The notes under the pieces are model-generated. The model ran no database searches and had not been told where the DNA came from. It worked only from the letters and a program-made list of their open reading frames with translations. Positions 1-64,000 of a stretch of 64,000 nucleotides of DNA are shown piece by piece (position 1 is the first letter of the stretch; each line of letters opens with the position of its first letter). A program made the translations under genes and the position numbers. The stretch lies in assembly GCA_000697665.1 (NCBI GenBank), contig KL197709.1:783877-847876 (forward strand), written 5' to 3'. Origin of the DNA: Jaapia argillacea MUCL 33604. Taxonomy: Eukaryota; Basidiomycota; Agaricomycetes; Jaapiales; Jaapiaceae.

Positions 1-39
1 AACACAAATCACGAGACCACCACAATCAGGAGAACCCAC

Positions 40-870
40 AGTATCTCATGAGCGCGGGTGACTTTGCTAACCTCTCTCCACTGATTGCGCTCGCAAGAAT
101 AAACCCTCCACTCTCCACTTTGTGCCAAATACCCGGCCCGGTCCTAGCCACACCCCTCCCCAGTGCAGATACAATCCTCGCGATACCGACATTCAACCAA
201 TAAGCGGCGGCTAAAGCCACAGTCACCCAAAAGATGATAGAAGCATTCCCATATACTGATCCCAGAGGACCTGAGTAGATGGGTGTTGTTTGAACGTCTG
301 CGCAAAAGATTTCGTTGGAGTAGGGGTCGACAGCTCGCAAACGGGTATCGAGGGTGACAAGGTCATATTTGCTGCCTTGGAATGGGACTGTTGAGGTGAA
401 GGCGAAAGGACCGGCGGGAATGGGGCAGTAGAAGGATGTGTTGTCGGGGGTGTAGAGAGGGGAAGGTGGGCGGAGTGTTTGACAAAAGTAGGAGCTATTG
501 TCCCAGGTCGTGAATGTCAACATTGATGTCGTCGTAAAGAGGGTAGCTATCACGAAGCATGAGATCCGTGTTACAAGAGTGGAGCTGTTACGACGGACGC
601 ACCAAGGTTGTTGCTGTCAGATGCATAACCCGAGATGTTTGCAGGACTGTCTCCCAAGATCGTAAAGTTCAAATACCTCCCCATGGACTCGCTCTCCAGG
701 ACCTGTCCATATATCGTTGAGATATTAAGTTTCTGGTCCTGTTGACCTGTGAAACAGTCGTCGAACTGGAGGGTGGCTGGTTGACATCGGATCTGGGTCG
801 GCCACAACAACAACAGCGACAAGAGTAAGGGGAATAGTAACGACGCCGGGTTCATTTGACGACGTCGCAT
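40..870 (-). CDS. TRP-like / ML-domain membrane protein, N-terminal part (partial)
   Basis: Two exons are visible, 870-603 and 546-40, and the gene continues off the left edge. The 56-base intron (547-602, GTGCGT..ATAG) joins SDSNNL to ATLFTTTSM in frame. The protein starts with a short basic tail and a strong hydrophobic signal sequence (LLFPLLLSLLLLW), followed by an ML-like segment with FDDCFTGQ and several NxS/T sites, then CPIPAGPFAF and a first membrane segment (IIFWVTVALAAAYWL). This order is that of fungal TRP-like channels and flavin carriers (Pkd2/FLC type: ML-like domain, then TRP domain). These proteins act in the plasma membrane or ER and affect calcium handling and wall synthesis. 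A second Met (855) is an alternative start. The last visible exon ends at TACT followed by GTGGGT, so the stop codon just downstream is probably intronic. Family call is from remembered sequence pattern. Confidence 0.72.
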
Positions 871-2025
871 ATCGAAAAAGCGAAGCGCATGCAAAAGTGC
901 GGAGGATATTTGTGAGCAAGGGAAAGTTGGAGAGTTGCTCTGCAAGCGGCGTGCCCAAGGTTGACGGCTGTTTCCGCCACCCACAAATAACTCGAAAATG
1001 GAACTTTCATGTCTCGTGCCGTCATAGTCCTTGTTCTCGTCCCTTTTCTGAAAGCTTGAACTAGCTTGAAAGACATCGACGAGTCTAACGGATGGAACCA
1101 TTTTATCACCGAGCTCGCCTTGCGGCAGAAATTGCGAACCGGAGAGCCAAATCCTGGTGCTCTGCCCACATTAGCCAAGTGTTCTCGTTGGGCTTTTACT
1201 GGGCTTTTTCAATGTTTCCCGACTCTTCCTTGGTCTCTTTACCAAGTTTTCATCCATGTTGGATGAACTTGGATGCGCAACCTCCAACCGAACAACGTCT
1301 CTATCTATCAATCTCATCCCCAGCTGGGCGGCTCTTTTAACGGCACGTCAATCTTCATCGCCATACGCCACGTTCCAGTCTATATCGTCTCGCATGACAA
1401 CATCACGGGTCAACGCACCAGTTCCAACAGTGAGCGCCCAATCCCAAGTGCTGTCCAGCGTGTTCTCATGTGCCCTCTCGGCATCAATGTGGCAAGTATG
1501 GTCTTGTATGCGCAGCTGGACGCTCATTGTCGCAGGAGAGATGGTTCAAAATCGTCAAGACGAGTAAGCTGGACGATCTAAGTTTCAGAGAGTCGATCGT
1601 ATCTCGCGGAAGATGTTCATTATGCGGTAGCAAGGTCATCTGGATCCTAGTGCAGACTACCCCGATATCTGAAACATCTCGCATCACCAGTGGATGATGG
1701 ACAATAGCGATCTCAAAGCTTTCAAAATCATATTGAAGTCCCTGCCTTTCATCACCCATAATAGACATTGAACTCCTTACCCGAGTCTCGATTAGGCTCA
1801 TGTTCACTGAAACGCCAACTTCGTGCCATTTTGTTCTCTCCAGGGAAGCGAACTGAGGTGACGGGGATGATGCTATGGTGGTGGGCTCACAAAAGAGCGA
1901 GATACGGTACCGTCTCTGGCTGCACACAATCCCGACATCGCCAGGCGGGACGGCCAGCCAAAGCTGCGAGATCTAGTTGACTCTAGCTCTGTCATGTCTT
2001 TGAAAACTGACGGACCATCACCTGA
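871..2025. other. No recognised gene
   Basis: Several open frames of 60-150 codons exist on both strands (for example plus 1256-1581 and minus 1484-1927), but none shows a known domain, a convincing splice pattern or a frame-consistent neighbour. It holds the upstream region of the TRP-like gene and the 3' side of the first F-box copy. Confidence 0.5.
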
Positions 2026-3473
2026 TTAAGGCCAAAACATAAGCACTACGCTAGGTAATACCACTGCGGACGCACCGTAGAACACAGCTTCAAACCTCAC
2101 GTCGATAGCACTGCAGAGCATAGAGAGCTCCTCTCTCGACGCCTCCCAGAGCTTTCCATCCCCTTGGATGTACAACGACATCAGACATGGGGCTGAGTCT
2201 CGTCCACCACTCAAAATCTGAATCATCGCATCCTTGACAGCTCCCTGTATAGCAGATGTGTCGAGCGCGGGTGCAATCGATTCAACGTCTCGACCGTGGC
2301 GACGAGGTCAAGGAAGTTTAGTGTTTGAAGAGTGGGTGGCAGAGGATGCAAGCTTAAACGAGGTTGGACTGCTGAGTCAAAGTGATTTGGAGGAAGGACG
2401 ACGAGGGCCAGGAAATCCAAAACAAGGTGTTTCAACACCTTGAATCTCGAGACATCGAGGATGGCAGGGGTCGTAGCCCAGCAACCCAAAGCAACGGCAA
2501 GCGACTCCAAAACATCGGCATATTCATACAAGCCTTCAATCTGGTTTTCCGCTCCCAAGTAGGTGCCGACGTCAAAAAGTTCAATCGATCGTAGGGATGA
2601 TAAACCCTTCGGTATTAAAGACGCTCCATAGAATGCTTCAGAGCACCGTAGACGAAGGTGTGTTAGAGTGAGAAGACGGGGCCAGCCAAAATCCCCGCCA
2701 CTCGCCAAGCACTCGAGGGATAGTTCCTCGAGAACCGGGAAATCAATGTTGGCAGGGAAAAAGGAGACACTCATGAACTTGGGATCCCTCCCACAACAAA
2801 TTTCCAGTTGTCTGAGATGCGCGAGCATCGTCAGGCCTTGTAAACATGTGTGGGCGGAGAAGAACCTCGATGATGGGTTGCATACGATGCCCAGAGCAGT
2901 AACGTTTGGGCATGCTTGCATGATTATAGGGAAATCCTCCTGGGCTCTCCGATACGCGGGTTTCTTGGAGGCGAAGGGCCATAATCGCTGAGGTGTTATG
3001 GGCACGTTCCAAACAACGATGGACCAAACGAGGCTACCAAGCATAGCATCATTCGTCACTGTTCGCCTGAACAGCGAGAGTCTCCTCGGGGGAATCGATG
3101 ATAGGGTTCTTGTAAAGGATCGAAGTTCCGCAGTGATGCCACTCCTTGCGGGCAAGGACCACGCTAGTCAAGTCCCGCAGCGTGAAGGTCCCCGTTCCCC
3201 AAGTCATCAGTCGAATCAAGGAGAAAACAGCGACGAGGATATCCTTTGGGAAACGAAGGCCATTGGTTGGTTCTGGATGAGTACCTCGGACGATCTTGGG
3301 GAGCTTGAATGAGAAGCGAATACGATGGTTATATAAAATATCATCTCGCTTACAGTTTTGCTCCAATGGGCCAGTTTCGCCAGACTTCCCTTCAACCCCA
3401 GAGGGCGGTCGTTGCCTGTGTGACGAGGGCGACATTCCCTCGGTGAGATCGACCATATTATCACGATACGCAT
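2026..3473 (-). pseudogene. F-box/LRR-like protein, copy A, broken
   Basis: This is the first of four related F-box-type sequences in the window. Exon 1 is 3473-3354 and exon 2 starts at 3303; the intron sits exactly where it does in the other copies. An F-box-like segment (FPKDILVAVFSLIRL) is followed by leucine-rich repeats ending in a conserved ILSGGRDSAPCL block. The reading frame is lost twice. One extra base lies in a C run at about 3088-3092, between KNPIIDSP and RRLSLF. A second shift lies near 2260-2270, before the AIQGAVKDAMIQI equivalent. Three open pieces (3303-3049, 3155-2223, 2226-2026) cover the full family length. Its sequence is closer to copy D (shared YRRAQ, GSLIPKGL) than to neighbouring copies B and C. 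It may be an expressed pseudogene or a recent loss. F-box proteins normally bind Skp1 and choose substrates for SCF ubiquitin ligases; the substrate here is unknown. Confidence 0.8.
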
Positions 3474-3918
3474 GGGTTGGCGGACAGATAGAGAAGTCAA
3501 GGGGATGGTCGCAGGCTATGTCGCAACGACACAAGCTGGGGAGTCAAACATATTAGATACCGAGCGTGTTCGATCGGCACTTCTTCCAGCTTCTTCTCCA
3601 TTCGTCACTTCCGTGACACATCCCAAGACACGATCTTCAGCTTTCTGAAGGCACTGAACATGAATTGATTGGCGTAAGAAGGGTGGTCGTAGACCTGATT
3701 AAGATGAATTGAAGTCCAGAGGTGAAAACGATATCATAGCACATAGGTGTCGAATCTGGACAATGTGGCTAACTCATAGTCACACGAACGCCGCCGACGG
3801 CGGCCCTGCGGCCACACCAGTGGTCGCACACAGCGTTGATATATCGAGCAATGATGGCCAGCCAAGCTTGTGCGATCTCTGTTCCCCCAACCCTGTCCCA
3901 TCGGTGAATGGCAGAGGA
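3474..3918. other. Intergenic, with flank shared with copy C
   Basis: No gene is seen. The last stretch (about 3857-3918) is nearly identical to 5832-5917 and continues into the F-box 3' end, so it belongs to the tandem duplication that made copies B and C. Confidence 0.6.
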
Positions 3919-5346
3919 TCAACACCTGATCGAGAGTGAATCATAAGCCCAAAAAGCCAACCATATAATCCCGGGCATCATAATGGACGCACCATAGAGC
4001 AAAGTTTCAAACTTGACGCCGAGAGCATTGCAGGATAAGGACAACTCATCCCTCGACTGCTCCCATAGGTTTCCGTCCCCTTCAATGTATAGCGCCTCCA
4101 GACATGGCACCGAATCTCGTCCGCCACTGAAAATCCGAACCAACCCATCGCTGACAACTTTCTGCACCACTGATGTGCTGTGCCACCTCGGATCGACATC
4201 CCTAAACTCTCTGAACATACCGATGACGTCCAGGACGTCGAGTGTTATAAGGGTAGGAGGGAGACGATCTATCATCAAACCGGGTTGGACTGCTATGGTT
4301 CCAATGGGAATTGGAGGTGGTACGATGAAGGCGTTGTAATCGAGGGCAAGATGTTTGAGTCTCTTGAGTCTCGAGATTTCTAGGACGATCGGTGTTGTGA
4401 CACAACCAAGACTAATAGCGAGCCTCTCCAGGACGTCAGCGTATCCGTACAAAGCTTCAACCAGGTTTTCCGTGCCATCCTGGCTTCCCACCGCAATAAG
4501 TTCCACCCATCGGAGGGAAGGCAAATCCTTCGGTATCAACGGCCCTTCAACGACGTCAAAATTTTGCAGGCGAAGGTGGGTTAGGGCTGGAAGTCGGGGC
4601 CATCCGAGGGCTTTGTCCACAAACGTACATTCGAGGGAGAGTTCCTCGAGGACCGGAAACTCGATGGCGGGGGGGAAGAACGATAGATTGGGGCACGTGG
4701 TAGACTTTGCACAAATGTGTAGCTTCCTGAGGTGTGCGAGGACGGTCAAGTCTGGTAAAGATGGGGTGGCTGAGGATGGGAAATTTGACAACCGGTTGCA
4801 GACGATACCCAACGCAGCAACATTTGGGCAGACTTGCATCGTGACCGACAGGTCCTCCTGCGGGTTGCGGTTCCGTAACATCTTGATGGCGAAGGATTGT
4901 CCTCGGGGGGTAACGAATGGTATATTCACCATGGTAAGAGACTGGACGAGGCTACCCAGCTGAACGTTATTGATCACCGTTCGCACGAACAGGTGGAGTC
5001 TCCTTGGTGAATCGAGGATAGGATTCTTGAAAAGTATCGGAGTTCCGCAGTGATTCCACTCCCTACAGACTAGGACCATGGCAGCCACCGCAGGGCCCCA
5101 AGCCATGAGCCGAGGATGGGAGAATATGACGACGAGGACATCGCATGGAATACGATTGCCATCGGCCTGTCCTTGGGCAACCTCTCTTACACGCCGCTAG
5201 AATGGGTCAGGAAAGCTGGCATGATCAATAGAGGCCATCCTACTCACCGGTTTCATCCATGGTGCAACGTTGGCAAGCGTGGCTGTCAAAGTCCTTGGGC
5301 GGGTTTCACTACCAGCTCGTTCACTATTTGTCCCCGTCTCATTCAT
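3919..5346 (-). CDS. F-box/LRR-like protein, copy B
   Basis: Two exons, 5346-5248 and 5196-3919, encode 458 residues. The 51-base intron (GTGAGT..CTAG) has the same position and phase as in copies A, C and D. The F-box-like core (GNRIPCDVLVVIFSHPRL) begins near residue 45 and is followed by VLVCREWNHCGTPILFKNP, then irregular leucine-rich repeats (LRKLHIC, LEELSLEC, LTHLRLQ, LRWVELI) and the family block FSGGRDSVPCLEALYIEGDG. The start MNETGT is chosen because copy C has the matching MNGTGT. It probably acts as a substrate receptor of an SCF ubiquitin ligase; the target cannot be read from sequence. The frame is fully open. The F-box itself is weak, so F-box-like is the safer label. Confidence 0.82.
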
Positions 5347-5917
5347 CGCTGGCAGGATATCCAAGGCTTGGTGGACAGCGGAAGATGTCGGTCGATTTAG
5401 AGCCCCGAAGCACTACAGTTCGATGTTGGGTGATAGCCATAGTTGCGGTCGGGTTCCACGGCGAGGAACTGACGGGTTGTGATTAATCCAATCCTATCGC
5501 CGGAAGCGTGTAGATGTCGTGGCTGGGCAATTTCAAAGCCCTGAACACAAGCGGAGCCTTGGAGGATGGCCATATGGCCTTGCCTTCCAGTTTGTCGAGT
5601 CGCTCCCCGGCGAACCCGCGCGGACTAGTGAATGTTGCATTCAAGTTCATCGGCTCGCCCAAAGATAGGATATCAAAGTAAGATACGTATAAGCAAGAAA
5701 TTAATATACAGATGGGGTGCTATGTAGTAAAGGGCGAGTGAGAGCACACTCTACTCCAACCCCCAGAGACGAATCGAATAATACCCATCGAACGATCCGT
5801 CCTCACACAGCGTTGACATTTCGAGCGAGGCTGGCCAGCCGAGCTTGTGCAATCTCTGTTCCCCCAACCCTGTCCCATCGGTGAATGGCAGAGGATCAAC
5901 ACCTGATCGAGAGTGAA
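5347..5917. other. Intergenic between F-box copies B and C, duplicated flank
   Basis: No gene is seen. The stretch 5651-5775 (GCCCAAAGATAGGATATC, then ACGTATAAGCAAGAAATTAA, then GAGTGAGAGCA) recurs at 7481-7600 upstream of copy C. Each unit therefore carries its own upstream region. Confidence 0.6.
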
Positions 5918-7344
5918 TCATAAGCCCAAAAAGCCAACCATATAACGCCTGAGTATCATAATGGACGCACCATGGAACAGAGTTTCATACTTGACGCCGA
6001 GAACATTGCAGGATAAGGATAACTCATCCCTCGACTGCTCCCATATGTTTCCGTCCCCTTCAATGTATAGCGCCTCCAGACATGGCACCGAATCTCGTCC
6101 GCCACTGAAAACCCGGACCAGCCCATCTTTGACAACTTTTTGCACAGCTGAGGTGCTGGGCCAACTCGGATCGACATAAAAATCCTTCAGCTCTTTGAGC
6201 ACACCCATGAGGTCGAGGACGTCGAGTGTTATAAGGGTAGGAGGGAGACGATCTACCATCAAACCAGGTTGGACTGATGTTCCAATGGGAAATCGGGGTG
6301 GTACATTGAAGGCGTTATAATCTATAGCTAGATGTTTGAGTCCCTTGAGTCTCGAGATTTCGAGGACGGTCGGTGTTGTGACCAATCTAAGGCTGATGGC
6401 GAGCCCCTCCAAGACGTCAGCGTATCCGTACAAGGCTTCAACCAGATTTTCTGTGCCATCCTGGCTTCCCACCGAAATGAGTTCCACCCATCGGAGGAAA
6501 GGCAAATCCTTCGGTATCAATGACCCTTCAAAAACGTCAACATTTTGCAGGCGAAGGTGTGTTAGGGCCGGAAGTCGGGGCCATCTGAGGGCTTTGTCCA
6601 CTATTAAACACTCGAGGGAGAGTTCCTCGAGGACTAGAAACTCGATGGTGGCGGGGAAGAACGATAGATCGGGGAACGTGGTATGCTTTGCGCAAATTTG
6701 TAGCTTCCTGAGGTGTGCGAGCACCGTCAAGTCTGGTAAAGATGGGGCGGTTGAAGATGGGAAATTCAACTGGTTGAAGACGATACCCAACGCAGCAACA
6801 TTTGGGCAAACTAGCATCGCGACCGACAGGTCCTCCTGCGGGTTGGGGTACCGTAACATCTTGATGGCGAAGGATAGTACACGGGAGGGAACAAATGGTA
6901 TATTCAACACGGTAAGAGACTGGACGAGGCTACCGAGTTGAGCGTTATCGATCACCGTTCGCACGAACAGATGGAGTCTCCTTGGTGAATCGAGGATAGG
7001 ATTCTTGAAAAGTATCGGAGTTCCCCAGTAATTCCACTCCCTGCTGACTAGGACCACAGTAGCCAAGTGATGGGGTGTGTCCACCGTATTCCAAGCCATG
7101 GGCCGAAGATGGGAGAATATGATGACGAGGATGTCGCATGGAATACGATTGCCATTGGCCTGTCCTGGGGCAACCTCTCCGACACATCGCTAGAATGGGT
7201 CTCAGGAAAGTCGGCATGATCAGTAGAGGCCGTACTACTCACTGATTTCATCCATGTTGCTAGTTCGGCAAGCCTGGCCGTCAAAGTCCTTGGACGACCT
7301 TCACTACTACCCGCTCGTTCGCCATTTGTCCCCGTCCCGTTCAT
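5918..7344 (-). CDS. F-box/LRR-like protein, copy C
   Basis: Two exons, 7344-7243 and 7189-5918, encode 457 residues; the intron (GTGAGT..CTAG) matches copy B. The F-box-like core is GNRIPCDILVIIFSHLRP. It is followed by VVLVSREWNYWGTPILFKNP, leucine-rich repeats and FSGGRDSVPCLEALYIEGDG. It differs from copy B mostly by scattered substitutions and single-codon gaps, so the pair is a recent tandem duplicate about 1.9 kb apart. An in-frame Met 69 bases upstream (7413) could add 23 residues (MELKTDRH), but copy B has no equivalent. Likely role: substrate adaptor of an SCF ligase. Confidence 0.82.
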
Positions 7345-8108
7345 CACTGACAGGATATCCAGGCTTAGCACAAAGATGGACAGCGGGAGATGGCGGTCAG
7401 TTTTGAGCTCCAAAGCAGTTGTGAATAAATTCTAATGTAGTTCGAATGTAGTTTGCAGAGTTGTTCTGAACCCTCACTCGGACTCACCCAAAGACAGGAT
7501 ATCAAAGCGGGATACGTATAAGCAGGAAATTAATATACAGGTGGGGGTGATGGGTAAAAAAGGGTGAGTGAGAGCAATCTCTACTCCGACACCCAGAGAC
7601 GGTAGGCTACTCGAAAACAGCATGTGGGATGATAATGGTATGCAAGAATAAGTCACGAAAGAATGCATCGAAGCCAAACAAACAAACGAAACATGGAGGG
7701 AAAGGACGAGGGGGACGAGCAGGTAAAAAAAAAGGAGAAAGGAGGTGCAGTGTATCTGATACTATAATGACAAACGACGACGACAGAGGAGAGAGTAGAA
7801 GAAAGTGAGGGAAATATATATGAGATGAGTATGGTGCACGAGATGGATGAATAGATAGTTGGGGTGGATATAGGAAAGAGGTTGCGCTAGTAATAAGAAA
7901 TGGGGTAGTCCACGAGGTGTCAACAACATATAGGCGGCAAGGAGGAAAGAAATATATGCGAGGTAGAGATGGATGTTCATACGACGAAAAAAAGTACATG
8001 TGGAGTCTTGATCGTGAGGTCTTGAGAGTTGTGCGAGATGCTAGATGCGAGACGGATGGATGTGTGTATGACGAGAAGGGCAACAACAAAGATGAAAGGA
8101 GGCGGCAA
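7345..8108. other. Intergenic; C-unit upstream flank and WHI3-like 3' region
   Basis: 7480-7600 is the duplicated upstream flank of F-box copy C. 7600-8108 is purine-rich on the plus strand and open for 160 codons on the minus strand, but the translation is low-complexity and unlike any protein. It is best read as the 3' untranslated region of the WHI3-like gene. Confidence 0.5.
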
Positions 8109-11100
8109 CTAAACGACGCGAGTGGCCTCTATAGGATTGGCCGCAGGAGAAATCCCGCGTGTCAAGTGCTCGTTTGATTCAGCAATGCTAGACTGATCGG
8201 GTATCTGGTGATGTGGAGAAGGCGACATCCCGAAGGGCGAAAAGCCCGAGGTAGACGTGGGTCCAAACCCTGGTGCATTAGTCCTGGGGAATGCGGTTGT
8301 GGTAGGCGGTACATTAAAACCTGACGAAGGCGAGGGAGAGAAGAAACGAGGTGGTGGCGGAGACATGGTATAATGATAAGAACTAGTTGTTGGCGAGGTG
8401 ACACCAGACGTCTCGCGGCGTACGGTGCGACTGACGTCCATTTCTAAATATGAAGGAGCTGGTTGTCTTGGTTGGAACGGTTCCGCGAACACCGAGCCGG
8501 GACTCGAGAAGGCATTAGTTGGTAGGCCATTTGGCTGGGATTGTTGGCCGTTTGTGCCTGTCGGGGTACGAACGCCGAGAGGATTCTTGCTGTAAGACAA
8601 GCGGATACCGCCCCCTTTTACCAGCCCATTGAGCGTGTTCCCGTAGAGTTCGCCGAGCGCCTTGGCTGCGTGGTGGACATCCTCGAACTACAACACGAGT
8701 GAGCTGATATCCCATCAAAATCGCTGGGAACGACATACCTCAACGAAACACATAGGCCCATTGCTCTTTTGACGGAAACACAACTTGCGGTATCCGGGAC
8801 GTTTGGAGAAGAGCTCCCTCAGATTATCCTCAAGATAGGTCGGGGGATACCCGGTTGGAGCGGTGGGCGATGTCGGGAGGTTGCCAACATAGAGAGTATT
8901 GATCTACAACAAACAGTCAGAATCGGAAGAGATGATCAAGAACGTTACAGAAACATACCGGTGGATTCTGGTCCCCAGGGTTACTCCTTCCAGAACTAGC
9001 GCCCGACGCTGGTGAAGGTAACTGTGGCGATGTCGACCCTTGACTAGTGCTGAGCGCCAGCTCCCCAATAGAATTCGGCAAATCGTCCATGCGACCATTG
9101 GAGCCCGTCACACTCGAAGCGCTAGAGGTGGGCAAAGACGAGCCGGCGCCCTGACTTTGTCCAGAGCTATAATGATAATCCTGCGAGTCGATGGACGGGG
9201 ACACAGGACGAGCACGAATAGGGATCGACTGCGAGAGCGAGTTCAGCGGTGGGGAAAATGGTCCGTTATCCGACATTCGCGATGAAGCTGAATTAGGACC
9301 AGACATGAACCCAGAATCTTGAGGAGGCGACGAATGGGCCGCAGAAGGTGGACGCGCTGTCGAAATGGCCACCGACTGCTTCCGAATGGCAGTATTCGAC
9401 CAAGGACTTGTCCCACCATTGGCGCCAAACGCATCATGACCAGAGAGGTTTGGAATGGCAGGCTGCGACTGTAGTCCGGCAAACCCGTTGGTCATAACAC
9501 CAGTGACCGTCTCCGTCCCTGACGACAATCGCGTTGCAGGGACCGAATGGAAGGCGTCAAATGCGATGGCATTGCTGGATCGTAACCGGGCCTCGTTCTC
9601 CTTTCTCCTACGTTCCCGCTCCCTTTCGTCGTCTTCCGCGCGTTCGCGAGGGCCTCGAGTCCCGAGGTTGCTAATCCCCATCGCATTGATCATTCGCCTC
9701 TCTCTTTCCTTCTCATCATCATCCCTAATATCGGCCGCCCGACTCTCCCGTCTCAGCCCACCTAAACCCATAGCACCCACCGCACCTAGCTCTCTTTCTC
9801 TAGCAGACAAGGGCTCGCCAGCAGTAACGCTCGTGGAGATCCCACCAACGCTTAACCCGGCAGCGAACCCAGCCAGCGTATCAGATGGTACGATGCCGCC
9901 GCCAATAGCAGACAGCGGCACACCAAGAGGCCCAACACCCCTCTTGGTATGCAAATTTTTCTTGGCCATCTCAGCCTTCAACACCGCTCCCTTCTCAATA
10001 TCCACCCTTCTTCCCGACAGCAAATCGCGCGCATCAAGCGCCTCCTTCCGTGTTCGGAACTTGGCAAACCCAATGATCTGCTTACGAGGTGGTTGGCTGG
10101 GAGCGTTGGACACGAAATGACCGTCATCTGGAATCGCAGCCGGCCAAGACGTTGTAGTTCCATCTCGGCCCCCATCAACCAGAACGCCGCCCTGATTCAT
10201 CGTGACGAGGTTGTAAGGGTCGTTCGTTCCCCCATAAGAACCTTGGAATGACAAGCCTCCTGCCCGTGACATGTTACTCCCGGAGCCATACGCCGTTGAC
10301 TCCTTGTTTGGAATCTTCAGCGTGGCAGCCTCGAAGCCTAGCGAGAAGGTGAACATGTTCTGGAATTCGCGTTCCTGTAAGAATCACAGGCGATATAGTA
10401 AGCAAAGGGGGTTCGCAAGTTGTGATGCCGGAAAAGGTACTCACGGACATATCATCGGGGAATCCGACGACAAAGATAGTTGAGATTTCTTCTGGCCCAG
10501 TCGTTTGGGCACCCTCGTTAATTTGACTCAGGCTTGGTCCGGAAACCGATAATGCAGCAGCACCTCCACCAGCGCTAGGTCCGTTCGCGGGCAGATGGGG
10601 TCCGAACGGCGTTTGCGACTGCATTTGCATACTGTTATTCGAAAAGGGCATAAGCTGCCCAGAGGGGAACACAGTGTGCGGGTGCTGCGATTGTTGGTGA
10701 AGGTGCTGCGATGGTCCCATCAAACCACTTTTGCCTCCATGGTGAGGCGATAACAGCGAACCGTTACCGAAAGGATCAGCTGTGTTATATGCTGATTCGC
10801 GACGACCGTTGGGCATGCCTGCACTCCGAAGATCGAAGGCGCGCGAATGATGGGAGTGTGGAGGTTCGAAATGTTGGTGAGGAGGTTGGGCGGGCATGTG
10901 GTGTTGAAGAGGCTGCTGCGACTGAGCAAAGATATCCGCAGCATGTGGATAAGTCGTGTGGAGTTGGGTGTCGCGGAATGGGCCTGAAGCCCCAGCCGGC
11001 GCTGTTGCATTTCGAGCGCGAGCGCTCGAGAACGCCGACGTAAATGCTGTAGTCGTGCTAAAAGGATTTGTATGGAATCCGTTGAGCTTTCCGTGTTTAT

Positions 11101-11440
11101 GTTCATCGTGGTCGAGTGGGGTGGGAGTAAAGTCGGGAGGCATGTGATGAATGGTGTTGTACAAATGATGACCGTTGTTTTGCGAGACCGGGTTAGAGTA
11201 TATGTCCGGTAGATGAGGTGATTTGAGATGGTGAGGAAGGAGTTCCGGTGAGTCACCTAGGTGTAGTTGTTGGGGTTGGTGTTGCATGGTCGAAAAATGA
11301 GGGGGAGCAGTTGGAGAGCCGATAGACGACGAAGTCGACAATGAGCCTGACGTAGCGGGCGGTGCTTCGGAATCAGAGGAGGAAACGGGTTCCGCGTCTG
11401 CCTGGGCGTCCAAACTGTCGAGGAGCGACCTGTTGATCAA
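8109..11440 (-). CDS. WHI3: WHI3-like RNA-binding protein with two RRMs
   Basis: Four exons are clear: up to 10445, 10374-8959, 8903-8739 and 8687-8109, giving at least 1051 residues. A long His/Gln/Ser/Pro-rich N-terminus leads to RRM1 (RNP2 [11 protein letters not shown] split by intron 1; RNP1-like [10 protein letters not shown] about 100 residues on). A low-complexity linker with a charged coiled stretch ([14 protein letters not shown]) follows, and then RRM2. RRM2 is strongly WHI3-like: [52 protein letters not shown]3 proteins bind mRNAs such as G1 cyclin transcripts and form polyQ/disorder-driven condensates; the disordered tails here fit that. The 5' end is uncertain. The open frame begins at a TTG (11440) with no upstream in-frame ATG before a stop near 11526. 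A pyrimidine tract ending in GACGAG just upstream suggests a missing first exon; ATG at 11287 is the first internal Met. Confidence 0.86.
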
Positions 11441-13251
11441 CTCCTCGTCGGTGCGACGAGAAAGTGGAAAAGATGGAAGACGGGAAGCGATTGTGGTAGC
11501 CAGGGTGGGCAGATTGATGAGTAGGAGTTATGATGGAGAGGTATGACTTGATATCAAGCGTGATGAGTAAGGTTGAAGGACGCGAGGGCTATAGCATCAA
11601 CAGTCGAGACGGCGATGATGACGGTGGGAAAAGGACAGGCAGGAGTTGCTGGTGGTATTGATACAGTCACAGGAATATATACCCAGAGACTCGAAGTGGG
11701 TTTGCCGTGGGTGTGCTCGTCGACGACGAGATATGTGCACGACGCGTGGGATTGACGGGGAACGAACAGAGGTGTCGCGAGAGATTGGAGGAGCAAAGGA
11801 GTCGAGAGATAGCAGAGGCGAAGGAAGGGTGGACAGGCGTGGAGAACGAGTGCGACGATGAGCAGACAGAGTTTGAGACTGGGGCGGACGACGAGCAAGG
11901 AGATATGTCTGCGATCGAGGGTGATTGGAGTAAAGGAAGCGGGCGGGTCCGAGCGAGTTCGCCGAGTCGACAGCCAATGTCACACCCCCACTTGTTCGGT
12001 TTTCACCCTCCCACGCACGGACCATCGTGACAAAACATGCACAAACACAGACGATCCCACGCCACATGGTCTCGATACACAATGGACTGGTCATGCGTAT
12101 GTGGTCCACGGACAGTCCATTGTGCACCACTCCATAGTCCTGGTCGCCATTGTGCCCAATGCACACCCATCGATGAGAAATCAGAAACAAGTGTCTATTC
12201 ATACCTGTATGCCATTGTACCCAGTTGGGTACCCCACCATGCTCGAGACAATGGCCATAGTATCGTCAATGAACCAGACAAGCAGTGCATAGCACAATGT
12301 AGTGCAACAGGCAGCCCAAAGAGTGCGTGAAAGGCAGGGACAGCCAGCAAGTCGTCGTCGTAGATGGATGGTGAACAAGTCGAAGGAGCACAAAGGAAAA
12401 TAGAAGGCAAGGAACGCATCGCAGAGCCCACGCGAACAATACAGCTCTTCACAGTGACTGCCCAAGAAAAAGGTCTCTTGCTGGACCGCACCCGAGGCCG
12501 AGTTTCATCTGGTTTCATCATCCTTCCACGTTTCCATCCGACGGATTATTCTTTATAAAATGCGGCCACACCATTCCGACCGAGGAGATCACCCATCTTA
12601 TACACGCGGTCGTGACACCCTCCATATTGCAAAATCACAGCGAAAACGAGGTCGACGCGGAGTCATCTACCACCGAGGTGATTAGGGCATACTAATGCAA
12701 GACTAGTCAAGGCACTATGATATTGTGTGTCCATGCCAAAATGGCAAGTGGTATGGATGTAAACCCGACACCTGTCACTACGAGCATACTGTGTCCGCAT
12801 GCAACAGAGTAAAGAGGGGAATGGGAAGGGAAGGGAACGGCATGAACAGCAGCAAGGGGGAAGCAACGTAGGAATAGACCACTCGTGTGACCAAGAACTC
12901 GACAAGACGTTACACTGCCTTCCCCTCGAAAATCGATGTACATTCACAGCGAAAGATGAATCTGTACGAAATCTGAAAGGAATCAATGAGTCCAGTCCGA
13001 GAACGACCCGCGCAAAGCCCGGCTTACTTGGCAATAGCTAAAGATACAATTCAAGATATCTGAATGAGATTCTGGTCACAAGGGGGATGTACCCCCATCG
13101 CGCACAGCAAGGGCCGAACACCTACCAAAAATTCGGTGTGAGTAAAACCGCGCAGCATCAACCATTCATGAAATACTCACAGCAAAAGGACTGGCCATCC
13201 CCCTCACCGAACCACCACCCGATCCAGTCCAAACCTCGTCACCGAACCGAA
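11441..13251. other. Long gene-poor stretch upstream of the WHI3-like gene
   Basis: Open frames on both strands are short, overlap each other and have no recognisable motif. The stretch probably holds the promoter, a 5' leader and a first exon of the WHI3-like gene. 11441-11520 on the minus strand is pyrimidine-rich like an intron 3' end. A long inverted repeat lies at 12078-12124. Confidence 0.5.
12078..12124. repeat. 12-bp perfect inverted repeat with palindromic loop
   Basis: CACAATGGACTG (12078-12089) pairs with CAGTCCATTGTG (12113-12124). The loop contains GTGGTCCAC, itself a near-palindrome. CCATTGTGC/GCCATTGT words recur nearby (about 12118, 12147, 12211). It could be a regulatory dyad or an RNA hairpin in the leader of the WHI3-like gene. 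Confidence 0.5.
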
Positions 13252-13542
13252 TCACGTCCCCCCTCTCCCAATCTCCCTCGCAGCTCCTACGAAACTCACA
13301 ACCACCACAATCATCACAGCCCACGCAATCGCGCCCAAAAACCGCCACCTAGCTCTCGTAGTAGCAACCGCCATCGAATGCGGCGAACGTGGATCATAAT
13401 AAGGTAATAACACGGCTTGCTGTTGTAAAAGGGGTGTTGGACCGTAATTTGGATGAGGACTCGTTGTGACCGGGAGTTGATCAACTGAATCAGCGTAAGA
13501 TGGTGGAGGGGAATTGGGCTTTGGTGAGGAGGTCGCGTCCAT
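13252..13542 (-). CDS. Small single-pass membrane protein with PPxY motif
   Basis: A 96-residue frame starts at a good ATG. Residues 11-17 read SPPPSYA, a PPxY motif of the kind bound by WW domains of Rsp5/Nedd4 ubiquitin ligases. A proline-rich loop with LLPYYDPRSPHS follows, and then a basic patch (TTRARWRF) before one membrane segment (LGAIAWAVMIVVVVSFVG). The order suggests a tail-anchored or type II membrane protein. I recognise a similar small fungal family but know no function for it. A GTGAGT inside the membrane segment could be a donor giving a different C-terminus. It lies between the minus-strand WHI3-like and PP4R3 genes. Confidence 0.55.
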   Translation of the reverse strand: MDATSSPKPNSPPPSYADSVDQLPVTTSPHPNYGPTPLLQQQAVLLPYYDPRSPHSMAVATTRARWRFLGAIAWAVMIVVVVSFVGAAREIGRGGT

Positions 13543-13825
13543 TGTCGCGGATGGGAATTGGTATCGTGAAGGAGAGGATGGTGAGAGTAGCTGTGGAGCC
13601 CCCTACAAGACAAATCGCAGCAAACGAGGAAGACAAGGGCTTGAAGCAGAGTAACGTGTGACCGTCACACTTACTTTCAAGTCCTTCGAAGTTCGAATGC
13701 GAGGAAAGCAACCGAGTGTTGCGACACGAAACTCTATGGCATGTGCACATAATAATCGACAAAAGCATACAGTCCCATGGCTAGCAAAGCAGAAAGAAAA
13801 AGGCTTCAAAATACCATCCCTCTCC

Positions 13826-16800
13826 TTAGCCCGTATCCCCATCCTTGGCGCCAGGTTCTGAAGGAGCACCTGAAGGCGAAGAAGCAGCAACAGCCATACC
13901 AGCAGCGCCAAATTTCAGCTTAATCTTCTTAGGTCCCTCCTCCCCACCCTTCCCACCAACGCCCACTCTCCCTACTATAGGTTCGCCTTGCTGCTGCTGG
14001 GCAGCGACGCCTGTACTAGGCTTTTTCGCCTTGCTCGCGAGTCGTTCCAGCAGTTCATCGTCTTCGTCGTCTCGCCGTCGTTTCTCTGAAGGTCGTAAAG
14101 GACCGAACGAAGACCCAAACCCTCCAGATAATAGCGATGGTGAAGGAGGACCTGCCTTCGATACTAACGCGTCTAATAACTTATCTTCTTCGTCTTCTGG
14201 TTCAGGTTTTGGTGACGGTGTGATTTGTTTGTGGGATAATGTGGGGCGGGCGGGTACTTCAAGCGTTGGCGATGGAGAGTTTGGTTGTGGTGAACTTGGA
14301 GTCCATCTCTGACTTCGTGTTGTAGATCCATCCGTTGTAGACGAGGGGGCATCTGCGTCTTCATCGTCATGATAATCTAGTAAACTGCCCAACGACGGCG
14401 ATCGGGGTGGGGTGGGGTTGGGTGGTCGTAATGGTCGCATGGGGGTCCCAAGTCCTCGCAATCGTTTCCGTTTCAGGGCAGCGTTCAGTGGTGGGGTGAT
14501 TTGTCCACGCGAAAATGGGCTGGCCGTAACGAGTTGAGGTTCGTCTTCATCGTCGTCATTGTTAAAGTAGTCTTCCTCCTCTACTTCCATAAGCCGACCT
14601 TGGCCCCATACTCGAGGACCAGATGGTGTTGCTCTGGAAAATTCAATATCAGTACTGATGTATGCACGTATGAAGAGTCTCCGACAACTCACTTGTCGCC
14701 CTTCGGTGTCTCTGTTGGCGGCGGAGGTTCAACGTTTATCTCCCACCGACGAATGAAACCCTTGAACCGAGGGCCACCAATACCAGTCTGTGCCAACTTC
14801 CGAACGATATCTCCATGCTTCGTCATACAGTAATTGATCAGTTCTTTGACGTTTTCCTAAATTGGACGTCAGTAACGAACAAAAAATAGGGAAATCTCCT
14901 CAACTTGGCTCACCCTTCTCATATGTTCAAAGAATTCTTGACATGAGCAACTGAGAAGATTATCTCGTCTTGATTCTTGAAGAGTCAGGTCGAGGATGGG
15001 TTTCAGGATGTCATGCTTGATGAGATGATTGAATAAATTCCGGTTGTTGAGTTTTAGACAGGCTCGGAAGTATCGGAATGCAGCTGCGACGGCGCGTAAG
15101 CTACTTAATGCAAGGATGTGGGGAGTGTGTCGTACCAAGACGGAGATGCTTATCGCGGGCGCGGAGTAATGATGCTACACGGGTAGAGATGTTGGATGAG
15201 AGGATATAGAAATGACTCCGAAACGAGTGTTGCAGAGCGAAACCGGACAAAAGATCGCAAAGATACAAGAGCAGATTTGATTTCTCCCGTGTGAGCGGTA
15301 GTGTTCCTACAATCAAAACGATCAGCGGGAGTTCATGGCACACACACAACAGAACCTACCGGTCAAGTTCTTGAACTCTGGTATATCAGCGAAGGGCTTG
15401 AACAAAGTTTCTATGCAATGCTTGTAGAAATATTCCAGATACTTCTCGGTTCCCGGATCATCTTTCGCGCGACCAAGCATCTTGATCCCGGTAAGAGGCT
15501 AGGAGCAGCCAAGACAAACACTTTAGCTTCGAGATCATCAAGATCCACCGAGTGGTGGGCCAGATCGGGGTCGGGGCCGAATCCGATGGCACAGATGAAA
15601 GCATGAAGGATATGAAGACGACAAACAACTCACCGTGTTTGCATCAGTCCCATCTCCCTGCGGAATCTCCAACAACGCCTTGACTTGCTCCCCAATCTGG
15701 CTCTGAACTGCCAGATCTCTGCTCCCAGCCAACAGTCTACACATCAAACCCAACACGGTCTCAGCCCTATCAGCACCCTTCTTTCCCGCGTCCTTATCCC
15801 TCTCGATGGCCGTGATCTGCTTCAACACATGCCCTCTGACCCCGTTCATATCATGATCCAACAAGGTAGCCAAGATCTCACCACCCACCGAGATCATAGC
15901 CTTGCCTTCGGGTGTCTTGTCGGAATGGGATAATGCCCATTGGACGGCGAAGACAATGCCTCGATCCACCAGCGTTCGGAAGAGAGCCATTCGGGCGGGG
16001 AGTTGAACGTTCTTGCCCATGGCGCATAGTTGTTGGATAAGGATGACGACTTCTCGACGGAGAGCAAGTTCTTCGGGGGATAGATGGTCTAGCAGTGGTG
16101 CGTGCGGTGATACTCCAGCCCCGTTCATCGCAAAAGCAGGTCCAGTCTTGTCAATGTCCATCGCATTGGGATCCGCGGCAGCCTTCACAGCTTGGGTACC
16201 AGCAACAGTACCATTCGGCGCGGCCTTCCCCTCCTCCCCATTCTTCACGGCACCCGAAGTCAAGGTCTCAAAGTCGACGAAAAGGCCAATAACTTCGTTC
16301 AAAAAGGGGTTATCGTTTTGCACGTGATTGATGATGTCAATCTGGTTGAAAATTATGCACGAATTCAACACATTGAACGTCGAATCATCTATCGCGCGTG
16401 CTAGGACGACGTCTTTAAGGAAGAGGAGTCGGTAGGTATGATGTATTTTCTTTTGGATGGTCTCGTCGCGGATGGGGATGGGTTGGTGGAAGCGAGAGGT
16501 TTGTTTGAGAAAGTCGCGGTAGTTGGCTTTGAAGGTGGGGAATTCGGGATCATCTGAATGGGAGATGAGGGTGGGTCATCATCACTACGAGTATGGATTG
16601 AGGAGCAGGAGGGACGGACATTCGAGCATGCCGACCACGCCAAAGAAGAGATTGTCGTCGAGGATGTGTTCGTACATGGTGTGGTCGTTCAACATTACTG
16701 CACGCGATTCACACGAAGATCAGTTTTGACAGGGGGGATTTGGAGTTGTGCTCGAACTCACGGATCGTTTGCATAAGACTACAAAGGGCATGTAAGTTAT

Positions 16801-18086
16801 CAATACTCTCCAGATCCTCGGCTTGGGTGAGGACATCGACCAGAGCTTTGATGTACTCCTACAAATCCATCCCGATAAAATTGATTCCTCTCTGCCTAAA
16901 AAGGTAGGTAACTCACCTCATGCTGGATGTACTCACATATCCGCTCTTTCAGGGCTGGTGTCCGTGCCAGAGCCTTGATTGCCTTCTCAATCTCTCCTAT
17001 GATTCCGAGTTGCGGCTGTGGTAAGCGGCCGGCCCGGATGATACTCGCGGTGGTGACTGAGTTTGTGGGTGGGGGTTCTGGGCCAATGAGAGGTGACGAA
17101 GAACCTACAACTTGCTCCTCTGGAATATATTCAACCTCCAATATGTGGGAAACGAGGGGAGTCGACATACCTGATGCGTTCATGTGACGTTGTATGTCTA
17201 CAATGAAATTCCAAACCTCCGCACATCCCTCTGGATCCTGGAAACTCAGGGCATAATCGACGCCATCGGGCTCAGTCCATACGATCAGAGTGTCTGGAGG
17301 ATAAGGCGATACGGAGCGGTTAGTCGGTCTGTAAAGTTGGTCGACGAGGGCAACTTACCCTGCTGTCGTTGATAGACATCATTGGACCGGATTGTGGTTT
17401 GGAGGATGACTTTGCTGAAGTCGGCTTCCGCCCGAGCGATGAGATAGGCCTCGTTATTCTCGACATCTCCAAAACAGAATGCAGTGCCTTGGTCAGCCCA
17501 GCGCGATCCGACGAGCTCGTAAACCTGCATATGAAGTCAGTAGGTGCTCATATTTTGCGAAAGAATGTGTGAGACGGAAAGTGCACACGACCCGAATAGA
17601 GTCCGGAGAATGTGCGAATTTGAGAGATTTTTCGACGCTGGCGGGCATGACTCCAAAGGAGGGGACCAAAGGTAGTACAGTTTCATCACAATACGCCTAT
17701 CGGGAGTTGACAAACATGAGAAATGAGGAGACGCTCACCTTGACGCGCTTCATCTCGTAATTCTCCTGGACAGAAATCTCCTGCACTTCTTCACCTGAGC
17801 CCATCGATTCGACAGGAGTACCCTCAAAGACCTGTTCACCCTCGACCACAGCCTCCCGAACGAGCCCAGCCTCCTCCTCCCCGTGTTGCGCTTCCACTAG
17901 CACGATCTCTTTGTCCCGCCCCTCCTGCCCACTCCCTGCCACCGTCTGCAACGAACTATCATTGTCCTGATCAGATAAGCCCGATGATGAGAATTCAATG
18001 ACGGCTGGCGATATTGTGACTTGAATCTGTGGTGTTTGAACTGCGGTGGTGCCAGAATCGGATGAAGCAGCGCCGTCGCTGCTCAT
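13826..18086 (-). CDS. PSY2: Protein phosphatase 4 regulatory subunit 3 (PSY2/SMEK)
   Basis: Twelve exons join in frame to 1123 residues: 18086-17739, 17524-17359, 17293-17171, 17104-16917, 16858-16762, 16697-16620, 16553-15634, 15498-15360, 15306-15136, 15083-14914, 14856-14693, 14633-13826. After an acidic 110-residue leader comes a PH/EVH1-like domain (VYELVGSRWADQGTAF, LIVWTEPDGVDYALSFQ). The SMEK/DUF625 helical core follows (NDHTMYEHILDD, EYDPEFPTFKANYRDFL, VLNSCIIFNQIDIINHVQ, DDPGTEKYLEYFYKHC, FFEHMRR). The C-terminal tail is acidic and low-complexity, with a KRRRDDEDDE patch that may be a nuclear signal. The subunit targets PP4 to substrates in DNA-damage checkpoint recovery and other nuclear processes. 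Intron 6 uses GTCCGT, an unusual but GT-type donor required by the EYDPEFP frame. It is divergent from the NDUFAF5 homologue with 287 bases between start codons. Confidence 0.93.
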
Positions 18087-18373
18087 AGCAAGTTCGAGGT
18101 CGGAGCAGAGTTGGCGGCGATATCGTCGGCGCTGGTGCAGTCAAGGACGTAAAATACAGCGATAATTCGAATATATACGAGCAGCCGAGAGCATGCAAAA
18201 ACGCGTGCACGGAACGCAACACAGTTTTGTGGTCGATTTGCAGATCGTCAACAGTCTTGTTGGGCCATGTTTGGTTGTCTCCCATACCCCGCCTCGGAAC
18301 ATTTCATTCTTGTCTCCGACCTCCGACATCTCCAAGTTTGCCCTCAGTTCGACTTGGAAACATACGGAACGTA

Positions 18374-19874
18374 ATGGCGCTCGTCGGTTGCAGCGCTCCT
18401 CGTCGTCTGACCCGTCTGACTCGGTCTCTGGCGTCGGTATCTTCAAAACCCCCAAATCCTCACTCCGTCGGCCCGTACCAGGTTTTCGACAGGCGTGCGA
18501 AGCAACTTCAGAAAGATCGTGCCGCTGTCAGGGAGGGAGGAGATAGAAGCAGGTTGGTAGACTATGTTCGTGAAGAAGTCGCAGACCGGATGATGGAGCG
18601 GGTGATGGTGAGTGGACGTGCCGGGTCTCGTCGGAGTCGAGCTGAAGGGATCAGGGTAGGTTTGCTAAACGAGTGTTGCTGTTGTCGTAGGATATCAAAC
18701 GGAAATTCAATACTGTGCTTGACCTTGGCTCAGGGCCCGGCCATTTCTCGAAAATGTTGGAGCCTGACACAACGAGCAAAGTCGTCATGATTGATTCGAG
18801 TGAAGAGCTCTTGAATCGTGATCCCGACTCCGAGTTCGAAGGTGACATTGACTACTTCACCGAAAGTCTACTCGCTTGATAGTTATCCACAGTCGAAGTC
18901 CAAAGGATTCACGCAGACGAAGAACATCTTCTTGAAACCATCCCGCCAAACTCACAAGAGGCCATCGTTTCATGTCTAAGTCTTCATTGGGTCAACGACC
19001 TTCCAGGTTCCCCCTTCCATCTGTTTAGACCAACCCTTCAGACTAATACGACGTGCAACAGGCGTACTCATCCAGATCAGAGAAGCTCTTCAACCTGATG
19101 GCGTATTCATCGGAGCTATGTTTGGTGGTGAGACGCTATTCGAACTAAGGTGCAGTTCACGATCTTTACCAACCACCAATCGAATATTCATTCACCGCCG
19201 CGACAGGACAGCTCTACAACTCGCAGAGCTTGACAGAGAAGGGGGGATCTCACCCCATGTCTCACCCATGACAGGTCCGTCGACGCGTCACACTTTCTCT
19301 GACACAACTAACGGATTGCACCCCCTTATTTGGCACCATTCGGTCCACCCACCACGCTGCAGACACTCGGGATATCTCTAACCTTCTCGGCCGCGCGGGC
19401 TTCACCCTCCTCACAGTAGACATTGACGAAATCAAAGTCGCTTATCCAAGTATGTGGGAATTGGTCGAAGACATTAAAGACATGGGCGAGGGCAACGCTA
19501 TTATCGGAAGGTTCATCTGAACATCACTGTCATACCGTACAGCCTGATATTGATCAGCTGTTTTTCAGGAGACACTTTATCCCCAGAGACACGCTAGCAG
19601 CCGCCTCTGCAATCTACAAAGGTACTCCCGCGATGTAATTTATGTCTCTTCGCTCCTCATCACTATTCCGCAGCCCTCCACGGTAGTGAGGACGGCACCG
19701 TACCGGCGACATTTCAAATTATTTGGATGGCAAGTCAACTTGTTCCCATTCTCGAGCCCACTCCAGGCCAACTCATTCATCTGCGGGTTTAAGATCGGTT
19801 GGAAGCCTTCACCTACGCAGCCGAAGCCCCTTGAACGAGGGACAGGGAAGACAAGCTTGAAGGACGCTCTCTGA
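18374..19874 (+). CDS. NDUFAF5: NDUFAF5-like mitochondrial methyltransferase (complex I assembly)
   Basis: Nine exons give 330 residues: 18374-18607, 18691-18841, 18893-19006, 19062-19149, 19207-19274, 19363-19510, 19569-19621, 19674-19729, 19794-19874. The Arg/Ser-rich N-terminus ([17 protein letters not shown]) looks like a mitochondrial targeting peptide. QVFDRRAK and the SAM-binding glycine loop [12 protein letters not shown] follow, then [28 protein letters not shown] and the family-typical C-terminus [20 protein letters not shown]. In animals NDUFAF5 hydroxylates an arginine of complex I subunit NDUFS7 during assembly. A complex I assembly role is inferred by homology. The last intron (19730-19793) must use a GC donor (GCAAGT) to join FQIIWM to IGWKPSP. 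Upstream ATGs in other frames are ignored because this start gives a short presequence. Confidence 0.92.
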
Positions 19875-20622
19875 CAAGACTGTATCGAGACTCCCAAGAT
19901 GGGGTCCTAGCATTAAGCTTGGACTTGCCTTTATTAGACATGGACTCTCCCAAGCGACGATCCACGATGATCGAAAGTCGTGTTCGGGTTGAGGGTTGAC
20001 AAGATCGGAATTCGTAGAATCCAGTCAAAAGCTCAACATTCAACTGACGATGACTGAAAGGTTAAGACGTCGAGAGCTCGGGATCTGGCACCTTCAGTCG
20101 TCCATCCCCGATCTTACAGTGCGTGAATAGCGAACGAAGGGACCGGGAGGAACACCAGCCGTAAATCCGCACATAAGTCACTGTTCAGAACCAGTTTTTC
20201 CACTACGACCCGACGACGACCTTAGCCCATAGCCACTGGGCTTGTGTCATTCACTTACGCAACTTGAACTCACCTCGACGTCAACTTTCTCAGCGACCGT
20301 ATAATCTGATAGCAGAACATTGCTCGCCTTTGAATTCTGCGGATGGAGATACTTACTAGATGCTCAACTACTTGAGCTATACATTCTGATGGAAGGAATA
20401 TCATGATGGCTGGGACCACGAGCGTTCGCGCTTTAATTATTGATCCAGGGATCACTGCAATTAGTACACTCAACATCGATAGGCGTATCCAAACGTGGCT
20501 TCACTAGTACTGCTAGCACAGCTGCACTGCTCGCAATCCTAATAGTACCCATACTTATACGGTACCCTTCCACCATCCCTTGCTCTCGTGTATCCGCCCG
20601 CCAAGCCTTCCGCATCGTGGTC
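19875..20622. other. Intergenic
   Basis: No gene is recognised. The stretch separates the NDUFAF5 homologue from F-box copy D and presumably holds the promoter of copy D. Confidence 0.5.
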
Positions 20623-22208
20623 ATGAGCCCACGAGCAACGAGCAAAAGCCAGCCTCGTCACATAGGCAAGAGCCGCCCTGCAGAGTTGAAGGGAAGGCTT
20701 GCGAAACTGATCGATTGGGGGAAATCTGTGAGTGAGACGGCATCTTCTGGTCGTTGCATTCATCTCTCGTACAGCGTCTCAAGGCTGTCAAAGGCGTTCG
20801 TCCAGAGACAAGCAACGGCCTCCGTATCCCAACCGATGTCCTCATCATCATCTTTTCCCACCTTCGACTCATGGCTTCTACGAGACCAAACACTCTACGA
20901 GACTTGACGACAGTAGTCCTCGTTTCCAGAGAGTGGAATCTTTGCGGAACTGCATTGCTTTACAGGAATCCTTTCATCGATTCACCCAAGAGCTTGTACC
21001 TGTTCATGCGAACAGTGACAACCGATGCTCTGCTTGGTAGCTTCGTTCGGTCCATCGTTGTTTGGAATATGCCTTTAACACCCCCACGAGTACGACCTTT
21101 TGCGGTCAAGAAACGCAGGTATCGCAGAGCGCAGCAAAATTGGACGAATGCCATGCGAGCATGCCCCCATGTCACTGCACTGGGCATCGTATGTAACTCA
21201 TCACCAAACTTCCACCCCTCGATCGCCACATGTTTGCCAGACCTGAAATTATTCACACCATTGAGGCAGCTACGCATCTGCGGGAGGAAGACATGGTTCC
21301 GTAGTCCATTCTTCATCCCCCCCGACATCGTCTTTCCAGTACTCGAGGAACTCTCCCTCGAATGCTTCATATTGGACAACCTCATTGAATGGCCTCGTCT
21401 CCCGGCCCTGAAGCGGCTCCGACTCTCGTGCTGTCACGTCTTCCAGCAGGGGTCGTTGATACCCAAGGGCCTACCGTCTTTACGATGGGTTGAACTTGTG
21501 GGAGTAGGCACTCATATGAGAGCTGACAATCAGATTGAAGCTCTGTATGGATACGCCAACGTGCTGGAGTCGCTCGCCATTACTGTGGCCTGCTGGACCT
21601 CAACTCATGCCGTACTAGAAGTCTCGAGATTTAAGGCATTAAAGCACCTTGCCTTGGATTTCCAGGCCTTCTTCGTTCCACCCCCCATCGCCATCGGAGC
21701 ATCAGTTCAGCCGGGCTTGACTTTGGATCGTCTACCTCCGAAACTCAAGACCCTTGACTTCTTAGACCTGACCGGGACACTCCGGGCTCTGAATAACGCA
21801 CACATAAGACAGAATTGGCACGATACGTCGGCTGTACAGGGAGACATACGAGATGCCATGATTCGAGTTCTAAGTGGCGGGCGAGACTCGGTGCCAAGTC
21901 TGAGAGGGTTGTACGTCGAAGGAATGGGAACGGTTTGGACGCAGTGGAGAGAGGAACTGTCCTTGTCTTGCAACGCTCTGGATGTCAAGTTTGAATCTCT
22001 GTTCTACGGTGCGCCCGTCGTCGGGGTTCTTTCCGTTAACTCATCTTCCCCCCTTCTTGTAGGTGACGAACCTCGAGTTTATAAGGATACAAAAGAGTTG
22101 GGCAAAATGAGAGCTCGCAACATAGGCTGGCCCTCCTTGCTTCTGCTGGGGATGATCTGCGTTCCTGGCGACGCTACAGCATCCTTGTCTTTTGTAGATG
22201 CATGCTAG
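20623..22208 (+). CDS. F-box/LRR-like protein, copy D
   Basis: Two exons, 20623-20727 and 20775-22208, encode 512 residues; the 47-base intron (GTGAGT..ACAG) is in the same place and phase as in copies A-C. The F-box-like core NGLRIPTDVLIIIFSHLRL is followed by LTTVVLVSREWNLCGTALLY, leucine-rich repeats (LRQLRIC, LEELSLEC, LKRLRLSC, LRWVELV) and LSGGRDSVPSLRGLY. It is inverted relative to A-C and about 13 kb away, yet it shares more with A than with B or C. The C-terminus after SLFYGAP is longer than in the other copies (about 65 extra residues). The start MSPRATSK is the first Met in frame with the aligned block. Probable SCF substrate adaptor. Confidence 0.82.
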
Positions 22209-22550
22209 TTCATTTGATTCGTAGCGCGAGTATGACGGTTCATCCATATTCTCTCGTTTTGCATTCGATCTCCTTTTCCCGACCTGCATGCGATCTTAGC
22301 AGCTTGGTTGCCGGTTTCATAACATCGTTTTTTCCTCACACCCTGACTCATTAGGATTCCTTACGGGACTTTTCGATCATCCTTGTCGCTGTAAGTTAGA
22401 ACAGAGTACTATTCGAATTCCTTCTGTTTTTTGCTGGCTTGGCTGGCAGCCTCGGGAGACCTGGCTCGCGGTCCGATGATCATACCTCGCCGCAATTACC
22501 CCAGCCAGAACAAGTAGATCCACAATCTCTAGGAGAAGCTTGGGGTAGTG

Positions 22551-23410
22551 ATCGGGTGGTCAGAAAGGTGGTCCTGGGACCAACGATAGCTGATAGCATA
22601 CCGCCAAGGCCTTGAGTAGAGCCAGCTGGCGGCATGGGAGTCGGAGGATAGAATGAGAAGGCTGCAGAAATGCTGAGTTCAAGAATATTATCTTTCGTCG
22701 ACAGCTGTCAACTATGAATCAAGACGAACGCATACTTTGGTAGAGCCCGTGAAATCAAGATTCAAGCGGAAGGGTTTGGAGGAGAACTCGACTTCGGGTG
22801 GGAAAGATCGGCGGATGCTCACAACAGCATCCATGCAACCATAATCCAAGTTGGCAAAGAGGAGGATGAATATTCCGGCCGACATCCAAAGGATAGTGGT
22901 TCATGGTCAGGCGGCCAGCGAGCCGGTGCTGGGCTCAAGGACACCTGATAGAAAACGACGAAGGCCTTCAGGAGAGGGCTGGGTGAGGGGGAGAGGAAGG
23001 CGGCGGGTATCCGGGCTGATAGCCAAAGCGATTATTGTTCATATTCAGGTGGCCAGCAGGTTCAAGTTGATGCTGGGCACAACGACGCCTGACAGAAACC
23101 CGCCACGACCGTTAGTTGATTGCGGTTCGGATGATGGGAGATGGGATGGGAGGAAGACGAGAGTAGGTATCACTGCGCCGATTCCGGCATCTCAAAGTAA
23201 TGTCAGCCGCAGCCTGGAAGCAACCAATAGGTTGACTCACTGTTTTCAATGGACACTCCACGTGGTCCGTTGGTGGACTACAGGGGTCGAGGAGCCAGAA
23301 TATCATATCTGCGGGAATGTCGGGCTATGGCCCTGGGCTATGGTCCTGTGGTCCGTGGTCCAACACCTGATAAGACCACTGATAAGATTACCTCGCCGCG
23401 ATAATCTCAA
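22551..23410 (-). repeat. Degenerate tandem repeat of about 140 bases, once coding-like
   Basis: On the minus strand, units repeat a two-part pattern. The first part is a proline-rich motif (YPPTPMPPAGS; YPPPSSPPHPALS; YSRLPPIPSP). The second is a hydrophobic motif (QGLGGMLSAIVGPRTTF; EGLRRFLSGVLEPSTG; GRGGFLSGVVVPSINL). The clearest units lie at about 22880-23020 and 23020-23167, with partial ones at about 22551-22680 and 23340-23410. The two parts are in different frames in each clear unit, with stops between, so any protein is dead or interrupted by introns. Confidence 0.55.
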
Positions 23411-24172
23411 AGTCAGTGACCAACTGCGTGACACAATTGTGATAATGTTTCTGCCAACCTCCACACTCGACCCACCCGACGGCGGCGGCGCTGCCTCGAC
23501 GACCTCGCCAACAGCGATACACGCTCTCTCAACGGCGTACTTGACACCGCTTGACTCGTACGCCACACCATTAATTCCTCCCCGGTCAGTCTCATGCACA
23601 AGCAGCACCCGCCAACCTCGAGCTTCCCATCGTGTCACCGTCGCCGCCGCCACCTGCTCGTTCTCAATAGACACGGAACCCCCTACTGCTGAGGCTGGAA
23701 ATTNTGATACATCACACAGATTTAATGGAGCTCTTGGGGCTTCAGGATGCGTCGGACTCAGGCGGCTCGGGCTCACGTCGGTTACCTTGGTATGTCTGCT
23801 CCTGCGTTCCTTCTTGCTTACCACTCGGTGTGGAAGCATGCCTTCAACCACCCTCATGCCCTTATTTTGCACTCCCATTCACCTCCGATGCTGATCATTC
23901 CTCCAAGGTGTCGGTTGGTCTCCCGGAGATTGATTCAATGTTGGTCGTGCCGATGTTATGTATATTTTTGTGTCTGAACTTTTGCAAACCATATACATGT
24001 GTTGCCCTCCCCAGCACCTTAGGTCTCAGTTAATGTTGAGAACATGGAAACTCGGGCCACTTGAACATCGCTGTGGCAGGGCGTGACAAGACCACGTCCC
24101 AAAAAGGCTTATCTAGAAATCAACAAGTACAAAGGGCTACAGCCACAGGGCTATAGCCCAGGGCCATAGCCC
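23322..24172. repeat. Inverted repeat pair, 30 bp arms about 790 bp apart
   Basis: The left arm 23322-23351 begins GGGCTATGGCCCTGGGCTAT. It matches the reverse complement of 24143-24172 at 28 of 30 positions. The arms are internally palindromic (GGGCTATAGCCC), so they may be a dispersed satellite word and not the ends of one element. No flanking target duplication is obvious. Confidence 0.45.
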
Positions 24173-24340
24173 TCCTTTCCGTGGATGAGATGTTCTCCGA
24201 GGAGCCTGTCATCACAGATATATGTCAGTGACCCACATCTTCAAACGTAGCACCGGCTTTCACGACTTCGTGGGAGGAAGGGGTCGATGGTAAGGTCGGT
24301 CATGGTTGTGTGGCCATAGTACACGACTGATGAGGCATGC

Positions 24341-24500
24341 CACCGACAGATTCTGATCCTTCCATATTAGGAAATTTGGTTCTCCCAAAGGAGCGACGAT
24401 CCCTTGCCAACAACCCCGACCAACTCAGCAAACCCAACTTGTAACTATTGGCCGCCATCGGACTTCCAATCTCCAGCAACGTATAAAAGGGTCGACACAC
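24341..24500 (+). promoter_or_regulatory. Orphan promoter-like fragment with TATA box
   Basis: The stretch matches the upstream region of HNH1 (45560-45655) in several blocks: CCACCGnCAGATTCTGAT, CCCAAAGG.GCGACGATCC, and CATCGGACTTnCAATnTCCAGCA. It then reads ACGTATAAAAGGG, a good TATA box. No open gene follows, so it looks like a detached upstream fragment of the HNH family. Confidence 0.5.
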
Positions 24501-24945
24501 CGTCAAGCTCAACATATGTACATGCGATCCTTTAATCCTCCCTCCCGGCTCTCCTCCCAATCGCCTAACGAGAAATCACTGATGAAAATCCCAAATATCA
24601 CGGTCGTGATCGCAGCCTATAGCTCGCGGAGGGAAGCAACGTTACGCCGACTTTTTCGAGGAGTCCGGTGAGCTCGAGATGAGTGGGTATGGCTGTACAG
24701 GACTTCTGACGCTCGAGCAATGGGGATAGAGCGGCAACAAATAATCAGCTGGAGATTTCAGACTGAATGGACTGTAAATCATTAACATGGCTCCCAACAA
24801 CAAGATCGATAAATACACATCGTCGTCCCCATGAGGAACTGTGTTCTCCTTGGGGTGTCGTGGAGAAAATGGACCATGCGCCAGAAATACGAGATGGAGA
24901 CTCGGAGTAAAAGGTCATTGCCATATCTGATACTAGCCAAGGGTA

Positions 24946-26125
24946 TCAGGCCTCCGCATCATATGCACCACCGTTCACCGTCCCCTCGCTCTCCCTCTTC
25001 GCCCGCCTCTTCTCCATCCACCTATCGATCGGAGTAACATCTTCACTCCTCCAGTCACCCCAGAATCCCGTACCAAAGATATCTCTGATGTTCAAGACCG
25101 AAATACAAGTAGCAACGATGACTTCGGGCATCATGTGAAAGATATAGAATGTCGCCTTTCCCCCTGAGGTATTGAGGGTGGAGAATGGGGAGGAGGCGGT
25201 TAGAGATGAGGTGGTATAGTGGATGAGGGTTAAGCGGTAGAGGGGTACGATGGTCTGGAGGATAGTGTTATGATAAGTGAGGATAAACTCTCGAAAGACT
25301 TGTCGGGGTGAGACGTACCAGAAGAGCACCAAAAGTCGCAAGGAGGAGAGTTGACCGACGGTTGATATTTCGAACGGACTTGACGCCCAGTAGGCCCCTA
25401 TTGCCGTGAACAGAGTCAAGAAAAGGCCGACACTCGCACTGGCGTATCTGGAATCCGGATCGTCTCTGAACGAAACACCACCAATGAGAGGGCGAAACCG
25501 ACCTGAGTTGAACAACTTTCTTTCCTTTCTCGATATTCGTCATCGATCCAATATACTTCGCTCCGGCGTAAATTCCGGGAAGTGACCCTGTCAAGGTCCA
25601 CAATGAAGCAAAGTTGAAAAAGTTTCGATATGCCGCGCGTTCTTTGGGCCTATCTTCCCTCGTAGGGTTCGTCTCGAGATCTTCATGAACGTCGGTAAGG
25701 GCTTGACTTTGTGGAGGACGGACGGGTTTTGTAGCGTTAACGAGCAAACATCGGAAGAGTTTGATAAAGTCGTCGATCATGGTGAAGAATCCAACACCGA
25801 TTGTGATTTGCATGTATGTAGCGAGTTTGTGCGAGTCGGGTCGGAGGGTGCCATGCGCTTGGGCTGCTCGTATGGAAAATATGACAGAGCTGATTAGAGA
25901 GAGTATCAGAATACTCAGGAGAGAATCGTACACACGACCGTATACTCACCGCTCAATGACGAAGAGGAATGTTCCAAATACCATTATAGTCCGAGACTTC
26001 CGAAAGAACAACCTGTAGATATTGAAAGGGACGAGGATGGCATAGATAATTGCGAAAATTATAGACGGTGCCAGATCCGAACTTAACGCTACACCTCCAA
26101 TCGGTGATGGAAAGTTGGTGGTCAT
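24946..26125 (-). CDS. Multi-pass membrane protein, RTA1/DUF7702-like, function unknown
   Basis: Three exons, 26125-25950, 25889-25503 and 25447-24946, give 354 residues. The start MTTNFPSPIGG is followed by hydrophobic segments at about residues 20-40 (IIFAIIYAILVPF), 50-65, 85-110, 150-175, 190-215 and two more, about seven in all. The C-terminus is charged and cytosolic-looking (WMEKRRAKRESEG). The acceptor of intron 1 was set by the only frame that keeps ERSVIFSIRAAQAHG open. The layout resembles small fungal seven-helix membrane families (RTA1-like, DUF7702), but I see no diagnostic motif, so the family is tentative. Confidence 0.7.
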
Positions 26126-27212
26126 CGGCAGTAATGAGCGTCTGGCAGTCGATGTGTCTCAGCCGGTACAGTACGTTGTATTATACCACTGCTGCGGACT
26201 GCGACACGAAGTGAATGTATTGATATGAGCTGGATGTATAGAGCACATCAGACCTACAACCGCAGTAAGGCCCAGGACCGAGGTAATTCTACTGCTGGTT
26301 GGGAGTCACGAGGAGGAGGAGCGTGACGGAGAAGCAGAGTCACACTATAACCCGTCACACGCGGACGGTCCACTTGATTGCTGCCCTTTTTCGTGAACCT
26401 TTCCTTCCAAGCTTAAGCTGCCTCGGGAGGGGAAACATCCAGCCTACATGTCGACCCTTTGAAATGAGATAGCTCGATTTTCTATGCAAGAGGTTGATAA
26501 ACCCTTCTTTGCTCACTTGACCAGCATGTCTCGAATCCATCGCACCTTTCTCGTCTCCCGCATTCCAGCTTTCACTTTGACCACCTTTAACTCACTCTCC
26601 GATAAGACGCATATCTGACACGAAGTGCTTGAGCCGAGACTCTCGCGGTGGGGAACAATACTGTCGACTTTCAGCTTGACTCGCCGGCTATGCTAATACG
26701 GCGAAATCCACTAATCGATGGCACTAAGGATTCGCAATTCTCGCTACATATCCTTTGTTGGCCAAACGTTCCCCGATGCTTCTATCACATCACCAAGCCA
26801 AGCCCTTGCCTTACATGCCACCACCTCGTCCGGAGGCCACGATACCCCAGAATGCCTCGCCCTGAAACCCGCCAATCGCGTTGGCTGTTCCTCAGGTTAT
26901 TTTCAACTTCCGTCCACCGTGCCTCATCTATCTCTTGGGAAGCAACGTTGTACCGCCTTGAGGTCATAAAAGCCTCCGAATAACACCCCCCCCCCCAATA
27001 CACTCCTGCTCCGCTTATCGCCATGGCAGATGATTGACAACATCCATCTAACCCGAACGAACACCATATTGGATTCTGATATCGTTTTCCTCCCCGTATG
27101 ACGTGAACCAAATTACGAATGAATAGCCCCGCTTCCTACTATAAGAATACGCTGCTCGTCCTGCTAGGAGTACCAATACCACCCCAATCCACCAACACCA
27201 CCTCAACTCGAC
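26126..27212. other. Intergenic upstream of the CipC-like gene
   Basis: No gene is seen; open frames at 26648-26983 look random. An 11-base C run lies at 26986-26996. CTATAAGAA near 27138 is a likely TATA box for the gene starting at 27213. Confidence 0.5.
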
Positions 27213-27811
27213 ATGGGCTTGTTCCACCACCATTCTGACGAGGCACAGGCCTACGAGGAGGCAAGTCCCACTCCCTTCTCAAGCAAGGAATCCCCTCTAA
27301 TCGATAAGGAAACAGGTTTCCAACGCTCCCCATAAGGCTGCGCTCTCGCACGAGCTCATCGCTGCAGCTGCTTCCTATGAGGTACGTCATCTTACTCATG
27401 CACTACTCAACCCAGCGTGCTCAGTGTCATGTTAGGCTGCCAAAGCCTACGAGAAGCATTGCGAAGAGAATGGAAAGCCCGCCTCTCATGCGAAGGCAAA
27501 GGCTATCCTGTGCGTTTTATTCTGCATTCTGTATCGCCAACACTGTATGAACCTTTGGACATTGCAGCGCCGGTCTCACTGGTGCCTTCGTCGACAAAAT
27601 TGTCGAGTCTAAAGGGGTAGGCATATCAACTTATATTACTCTCTTTCTTTGTGCTCACAATGGTATCCGCAGCTCGACTTCGTTGACAAGGAGAAGGCTA
27701 AGCATCATGGTACGTTCCTTGCCCGGACCTCTGGATACATCATTGGACTAACTTTTGTTGATAGCCAAGGAGCAGGCGGAGAGTGCTCTCGCCAATGCTG
27801 GTGAATATTGA
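27213..27811 (+). CDS. CipC-like stress protein, DUF3759 family
   Basis: Six short exons give 106 residues: 27213-27260, 27316-27381, 27436-27509, 27568-27616, 27673-27709, 27765-27811. The sequence is the whole DUF3759 family pattern: MGLFHHHSDEAQAYEEV, NAPHKAALSHELIAAAA, AAKAYEKHCEENGKPASHAK, VDKIVESKGLDFVDKEKAKH. CipC was named from concanamycin-induced protein in Aspergillus. Family members are small, abundant, helical cytosolic proteins of unknown biochemical role, often induced by stress or wood growth. Intron 1 (27261-27315) has a GC donor (GAG then GCAAGT), needed to reach VSNAPHK in frame. It converges with the MET16 homologue, whose stop lies about 310 bases away. Confidence 0.9.
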
Positions 27812-28121
27812 CCAAAGCTGCTTGTATAACATGTACTCCTCTTTCTTGGGCGTATAATGGGTTAGAAACTTCAGACCCCTTTGGACTACGTATCGTCATA
27901 GCGCCGCGATCTGCGTGATTAATCGATTGCGACCAACGGCCCAGTTCCAATGATACAAGATGTCCCAGTCTCTGCTTCTATCCTACTAACAGATTCGAAG
28001 TCAGAAAGGCGAAATATGAGCAAGTAACTTCGTGCTTCTCTTCTACAGTAAGAGCTACATGTACTTAAAAAAGGGAGAAATAAACAATAAAACGACGACG
28101 TCGCGATGGGTATGGAGAAGT

Positions 28122-29098
28122 TCAAGCCGTGAGTGCGACCGGTGTGGCCACAAACGATGAGTTCGCCACTTGTGCTTGCTCCTGCGCCAGGCGCTCTTGT
28201 TCTCGCTGGTACAAGAGGTGATTAGATGAGAAGGGAGATATTTAACGATAACGCTTACCTTCTTAGCAGCAGCCTTCATCGCAAAGTAATCTTTATGAAG
28301 TCCGCATTCCGTCTTCTCCGCCTTACCCGCCCATCGACCTGCACGCTCGCCTCCATCACCCGCAGCACTCTTCACTGTGCTATGCCAATCGCCAACACTT
28401 CTGTATCCCTGGTCCAAGAGTTTGTTTCGTGGAACACCGTTTTCTTTGATGTACCACTCGACGAGGTGGAAGTTCCAGGAGAACAAGGGGTTGAGTTTAA
28501 TGAGTCCTGTCGAGTCGACTTCGAGAGGTTGAAGGTTGGCGCGATCTGCTCCTTGAGACGCCCGACGACCAGTGATGACGGCCTTAACGCCAAGCTCTTC
28601 GTATGCGCGACGCGCGGGCTCGGCCTATATTTCGACATCTTAGTATCGAATGAAGGCTCATGAAGTTTGGTAGTAACGAACCTTTACGGCAAAGTCATAG
28701 GTATCCTCGTCCTCCTCCCACAAACGCTGCCCATGTTTTGCTTCGAACTCTTGTACGTTTGAACATCCCTCCGGCCTGTAAACGTGAACATCCCTATTGT
28801 ATTTTCTCTTCACCTCCTCGACTAACTCGTAGGTCTCGGGAAAGTGGTAAAGAGTGTCGAGGAAGATTAGTGGCGGTGGGTTGGAAGTGATCTTGGAGAG
28901 CATATCGACGGCGACGAGACCAGTCAGGCCAAAAGCTGTCGTCTGGTACAACCCTGGCAGATACTCGACCGCCCATTTCAGAATATCTTCTGGGGTCAGA
29001 GGGGAGAGGTAGGCGTTGATGGCGTCAAGGTCCGCCTGAGAGATTGGAAGCTGCAGAGGCTTCGAGAGTGCAGGTAATGTTGGCTGCGAATACACCAT
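28122..29098 (-). CDS. MET16: Phosphoadenosine phosphosulfate (PAPS) reductase
   Basis: Three exons, 29098-28682, 28624-28259 and 28205-28122, encode 288 residues. The enzyme reduces PAPS to sulfite with thioredoxin as donor, in cytosolic sulfate assimilation. Visible family marks are FGLTGLVAVDML near the nucleotide site, IFLDTLYHFPETYEL, VITGRRASQGADR, NPLFSWNFHLVEWYI, and the catalytic ECGLH motif (Cys246). The Met at 29098 is chosen over the upstream in-frame Met (29158) because family proteins start about here. The C-terminal exon adds a Gln/Ala-rich tail. Length fits fungal MET16. Confidence 0.94.
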
Positions 29099-31414
29099 GG
29101 TGATATGTATGCGGGCAGTAGACGAAGATTTGTTGGATGAGCCATCGCTGAGGATCAAGATTTTATATGTAGCCTCGTTCGCAATCCTGTCGTCGTCGCC
29201 TTATTCAGCACCACAATGTCATGCACCTGCTCCCACCAATTGAACTTGGGGCAATTTCGGTCTCCCTTGTTCTGACACTGCAGTTTGGACGGCCTCAGTC
29301 GATATCTGGAATTCGTATGGTGTGCTAGAGGCTGTTATTGGATGGCCGCTTCCAAGAATACCACGGTGGGGAACATCCCGTGGAAATTCTGGTCATCTTC
29401 ACCGTTTCCCAAGCAGATGATTGGTTCGAAGAGTTATGGAATTCAAGTTGGTCCATCTGCTCACCGAGTACAGTGACTGGAACCTGGTTTGAACCCTATC
29501 GATATCGTATGAATATCTAGGATGTGATCATCCTGGCAATCCTCTCAATTCCTGTCGAGTCATACCCTGAGAATGGTCTACGTATGTTCGATGGCAATGC
29601 GGTTCTCGTCCCCCTGCCAAGTTCTGATATCCGCCTGGTCTCTTTCCAACATTGACCATTCCTCATGGACTCAGGCTTTCGCGGGAAGCATCTCAACAGC
29701 GCAGGAGATAATCTACGCTCTTCACCGCGACGTTCGACCCTATCTTTCGGCTCCTCGCTGCACTCCGGGGTGGCTGGACCTCCACGATGAGGATAGTATC
29801 CCCACAGACCCCGCTCCCGTAGGATTAGTACACAGTCTCCTGCAGTCGAGATCTTACTTGGGGTTTTTTCTTCAAAGCCCCATCGCAACTCTGCGCAGCG
29901 ACGTAATCTAGGACCAACCCATGCCTCAACCTCATGATTTGATTCCGGTGCATTTAGCGACGTAGGATCTCTTCGCTTGGCCCACGATAGAGCCGTAACC
30001 CATGTTATACCCGAGCAATCCCGAGGAGATCGTAGTGAGTCCTTCTTGCATAATAACCAGGCCAATCCAATCTACTTTGAACGTATATCTACTCCTCAGA
30101 AAACCCTGCCCTATGCAACGTGTTAGCAGTATCTTTCCCGTAACAATGCACTCGACGTTGTCACCTTCGAATACCAAACAGACTCTGTTGAAGGCGATCC
30201 CAGATGCAGACACACTATTTCTCCCGTCGACTAGCATCTACTGCGCCCACGGCCACGGCTTATCCTTCGATCTTGGAAATATCTCTCCAGAGGAAAAGTC
30301 TCAGCCTGACGAGGTCGAATTATCCCAATATCTCGTCGACCTGCAGCTCTCTATCGGATGAGACGCTCCGACGTTCGCTAGTTGTGTGCAAACACATTCA
30401 GAGATCAGCATTCGAAGAGGGTTGCGAGTTGACCCAACGATCCAATCTATCTCAGCGTTCATCGATTTCTTTCTCAGACGTTTGGAGGCTATCTGAAGAG
30501 ATGACATCCGTGACCAGGAACGCATACCTACTGGGGCGTATAGTTTTCCCTATTTTCTTCTTCTGCAATAGTACGTAGTTCGCTGTATTGGTGGAACTCC
30601 TACAGCTTTTACTGCCAGTTGATGTATCTTAAATCGTAATTAGGCACTTATTATTGTCCAACGATAAGCTGCACATAAGTACTTACTTCAGTCAGCTAGT
30701 AACTCCGCGAAATCGCGAGGTCCACTTGGCTCCGCCGCTCCGATGCTTCTGGCAGCTCAACATCCGAGTCCACAGTATCTATCTCCTCCCGATGCCCCTG
30801 CGGTGGCCAGTTTCCGGATATGAATGTTCAATAGTGCACAATCGATAGGCATCCACTGGGTAGCTGGCATATTGCAGTTTGGGACAAGTCCGAGGATCGC
30901 CAACTCCCTTCCTATCCCGGTCTTCTCACTGGCAGCTTCCTGGAGTTATTGGATGAAAACTGATGACAAGTCAGCCTCAGCTGCCCGTCATTCACCTCTC
31001 ACACTTCGTCACATGGGTACTGTCAAAATGAAGTGTCTTCTAGCCGTTCCAGGGGCTACGATCGACAGGTGGATAGGGCTCATCCAAAACACGCTATTTG
31101 AGCAATGTCAGCCCTGCTTCTTGTGCGGCCGTTCCCCAAAATAACATTGTTCCACTTAATGTCTTACGCTGTATGGCATCACGACGTGGGTATCTGTTGA
31201 CCTGAACACGCTATCGTTGCAATGTCAGAGCTGGTTCTCGCTCGGGCCATTGGTTGCTTCTCCAATATCCATGAGAGTGCCGATACTTTTTCACGAACAG
31301 AAGGCGCTTCAGGCTCAACCCAACTTTGTGCCTCTTTCAAAAGCAATGGAATCGTGAACCGTATATCTTGGAGCCTGGATGGTGGATCATCATCTTGGTC
31401 TCCCTCCTCGCACC
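29099..31414. other. Gene-poor stretch upstream of the P450 pair
   Basis: 29290-30590 on the plus strand contains coding-like pieces in changing frames (for example around 29521-29650 and 30111-30360). These may be a decayed or unrecognised gene; see findings. 30900-31414 is the upstream region of the first P450 and is repeated before the second (34160-34693). It includes GTATATCTTGG about 58 bases before the ATG, a TATA candidate. Confidence 0.45.
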
Positions 31415-33846
31415 ATGGACAACTTTCAACCCCTCTATGCTCTCGTTGGAGTCGCTGTTCTATATGTGGTGTACCGTCGCTTCACCCGTATATCTCTCGC
31501 TGATATACGTGGACCGGAGCCGGAGAACTATCTTATAGGTGTGTGTTCACCCAGAACCCGTTCTCATAGATCTGCTCGAACGATATTTCTTTTACAGGCA
31601 ACATGCGGCAACTCCAGCAGGGCATAGCTGGAGTACCGGACTTCGAGTGGACGAACGCATATGGGGGTATAGTCCACCTCAAAGCGCCTTTCGGGGTGAG
31701 TTAGTCGTCCTCGACAGCCTCTTACGTCCTCATGTGTTCTTGTCAGGAGGACAAACTTTTGGTCTCTGACCCCAAAGCTTTACAATATATCTTGTCGACT
31801 TCAGGATATAATTTTACCAAATCCCCAGATCGTCGAGAGCTGACTCGAATTCTAATCGGAGAGGGTCTCATCTTCGTAGAAGGTGGTGGCTACCACATTG
31901 TTTTCAGTTGGAACGTGCTTACATTTTACCTGTGTGTCAAGGTGACGATCATAAACGGCATCGAAAGGTTATGTTGCCAGCATTTGGAGGCCCCGAGTCG
32001 AAAGCTCTCTTCCCCATCTTCCGCTCCACTGTTCAGCAGGTATGGTCCGTCCGAACGGCCCTAAGATTTATTCGCTGACTACCATCTGTTTTCAATAGCT
32101 CATGGAGCTCTGGAAAGATTCTATTTCCAATGACGGGGGCCAATCTTCAGTTCTGAATGTCCCTTTCTGGCTCGGCCGTGCCACTCTCGATGCGATCGGA
32201 GAAGGTGAGTAACTCACTCTGCACCATCATCTTCTGTATCTCAGCTCGCGCCCTCTAGCCGCATTCGACTATAAATTTGGTGCGCTTGACGGGTCCGATA
32301 GTGAGCTGGGCCCAGCCTATAACAATCTATTGTTTGTATCTCTTGGTTGCCCAGCACCAACTCCATACTCACTGCGTCCGTCGATTTTCAGTTCCGACGC
32401 CTTCGCTCTCCCGTCAACGTTGAAGATATTCATCCAGAGCGCCACCAAGTATATCCCCATCCCCGTCATCCGGGCGGCTTACAACAAGCTTCCAGTTGAG
32501 AGCCTGAAACGCATCCGTGGTACCTCGGATCTTGCAAACAAAGTGGCAAAAGATCTTGTCGAGACGAAGGGTGAAGCACTTTTGCACGGCAAGGCCAGTC
32601 GGGATGTCATGACTCTTCTGGGTAGGTTTCCTCTCGAGATATGATGGCGTTTCTTAGTTTCCACTCATGTCTCCGTTAGTCAAGGCAAATGCGTCGACGA
32701 ATGCGAAAGCACAACTATCTGAAATTGAGATGTTGTCTCAGATGCGGTACGCCTTCCACCGTTAGCACCGTGCCTTACCATCTTGATCTAACCCTTGTTC
32801 GATAGTACTCTCATGCTTGCGGGGCATGAGACCAGTGGTATGTAACTACTCGCAAAACATCAGGGACACGCATCTGAAATTCTTTGACAGGAAATAGTCT
32901 GGTAAATAATGTCTCTTTTCTTGACATTTATATCCTCCCAAACTCTTCATCCCTCTTTGCGATTAGACCTGGACCCTGTGGGAACTTGCAAAGAATCCAC
33001 AAATGCAAAGTCGACTTCGAGATGAAATTAGATCTGTAGAAAGGAATGTACGTCAACGAGGTGACACTGATTTCACCCTCGCAGACATCGAGGGCATGTC
33101 TTATCTCCAAGCCGTTCTCAAGGTGTGGGGTTCTCATCTGATATCATCAGGTGTGACTGAGCGACCGAAACTTGTTTCAGGAATCCCTCCGCTTCAATCC
33201 AGTCGTCCTCCATATGTTCCGTGAACCTCTTAAAGACGATGTTCTTCCACTTTTCAAGCCAATTATGACATATTCCGGAAAGCTGGTGCATGAAGTTCCA
33301 ATTCCTGCAGGGACCCGGCTGATCCTCTCGATCTCTGCGTACAATCGGTTCGACCCCCCAACTCTGTGTCCTTTCCCTCGTCTAATTTTCCTATTGTAGC
33401 GATCCCGACATCTGGGGCCCCGACTCTCATACCTTCAACCCCGATCGCTGGTTGACGGGCCATGGAAAGGAAAATAACGGCCCCTCCATTGGAGTCGTTG
33501 GCAATTTGTTCGTTGGTTTTTTCTAGCTTTACGAGGGCATCAAACCCTGACCATCGCCCACTAGATTGACGTTTTCGAGCGGTATCCGATCATGCATTGG
33601 GTGGCGTTTCGCGTAGGTCCTACGACTTTCTTAAGCAGCCCAATTGACTCAAGGGTATCTTCCCGTAGGATGGTGGAGATGCAGACCTTCCTCGCAGACC
33701 TTGTGAATAACTTTGAGTTTGCCCTCACTGAGGAGAGCAAGAAGATCACCAGACAGGCAGCTCTCGTGATGGTGCCGATGGTTGGAGGGAAGCTTGATGA
33801 GGGCGCTCAGCTACCTTTGGCGGTTTCCATTGCGCCCAGAGACTAG
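31415..33846 (+). CDS. Cytochrome P450, tandem copy 1
   Basis: Fifteen exons join to 543 residues: 31415-31538, 31598-31695, 31747-31882, 31942-32039, 32099-32204, 32259-32331, 32392-32621, 32680-32746, 32806-32837, 32891-32901, 32967-33122, 33181-33347, 33400-33507, 33565-33612, 33669-33846. An N-terminal membrane anchor (LVGVAVLYVVYRRF) precedes RGPEPENYLIG. The I-helix motif AGHET is at 316-320, the ExxR motif ESLR at 378-381, and the heme loop FSSGIRSCIG has Cys479. It should be an ER-bound monooxygenase using a separate P450 reductase; the substrate is unknown. Exon 10 is only 11 bases, and exon lengths are identical to those of the next gene. The start is the Met shared with that copy (MDNF). 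Confidence 0.93.
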
Positions 33847-34693
33847 TAGCGGTAGAGGCTTGATGGATGGGGAGGACATTAATTTCGATCGTTGTTCTTA
33901 CAGTAGTATAATCTGGTTTTGATCTGGTTGGTAACTTCCAAGCAACTTCCAAGTTGTGCAAACTCTGTGTGACGGGCGTACCATTATTGCCACGTGGATC
34001 GAAGCCTTCCCTGACCCCGTCACCAATATTCGGAGATGGTGGCGGAGTCCATTCCAGTACTTTGGTCGCAATCTCTAACCGCCGTTGGAACGTTTGGAAG
34101 TTGGAATCGCTATCCGATGTCGAGGCTCCAATGTGTCAGTGAACCCAAGTCGCCAGCCTGAGTTTCCTTCCCATCCTGGTCTTCTCAATGACCTAGTAAA
34201 CTTCCTGGAGAAATTGGATGAAAACTGATGACAAGGCAAGTTTCTGGCCTCCGTGCTCCTCCCACACATCATCACATGAACACTGGTCTGAGTTTGCGCT
34301 ACCTCGGGGTCTTCTAGATGTGTAGGGTTTGCCGATCGGCTGTGGGCAGAACTCTGCCAATACATTTGCTTCTCTTGCGGCTGTCGCCCCAAATCCAAGA
34401 GGTTTCATTCGATGTCTTGCCCTGGAGCTCCCTGGACGAACCGGCATCACAAGGTTGCTAGCCGTCGACCTGAGCCCGCTAGAACTAGACTATCGTTGGG
34501 ATGTCGAAGTTGCTTCTCCTATGGGCTGCCTGCGTCTTCTCCCATATCCATGGGACCACAAAATATTTTTAAAGAATAGAAGGCATCTTGGGCTCAACAC
34601 TTCCTATGTCCCGTTTTGTTGATATTGGAACTATGCCAAGTATATATCTTGGACCAAGATGGTGAAGGAGCTACTCGGCTTCCTCCTCAAACC
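33847..34693. other. Intergenic between the P450 copies
   Basis: The second half repeats the upstream region of copy 1: CTTCCnATCCnGGTCTTCTCA, ATTGGATGAAAACTGATGAC, and TATATCTTGGA. AGTATATATCTTGG at about 34637 is the likely TATA box, 56 bases before the ATG. Confidence 0.6.
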
Positions 34694-37129
34694 ATGGACA
34701 ATTTCTATCCTCTCTATGGGCTCGTTGGATGTGCTGTGCTCTACGCGACTTACCATCGCTTCACCCGTATATCCCTCGGCGACATCCGAGGACCTGAACC
34801 AGAGAGCTTTCTTCTCGGTGAGACTCGAATCTGGATGTTCCTTTCATCTTGACGAATTTACTCTCGGTAGGCAACCTGCGCCAACTCCAGCAAGATACAG
34901 CTGGACATGCAGATTTTGAATGGACGAACCGTTACGGGGGCATCGTCCGCATCAAAGGGCCGTTTGGGGTAAGCCGAGTTGCCCTTGCGTCTCTCTATAG
35001 TGCCCTCACTGTTTCTTATAGGAGGATAAACTGATGATCTCTGATCCCAAAGCCTTGCAATATATCTTGTCAACTTCTGGTTATAATTTTATTAAGTCTC
35101 CAGACCGGCGGGAGCTCACTCGAGCTCTGACTGGCGATGGCCTTCTCTTTGCCGAAGGTACTGGCGCACACTCCTTTGGGACTGCGAGGTGCTCATTTTA
35201 TTTTCGCTCCTTTCGAAGGTGAGGATCATAAAAGACACCGCAAAGTGATGTTGCCCGCATTCGGAGGCCCGGAGTCGAAGGCTCTCTTCCCCGTCTTCCA
35301 TTCGACTGCCGAGCAAGTAAGATCCACATAAGTATCGAAGCTCTACTCTCTCGCTCATTCTGCTCTGTTAATAGCTCGTCACCAGATGGAAAGAATGTAT
35401 CAACAACGATGGGGAGCCATCTTCCGTCTTGAATGTTCCATTTTGGCTTAGCCGTGCTGCTCTGGACGCAATCGGAGAAGGTAAGCATCCGACCTTCCAA
35501 ACTTTTACATTCTCTTAGTTGGTGCAATATAGCTGCTTTCGACTATCAATTCGGCGCCCTCGAAGAGGCCGACAGTCAACTAGGTCAAGCATACAATAAC
35601 CTGTTGTACGCGACTTTCCTCCGCCATCTTGTCACATCTTGGTGTTCACTGTTAGTTGACGTCCAGCGCCGATGCCTTCGCACTGCCTTCGTCGATGAAA
35701 GTATTTTTCCAGAACATAACCAAGTACATCCCCATCCCTCTCCTCCAAATGGCTTACGGGAAGTTACCAGCGCCGAGCCTGAGACGGATACGCTCTACCG
35801 CTGAATCTGCCAATCAAGTTGCAAAGAATCTCATCGAGGAGAAGGGTGAGGCTCTGTTGCATGGTAGGGGAAATCGCGATGTGATGACTCTGCTTGGTAA
35901 GGAGCCTTCCGAAACCATTGTCAGATTGGCAGGTAACACTTCCCGCAGTCAAGGCGAACAAGTCCACAAATGTGAAGGCCCAACTGTCCGAGGGAGAGAT
36001 GTTCGCTCAAATGCGGTATGCTTTCCGTCGTTGTCCGACATGGACTTTGGCCTAACCACCTCGATCGCGTGAATAGTACAGTCATGCTGGCGGGACATGA
36101 GACCACTGGTAGGTCCTTCCAAGCCAAATCATGTTATTAGCCACATCTAATGTTCATTTTCGTAGGCAATAGTTTGGTAAATACCTCTGCTGTCCTCACG
36201 TCCTCCCCAAATCAACGGAGTCCCTCTGACTTGGCCAATAGACTTGGACTCTATGGGAACTGGCAAAGAATCCGAAAATTCAAGCCCGACTTCGTAATGA
36301 AATCAGAGATACTGAAGTGAACATCCGTCAGCGAGGAGGCTCTGATTTCACACTTGCAGATATTGAGGGCATGCCATACCTTCAAGCTGTCCTCAAGGTG
36401 GGGCCTATCATTCCCCGCGCCACTCAGCGCTATTGGTTGGTGGCTGATATTTCTGCCAGGAATCGCTTCGCTTCCATCCAGTCGCCCTCCATATGCTCCG
36501 CCAGCCCGCGAAGGACGAAGTTATCCCCCTTTTCAAACCCATCATGACAAAATCTGGCAAAATGGTACATGAAGTCGCAGTGCCTGAGGGTACACGATTG
36601 ATTTTATCTATTCCCGCATATAACCGGTTTGTCCAAGTCTATCTTATGCCTCTTTTATCTGAATATTCTTTCATAGTGATCCAGACCTCTGGGGCTCCGA
36701 TGCCCATACCTTCAACCCTGATCGCTGGTTGGACGGCCACGCCAAAGGGAACAACGGACCCTCGATCGGCGTTGTTGGCAACTTGTACGCCCATGTTCCG
36801 CTTCTTTCCGTTTCAGTGAGATATTGACCCTTCCATATCAGATTGACGTTCTCGAGCGGGATCCGGTCTTGTATTGGATGGCGTTTTGCGTAAGTGGTAG
36901 TATTTCTTCGGATCGCACACCCAACTCAACCGGCTGCACGGTCGATTTTAGGATGGTCGAGATGGAGACCTTCCTCTTGAATCTCGTCAACAACTTTGAA
37001 TTCTCGCTGACAGACGAGAGTAAGAGGGTTACTAGGCAGTCGGCTTTGGTTATGGTGCCGATGGTCGAGGGAAAGCTTGACGAGGGCGCTCAGCTGCCCT
37101 TGAAGGTTACAATCGCACCAAGAGATTAG
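34694..37129 (+). CDS. Cytochrome P450, tandem copy 2
   Basis: Fifteen exons give 543 residues: 34694-34817, 34871-34968, 35022-35157, 35219-35316, 35375-35480, 35533-35605, 35667-35896, 35949-36015, 36077-36108, 36166-36176, 36242-36397, 36460-36626, 36677-36784, 36842-36889, 36952-37129. All fifteen exon lengths equal those of copy 1, while introns differ in sequence and length. It has an N-terminal anchor (LVGCAVLYATYHRF), AGHETTG, ESLRFHP, and heme loop FSSGIRSCIG (Cys479). Differences from copy 1 are scattered substitutions, so both may be active with diverging specificity. Product: ER monooxygenase of unknown substrate. Confidence 0.93.
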
Positions 37130-37372
37130 AAATGTATTGAGGGTGGTGGTGGCCACTCGTTGTACTATGTGCTACTCATGTATCATTTTGTTCCAAATTT
37201 TCCTTATCGCCTTCGCTACCAGTCGTTTGGAGTGGGTGGCCTGGGGGCGACTTCGAGTGCGCAAGAAGGTGTGACATCCGGTGTGATACATGTGACACTC
37301 TTCCTTGCTTTGATCCACCGTCCCCACCAACTTGGTATTGAAAGCTGGAGCTCGGACCAGCTCTGAAACACA

Positions 37373-38726
37373 ATGGCGTCCATGAAGAAGACCAATTCGA
37401 CCTCCCAAGATAATGGGGGTGTTAGGGATTATAAGTATACCCAGGAGATTTCCCAAATGGTGCTTCCTGACATAGAACGCTTGTCAGGGACAAGTACTAA
37501 TTGAAGTGCACAGATGTTCGTCTTTGGCGAGGTACAAGACCCCAACATCGACACAGTAAACCTCGTGGAAGATATTGTACGAAGCCAGTTGATTGAGCTC
37601 GTGAGTCCCACTCGCGAGGCGTCGTTACCCACCTCACTTAACCCATGTCATCAACCTCAGATTGTACAAGCCCGAGCATTAGCGACCCGTCGAGGCGCTC
37701 GTTACCTCTCCGCAGAAGATCTTATCTTCCTAATTCGACATGACCGGGGTAAAGTGAATCGGCTGAGAACGTATCTCTCGTGGAAGGATGTACGGAAACA
37801 CGCCAAGGATTCAGGCGGTGATGGTGGTGGTGGAGTGGAAGTTGAGACTTTGGATGACACAGCTGATGGTGAATCCCAGTCCTCACTTCTCCTAGGAACC
37901 AGAGTTGATCCATGCCACTACCATTTCCAGACAAACTGACTGCAAAAGCACAAAAGATTACGGTCAAGCTACCCTGGGAGATAACTACGATTTACTCGGA
38001 TGTTTTACCGGAAGACGACGAAGAGGATGAAGAGGACATCGAGGCACATGAAGCATCTATCCTACGGCTCAAGGTTCGTTACTGAAACCGTTGTTTCCTT
38101 CTCTGGCTGATTCAGCTTTACTGGCCGTCGCATCCTTAGGAAGCAGATGATGCAACCAAACAAATGACCAGAGAAGAATACCAGCACTACTCTGACTGTC
38201 GTCAAGCCTCTTTCACGTATCGCAAAGGTAATGTCACGACCTTACCATGGCGCCTACCGCAGCTAATCTCTGCAACTATCAAGCTAAACGCTTTCGGGAT
38301 TTCCTAAACCTTCCTACACAACTCGATTTGAAAGCCAATGATGACACGGTCGATATCGTCGGATTCCTTGCCTTCGAAATGGTTCGATCCCTTACAATAA
38401 GCGGCCTTGAAGTCAAGAAATCCCTCGAAGAGTCCTACTTGCGCGAAGATCACTCCACTTCCCCCGTTCTGGGCAAACGGAAAGCCAACTCGAGTCTTCT
38501 TGACTCCTCAAATAAACGTCGGCGAGAGGAGTCCCCTGATCGGGAGGAGTATTCGTTGCCGCAATGCTCCCTATTTTTGCCCCCACCAGAAGTTAGGACG
38601 AGTTTGCGACCTGAACACATCCAGGACGCGTTTGCCAGGATGCAGTTTGATTGGATGCATATGCGATCGGCAGGTATGCACAACTGGAGAGGAGGCCTTG
38701 TGAGAACAAGGGTTAGTCTCATCTGA
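37373..38726 (+). CDS. SPT3: SAGA subunit SPT3
   Basis: Six exons, 37373-37459, 37514-37600, 37661-37868, 37931-38073, 38140-38227 and 38284-38726, encode 351 residues. The N-terminal histone fold of the TFIID-18 type is unmistakable (YKYTQEISQMMFVFGE, VNLVEDIVRSQLIELI, RRGARYLSAEDLIFLIRHD, KVNRLRTYLSWKDVRKHAK). The second, SPT3-specific fold follows (KRFRDFLNLPTQLD, DDTVDIVGFLAFEMVRSLT). A variable KRKA/KRRR patch may be a nuclear signal, and the end GGLVRTRVSLI is kept without further splicing. SPT3 helps deliver TBP to promoters within SAGA. It converges on DDI1 with 161 bases between stop codons. Confidence 0.95.
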
Positions 38727-38887
38727 GCATTTGGATTGCCATTCAGTTTGAACAGTTATCGTCGAGGCTTTTGTATTGCGTATTTATACAGTTTTTGCGA
38801 GTACGTACATTGTATACCATTTTGTATCACTACATATCCGTCGGAATCCTCACGCGGACCAGTGTCAACATTAATCCACAATCCAGG

Positions 38888-40605
38888 TCACATGAACAGA
38901 GTCGAAGCGGCGAAGTCCAAATTCCCTCCAGTAGCCTCCAATGAGCGAATCGCCTGTTCCCTTGTTGCACCCAGACTCATCAAAGTCTCTATCGAAGATT
39001 CAGGGAATTGCTGGCCGGCTCCTCGCCCTCTTCCCGCGCCTCTGCCAGGAGTCCCAACGGCACCCCGGGAAGGAGGAGTGCCCAAAGTGTTGCCAGATCC
39101 GGGGAAGTGCTCTGGGGCGCGGGCGGGGGTCGACGAAGGGCCTGCACCGGGTGTCGAGGTGGATGCAGAGGGTTCTCCAGCATCCATGATTCTGGCTTTA
39201 TCCGGTAACTCGTGTTCAGCAAGGAACTTGACTTCGCGTCCTTGGATGCGGAGAACGTTCTTTTGAAGGTCGATACATGCTTGGTGCGCCTTCAACATGT
39301 CGAGTCCGAATAAGAGGTCTACATCCCTGCCCTGAAGAGAGCGTGAATCAGAATCGATAGGCGAAGACGAAGGAGCGCGACAGGCTGACCTCCATGATGG
39401 TAAATGAGCAGGAGAGATAAAGATCGTCAAGCTTCATTTGAGCGCTATGAACTCGTCCCAAGATCTTCGCCGTCCCCACTCCTCTTGCAATACCTTCGAA
39501 ACGTCTGTCGACTAGGCGCATAATCCTGCAGCACATGTGAGCACTAGGGCAACAGCCAAAGAACAAGGAAGTCAGTCGAACCCGCATGACTCCGCGCATT
39601 CTGGGCTCACTGGAGAAAGAAAACGTTAAAACTGAAGGATGGACTGGGGAGATAAACAGGAACTCACTGATGGTTTGTTGTGCGCCGCTATCGACGAAGG
39701 CCTTCACGGGCTTTCCGTTCACCTCAACAGGAATACTAAATCAATCAGCACCATTCAAGGCACAATCCGCCTTGCGACACCAGCACAAGTCGTAAGACGG
39801 CAAGGCAACACTCACTAGAGCATAGTAACCCGCCCAAAGCTTTCGGGCGAATACTCCAGGGCATGCTCCAAGTTCTCCATGACAGCTTGTTGCCTAATGG
39901 CTTCTTCGATCTTTCTCTGGGCCTCTACATCGTATGGGTCAGCATTTAGGGCTGCGATCTCCCGTTGTTGGGCCAGTTCGGCTGACTGTTGGCGAGCGTG
40001 GTGCTGTCGAAGTAGTGTGGCGAATTGGGCGGGGTCGGAAATAGCTGCGCGAGCTAGTTCGGGGTTGGTCTGCAAAGAAGTTGTTAGTTCATAGTAGATA
40101 GGAGGTGTGGCACGGGGACGTACTTCCTGTAATTGAGCCATTAGCGCTGGATCACCCAGCAGCGTTAATCGCATCATCTCTGCGTCTTGGGACATCTCCC
40201 TTCATCATCCCCATCGAAGGCAAGATATCGTCAATCGGGCGAGGAGAGGGGAAAATGAAATGAGTGCACACCTCCCAGCAACTCTAACCTTTCTCCTCAA
40301 CAGCAGCATGGCGTTCTCCCCTACACCAAGTTCCCTCATCGTAGATTTTGGATTTGAAAGCTCTCTTTGTTCATAATGAAGACTCTGTTCGTCGATCGGG
40401 ATTCCTGACTGCGTTACCCATCATTCAAACCATTCAGCAACGTTAAGCGATTGAGTCGGCAAAGTTTCACGAAAGGATAGAGTTAGGATAAGATGGAGTC
40501 ACTGACCTCCGCCTCCAACAAAGCCATAACGTTCTCCAACTCCATGTTGGGGTCGATTTCGACGACGAACGACCGGCCGAGCTCATCTACGAAAGTCAAT
40601 TCCAT
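38888..40605 (-). CDS. DDI1: DDI1-like ubiquitin shuttle / aspartyl protease
   Basis: Eight exons give 406 residues: 40605-40507, 40408-40289, 40195-40124, 40069-39816, 39735-39668, 39609-39582, 39525-39390, 39331-38888. Order: ubiquitin-like domain ([17 protein letters not shown]), a DNA-damage-inducible helical region ([38 protein letters not shown]), the aspartyl protease domain with active-site DSGA at Asp197 ([13 protein letters not shown]) and [12 protein letters not shown], a Gly/Pro linker, and a C-terminal UBA domain ([22 protein letters not shown]). DDI1 shuttles ubiquitylated proteins to the proteasome and can cleave heavily ubiquitylated clients. This is a standard eukaryotic host gene, not an element. 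Exon 6 is only 28 bases. Confidence 0.95.
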
Positions 40606-41065
40606 CCTTGCTTAAATCAGACGTGGGGTTCAGTGGTGTGGTGGAGGGCGAGTTCGATGAGGGTCAGAAGCAGTACACAGTCAAAACCAGGCTACACAAA
40701 GGCGCCCAGCGATAGGATAATTCGATTTCGCCCAGGATCGAGTAGGTTAACGTCAAGTGTGGGGTCAGTGAGAGCGTTGCAGAGCTTCGGATGCAATGTG
40801 TACGCAGATGGGCGTCGAATGTGATGGGGGGCAATGGGGTTCAAGTCAAGGCTTTATATAATGCAAACAATCGCAGCAACGCGTGCGCATCCTTTCAAGT
40901 CTGAATAATGGTACAGGACGCGTAATGGTAGGGAAAGTACTCGAAGGAGCTAGAGCAAGCATGGTATCCGAGCAACACGAACTTGGGCGCGTCAGAGAAT
41001 GCAGTGCTTTCCATCCCCCGGTGTAATGTGATAGGAGATTGTGAGGAAATGAGACGACAAATGAA
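40606..41065. other. Intergenic between DDI1 start and ATG29 end
   Basis: No gene is seen. It holds the DDI1 promoter and the ATG29 3' region. Confidence 0.5.
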
Positions 41066-42750
41066 TCAGTGCATACCTCTACGACCAGAGTAGTTGCTCC
41101 GAGCAAAGTTTGAAAGGCGAGAACCGCCACCTTTGATGTTCGAGAGCAACGCGCTCTCCAGTGCAGAGGCTGAGAGACTCGCTTCTACAGGAAGCAAGCA
41201 AAGAGTTAATAGGAGGCGGACGGCGGAGAGATATATGAGGACTGACCACTGATATCACTGAAACTGCTAGCCGAGCTCCCATGATTGCTGCTCTTCTCAC
41301 TGCCTCCTGCACTGCTCAAAGGTTGCCCTGCACTTCCATTGCCCCCACCGCCACCTCCCAATGTATTATACCTCAGCCCTACTCCACCGCCAGCCGACTG
41401 TCCACGAGCATTCCGATGCGAAACCGTCGGGGGACTAGAAGGGGACTTGCCCAGGCCATGGGGAACACTCGGACTCGGCGACGTTAGACGTCTGCTTGGA
41501 CTACGAGAAGATAGGGAGGGAGGTGGTGAGGGGATGGAAGGTATGGAACCACGAGAGCTGAGAAGGGATTGGGATGTTGTGGATGTTGAGAGGGAGTGGC
41601 TTCGGTGGTGATGTTGGTATTGGGGATGTGAATGGTGGTTGTGGGTGAGAGTTGTTGTTGTTGCTGGCAGGTGAAGGAGGGTATCGTCTGGCTGAGCTTG
41701 CAGACGAGGAGATAGGATACCGATTCTACCTCGGCTTGGTCCATCTCTAGCCATACTCATACCGAGACTCGCAGGAGACGTAGACTTTGCTTTAGCTTTG
41801 CCGGTTTGGGATATGAGAGAACTGGACGTAGAGGAGGTGGTTGTGTATGGTGCATGAACGAGCCCCAAAGCATCACCAGTCATCATCCTCTCCAAATCCT
41901 TCAGCTTCTTCTGTAAGATCTCCTGTTCCTCCGCATCCCGCTCAGCCTTCTCAGCTCTATTGACTTCTTCAGACTCAGAGTCTGAAGAACCAGAGTCGGA
42001 GGATGGGGGTGAGGGTGGTGGGAGGCTTAAGCGACTATGAGGGTGGGTTGGGTTCGAGTTTCGCTTCGCATTCATGTGTTCGCCTTTCAGGGTCAATGTG
42101 GAGGAAGACAGTGTCTTTGAATGTCGTGAGGAAAGAGAGGTGAGGCGGGTGCGTGGGATCGGGGGTAGTCCACCGATGCCTAAGCCAAGAGGGGTGGAAA
42201 TTCGAGCAGAGGATGGTCGTGTGGCGCCAGCTGAATCGAGACGGCTTGAACTTCTTCGAGGGAACGACGGCATATCAGAAAGGTGCTCGGGATTGCTAAC
42301 CACACTCGTAGGTGATGTGATTGTGGCGGTCGTCGTTTTCACGAGGGATGTAGGGCTGAGAGCTCCCGTAATGTGTTGTATACCTCGTAAATCCTGTTCG
42401 TATCGTGTCTGTGCACGGTAAAGTAGATAAGGCAGGGGTACTTGGAGATGCGCCGCCAGACCCTTCCCTGAACAAGAGGAGTATCAGCGAGTCGAAGACG
42501 TGTGGTTCGAAGAACCGGGAGGCACTCACAATCCGTTCCACCGCTATCTGGAGATCTGGACCGAGAAATAACTTCCCAAAGAATGTTTTCCTTGTCCGTG
42601 GTCCATTCTATCTGAACTTCAAGGATACATAAAGGCTCGGTGATTGGACGGTACACGAGCAGAACGTACTCGAGGAGGATCTTCGAGGGGATGTTCGGGA
42701 CGATTGAAAGGCAGTCGTACGATTACCCGGACTGGAGGGGGAGATGACAT
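41066..42750 (-). CDS. ATG29: Autophagy protein ATG29
   Basis: Four exons, 42750-42670, 42611-42530, 42467-41247 and 41184-41066, encode 500 residues. The conserved N-terminal ATG29 domain spans the first three exons (VRVIVRLPFNRPEHPLEDPP, IEWTTDKENILWEVISRSR, WKGLAAHLQVPLPYLLYRAQ, YEQDLRGIQ). A long Ser/Pro/His-rich disordered region follows, with a short coiled coil (EEVNRAEKAERDAEEQE). The conserved C-terminal box is ASLSASALESALLSNIKGGGS followed by RLSNFARSNYSGR. ATG29 forms a scaffold with ATG17 and ATG31 at the site where autophagosomes start. A GTATGC near the end could be another donor, but the frame closes at once (MH, stop). It is divergent from the GH5 gene, 394 bases apart. Confidence 0.9.
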
Positions 42751-43144
42751 GGGTCCCTCTGCCAACAATTGTGACTGGGACTTGTCCTTTGACACCAAAC
42801 GATTCGGTGATTCGGGTTGCACTGCAGTCGGCGAGGGAGAAACATACGCGTGACGTCTTATCGTCACACATAGTCACCAGGTCACTCACGGTCACGATTG
42901 GTTTACTCTCCTCCACCTTTCTTTTGATCCTGAGATGCGAACTCGAAAGTAACTATCTCTGGTAGCTCCACGCTGCAAGGCTCTAGCCAGACAGATATTT
43001 GACTTCAAATACCACGGGGGATGCCTCATGCTACCTGAACAGACTTCCTGACGTCAGGTGGGGCTCGACGCAGGGTGATTCCATACCAATCCTCCGACCT
43101 CTTGCTCAACCACCTCCTTCCTTATGTTTAAATATCTTTGAGTC
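42751..43144. promoter_or_regulatory. Divergent promoter region, ATG29 / GH5 gene
   Basis: 394 bases separate the two start codons, with no gene between. GTTTAAATATC at about 43127-43137 is an A/T-rich candidate core element for the GH5 gene. Confidence 0.45.
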
Positions 43145-45166
43145 ATGCACAAGATCTCTGATTTTCTCCATCGTCACTCCAAACCGGGTGCGGCCCAGCA
43201 ACACCAGCAGGCCCTCGGCGAATCTGGCGGCGGTGAAACTACTCAGGGGCAACCGTCAACTCAGACGGGAGGACCTTTTCCATCAGAACACGATCTGTAT
43301 TGCTATCGAAAGCAACGAGGTGTCAACTTGGGTATGTTTTCCCTTTGTTTGACATCCCACTTCACCCTACCTCAATAGTGGTCGTTCTAACCTTCACGAT
43401 CGTCCAGGATCATGGTTCGTCCTGGAACGCTGGATTACAGAATCCCCATTCCGGTTTGCTCTGCCACCAGGACAAAGCGACCTGGATGTTGCCAAAGGTT
43501 CATACGCCAAGCAATCCCTCGAACGGCATTGGGACACTTGGATTACTGAAGAAGATTGGAGATGGTTAGCGCAGCACGGCGTGAATGCCGTTCGAATCCC
43601 TGTAAGTCCTCCTCCTCAAGTTGCCTGCAGGGCGATGGCATCTGATGTAGATATTACACTCGTAGATTGGTTACTACCACCTATGTGGCGCAGATCCATC
43701 CGTTCTCACAGGAACAGACTTTGCAGATCTGGCAGTTGTTTTCGAAGGTGCTTGGTACAGAATCCAAAATGCCTTGTCTCTGGCACACAAGTATGGCCTT
43801 GGAGTCTTACTCGGTATGCTCCCTCTTGAACGGATATACTCAATCACGAATTTCCCAATTCCACAGACCTGCACGCTGCCCCGGGCAAACAAAACGCCGA
43901 ATCTCACTCCGGTACATCAGCATCCACCCCCCAATTCTTCACTCCTGCCAACATGGCCCACACCACTCGCATCCTCACAACTCTCCTCACGCACCTAAAC
44001 CCATCAACCCACCCAAACCTAATCGGCGTCGAACTCATCAACGAACCCGCCCCAGGTCCCCACTCCGCTTCACTCAAAGGGTGGTACCGAAACACCATTC
44101 AGTCCCTGAGGGACGTCAATAGCTGGAACGCCAATGGTGGCTTACCAATCTATGTTGGCGATTGCTGGCAAACTGACGAATACGCCGATTTCGTATCTAA
44201 CTCCGATTTCGTTTTCAAGAACGTTGTATTGGATCATCATCTCTATCGTTGTTTCACTTCTGAAGATGTTCGAACGTCCATCAGCGATCATACCCGATCA
44301 CTCCTTGATCCCAATGCAATCACTCCCTCACTCTTCTCTCGCACCTCCTCGAAGTTGTCCGGTGCGGGGCACGGTGGTTTCGTAGTTGGAGAATGGTCAG
44401 GCGCTCTGAACCCCGGCTCCCTTTCTTCTCTTCCCAACGGACAACGCGAAACCGAACTCAAGGCTCGACAAAAGTACATTTCGGCCCAACTCAATTTGTA
44501 TAACAAATGGTGTTCGGGGTGGTTCTTTTGGACGTATAAGAAGGAGTCAAAGGGAGAGAAAGATTTAGGGTGGAGTTTTAGGGATGTTTGGGGTGAGGGA
44601 TTGATTGGTCGGGATCAGTGGGTTGGGGGATTGGTCGTTAGGAATGGAGAAGAAAGGGACGGCGGGAGAGGGAATAGGAAGGTTATTGCAAGGGGGAAGG
44701 CTTTGGGTGAGTCCTAACCTTCCTATCTGCGACCTCACTATACCTTCCAGTCGCGTTCTGCCTGACTGACTATGAATACCGTATAGGCGAACACTCCGCA
44801 TACTGGGACAAATACCCTGGCCACTATGAACATTTCCGATTTTCCGACGGGTTTTGTAGAGGGTGGGATGATATGTATGATTACTTCCTTACTCCCATCT
44901 CTCCCACGAACCGCGATTGTCAAGGTGGAGAATGCAAAGAGGGGATCATAGTACAGGAATTGGGGTTAAAGGGTGGTTGGGTTGCCTTGAGGGTGGCGCA
45001 GTATCTGAAAGGGAGGGAAGGAGCTGAGAAGTATATTTGGGAATTCGGTGAGTGCTGTGCCGGCATCGTTCCTTGACTTCACTCTGATTCTCTCTGTCTT
45101 ATAGAACATGGTATGATGCAGGGCATCGACGCCGCGAGAAAGGATTTTGTTCAGGTCTATTGCTAA
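43145..45166 (+). CDS. Glycoside hydrolase family 5, exo-beta-1,3-glucanase-like
   Basis: Six exons, 43145-43331, 43408-43601, 43666-43813, 43867-44706, 44787-45047 and 45105-45166, encode 563 residues. GH5_9-type marks are GVNLGSWFVLERWITESPF, WITEEDWRWLAQHGVNAVRIP, LLDLHAAPGKQNAESHSG, the acid/base Glu236 in VELINEPAPG, VLDHHLYRCF and the nucleophile Glu352 in VVGEWSGAL, plus WFFWTYK. Such enzymes trim beta-1,3-glucan of fungal walls. Oddly there is no signal peptide: the start MHKISDFLHRHSKPGAAQQ resembles a soluble cytosolic protein. The about 180 residues after GWSFRDVWGEG extend past the usual GH5 barrel and contain two WD/YD-rich blocks. So it may act inside the cell or leave by an unconventional route. 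Confidence 0.9.
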
Positions 45167-45684
45167 GGAAGTTGACCTGACTCGCTGCTACGGTCCACGT
45201 AGACGTCTTTGTCCGTTTGGTTGTCATTTCTGAATAATAAATCTTCGAAGATGGTCCGGTGCGAGACTGTCTACCCCTATATCTCGCTGTCGATCCCATA
45301 ACTATCATGCTCAGCCACTGCTCACGCAGGGGCGAATCTATCTCTGGGGCTTCCCTCACAGTACCCGAAAGAGAACACTTCAAGTGGTACGGTGCTAAGT
45401 TACACTCAGATCGCAAGCAACGTGGGCAGAATCATACATATTCTGGGCCTTCTGTTTCTTGCCTTGGAGAAGGAGAAATGCGGGTGGTATGCGGGCCACA
45501 ATTTGCGGGCCATTTCGTGAGTCACGATAAACGCACGATACATGGATAGCTAGTAAACCACCGCCAACGGATTCTGATGTTTCTATTTTAGGGAATTCGG
45601 GTTTGCCCAAAGGGAGCGACGATCCCCATCGGACTTTCAATTTCCAGCAGCGTATATGTAACCCCTCTCCAACAGTGAGCCACT
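45167..45684. other. Intergenic, HNH1 upstream region
   Basis: No gene is seen. 45560-45655 is related to the orphan fragment at 24341-24500. ATATGTAACC about 35 bases before the HNH1 ATG sits where that fragment has its TATA box. Confidence 0.5.
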
Positions 45685-47066
45685 ATGCCTTTAGCAGGAC
45701 CGTACCTCATCTCGCTGTGCGATGCTGCGCAAAAATCAGGCTTCTCGTTTGGTGTCGTCTCACGAGAAGGCAGCCAGACTTCAACCTTCGACGTAGACGC
45801 CGCCAAACTCGTCCACAGCATCGTAACATTTTCTCCAGCTTCGGAAAGCGTGGCGATAGACTTTCTTCGGGAATTTCAGAAGGTTCCGGGCATCACATAT
45901 TTAGGCAATGTTCCGTTCTTGTGCAAACACTCATTCTCTTGACTGACGATACTATTGTTGTACAGTTCAACCGGTCGTGCTCCTGAACTCTGAGTTCGAG
46001 TCGCAGCAGTGGGCACAAGAGATTTTGGTACTTTTGCGCGATCGCGAGACAAATGAGCTCGATGAGGAGCTCAAACCGCTTTGCGATCTCGCCAGCAAAT
46101 ATTTAAATCATCTTCTCATCGCTGGTATGCCATCACGTCCGCTTGTTTGACTTGTGCTCAATTCTGATTGGTATAGCTCGAAATCCGGGGGGTAAAAAGA
46201 CTCCCCAAGACTCCACAAATCCCACTCCCGATCTCATCCGTTTACATTCCATAGAAGACCTGTTGAGTGAAGCGACTACTGGCAGAAAACAATCTGCATT
46301 GAAAGAACTAGTGGGTCATTTCATCCGATAGGCTACGCCAGTCCCTTGAAATGCGTGGTTGAAGGTGTACAGACGGGACGGATATCATTGCGCCCTCTCC
46401 CACTATTCGTTCAAACCACCCGGAAGGTTTGTAGTCCCCAGATGCGCGCACATACTACCATTTTCTTTCAGTAATAAGGTGCGTAGAGTATGTTTTGTTT
46501 TGTTGTAGTATTACCCACTTTCCAACCTCCGCTAGCCCTCCACACTGCACGCATTGGAAGCCTTCACCGGGAACGCAATCACCGCCGAAGGCGTTCAAGG
46601 GAATATCAATCATCCGTCGAACGCATTTAACGTGCAGCGCGACGCACAAGTCTCGTTTGATCAGCTCGCATGGGGAATTGAGGCCCTACAGCAGCCTGGA
46701 GGACGGGTAAGCCATCTTGTATTTTCTATAGTTCCTACCCTCCGAATTCTTTTTCAACAGTGGAAGTACTTCTTCCGTGACATCCGCAATTACGCAGCTA
46801 CAGTGCGCCTCAATGATGGCGACGAAATTGCATTTTGCAACGGAAAGGCTGGTCATATAATCGATCCACCCGACCCGTCATTCTGCAACTTCAAACTTGC
46901 ACTTGCTCGTATCGTGCATGCATCTGGGGTTTCGGATATCATTGACGAACTCTATGGCTATGATGACGATGATGAGGAGATTGTGAACCAGCCTGCTTAC
47001 CTGGGTGGGCCATTTGTTTCAGATGATGTTCTTATGCGTAGACTCCATGATCGCCTGCCGATTTGA
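45685..47066 (+). CDS. HNH-domain protein, copy 1 (open)
   Basis: Six exons join in frame to 367 residues: 45685-45904, 45966-46124, 46177-46310, 46365-46478, 46536-46706, 46761-47066. The middle is the fungal HNH_2-type nuclease domain: YRRDGYHCALS (Cys180), VPRCAHILPFS (Cys198, His200), then FTGNAITAEGV and INHPSNAFN...FDQLAWGIE. An acidic tail follows (YGYDDDDEEIVNQ). Intron 1 has a GC donor (TTAG then GCAATG), where copy 3 has GTAATG. Intron 3 is 54 bases and contains the only stops. The residue at the last histidine position of the motif is Gln247 (AQVSFD), while copies 2 and 3 read AHESFD; nuclease activity may be lost. Family function in fungi is unknown. It faces PPOX1 tail to tail. 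Confidence 0.75.
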
Positions 47067-47370
47067 GGTGTACTGGAGATGGGAATTCTCAGCGACTCTC
47101 AGAGACTTTTTTAGACTTTTTATAGGTTTACGTCGACTCATAGAGACTTCTATTCCCTCATCCGGATCCTTGCAATCCGAGCCCGTGCTTGTCGAAGGCT
47201 TTCCGTGGATTCCAGCAAGACGGGCTTCAAACCTCATCGTGATGACCGTGACGGCGACAAAGAATGTACCTTCCATTGCCATGGTCTGTTTCCTGGAATG
47301 CTATTGTCGTCTGCGTGTACCACTGCGTCTAATCTCTTCATTGATCAATTTCACCACAGTTTTCAGAAAC
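47067..47370. other. Intergenic, HNH1 / PPOX1 tails
   Basis: No gene is seen; convergent 3' regions, with a counterpart at about 50830-51221. Confidence 0.5.
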
Positions 47371-48336
47371 TTAAGCCCTTGATCCTATATACTTCATACA
47401 CACAGCCGTAACAAGCACACCAGCCGAAAACGCCCCCACCAATTTCCATTCTTCCCGTTTCCGAGTTTCAACAGAACCTTGCTCCTTCTTCAAGCTCAAG
47501 TTCTTCACGGACTTCGCATCCACCGTCCGAGCTCGCCAATTGTCACTGCTATTAAATGCGACACTCGATTTACCGGCATTAAGCAACGCCGGCAACCCAT
47601 CCAAACTTTTCGCATTGTGTCCTTCCCAGTAGATTTTCAGTCCCTTGTCATGGTGATAGGTCGGAGCAGGGGCGGCACAATCGAAATTCTCTTTGCGGGT
47701 GGCCATACTATGCAAGAGCTCACGGTGTCCGAGGAATTCGTAGTATGGGACTGCGTAACCACAACTCTGCGACCAAAGGGATGAGGATAGTGTGGAAGTT
47801 CGTGAGTACGGTGGACTTACGGTGCCGACTTTGTATATGTTTATCATAATCACTGCTCGAGAGCCTGGGTTGCGGGATTCAGCAGGAATGAGGGCGTTGT
47901 ATTCAGGTGTGTCGAATTCGTGGACCGTTCCTGCGTGCGTGAGTGCATGGGATTCAATTTTGGGGCTCACCAGTGTGTAGGATGATTTAGACTAACCTGT
48001 ACCGAACAACCGAAGGATACGAGGGGCTCCCTCGAAGGCCATGAACATGATAGTCACTCGCCCGTTCTCCCGTATGTGAGCGATCGTCTCACATCCTACC
48101 CACACGGACTTTCAGCTCTCAATTCTGATGGTGACGAGGAGGGTCTTACCGCTCCCACTCAAATCCTCATACCAGACGGTACTGTTATCAATGATACGAA
48201 AACAATCAGGTGCACCCTTAGGTGAGACATTGACATGTCCTGTTGCTTTGAGGGGGGCTGTGGCTACCCAAAAACATTGCTGTTTTTGGATCCAGGCCAG
48301 CATTTCGGGTGGGATGGAGTCAAAGAACTTGCCCAT
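47371..48336 (-). CDS. PNPOx-fold (pyridoxamine oxidase-like) protein, copy 1
   Basis: Four exons, 48336-48150, 48095-47997, 47930-47821 and 47766-47371, give 263 residues. The split-barrel flavin-binding family pattern is clear: IPPEMLAWIQKQQCFWVATA, HVNVSPKGAPDCFRIID, TVWYEDLSGSGCETIAHIRE, NGRVTIMFMAFEGAPRILRL, SRAVIMINIYKVGTSCGYAVP. It is a putative PNPOx-like protein and not the B6-pathway enzyme. FMN, F420 or heme have all been seen in this fold, so the cofactor is open. A C-terminal hydrophobic segment (LVGAFSAGVLVTAVCMKYIG) suggests a tail anchor. All exon lengths equal those of copy 2. It is divergent from HNH2 with about 470 bases between, and convergent with HNH1. Confidence 0.88.
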
Positions 48337-48807
48337 CGTGCTACCTTGATCAGAGAGGGGGGCTGTGGTGACTTGCTTTGATAGTGTGGGTTGGGATGTT
48401 GGGGAGTTTACCACTTTGCGGAGGATATATGTGCCGTTCTGAGACTCCCACGAAGCAGGGGGGAAACCTCCTGGGTGAGATATGTGAAGCACAACCGATT
48501 GGATACGGGGTGTCCTAACTAGCCCCACTCTTCCCCGGTGTTCGTTCATGATCACTCATGTCAGGGAAGACACGTTCCCTTCTCGAAAATCAACGGGGTG
48601 ATCCATGCGGGGAAGGGTGCCTGTGGCAAGGAATGGTGCCTTGTCATGCACCACATCGAAAAGGTGAAAATGGCTCCGAGTCACCTTGAGGCTTGTGAAT
48701 CTGAAACCGCCGGGTGTTTACCAGTGGGGAGGGAAGAGATAAGGAGTTGAGCGCCACCTGGCTCCGCATCTGACTTCCCATTATGTAACGCCTCTTCCAG
48801 AACCACC
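48337..48807. promoter_or_regulatory. Shared upstream region, PPOX1 / HNH2
   Basis: The stretch corresponds to 52198-52649 between PPOX2 and HNH3 (GGTTGGGATGTTGGGG, TCTGnGACTCCCACGAAG, TTCTCGAAA/GAGAAGAAGGGAACG blocks). It therefore belongs to the repeated module and drives a divergent pair. No gene lies inside. Confidence 0.5.
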
Positions 48808-50831
48808 ATGTCTTTAGCAGGGCCGTACCTCTTGGCAATAGACTTCCTTCCTGAATTTCGAAAGGTGTGGGGCATCAAACATTTAGGCAACTTCCTGCGC
48901 ATGCGCCTGCTCATTCTCTTGACTAACGATACTGTTGTACAGTCAAACCAGCCGTTCTCTTGCGCTCCGAATTTGAGCCACGACAACGGCGGAAGAGATT
49001 TTGATATTTTTGCGCAATCGCGAGAAATCGTGACTGAGCTCGAGGAGGAGCTGAAACTACTTCGCGATCTCGCCACTGAATATTGTCATCGCTGGTATGT
49101 CAGTGTGCTCACTTGCTTGTCTTACGCTTGATTCCAATTGGCGTAACTCGAAATCCGGGGGATAAAAAGACTCCACAAGAGTCCCCACATCCCACTCCCG
49201 ATATCGTTCGTTCACATTCCGTCGAAGAACTGTTGCGTGAGGCGACTTTTGGCAAAAAAAATCTGCATTGAAAGAGCTAGTGGGTGAATTCATCCGACAG
49301 GCTGCACCATCTGGTTTAAATTCGCGCTTGAAGTTGTGCAGACGGGACGGATATCATTGCACTCTCACCCGCCTTTCTTTCAAACTACCCGGACGTTTTG
49401 TAATCCCCAGATGTGCGCATATACTACCATTTTCTTTCCGTGATAAGGTGCGTAGAATATGTTTTGTTTTATTGTAGTATTCTCCATCTTCAAACCTCCG
49501 CTAGCTCCTCACACTGCGTGCGTTGGAAGCCTTCACCGGACACGCAATCACCACCGAAGACTTTCAGGCGAATATCAACCATCCTTCTAACGCTTTGAAC
49601 ATGGAGAGCAACGCGCACGAGTCGTTTGATGAGCTCGCATGGGGAATTGAGGCCCTCCAACAGCCTGGAGGACAGGCCAGCCATCTGGTATCTTCTGCAG
49701 ATCCTACCCTCTGAATTCTTTCTCAACAGTGGAATTTTTTTTCCCGTGAAATCCGCATTTTTGCGGCTACACTACACCTCGACGACGGAGACGAAATCGT
49801 ATTTTGCAACGGGAACACCGGTCATATGATCGATCCACCCAACCCGTCATTCTACAACCTCTACAGTCATGTACTGGTCCTTGGGACAGCACCTGTCCTT
49901 GGGACAATCGCTTGCTACTCGCCCAGTTCTCATCGCGCTGCTACAAAATTTTGTAAGGACCAAGCTATATGTATATACTAAGTGTCTGTAGAATTTGGGG
50001 GCATTCGGCTTTGTGCTCGATGCTGTGGGCAATGCCCGAGGGGTGAAATCGGCCATTTCTGGCAGATTTGACTTTTGTTCAGGTGCTCGACCACCACAAA
50101 TGGGGGACTTGGTCCTCATTTTGGTCTCATTTGACAACTAATGAATAAATGCATTTATTTGAGACCAATCCATCTCAGTTTGGGGGTGCAGTATCCCCCA
50201 GAAATTAAGAAAACANACCGAGGCCAGTGTCCCAAGGACGATGGCCGCGACAAGTGTCACATCACACTCGACCCTCCAAATCTCTCACCTCAAAACCCAT
50301 CGTGGTGATACTGATCTCTCCTCTATTTTCCCTGCAATGACTGAAGATGTGTCCCAGGGAATATATATCCACTTTCCTTGACATTCAGAGCCAATTCAGA
50401 GCCGTGGTGAGCTTGAGGCTTGCGCGTGATATTGTCACATCTGTCCCAAGGACCGGTAACTGCGCAATTCCGACCTGTCGCCAGATTCTGCTTTCTGTCA
50501 GTTCAGTACCCAACATATTTTCTCGGAGATTTGGTGGAATAGACCTTAATATACCTTAGAAAGTTTCGGCCTCTTAGCTTTTACGAAATCGTGCAAAGAA
50601 GTGGTGTGGGAAGCCAAATCCAATGTCGTGTCCCAAGGACCAGTACATGACTGTAACTTGTTGTTGCTCGTGTCATGCATGCATCTCGGGTTTCGGATAT
50701 CATTGCTGAACTCTATGGTGACGCGCGTGATGATGACGAGGCAATTGTAAACCAGCCTGTCTACCTGGGTTGACCGTTTGTTTCAGATGATGTTCTTTTG
50801 CGTAGAGTTCGTGACCCATCTGTCGATTTGA
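48808..50831 (+). pseudogene. HNH-domain protein, copy 2, broken and interrupted by a MITE
   Basis: The whole family can be followed: MSLAGPYL, EFRK, the GC-type donor of intron 1, RNPGDKKTPQES, LCRRDGYHCTLTRLSF, RCAHILPFSFRDK, FTGHAITTEDF, NMESNAHESFDELAW, DGDEIVFCNGNTGHMID, then VSDIIAELYG. About 45 residues are missing near the N-terminus relative to copy 1. One later donor site has lost its GT, and a 790-bp element splits the last exon. At least three separate defects are visible, so it is dead in its present form. It keeps the AHESFD histidine that copy 1 lacks. Confidence 0.75.
49864..50653. mobile_element. MITE, Tc1/mariner-like, 790 bp, in HNH2
   Basis: It has perfect 25-bp terminal inverted repeats at 49864-49888 and 50629-50653 (CAGTCATGTACTGGTCCTTG, then GGACA), flanked on both sides by TA (49862-49863 and 50654-50655). 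Removing it restores continuity with copies 1 and 3 (TTCTACAACCTC to ACTTGTTGTTGCTCG). The CAGT start and TA target site point to Tc1/mariner or pogo-type mobilisation. No transposase frame is present, so it is non-autonomous. The word GTCCTTGGGACA (or its complement TGTCCCAAGGAC) occurs at both ends and again near 49894, 50228 and 50441. An N lies at 50216. Confidence 0.88.
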
Positions 50832-51221
50832 GGTGTACAGGAAATGGGAAGTCTCAGCGAATCTCAGAGACTTTCGTTCCCTCGTCCAGATTGTTGCAAT
50901 CCAAGCTGGAGTGAAAGGCGGGTTGGTGCCGAGACCACAGGCCCCCAAACTCAGTCTCCAAGGCTTCCCATGGCTTCGAACAAGCGCATTTCCAACCTCA
51001 TTGCGACGACGACGAATCTTGTACCTCAGTGGCCTCCCACAGCGTCTGTTTCTGGGATGCCATCTCCCATGCATCGCTGCTGCTGCCCCTTGTGTGGTTT
51101 CGCAGGTAATTAGGCCGTCAGTATTCATTCTACCACTCACCGCATTTTTAGAGATCTCACTCCGAATCTGGTGACTGTGAAATTTTCAAGTCCGTTCATT
51201 GACGTCTCAGCTTGGGACGAC
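50832..51221. other. Intergenic, HNH2 / PPOX2 tails
   Basis: The stretch matches the HNH1/PPOX1 intergenic region in part (GGAAATGGGAAGTCTCAGCGA, TTGCAATCCAAGC). No gene is seen. Confidence 0.5.
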
Positions 51222-52197
51222 TCAAGCCCTGATTCCCATATACATCATGCACACAGCCGTAACGACAACGCCGGCTGAAAACGCCACCACCAATTTCCAT
51301 TCTTCCCGCTTCCGAGTTTCAACAGGACCTTGCTCCTTCTTCAAGCTCAAGTTCTTCACGGACTTCGCACCCACCGTCCGAGCTCGCCAATTGTCACTGC
51401 TATGAAACGCGACACTCGATTTACCGGCATTAAGCAATGCCGGCAACCCATCCAAACTTTCCGCATTGTTTTCTTCCCAGTGGATTTTAAGTCCCTTATC
51501 AGAATGATAGTTCGGAGCAGGAGCGGAACAATCGAAATTCTCTTTGCGACTGGCGACGGTGTGCAAGAGCTCACGGTGACCGAGGAATTCGTAGTATGGG
51601 ACTGCGTAGCCGCAACTCTGCGATCAAGGGATGAGGACAGCGTGGAAGTTCGTGAGTATGGTGGACTTACAGTGCCGACTTTGTATATGTTTATCATAAT
51701 CACTGCTCGAGAGCCTGGGTTGCGGGATTCTGAAGGGATGAGGGCATTGTATTCAGGTGTGTCGAATTCGTGGACCACCCCTACGTGCGTAAACACATGA
51801 AATTCAATTCGAGAGCTCACAATTGTGTAGGATGATTTGGGCTTACCTGTACCGAACAACCGAAGGATACGAGGGGCTCCCTCGAAGGCCATGAACATGA
51901 TTGTCACCCGCCCGTTCTCCCGTATGTGAGCGATCGTCTCACATCCTACCCACACGAACATGAACAGGATTTTCAGCTCTCAATTCTGATTTTGGCGAGG
52001 AGGGTCTTACCACTCCCACTCAAATCCTCATACCAGACCGTGCTGTTATCGATAACATGAAAACAATCAGGTGCACCCTTAGGTGAGATGTTGACGTGTC
52101 CTGTTGCTTTGAGGGGGGCCGTGGCTACCCAAAAACATTGCTGTTTTGTGATCCAGGCGAGCATTTCCGGTGGGATGGAGTCATGAAACTTGCCCAT
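51222..52197 (-). CDS. PNPOx-fold (pyridoxamine oxidase-like) protein, copy 2
   Basis: Four exons, 52197-52011, 51945-51847, 51780-51671 and 51617-51222, give 263 residues with exon lengths identical to copy 1 (187, 99, 110, 396). Motifs: IPPEMLAWITKQQCFWVATA, HVNISPKGAPDCFHVID, NGRVTIMFMAFEGAPRILRL, NIYKVGTSCG, and the C-terminal hydrophobic anchor LVVAFSAGVVVTAVCMMYMG. The frame is fully open and substitutions from copy 1 are few, so both copies are probably functional and recent. The substrate and cofactor are unknown. It is divergent from HNH3. Confidence 0.88.
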
Positions 52198-52649
52198 CGT
52201 GCTGCTGGGAGAGGAGGGCTGTGGTGACTAGTGGTGTTGTCAGTGCTGGTTGGGATGTTGGGGATTTACGGCCCACCACTTTACCGGCGATATATACGCC
52301 ATTCTGGGACTCCCACGAAGGCCCTTGTGAGTTATGTGAAGATGAACTGATTGATGCGGGATATCCTAACTATCCCCACTCGTTCCCTCATGATTACCCC
52401 TTCCCCCAATCACTCCATTGACTCAGCCCCGAGAAGAAGGGAACGTGCTTTCATTAGCGCGACCGCCCATGGCAAATGAAACCGTGTCGCATTCGTGCAC
52501 CACATCCAAAAGGTAAGAATGACTCACCTTGATACAGTCGTGAAAAACGGGGCCGGTTGTTTACTGGGGACTCTGAATTGAAGTGATGAATCGATGGGGA
52601 TTCGCATTTGACGTCCTATTTTGTGACGCCTCTCCAGCAGCAAACCACC
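52198..52649. promoter_or_regulatory. Shared upstream region, PPOX2 / HNH3
   Basis: Counterpart of 48337-48807 in the first module. No gene is seen. Confidence 0.45.
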
Positions 52650-54011
52650 ATGCCTTTAGCAGGGCGATGCTGCGCAAATCTCGGGCTTCTCGTTTGGCGT
52701 CGTTTCACGAGAAGGCAGCCACACGTCAACTTTCAATGTTAGCACCACCAAACTCATCCGCAGCATCGTAACGTTTTCTCCAAGTTCGGAAAGCGTGGCG
52801 ATAGAGTTTCTTCAGGAAGTTTAAAAGGTGCGGGGCATCAAATATTTAGGTAATGTTCCGTTCATGTGCAAACCCTCGTTCTCTGGTTGACGAACCATGT
52901 TACGGTTATTATTACAGTTCAACCAGTCGTGCTCCTGAGCTGCGAGTTCGAGCCGCAGCAATGGGCACATGAGATTTTGGTGTTCCTGCGTAATCGCGAG
53001 ACAAATGAGCTCGACGAGGGGCTCAAACCACTTTGCGATCTCGCCACTGAATATCTAAACCATCTTCTCATCGCTGGTATGCCATCACGTCCGCTTGCTT
53101 GACTTGTGCTCAATTCCGATTGGTATAGCTCGAAATCCGGGGGGTAAAAAGACTCCCCAAGACTCCACAAATCCCACTCCCGATCTCATCCGTTTACAGT
53201 CCATAGAACGCCTGTTGAGTGAAGCGACTACTGGCAGAAAACAATCTGCATTGGAAGAACTAGTGGGTGATTTGATCCAATAGGCTACTCCAGCCCCTTG
53301 AAATATGTACTTGAAGGTGTACAGACGGGATGGATATCATTGCGCTCTCACCCACTATTCTTTCAAACCACCCGGAAATTTTGTAGTCCCCAGATGCGCG
53401 CATATACTACCATTTTCTTTCCGTGATAAGGTGCGTAGAGTATGTTTTGTCGTAGCATCCTCTAACTTTCACATTCTGCTAGCCCCTCATACTACGTGCG
53501 TTGGACGCCTTCACCGTGCGCGAAATCACCGCCGAAGTTGTTCAGGCGAATGTCAACCATCCTTCAAACGCATTTAACGTCGAGAGCAACGCGCACGAGT
53601 CGTTTGATCGCCTCGAATGGGGAATCGAGGCCCTGCAGCAGACTGGAGGTAAGCCATCTTGTATTTTCTATAGCTTCTACTCCCCAAATGCTTTCTCAAC
53701 AGTGGAAATATTCTTTCCGTGAAATCCGCAACTGCGCAGCTACAGTGTGCCCCGAGGATGGGGACGAAATCGTCTTTTGCGATGGGAACACCGGGAGTAT
53801 GATCGGTCGACCCATCCCGTCATTCTGCAATCTCAAACTTGCTCTTGCTCGTGTCATGGAGGCGTCTGGGGTTTCGGATATCATTACCGAACTCTATGGT
53901 TACGATGACGATGATGAGGAGATTGTAAACCAGCCTGTTTACCTGGGTGGGCCGTTCGTTTCAGATGATATTCTGTTGCGTAGACTTTATGACCGCCTGC
54001 CTATCTCTTAG
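52650..54011 (+). pseudogene. HNH-domain protein, copy 3, broken
   Basis: It can be aligned end to end with copy 1: MPLAG, VQPVVLLSCEFEPQQWAHEI, RNPGGKKTPQDSTNPTPDLI, VYRRDGYHCALTHYSF, RCAHILPFSFRDK, NVESNAHESFDRLEW, WKYSFREIRN, DGDEIVFCDGN, and YGYDDDDEEIVNQP to the stop. Compared with copy 1 it has lost sequence near the start, has an interrupted first exon, and is shortened at one exon edge: about three breaks. Intron 1 here has a normal GT donor (TTAG then GTAATG), which supports the GC-donor reading in copies 1 and 2. The last exon is still open and well conserved, so decay looks recent. Confidence 0.72.
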
Positions 54012-54509
54012 AATACCTTCTCCCATGCCTCGCTGCTGCCCTTGTGTGAACTACACTTGAGGTTCACATATGTTGAGTATTCCGCTTGGTGCTCGCTATG
54101 CATCTGAGAACAGACCTTAGGAATCATCACTCTTGCTTCCGTTCGTTGTCCTTGGGTTACTTCTGATGGACATCTTATTCATACAGAACCTCCACCGGAC
54201 ATCAGGGTCACATAGGATCAGTGCCAAAAGAGACTGAGACACGAAAATAGAAACACTCATCCAAACCAGACAGACACAGGTCATCCATATTTGAGGATAG
54301 CAAACCCTTGAGCAGATCGGGATGTGCATTTGTACCCTCAAACAAATGGTTGTATTGCAGGGTCGACCGTGCAACGGTCCTGAATATTATCGAGAATCCC
54401 GTAAATAGTACATCCAACCAAATACAAGCCTCACCGAACCCTATCCGTCCCGAAAGAACTTCCTCGTCTCCAAGTTCATCTGATCAGATATTAAAATCAA
54501 GGTAGCTCC
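54012..54509. other. Intergenic between HNH3 and cdc14
   Basis: No gene is seen; the 3' regions of two convergent genes. Confidence 0.5.
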
Positions 54510-56319
54510 TCACCCCAGCCCCCAGATCCCAGCCTTCCTGACACCTTCAAGTAACGCATCAACATTCCCCAACATAGTCCCCAACAACTCCTTCTTCTGC
54601 TCAGTCGTCTTCTCCCTCCTCGCCTCGCCTCCCTCCCCGCCTCTCCCTCCATCCCCGCCTCCACTCTTCTCTCTCTCCTCTCCCTTCCCCTCCTGAAACT
54701 CATTCTCAGAACCCTCCCTCGAAACACCCCTCACCCCAGCTCCCCCAACAAACCCAAACTGACTTTTCGTAGGCGAAGGCTCGGGCGGACCAACCAACGC
54801 ACTCAAGTTCCCAATACTCGCATCACTCGTATGTCGTGATTTGGTTCCAGGGGTTCCGAGTCCAATACCCATACCCGTACTATTGACGGCACCCAATCGT
54901 GATTTACCCTTGCCTGGAGTTTTGGGTAGTTGGATTTGGGATGGGGGGAAAGGTGAGGAGGAAGAGGTTGGTGGGAAGGGAGAGGAGGAGGAAGGAAAGG
55001 AGGAAGGTTTCTTGGGGCTGAGGGGTGTGTAGTCTACTTCTTTACGCAGTGTCAATAAAGACTTTGGTTGGAACTTCCCCAGTTCAATCGGTTGATGATG
55101 TTTAAGCGGGGGTGTTTTCGGTGGATCTGGGCCTTGCGAAGGTGTTTCCGCCCCTGATGTCGCCGCGGTTGATGTTGAAGCCGATGAAGAGTTGGATGAG
55201 GACGAGGACGAGGAGGCGGTGGAGTCGTTGGATGTGGTTGACCATTCTTGTGATCGGCGTGTGTGAGTTGGTGTCGACGGCGCCGTTGGGACGAGTGGTG
55301 GTTCTTGGTCTTGGTCGTGTGGGATGGTGGTGGAGGGGGTTGGTGTCGTCTCGTCTAACAAGTAGAAATAGAGGAATTCAAGACATTTCATCCTACCCAT
55401 CCAAAATATTCTTCAGAACGTGTATGTTGTGCGAGACAGAGGAACTACTAACCGAACTTCCCTGGGCGTCCCAGCTCTTTTTAAAATCCTAACAACGACC
55501 TGCACTCCATGACATTCTTCGTAGGCTCGCAGTGCTGGTGGAGCGTCTACGAGGATGCACAAGAGGGTATCAAGGATTATTGATGTTAACGGCAGGCCGG
55601 GTTTGGATGTGCCTTCTTGTGTTGTAACGGGTGTGGGGACGACGTGTCGGGAGACTAGCAGAAGGTCAATCAATATCTGGTATTCGCAGTCAGCTGAGAT
55701 GGAGTGAGATGGAGAGGGGAGGGGACGGACCTCCAGAGTATACTTACGGCCTAAATATCGTTTGCTGGGTTTGTGGTTTAAGGATATGCCTTGGATTATG
55801 GAGAGAGCTTGGGCGAGGAGAGACGAGAGGGTTATTACTTCTGATTCTCGTTCATCTGCAGACCGAGAGGAAGTGGGTTGTTTGGGTTGGAAGTACAAAG
55901 GAGATTCGGAGGCTACTCACGAGTGGCTAAAGCTTGTTCGAGCTGCAGTGTCGCAGATATTATCCACGATACTATCCTTGATGGCACTACCAAGCAAGCG
56001 ATGTCAAAGTCAATATCCTGATCGATGGATCAAGGAACGACGCACCGTTACACTCGAACGTATCCTGTAAGATCAAGAACGCTTCCAGCTGGTCCAGTGA
56101 TTCCTCGTCGCCTGGAATACATATAGAAGCAAGCAGCTTTTCCAATGTGACCAGTGCTCTGGTCTTGCGACCTGTTGATGTCCGAGTGGAGGCCAGCTTG
56201 GACGAAATGAAACAATTGTAGGTTCGAAAATTCAAGATAAATGAGGAGAAAACAAGTGGGACACTCACGTCGTCCAGAGCGTCTTCAATCGTAATCTGCA
56301 TTCCTTCCAACGAGCCCAT
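54510..56319 (-). CDS. cdc14: Cdc14, septation initiation network component
   Basis: Six exons, 56319-56269, 56196-56046, 55986-55921, 55855-55731, 55676-55453 and 55392-54510, encode 499 residues. The conserved half (residues 1-about 220) matches the fungal CDC14/SIN family (not the phosphatase of the same name): ALVTLEKLLASICIPGDEES, LEAFLILQDTFECNVPSRI, AQALSIIQGISLNHKPSKRY, ILIDLLLVSRHVVP, HGVQVVVRILKR, MKCLEFLYFYLLDE. The second half is Ser/Pro/Thr-rich and disordered with a KKELLGTMLGNVDALLEGVR amphipathic end. In fission yeast Cdc14 partners kinase Sid1 at the spindle pole to trigger septation. The end of exon 4 was extended to GAG before GTCCGT because an earlier GTAAGT gives a stop. 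It is divergent from the FAH gene, 338 bases apart. Confidence 0.9.
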
Positions 56320-56657
56320 ATTGCGAAGAAAGATATACCGAGAATGACCTTGTCCTCATGTTATCAGCCACCGCGACACAACTTGTGGGTCCCCAATCCA
56401 CGTGGCCACAACGCGTCTCTCCCGTGACGCTGTGTTGCCGACGGAACATACAACTCCGTCCTCCGTTCCATCTCTCGTTACCCACACCGGACCGTATCCT
56501 TTCTTAGCTCCCTTCAACCGTCTTTCTATCTCTCACCTATCGCAACTTCGAACCAGGATGCCAATGGGAAGCGGGAATGGCGACGGCATGTGATGATTAA
56601 TATAGCTGGATACTTAAGGCCGCGTCTGGGGTAATTGGATAGTCAAAGTTTCTTGCC
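56320..56657. promoter_or_regulatory. Divergent promoter, cdc14 / FAH-family gene
   Basis: 338 bases lie between start codons, with no gene between. The FAH side carries an A/T-rich GATTAATATAGC at about 56594. Confidence 0.45.
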
Positions 56658-57995
56658 ATGGCTCCCATCAAGACAGTGAGTGGTTTCTAGACGGTCTTTT
56701 GAAGTGAGGAGGGTCGCTGATCGGTTTATTGAGCAGCAATGGACACGCTTGATTCGCTTTGTCGCGGTTGAGACCTCACAGATCCATCTCGGTCAACCAG
56801 TTGAGCCCAAACTCGATGGTGAGCCCTCTTCCAATCCAACTCAAATACTCACTTCTAACATAACGCTAGTCGGTCTTGCCGCACACGAGCGCAAGACCAT
56901 CAGGGCCTACGAGATCCTTGGTTCAGCCTTGGACCCAGCCGCCCAAGTCACGAACAAAATCTTGACTGTGAAAGAACTCCTTTCGCCATTGTCACGGGAG
57001 GAAGTGGGGACTGTCAGGTGTTTGGGATTGAATTACGCTGACCACGCTGTATGTCCTTCCGCCTTCCCTTGTCTCACACACTTTCTCACTTGCGTGGATA
57101 ATAGGCTGAGGCGAACCTCACGAAGCCAGCGTATGTCCACACACTCTTATCCCTTTACCCGGGACCAACTAACGAACTCGGCCATTTAGCGCCCCCGTCC
57201 TCTTCTACAAACCACCAACGTCCCTCATCGGTCCCTCAGCCCCAATCCACATTCCCCGCGTAGCTCAACCAGTCGACCATCACTTGTCAGACTACGAAGT
57301 CGAACTTGTAGTCGTCATCGGCAAAGCTGCAAGGGATGTGAGCGAAGCCGAGGCTTTGGATTACATCGTGGCATACACAGGTGGGAACGATGTGCGTGAC
57401 TTCTCGTTCCCTCCCTAGAAGTTCTCACCCTGAGAGCGAGATACTTTTTGTTGGGTTGGTGTTGGGTTGTTAGGTTTCGTTCAGGACTCATCAGTTCGCC
57501 ACGTCTCAATGGGGTTTCTCAAAGTCATTCGGTGAGTCTCCCCCCTTTATCTTCCTGTCTCACTCACCTCGCCGTGCTTGTTGGATCTAGATGACTCGAA
57601 TCCTCTGGGCCCATGCCTCGTCTCTGCAGCAGCTTTCGGTGATCCTCAAAAGGTCCCTCTCAAGTGTATCTTGAACGGAAAAACCATGCAAGACGGCACA
57701 ACCGCGTACGTTGCCCTCTCCTCCGCCTTCATCTTCCCCACGCACTAACACCCCGATCCCCAGTGACCAAATCTTCAACATAACTCAAACGATCTCTTTC
57801 CTCTCTCAAGGCACGACCCTCCTCCCAGGCTCCATCATCTTGACTGGCACACCAAAGGGTGTAGGCTTCGTCAAGAAACCACCTGTTGTACTCAAGAACG
57901 GTGACGAGGTCATCGTTTGGGTCGGTAATGGGATTGGAAGCTGTGTGAACTCGGTTGTGGAGGAGGGCAAGGCGCCGGTCATGACGAAACTTTAA
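56658..57995 (+). CDS. Fumarylacetoacetate hydrolase family protein (FAHD1-like)
   Basis: Eight exons give 303 residues: 56658-56675, 56737-56818, 56870-57048, 57105-57130, 57190-57391, 57474-57531, 57591-57705, 57764-57995. Exon 1 is 18 bases and exon 4 is 26. Family marks: VRCLGLNYADHAAEANLTKP, PVLFYKPPTSLIGP, metal-site DYEVELVVVIGKAARDV, YTGGNDVSFRTHQF, QWGFSKSFDDSNPLGPCLV, and the C-terminal LLPGSIILTGTPKGVGF with the GDEVIVWVGNGIGSCVNSV end. FAH-fold enzymes cleave acylpyruvates, fumarylpyruvate or decarboxylate oxaloacetate using Mg2+ bound by the acidic residues. The exact substrate cannot be told from sequence. No targeting signal is visible, so it is probably cytosolic. Confidence 0.92.
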
Positions 57996-58256
57996 TTGTG
58001 TGGTGTCCACTTGTTCATACTGTAGCCTGAAATCCCTGAGTAGGCATTCACCTCACGGGGGTCAGCCAGGTCACGACGGCTTCCAGAGTCCAGACCCTCA
58101 TCCGCCATTGAAACGAACATAACAGATACGAAGCATGGAAGGGGTATTTAAACAGAGCAATATGTGGACCACCAATACTCGACATGGATTGATCAACCAG
58201 GACTCCCTCTCTATGTAATGACGGAGAATCCTAACCACCGCACACGCCCAGGACAC

Positions 58257-59013
58257 CTATTGACCAGTCGAATAGAATCGCCATGCAAAGTAGGCTCCGA
58301 GAAGGGAGAGTGGGATGAAGTACATCATACTACACGATGAAAACAAGTTTGTCAGTAATTGATATGGGATCTGATTTGAATGGTGAAGCGTGGGAACGTA
58401 CTTTGATCCCTGCTGCACGGCATTCTCGACTGCTGCAGATGATGCTTTTTTGATTTTCTTCAGCTCCTATTTTCGGAGAGAAGGTCGGAATTAGATGGGG
58501 GTTCGCTTGGGGATAAGACGAGGGGGATGGGCTTACCTCGATACCTTCAAAAGATCCGACCAGCATGTCAGGCATCAGGGATCGTGCCTCGTCAGAGTGT
58601 CCGACATCTTCGAAAGCTTCTGTGGCGTCCTTGCCTGTAAGAGGGTTACGGAATTATCAGGGGGCTGTTCGGAGGATAGGGTGGCGCAGGGAGATATTGT
58701 GGCAAGGAGTCATTAGGAGGAGATACTTACCGGCCTCCGCTAACATGACTTCATCTCCTCCAGGATGCTACGTGGCGCGCGACACGAGTTAATTACCGTA
58801 TCTTAAAGGGGGGTGGTAGGGACAAACGTACCTCGTCAACGAATTTTGTAACATCATACACTGTACAAGAACCATTCACGCGTCAGTCAACATTGATCAC
58901 TGTCGCTACCTCGAGATGAACCCCAACGCACCCTTGCCGCTGACGAGCAAATAGAGGTTGTTCTTGTCAACGTGGGCCTGGAGGTCCTCGAGGGTGATGA
59001 CTTTGTCGGACAT
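58257..59013 (-). CDS. CYB5: Cytochrome b5, ER tail-anchored
   Basis: Six exons, 59013-58932, 58860-58832, 58767-58731, 58634-58537, 58466-58402 and 58329-58257, encode 127 residues. The heme domain is clear: VITLEDLQAHVDKNNLYLLV, VYDVTKFVDE, HPGGDEVML with axial His38, and EDVGHSDEA with axial His62, the usual spacing. A Lys/Ala linker leads to a C-terminal membrane anchor (MYFIPLSLLGAYFAWRFY). It passes electrons to fatty-acid desaturases, sterol enzymes and some P450s. In this window it could serve the P450 pair, though nothing beyond general knowledge supports a direct link. Confidence 0.95.
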
Positions 59014-59811
59014 GGCTTTTGGATGGGATAATGAGTGAGTGGGAGCGGGAGGGTGAGGCAAGGACGATAAAGGCCGGTGAGGAGGATATGGGGATGGGGA
59101 AGGAAGAGAGGTTGGAAACTAAAGTGGTGTCAGGTCACCGAAATGCTGAAAATTAGAAGAGGTTCGCTTCGCAGAAACAACAATTTCGTGGGTATTTTGG
59201 ATATATTGGGTAGTTTCTCACGATTTCACGGCGAGATTCTGAGACAGTATTAGCTTTGTTTGAAATTATTGGGTGATTGAGATGAGGTGAAGGTTTTTGG
59301 TTGGCCGTTTCCTCCGGGCGGACGACGATACTACTGTTGTCAAACACAATAGATTGTAATGGTATGGAAGATAGTGAAGGTATATACGCCCGGTATAGTA
59401 CTCGAGTGACCACAGGATACAAAAAGGATACTCAAGCGTGGACCAAGCTAACAATTTTCTTCCACGTGTAAGTAGAGGAGACAATGGCACTCGACAGCCG
59501 TGTCCCTAGGCAAATACGAGTGGGGGTGAGTACGCAAACAGAGGCGTAAAGATAGCATCAGACGGGGACATCAGACGAGTAATAATGAGCAAAGAGAATC
59601 CATGTTGCAAACACGTCGAAGACACGACACAGATTTTCGTGAAAAATAAAACAATGTGCTGCCTTATATACCATGTTTTAAACTCCGCCTCAAATCCGTG
59701 CCACAGCATTCCTGAGCATTGGCCTTGTACCCGCCTTCCGCCTTCACAACCTTATACTCCTTAATTCCTTCCCACCACCAACCAAAGTGCTGGTTGGCTT
59801 CAAATCAAGCC
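59014..59811. other. Intergenic between cytochrome b5 and the FG nucleoporin
   Basis: No gene is seen. It is the divergent upstream region of the two genes; an ATG at 59719 is in frame with the nucleoporin but would add 31 unconserved-looking residues. Confidence 0.5.
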
Positions 59812-62800
59812 ATGGACTCTGCATACGAGTCCTCCGACATCCTAGCCAGCACCAACAAGCCTATAATTCGCCCAAGCGCAGGCGCGGCGGCTTGGTCAAA
59901 AATGTCTACCGTTTTTCAAGTTTCGGCGATCGCGGGTTTGGCTCTGGCTAGTTGGTTCTTGTTTTTACATCTAAAGGTATATGTGAAGAAGTGGCAGGAG
60001 AAGAGTTATCGGTTGTGAGTCACTTTTTTTTGCATGCGTTGATTTGGGTTGACGAGTTGCGTGTGTGTGTGTGTGGTAGGGCGATGAGAAGAAGACACGG
60101 TATTCCGGATGACGACCACCGCCCGTTCAACGTGGCTTTCGCAGCTGCTTCTCGAGCTCAGAAGGATAGAGAAGCTAGGGAGCGAAGAAACGCTTTGGCA
60201 CCACCGCCATCCGGACAGGATCATACCACCACTACCGCCTCCTCTCGTGTTTCGAAACCTCCTGCTCCCGGTGCCGACGGTATGATTAGACAGCGATTAA
60301 CTGCTGACTCTCGTTCTGGTGCGTATCTAATTTCTTACGTTATCTATATTCGATCGCTCGCAGCTGAAGTGCCTTCTATTCGTTACCTTGTTTTTCATAG
60401 AACTTAAAAACAACGTGGTGCCGTCGTGGGTACCTGCATCTAGAAGGGAACCTGCTAATGTCAAACTCTTCGACCAGGATCGGTTGAGGAGGACTGGAAA
60501 TGGACCTGCCTCGTACGTTTAACTGACCTCGCTGTTCGACGCATCCTCTGACTCTGAACTTTATCATAGACTACGCGCTGCTGAGCCTCCTCTCACCGTT
60601 GACTATGCAAACCGATACAACGCCAACGTCTCGCCTTCGCGATCCCAACCTCAGTTACCCGATACTTCACGGCTAAATCGGAAGGGCAAGAAGAACGTTG
60701 ATTGGGATCATGCTCCCTCTGGCACCGGTGAAGCTCGCAAACATGGTCTCACAGATACCGACGCCGAAGAACCAGAACTGGCGAAACGCAGTCGGGTAGA
60801 GGGAGAGGAGCTCATTGACGGTGATGAACACGCCAGCTGGCATGATCGGGACGGCGCTAAATGCAAGAGGGGCTCGAAGCGAGTTGCCAGTCCTGAGGAC
60901 GATGATGAGGTGATTGAGGGGAGAAAGAGGGATAAGAGTAAGAGGGCTAGGAAAGTTTCTGGTGATAAGTTCGTCCCTGCCCCTCATGGAGAAGACGAAG
61001 AAATGGGCGACGAAATAACTGAGATGGAAAGCATACCCAGGGGAAAGAAACGGGATAGGGCTGAAGCTGGGAGTACGTTTGGTGGCGACGAGGAAATTAG
61101 TGAAGAAGGTGAGGGCGTGGAGGAGACGGAGGAGGAGGAGAAGGTCGAGAGAAGGAGGAAGCGGAGGACTATGCAAAGGAGGAAGAGTGAGCAGGCTTCG
61201 TCCTCTTCTCGGGGCAGGAAGAGGGACAGGGACGTCGGGTCTGATGGGGAGAGCGACATGGACTCTACTCATGAACTTGAGGAAGAGGAAACCGGTCATC
61301 ACCGACGAAAGTCATCGAAAGCCAAGTCATCGTCCAGGAAGAAGAGAGGCAAGAAATCGAAATCAGGCTCCGATTCTGACGAGGGTGATGCGGACACTTC
61401 GATGAATACGGATCGTGGAGGTGAGGACGATGGTGTCATGGTTTCGACCGATAAGTTGTGTAAAGGGAGGAAGATTGGCGAGGAATGGGAGACTGGTGGT
61501 GTCACGTACAAGGTTGGACCCAATGGACAGAGGCTGAGACAGGAACTGGTTAAGAAGGCTAAAACGAAGTATTCGATGGTACGTCGTCTACCGTTTCTAT
61601 TGTTCATTTGACCTTCGGTTGCTCATGACGTCGCGGTTGTAGCCAAGGGACTCGGAACATCCAGATAAGAGCGCCAACTTTGAGGTTTTCGTTGAGGTTT
61701 GGTTGACTGAGGAAGAGTATAAAGCTGCGAAGGAACGGGGCGAGTTGGCCTGGCAGGATACACCTCACGCTTCGCCGAAAGCGAGTGTTGAACCGGAGAC
61801 TCCTGGTAACGTTCCCGTGAGTACACAAATCTCCCCTATGCACTTCATACATCTACTATCTTGGAGCCTCTAATTGATCACGCGTTTCATTCCATGTAGG
61901 ATTCACCATCGAAAGCTGGCAAGAACCTGCTCTGGTCCTCGACTTCAACTCGTGAGAGTCCGGCTCCTCGTCGTAGCCAACCTTTCAGACAATCGGTAGC
62001 AACCAACCTCGGCCTTCGTATCAACCCCTTCCAACAGTCCACCTCCAATCATCTACAGCAACACCAACAACCCTCTCGCCCAGGTCGCCGCGTTACATCA
62101 GCCTACAACACCCCGCCTCTTGCACTAGCATTACCTAGCGAGAATCTCAGTGGGAGCACTAACAGTCCGACAACCGCGACAAGGTCGCCGTTTAGGAGCT
62201 TTTCAAAATGGGAGAAACAAGACTTGGAAGCAGAGGCTATGGCTAAGATGAGGCAGAGGGTGCAGGAGCAGAAGAAAAAGGAGGAGGCCAAGAACCCTCC
62301 CGCTCCTTTGAAACCGGCGGCTACCCTTCCAGCTGTTGCGAGTGCGCCATCGGTCCTCAGCGGTTCAGCTCCGGCGTTGACGTTTGCCCTCCCACCTACG
62401 GCTGAGAAACCTGCTTCGGGTGGTGAGACTAAACCCACGCCTCCTTTGTTCAGTTTACCACCTGCCCCTACGCCTGTTGCGCCAACCCCTGCCCCTTCAT
62501 CGGAACCTGCCAAGACGGAACAACCGAAACCCGCTTCGTCCGCTCCTCTATTGCCGTCGTTTTCACTCCCCAGTGCACCTTCCCCGTCGCCATTCGGTAT
62601 CCCAGCTCCGGCTTCACAGAATGCATCTGATGCCAACAAGCCGAAACAGGCTGCACCGCTGCCGTTCTCCCTGAAACCTGCACAACCGAGTCAATCGAAG
62701 CCATCATTTTTTGCGCCGCCAGCTAGCACCACCTCCGCGCCTGCGCCGAGCGCTCCTCCTGCCCCTTCTGCGTTCTCGTTCGGTCCTCCGCCTGCCTCGA

Positions 62801-64000
62801 AACCTCAAGGTGCACCTGCCTCGAGTGTACCCAATTTCTTTGGTAACAAAGGATTTGGCGCTCCGACCTCAGGTGCGCCTGCAGCCCCGACTGCGCCATC
62901 AGGGACGTCATCACCTGCGCAGGTGCAAGAGACCTCGAAACCCATGTTCTCCTTTGGAATCACTGCTCCTTCGAGTGGAGCACCTTCGACGACATCAGCC
63001 GCACCCGCATCCGCTCCGCCTGCCACTCAGTCACAGAAAGATTCGAAGCCAAGTTTCTCTTTTGGCGTTAATGGTAGCAATCCTCCTTCTACAAATGGGG
63101 GGATCCCTTCGTTCTTCGGTACAGGTCCTCAGGCTTCGAAGCCTCCACTCAGTATTTTCGGTGCGGCACAGACTGAGCAGAAGAAGCCTGAAGAAGCAAA
63201 GGCGGATGAAGGAGCCGCTCCTGGGGGTTCGTCGTTATTGTCACGAGTTGGAGGATTTGGCGCACCTGCTGCTGGAGCCAGTGCAGGGAATGGGAATACC
63301 TTCTCCTGGGGTAACAACAATGGTTTCTCCGCACTCGCGAACGGTGCTCAGACCGCAAAGCCTGTTTCCGCATTTGGTGGCCCTTCCATGCAAACGTCTT
63401 CAAACGGTACCCCATCTGCGCCTGCCAACGGCGCTGCTGAAGCTCCGAAGCCTAAATTCAACTTTGGCATGCCCGCATCGGGACGTGGCAGTCCCTCCCT
63501 CATCACCCAACCCGAGGCACCGAAACCCGCAACTTCGCCTTCCACGTTTGGCGGGTTTGGAGCGCCACAAACTCCTGCCCCCGCAGGAAATTCATCGGCA
63601 CCTACATCATTCGGGTTTGGTGGGACTACTTCAACACCGGCTGCGACCACCACGACCCCATCACAGCCACAACAACCTCCTAAGTTTGGTTTCGGAATGT
63701 CGACGACTCCAGCTGCTTCGCCATCGGGTGCTTCGATTTTCGGTGGGGGTGGTCCGTTGACATCGGGGAATACAGTTGCTGTGTTTGGGGATAGTTCCGT
63801 TCCCAAACCTGCGACCAGTGCACCAACATTCCCGTTTGGAGGTGGAGGTACTGCCGCACCCAAGAACAATGAGCCATCTAACCCCATGCTTTCATTTGGA
63901 GACAGTGGCGCGTCGGCGAAACCGGCGGAGACTGCGAAATTGTCGTTTGCGTTTGGTCCAGCATCGTCGACCCCAGCCACTTCCACCGGACCCGGTGGCC
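59812..64000 (+). CDS. FG-repeat nucleoporin with N-terminal membrane segment (partial)
   Basis: Six exons are visible, the last open at the right edge: 59812-60014, 60080-60318, 60401-60512, 60570-61578, 61643-61816, 61900 onward, about 1279 codons so far. Residues 35-55 (FQVSAIAGLALASWFLFLHL) form one membrane segment followed by basic KVYVKKWQEKSYRLAMRRRH. A disordered part comes next, rich in Lys/Arg patches that look like nuclear signals (KRDKSKRARK, RRRKRRTMQRRK) between acidic runs. NFEVFVEVWLTEEEYKAAKERGE is a short folded-looking element. The last exon holds FG repeats: FSFG, FGFG, GFGAP, FFG, FNFG and SIFG, spaced by Ser/Pro/Ala linkers. Such repeats form the transport barrier of the nuclear pore. 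The layout resembles vertebrate POM121 (membrane anchor plus FG tail). A fusion of two genes seems unlikely because all exon phases fit. Confidence 0.85.

Follow-up and report, generated by a model that had tools for sequence, protein, structure and literature searches.

In the window, a 64,000-nt stretch of contig KL197709.1 of Jaapia argillacea MUCL 33604, five genes follow one another in the order HNH1-PPOX1-HNH2-PPOX2-HNH3, the HNH genes on the plus strand and the PPOX genes on the minus strand (Table 1). The array had been described by an earlier sequence-only reading; its order, strands and coordinates were verified, and the identities between the copies lie far above chance. Over long tracts, blastn revealed identities of 87.3 % for PPOX1/PPOX2, 84.5 % for HNH1/HNH3, 79.0 % for HNH1/HNH2 and 77.2 % for HNH2/HNH3. 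The synonymous divergence was similar across the array, with 0.26 for the PPOX pair and 0.29-0.37 for the HNH pairs. The copies of the array were compared with one another within one genome. Further local duplications are present within the window, one pair at 86.6 %.

Table 1. Features of the HNH/PPOX array; positions are counted within the window.
Feature	Position	Strand	Description
HNH1	45685..47066	+	HNH_2-type; with the 54-nt stretch as intron, six exons; without it, five exons and two stops
HNH1 tract near-identical to HNH3	46109..46348	+	11 of 240 positions mismatched, a number as low as this in none of 5000 shuffles
Possible intron of HNH1	46311..46364	+	54 nt, GTGGGT...GAAG; holds both stops; removal keeps the frame
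PPOX1	47371..48336	-	PNPOx_N (PF01243) gene; four exons, 263 aa, hydrophobic C-tail
PPOX1-HNH2 intergenic block	48337..48807		471 bp
HNH2	48808..50831	+	pseudogene with in-frame 5' deletion, exon 2 indels, one nt lost near 49251 and a TGA near 50770; interrupted by an element
Element in HNH2	49862..50655	+	794 bp; 27-nt perfect terminal inverted repeats, TA ends
PPOX2	51222..52197	-	open, 263 aa; 90 % identity with PPOX1
PPOX2-HNH3 intergenic block	52198..52649		452 bp; 77 % identical to PPOX1-HNH2 block
HNH3	52650..54011	+	pseudogene: exon 1 with 20-nt deletion and TAA near 52822, exon 5 with 5 nt deleted at its end; TAG and TGA shared with HNH1
HNH-PPOX spacer remnant	54013..54048	+	36 nt long, behind HNH3; matches 51057-51096; 0 of 300 shuffles as high

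Both PPOX copies are fully open and have identical exon lengths (187, 99, 110 and 396), as had been claimed. The lengths 187, 99 and 110 of the first exons recur in the distant PPOX paralogues on contigs C7 and C41, in models hand-fitted to PPOX1; thus the shared lengths are probably typical of the family and carry little information on the duplication. After the duplication, purifying selection acted on the PPOX copies as they diverged: dS was 0.258 and dN 0.052, giving an omega of 0.20 (bootstrap 0.11-0.32), 40 of the 70 differences fell on third positions, and under simulated neutral point mutation both copies stayed open with a probability of only 0.0014 to 0.018. A test for a conversion tract between PPOX1 and PPOX2 was not significant (P 0.066 and 0.16).

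Two of the three HNH copies had been called decayed, and the reading frames of HNH2 and HNH3 are broken; the in-frame 5' deletion of HNH2 was taken from its translation. The TA-flanked inverted-repeat element in HNH2 is young, with three mismatches in 793 positions to a copy on C45, while a copy on C9 has 86 %. TA ends were found in all three copies. Compared by its ends only, that is TA and 27-nt inverted repeats starting with CAGT, the element presumably resembles the non-autonomous elements of the Tc1/mariner type.

The frame of HNH1 is open apart from two in-frame stops, a TAG (46329-46331) and a TGA (46347-46349), which are both common to HNH3. Copy-specific changes at third positions were in excess in HNH1 (33 of 64, p = 0.002), with no excess in HNH2 (36 of 104, p = 0.43) or HNH3 (23 of 55, p = 0.12). 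Thus HNH1 may still be intact, or may have been so until recently; it is the sole HNH copy with clear constraint, and would possibly be readable if the 54-nt stretch were spliced. A serious but less favoured possibility, compatible with the old local duplication preferred below, is that all three HNH copies are dead and that gene conversion spread the shared stops between HNH1 and HNH3. The near-identical tract likely reflects such a conversion, as judged from its mismatch count, and includes the TAG, with the TGA at its edge. The model of intron 1 of HNH1 requires a GC donor, and HNH1 has a Gln at a position which we take to be the third His of the HNH motif, His being present in HNH2 and HNH3. 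A piece of HNH1 reached 19.2 bits for Pfam HNH_2 (PF13391), below the cut-off of 21 that pieces of HNH2 (30.9 bits) and HNH3 (25.2 bits) exceed, and the whole HNH1 model matched no family at E<=0.001. Against the death of all three copies, the 54-nt stretch has the size of an intron, the same ends (GTGGGT and TTGAAG) in all three copies and no third-position excess, which in HNH1 lies elsewhere; HNH2 is open across this stretch, though an exon would explain that as well.

The uneven decay pointed out by the sequence-only reading is supported: the omega values of the HNH pairs were 0.37 (0.25-0.51) for HNH1/HNH3, 0.47 (0.32-0.65) for HNH1/HNH2 and 0.60 (0.42-0.87) for HNH3/HNH2, and two or more of the HNH copies are broken, in contrast to the open PPOX pair. 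This contrast is least marked in the pair HNH1/HNH3: its codon-position pattern did not differ significantly from that of PPOX (Fisher, p = 0.31; 0.047 and 0.015 for the other two pairs). All HNH pairs had an omega below 1, thus free decay of the HNH genes did not set in at once. Selection for an extra dose of PPOX may have fixed the duplication, with HNH hitchhiking and decaying afterwards. The open, constrained PPOX copies beside the broken HNH2 and HNH3 agree with this, and the local duplication preferred here is compatible with it, but constraint at a later time does not demonstrate selection on dose at fixation, and divided function or slow loss are possible as well; we regard the proposal as doubtful.

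Each internal pair of PPOX and HNH genes was also said to share a duplicated divergent promoter. Related blocks do lie at both pairs, but they are only 77 % alike over 414 aligned columns with 95 gap columns (K = 0.27), and such a block is absent at HNH1. Their divergence is about that of the synonymous sites of PPOX (0.26), the PPOX introns being more conserved (K = 0.15). At the 5' flank of HNH1, clear similarity to the other copies starts about 28 nt before the ATG; farther upstream, the similarity to the blocks was that of shuffled sequence (133 and 212 of 300 shuffles were as high). With this moderate identity and the missing block at HNH1, the intergenic block was rejected as evidence for linkage. 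On the other side of the array the spacer remnant marks, on the strength of its match, the right edge of the duplication.

We consider it probable that the array arose by an old, local segmental duplication and forms no functional module; it resembles gene duplication and loss of the ordinary kind and not a two-gene machine. Most likely, two direct HNH repeats would have flanked a single PPOX gene at the start. Unequal exchange between the HNH repeats would then duplicate the intervening DNA and yield n+1 HNH and n PPOX genes. Purifying selection on the PPOX copies and the decay of HNH2 and HNH3 into pseudogenes are the later steps, and these are seen in the copies themselves. Unequal exchange predicts n+1 repeats, n passengers and outer flanks unrelated to the inner ones, and this is the arrangement found: HNH1 has no intergenic block upstream, and downstream of HNH3 only the spacer remnant is present. 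A hybrid HNH2, with its left part close to HNH3 and its right part close to HNH1, is predicted as well. It was not seen in the site patterns, in which HNH1 groups with HNH3 on the left and the signal is mixed on the right. HNH2 as a clean left/right hybrid is thus unsupported, though conversion may blur the pattern, and conversion or another route must supplement the unequal exchange.

A functional module of HNH and PPOX proteins that act jointly, their genes amplified together from a divergent promoter common to both, is very unlikely. Two adjoining head-to-head pairs with related intergenic blocks and the constraint still visible in HNH1 speak for it. However, the divergent block is present at only two of the three HNH copies, precisely the broken ones, so that the HNH partner is defective in both head-to-head pairs, while HNH1 is head-to-head with no PPOX gene; the blocks have diverged as much as synonymous sites. 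The suggested linked function found no support in adjacency: HNH was detected beside neither of the genome's two other PPOX paralogues, a Pfam scan of eight reading frames around them included, nor on any of the seven contigs of bacterial PPOX relatives, two of which are only 4 and 6 kb long. These scans are not very sensitive, the HNH Pfam scan having picked up one of the three copies of the array. Literature searches found no paper that joins HNH with pyridoxamine in Agaricomycetes, nor any on an expansion of HNH gene families or on HNH endonuclease pseudogenes in basidiomycetes; one study counts an HNH endonuclease whose Ka/Ks exceeds 1 among the genes that fungi acquired by transfer (PMC11708051), and PF13391 appears in a presence/absence table of fungi (PMC6525431). 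Slightly less credible still is a continued cooperation of HNH1 with one PPOX copy, the HNH repeats acting as a recombination cassette that alters the PPOX copy number between strains. Least probable is a role of HNH itself as a mobile nuclease that caused the duplication by cutting DNA. Selfish behaviour is common among HNH nucleases in other contexts, and a copy stands at every array junction, but a DNA search with this HNH gave four matches, all on C1 inside the array and none elsewhere.

The array is a small, clear case of unequal fates following co-duplication, and otherwise ordinary. It cautions that co-amplified neighbours need not form a module, and that PF01243 alone does not make a vitamin B6 enzyme. 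PF01243 was the sole domain found in PPOX1 (41.2 bits, cut-off 28.1); the C-terminal domain PF10590 is absent. Among the matches listed for the genome, one was to PF10590, on C3, adjoining the best PF01243 match. The motif EFWxxxxxRxHxR is missing in all four PPOX-family proteins of the genome. Lacking PF10590 and this motif, PPOX1 was ruled out as a true pyridoxamine/pyridoxine 5'-phosphate oxidase. The PPOX proteins, with PF01243 only and a hydrophobic C-tail, are probably proteins that bind a cofactor and are tethered to a membrane, rather than vitamin B6 enzymes. A sequence search of the PDB with PPOX1 returned no chain at E<=1, and further searches of this kind turned up no convincing relative (best E 0.17 and 0.14).

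By domain content, PPOX1 resembles the family of Saccharomyces cerevisiae YLR456W and YPR172W, for which PMC4556617 gives PF01243 without PF10590 as criterion; the absence of the EFWxxxxxRxHxR motif is a further likeness. A protein of this type is further expected to bind no FMN and to form no PLP. The hydrophobic C-tail was noted for the proteins studied here. All four family members of the genome match TIGR04025, the MSMEG_1061 family of PPOX-type flavoproteins (best E 3.3e-11), but with 42.7 bits against a cut-off of 170 PPOX1 is a relative and no member. Of the seven bacterial PPOX proteins (L058-L064), five differ in that they end at SIDGLP/SIDGLA or within a few residues after it and have no hydrophobic tail; the other two are cut off by a contig end or lose the frame. 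In the best segment the bacterial proteins share 42-54 % identity, and with the model of one, matches were obtained to split-barrel proteins that bind FMN, F420 and heme.

In the genome of J. argillacea (43.7 Mb, 95 contigs), the window corresponds to positions 783877-847876 of contig C1. The sequence-only reading had described a repeated unit of an HNH-domain gene and a PNPOx-like (PPOX) gene, arranged as HNH1-PPOX1-HNH2-PPOX2-HNH3, and this was confirmed in order, strands and coordinates, with nucleotide identities between copies of 84.5% (HNH1/HNH3), 79.0% (HNH1/HNH2), 77.2% (HNH2/HNH3) and 87.3% (PPOX1/PPOX2). A CDC14-type gene lies downstream of the array; upstream is a gene that looked glycoside-hydrolase-like by eye, two exon stretches of which gave no Pfam match. 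Other local duplications are present in the window. One gene group comprises 3827-5412 and 5804-7417, the closest pair (86.6% identical, a divergence about like that of the array), together with less similar members at 2067-3518 and 20563-22017; of four frames examined, three gave weak, sub-cut-off F-box-like or LRR matches. A second pair, 31211-33846 and 34490-37129, is 67.7% identical, and we take its reading frames, from their appearance, to be cytochrome P450-like.

Features of the HNH/PPOX array (window coordinates)
Feature	Position	Strand	Remark
HNH1	45685-47066	+	
PPOX1	48336-47371	-	
HNH2	48808-50831	+	
PPOX2	52197-51222	-	
HNH3	52650-54011	+	
794-bp element	49862-50655		inside HNH2; 27-nt perfect inverted repeats, TA ends

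Both PPOX copies are open, as had been noted, with exon lengths of 187/99/110/396 and 263 aa each. Two further family members, on contigs C7 and C41, are 61% and 58% identical to PPOX1; in their models, which were hand-fitted to PPOX1, the first three exons are as long as those of PPOX1. Between PPOX1 and PPOX2, dS was 0.258, dN 0.052 and omega 0.20 (bootstrap 0.11-0.32). Under simulated neutral point mutation the probability that both copies stay open was 0.0014 when each lineage was given a K of 0.129 (dS/2) and 0.018 with a K of 0.077 (half the K of the introns). Some 47-79 nonsynonymous changes are expected per neutral lineage, whereas about 31 were counted in both lineages summed; judged from these substitutions, neither copy has therefore evolved without constraint.

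The claimed decay of two of the three HNH copies holds for HNH2 and HNH3. In HNH2 the lesions are a deletion at the 5' end that keeps the frame, indels in exon 2, the loss of one nucleotide close to 49251, the 794-bp insert and a TGA at about 50770. Exon 1 of HNH3 has lost 20 nt and contains a TAA at about 52822, and 5 nt are missing at the end of its exon 5. Their own changes by codon position were 40, 28, 36 (HNH2, p = 0.43) and 16, 16, 23 (HNH3, p = 0.12). For the pairs HNH1/HNH3, HNH1/HNH2 and HNH3/HNH2, omega was 0.37, 0.47 and 0.60, and the codon-position pattern compared with PPOX gave Fisher p values of 0.31, 0.047 and 0.015. The insert, non-autonomous in appearance, is one of three copies listed; it differs from C45:99070-99863 by 3 mismatches in 793 (0.4%), while C9:1037936-1038722 is 86% identical. 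Since 0.4% is far below the divergence of the array copies, the insertion probably happened much later than the duplication.

HNH1 has only two in-frame stops, TAG 46329-46331 and TGA 46347-46349, both common to HNH3. Both lie inside 46311-46364, a candidate intron of 54 nt (other modelled array introns: 52-66 nt) whose ends, GTGGGT and TTGAAG, are identical in all three HNH copies and whose removal leaves the frame unchanged. Differences within it by codon position (2, 4, 3 for HNH1/HNH3; 7, 3, 4 for HNH1/HNH2; 6, 5, 4 for HNH3/HNH2) showed no third-position excess, although the numbers are small, whereas HNH1's own changes elsewhere did (19, 12, 33; p = 0.002). Other features speak against HNH1 being a working gene: the counterpart of the stretch is open in HNH2, as expected of an exon, intron 1 requires a GC donor, the domain piece scored 19.2 bits (cut-off 21), and at E<=0.001 no family was hit by the full-length model. 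HNH1 also has Gln at a site where HNH2 and HNH3 carry His, presumably the third His of the HNH motif.

The array probably arose by unequal exchange from two HNH repeats on either side of one PPOX, which would yield the layout seen. This route is only inferred, because HNH2 has no visible hybrid pattern and apparent HNH1/HNH3 conversion blurs the record. Upstream of HNH1, no intergenic block (as between PPOX1 and HNH2) was found beyond ~28 nt; 13 and 16 of 300 shuffles scored at least as high as the match when the leader was included, and 133 and 212 of 300 when it was left out. Downstream of HNH3, 36 nt of the HNH-PPOX spacer remain (0 of 300 shuffles). Grouping sites over 1020 columns joined HNH1 with HNH3 at 125, HNH1 with HNH2 at 71 and HNH2 with HNH3 at 63; they unite HNH1 and HNH3 at the left and are mixed at the right, with a run uniting HNH2 and HNH3 at 46635-46652 (P = 0.008). 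Tract 46109-46348 has 11 mismatches in 240 between HNH1 and HNH3 (0 of 5000 shuffles as low) and includes intron 2, identical at 52 of 54 positions, which points to gene conversion; such conversion may have spread stops between the copies.

A linked function of the two families, one of the two explanations offered from the sequence, was not supported, and the evidence leans against it. In 9.5-kb stretches around the C7 and C41 paralogues, no HNH match was found at E<=1 with protein queries that recovered other HNH_2 genes of the genome weakly or missed them, and none of eight reading frames there matched an HNH family. Besides the array, HNH_2 (PF13391) matches were listed on C22, C13 and C67 by a genome scan that picked up only one of the three array HNH copies. 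Among seven bacterial genomes with PPOX relatives (L058-L064; pattern scan, 42-54% identity), two had a PF13391 match, each on a contig whose length differs from that of the PPOX contig; two of the seven PPOX contigs span only 4 and 6 kb.

PPOX1 was rejected as a true pyridoxamine-phosphate oxidase, PF01243 being the only family matched and the EFWxxxxxRxHxR motif missing in all four PPOX proteins of the genome. The one PF10590 match among those listed adjoins the best PF01243 match, on C3, so the true oxidase is likely encoded outside the array. Another PF01243 match lies at C11:254189-254527. Two yeast PF01243-only proteins are reported to show neither PLP formation nor FMN binding (PMC4556617). 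Five of the bacterial relatives stop at SIDGLP/SIDGLA or a few residues beyond, the other two being cut by a contig end or out of frame; in contrast, the four fungal proteins have ~70 extra residues and, they alone, a hydrophobic C-terminal end (Kyte-Doolittle maxima 1.79-2.22, 19-residue window). Our guess is a putative tail-anchored, cofactor-binding protein. The structure model of one bacterial relative (mean pLDDT 69.5, pTM 0.63, final 20 residues poor) matched split-barrel proteins (best 2htd, E 1.3e-7), which include FMN, F420 and heme binders.
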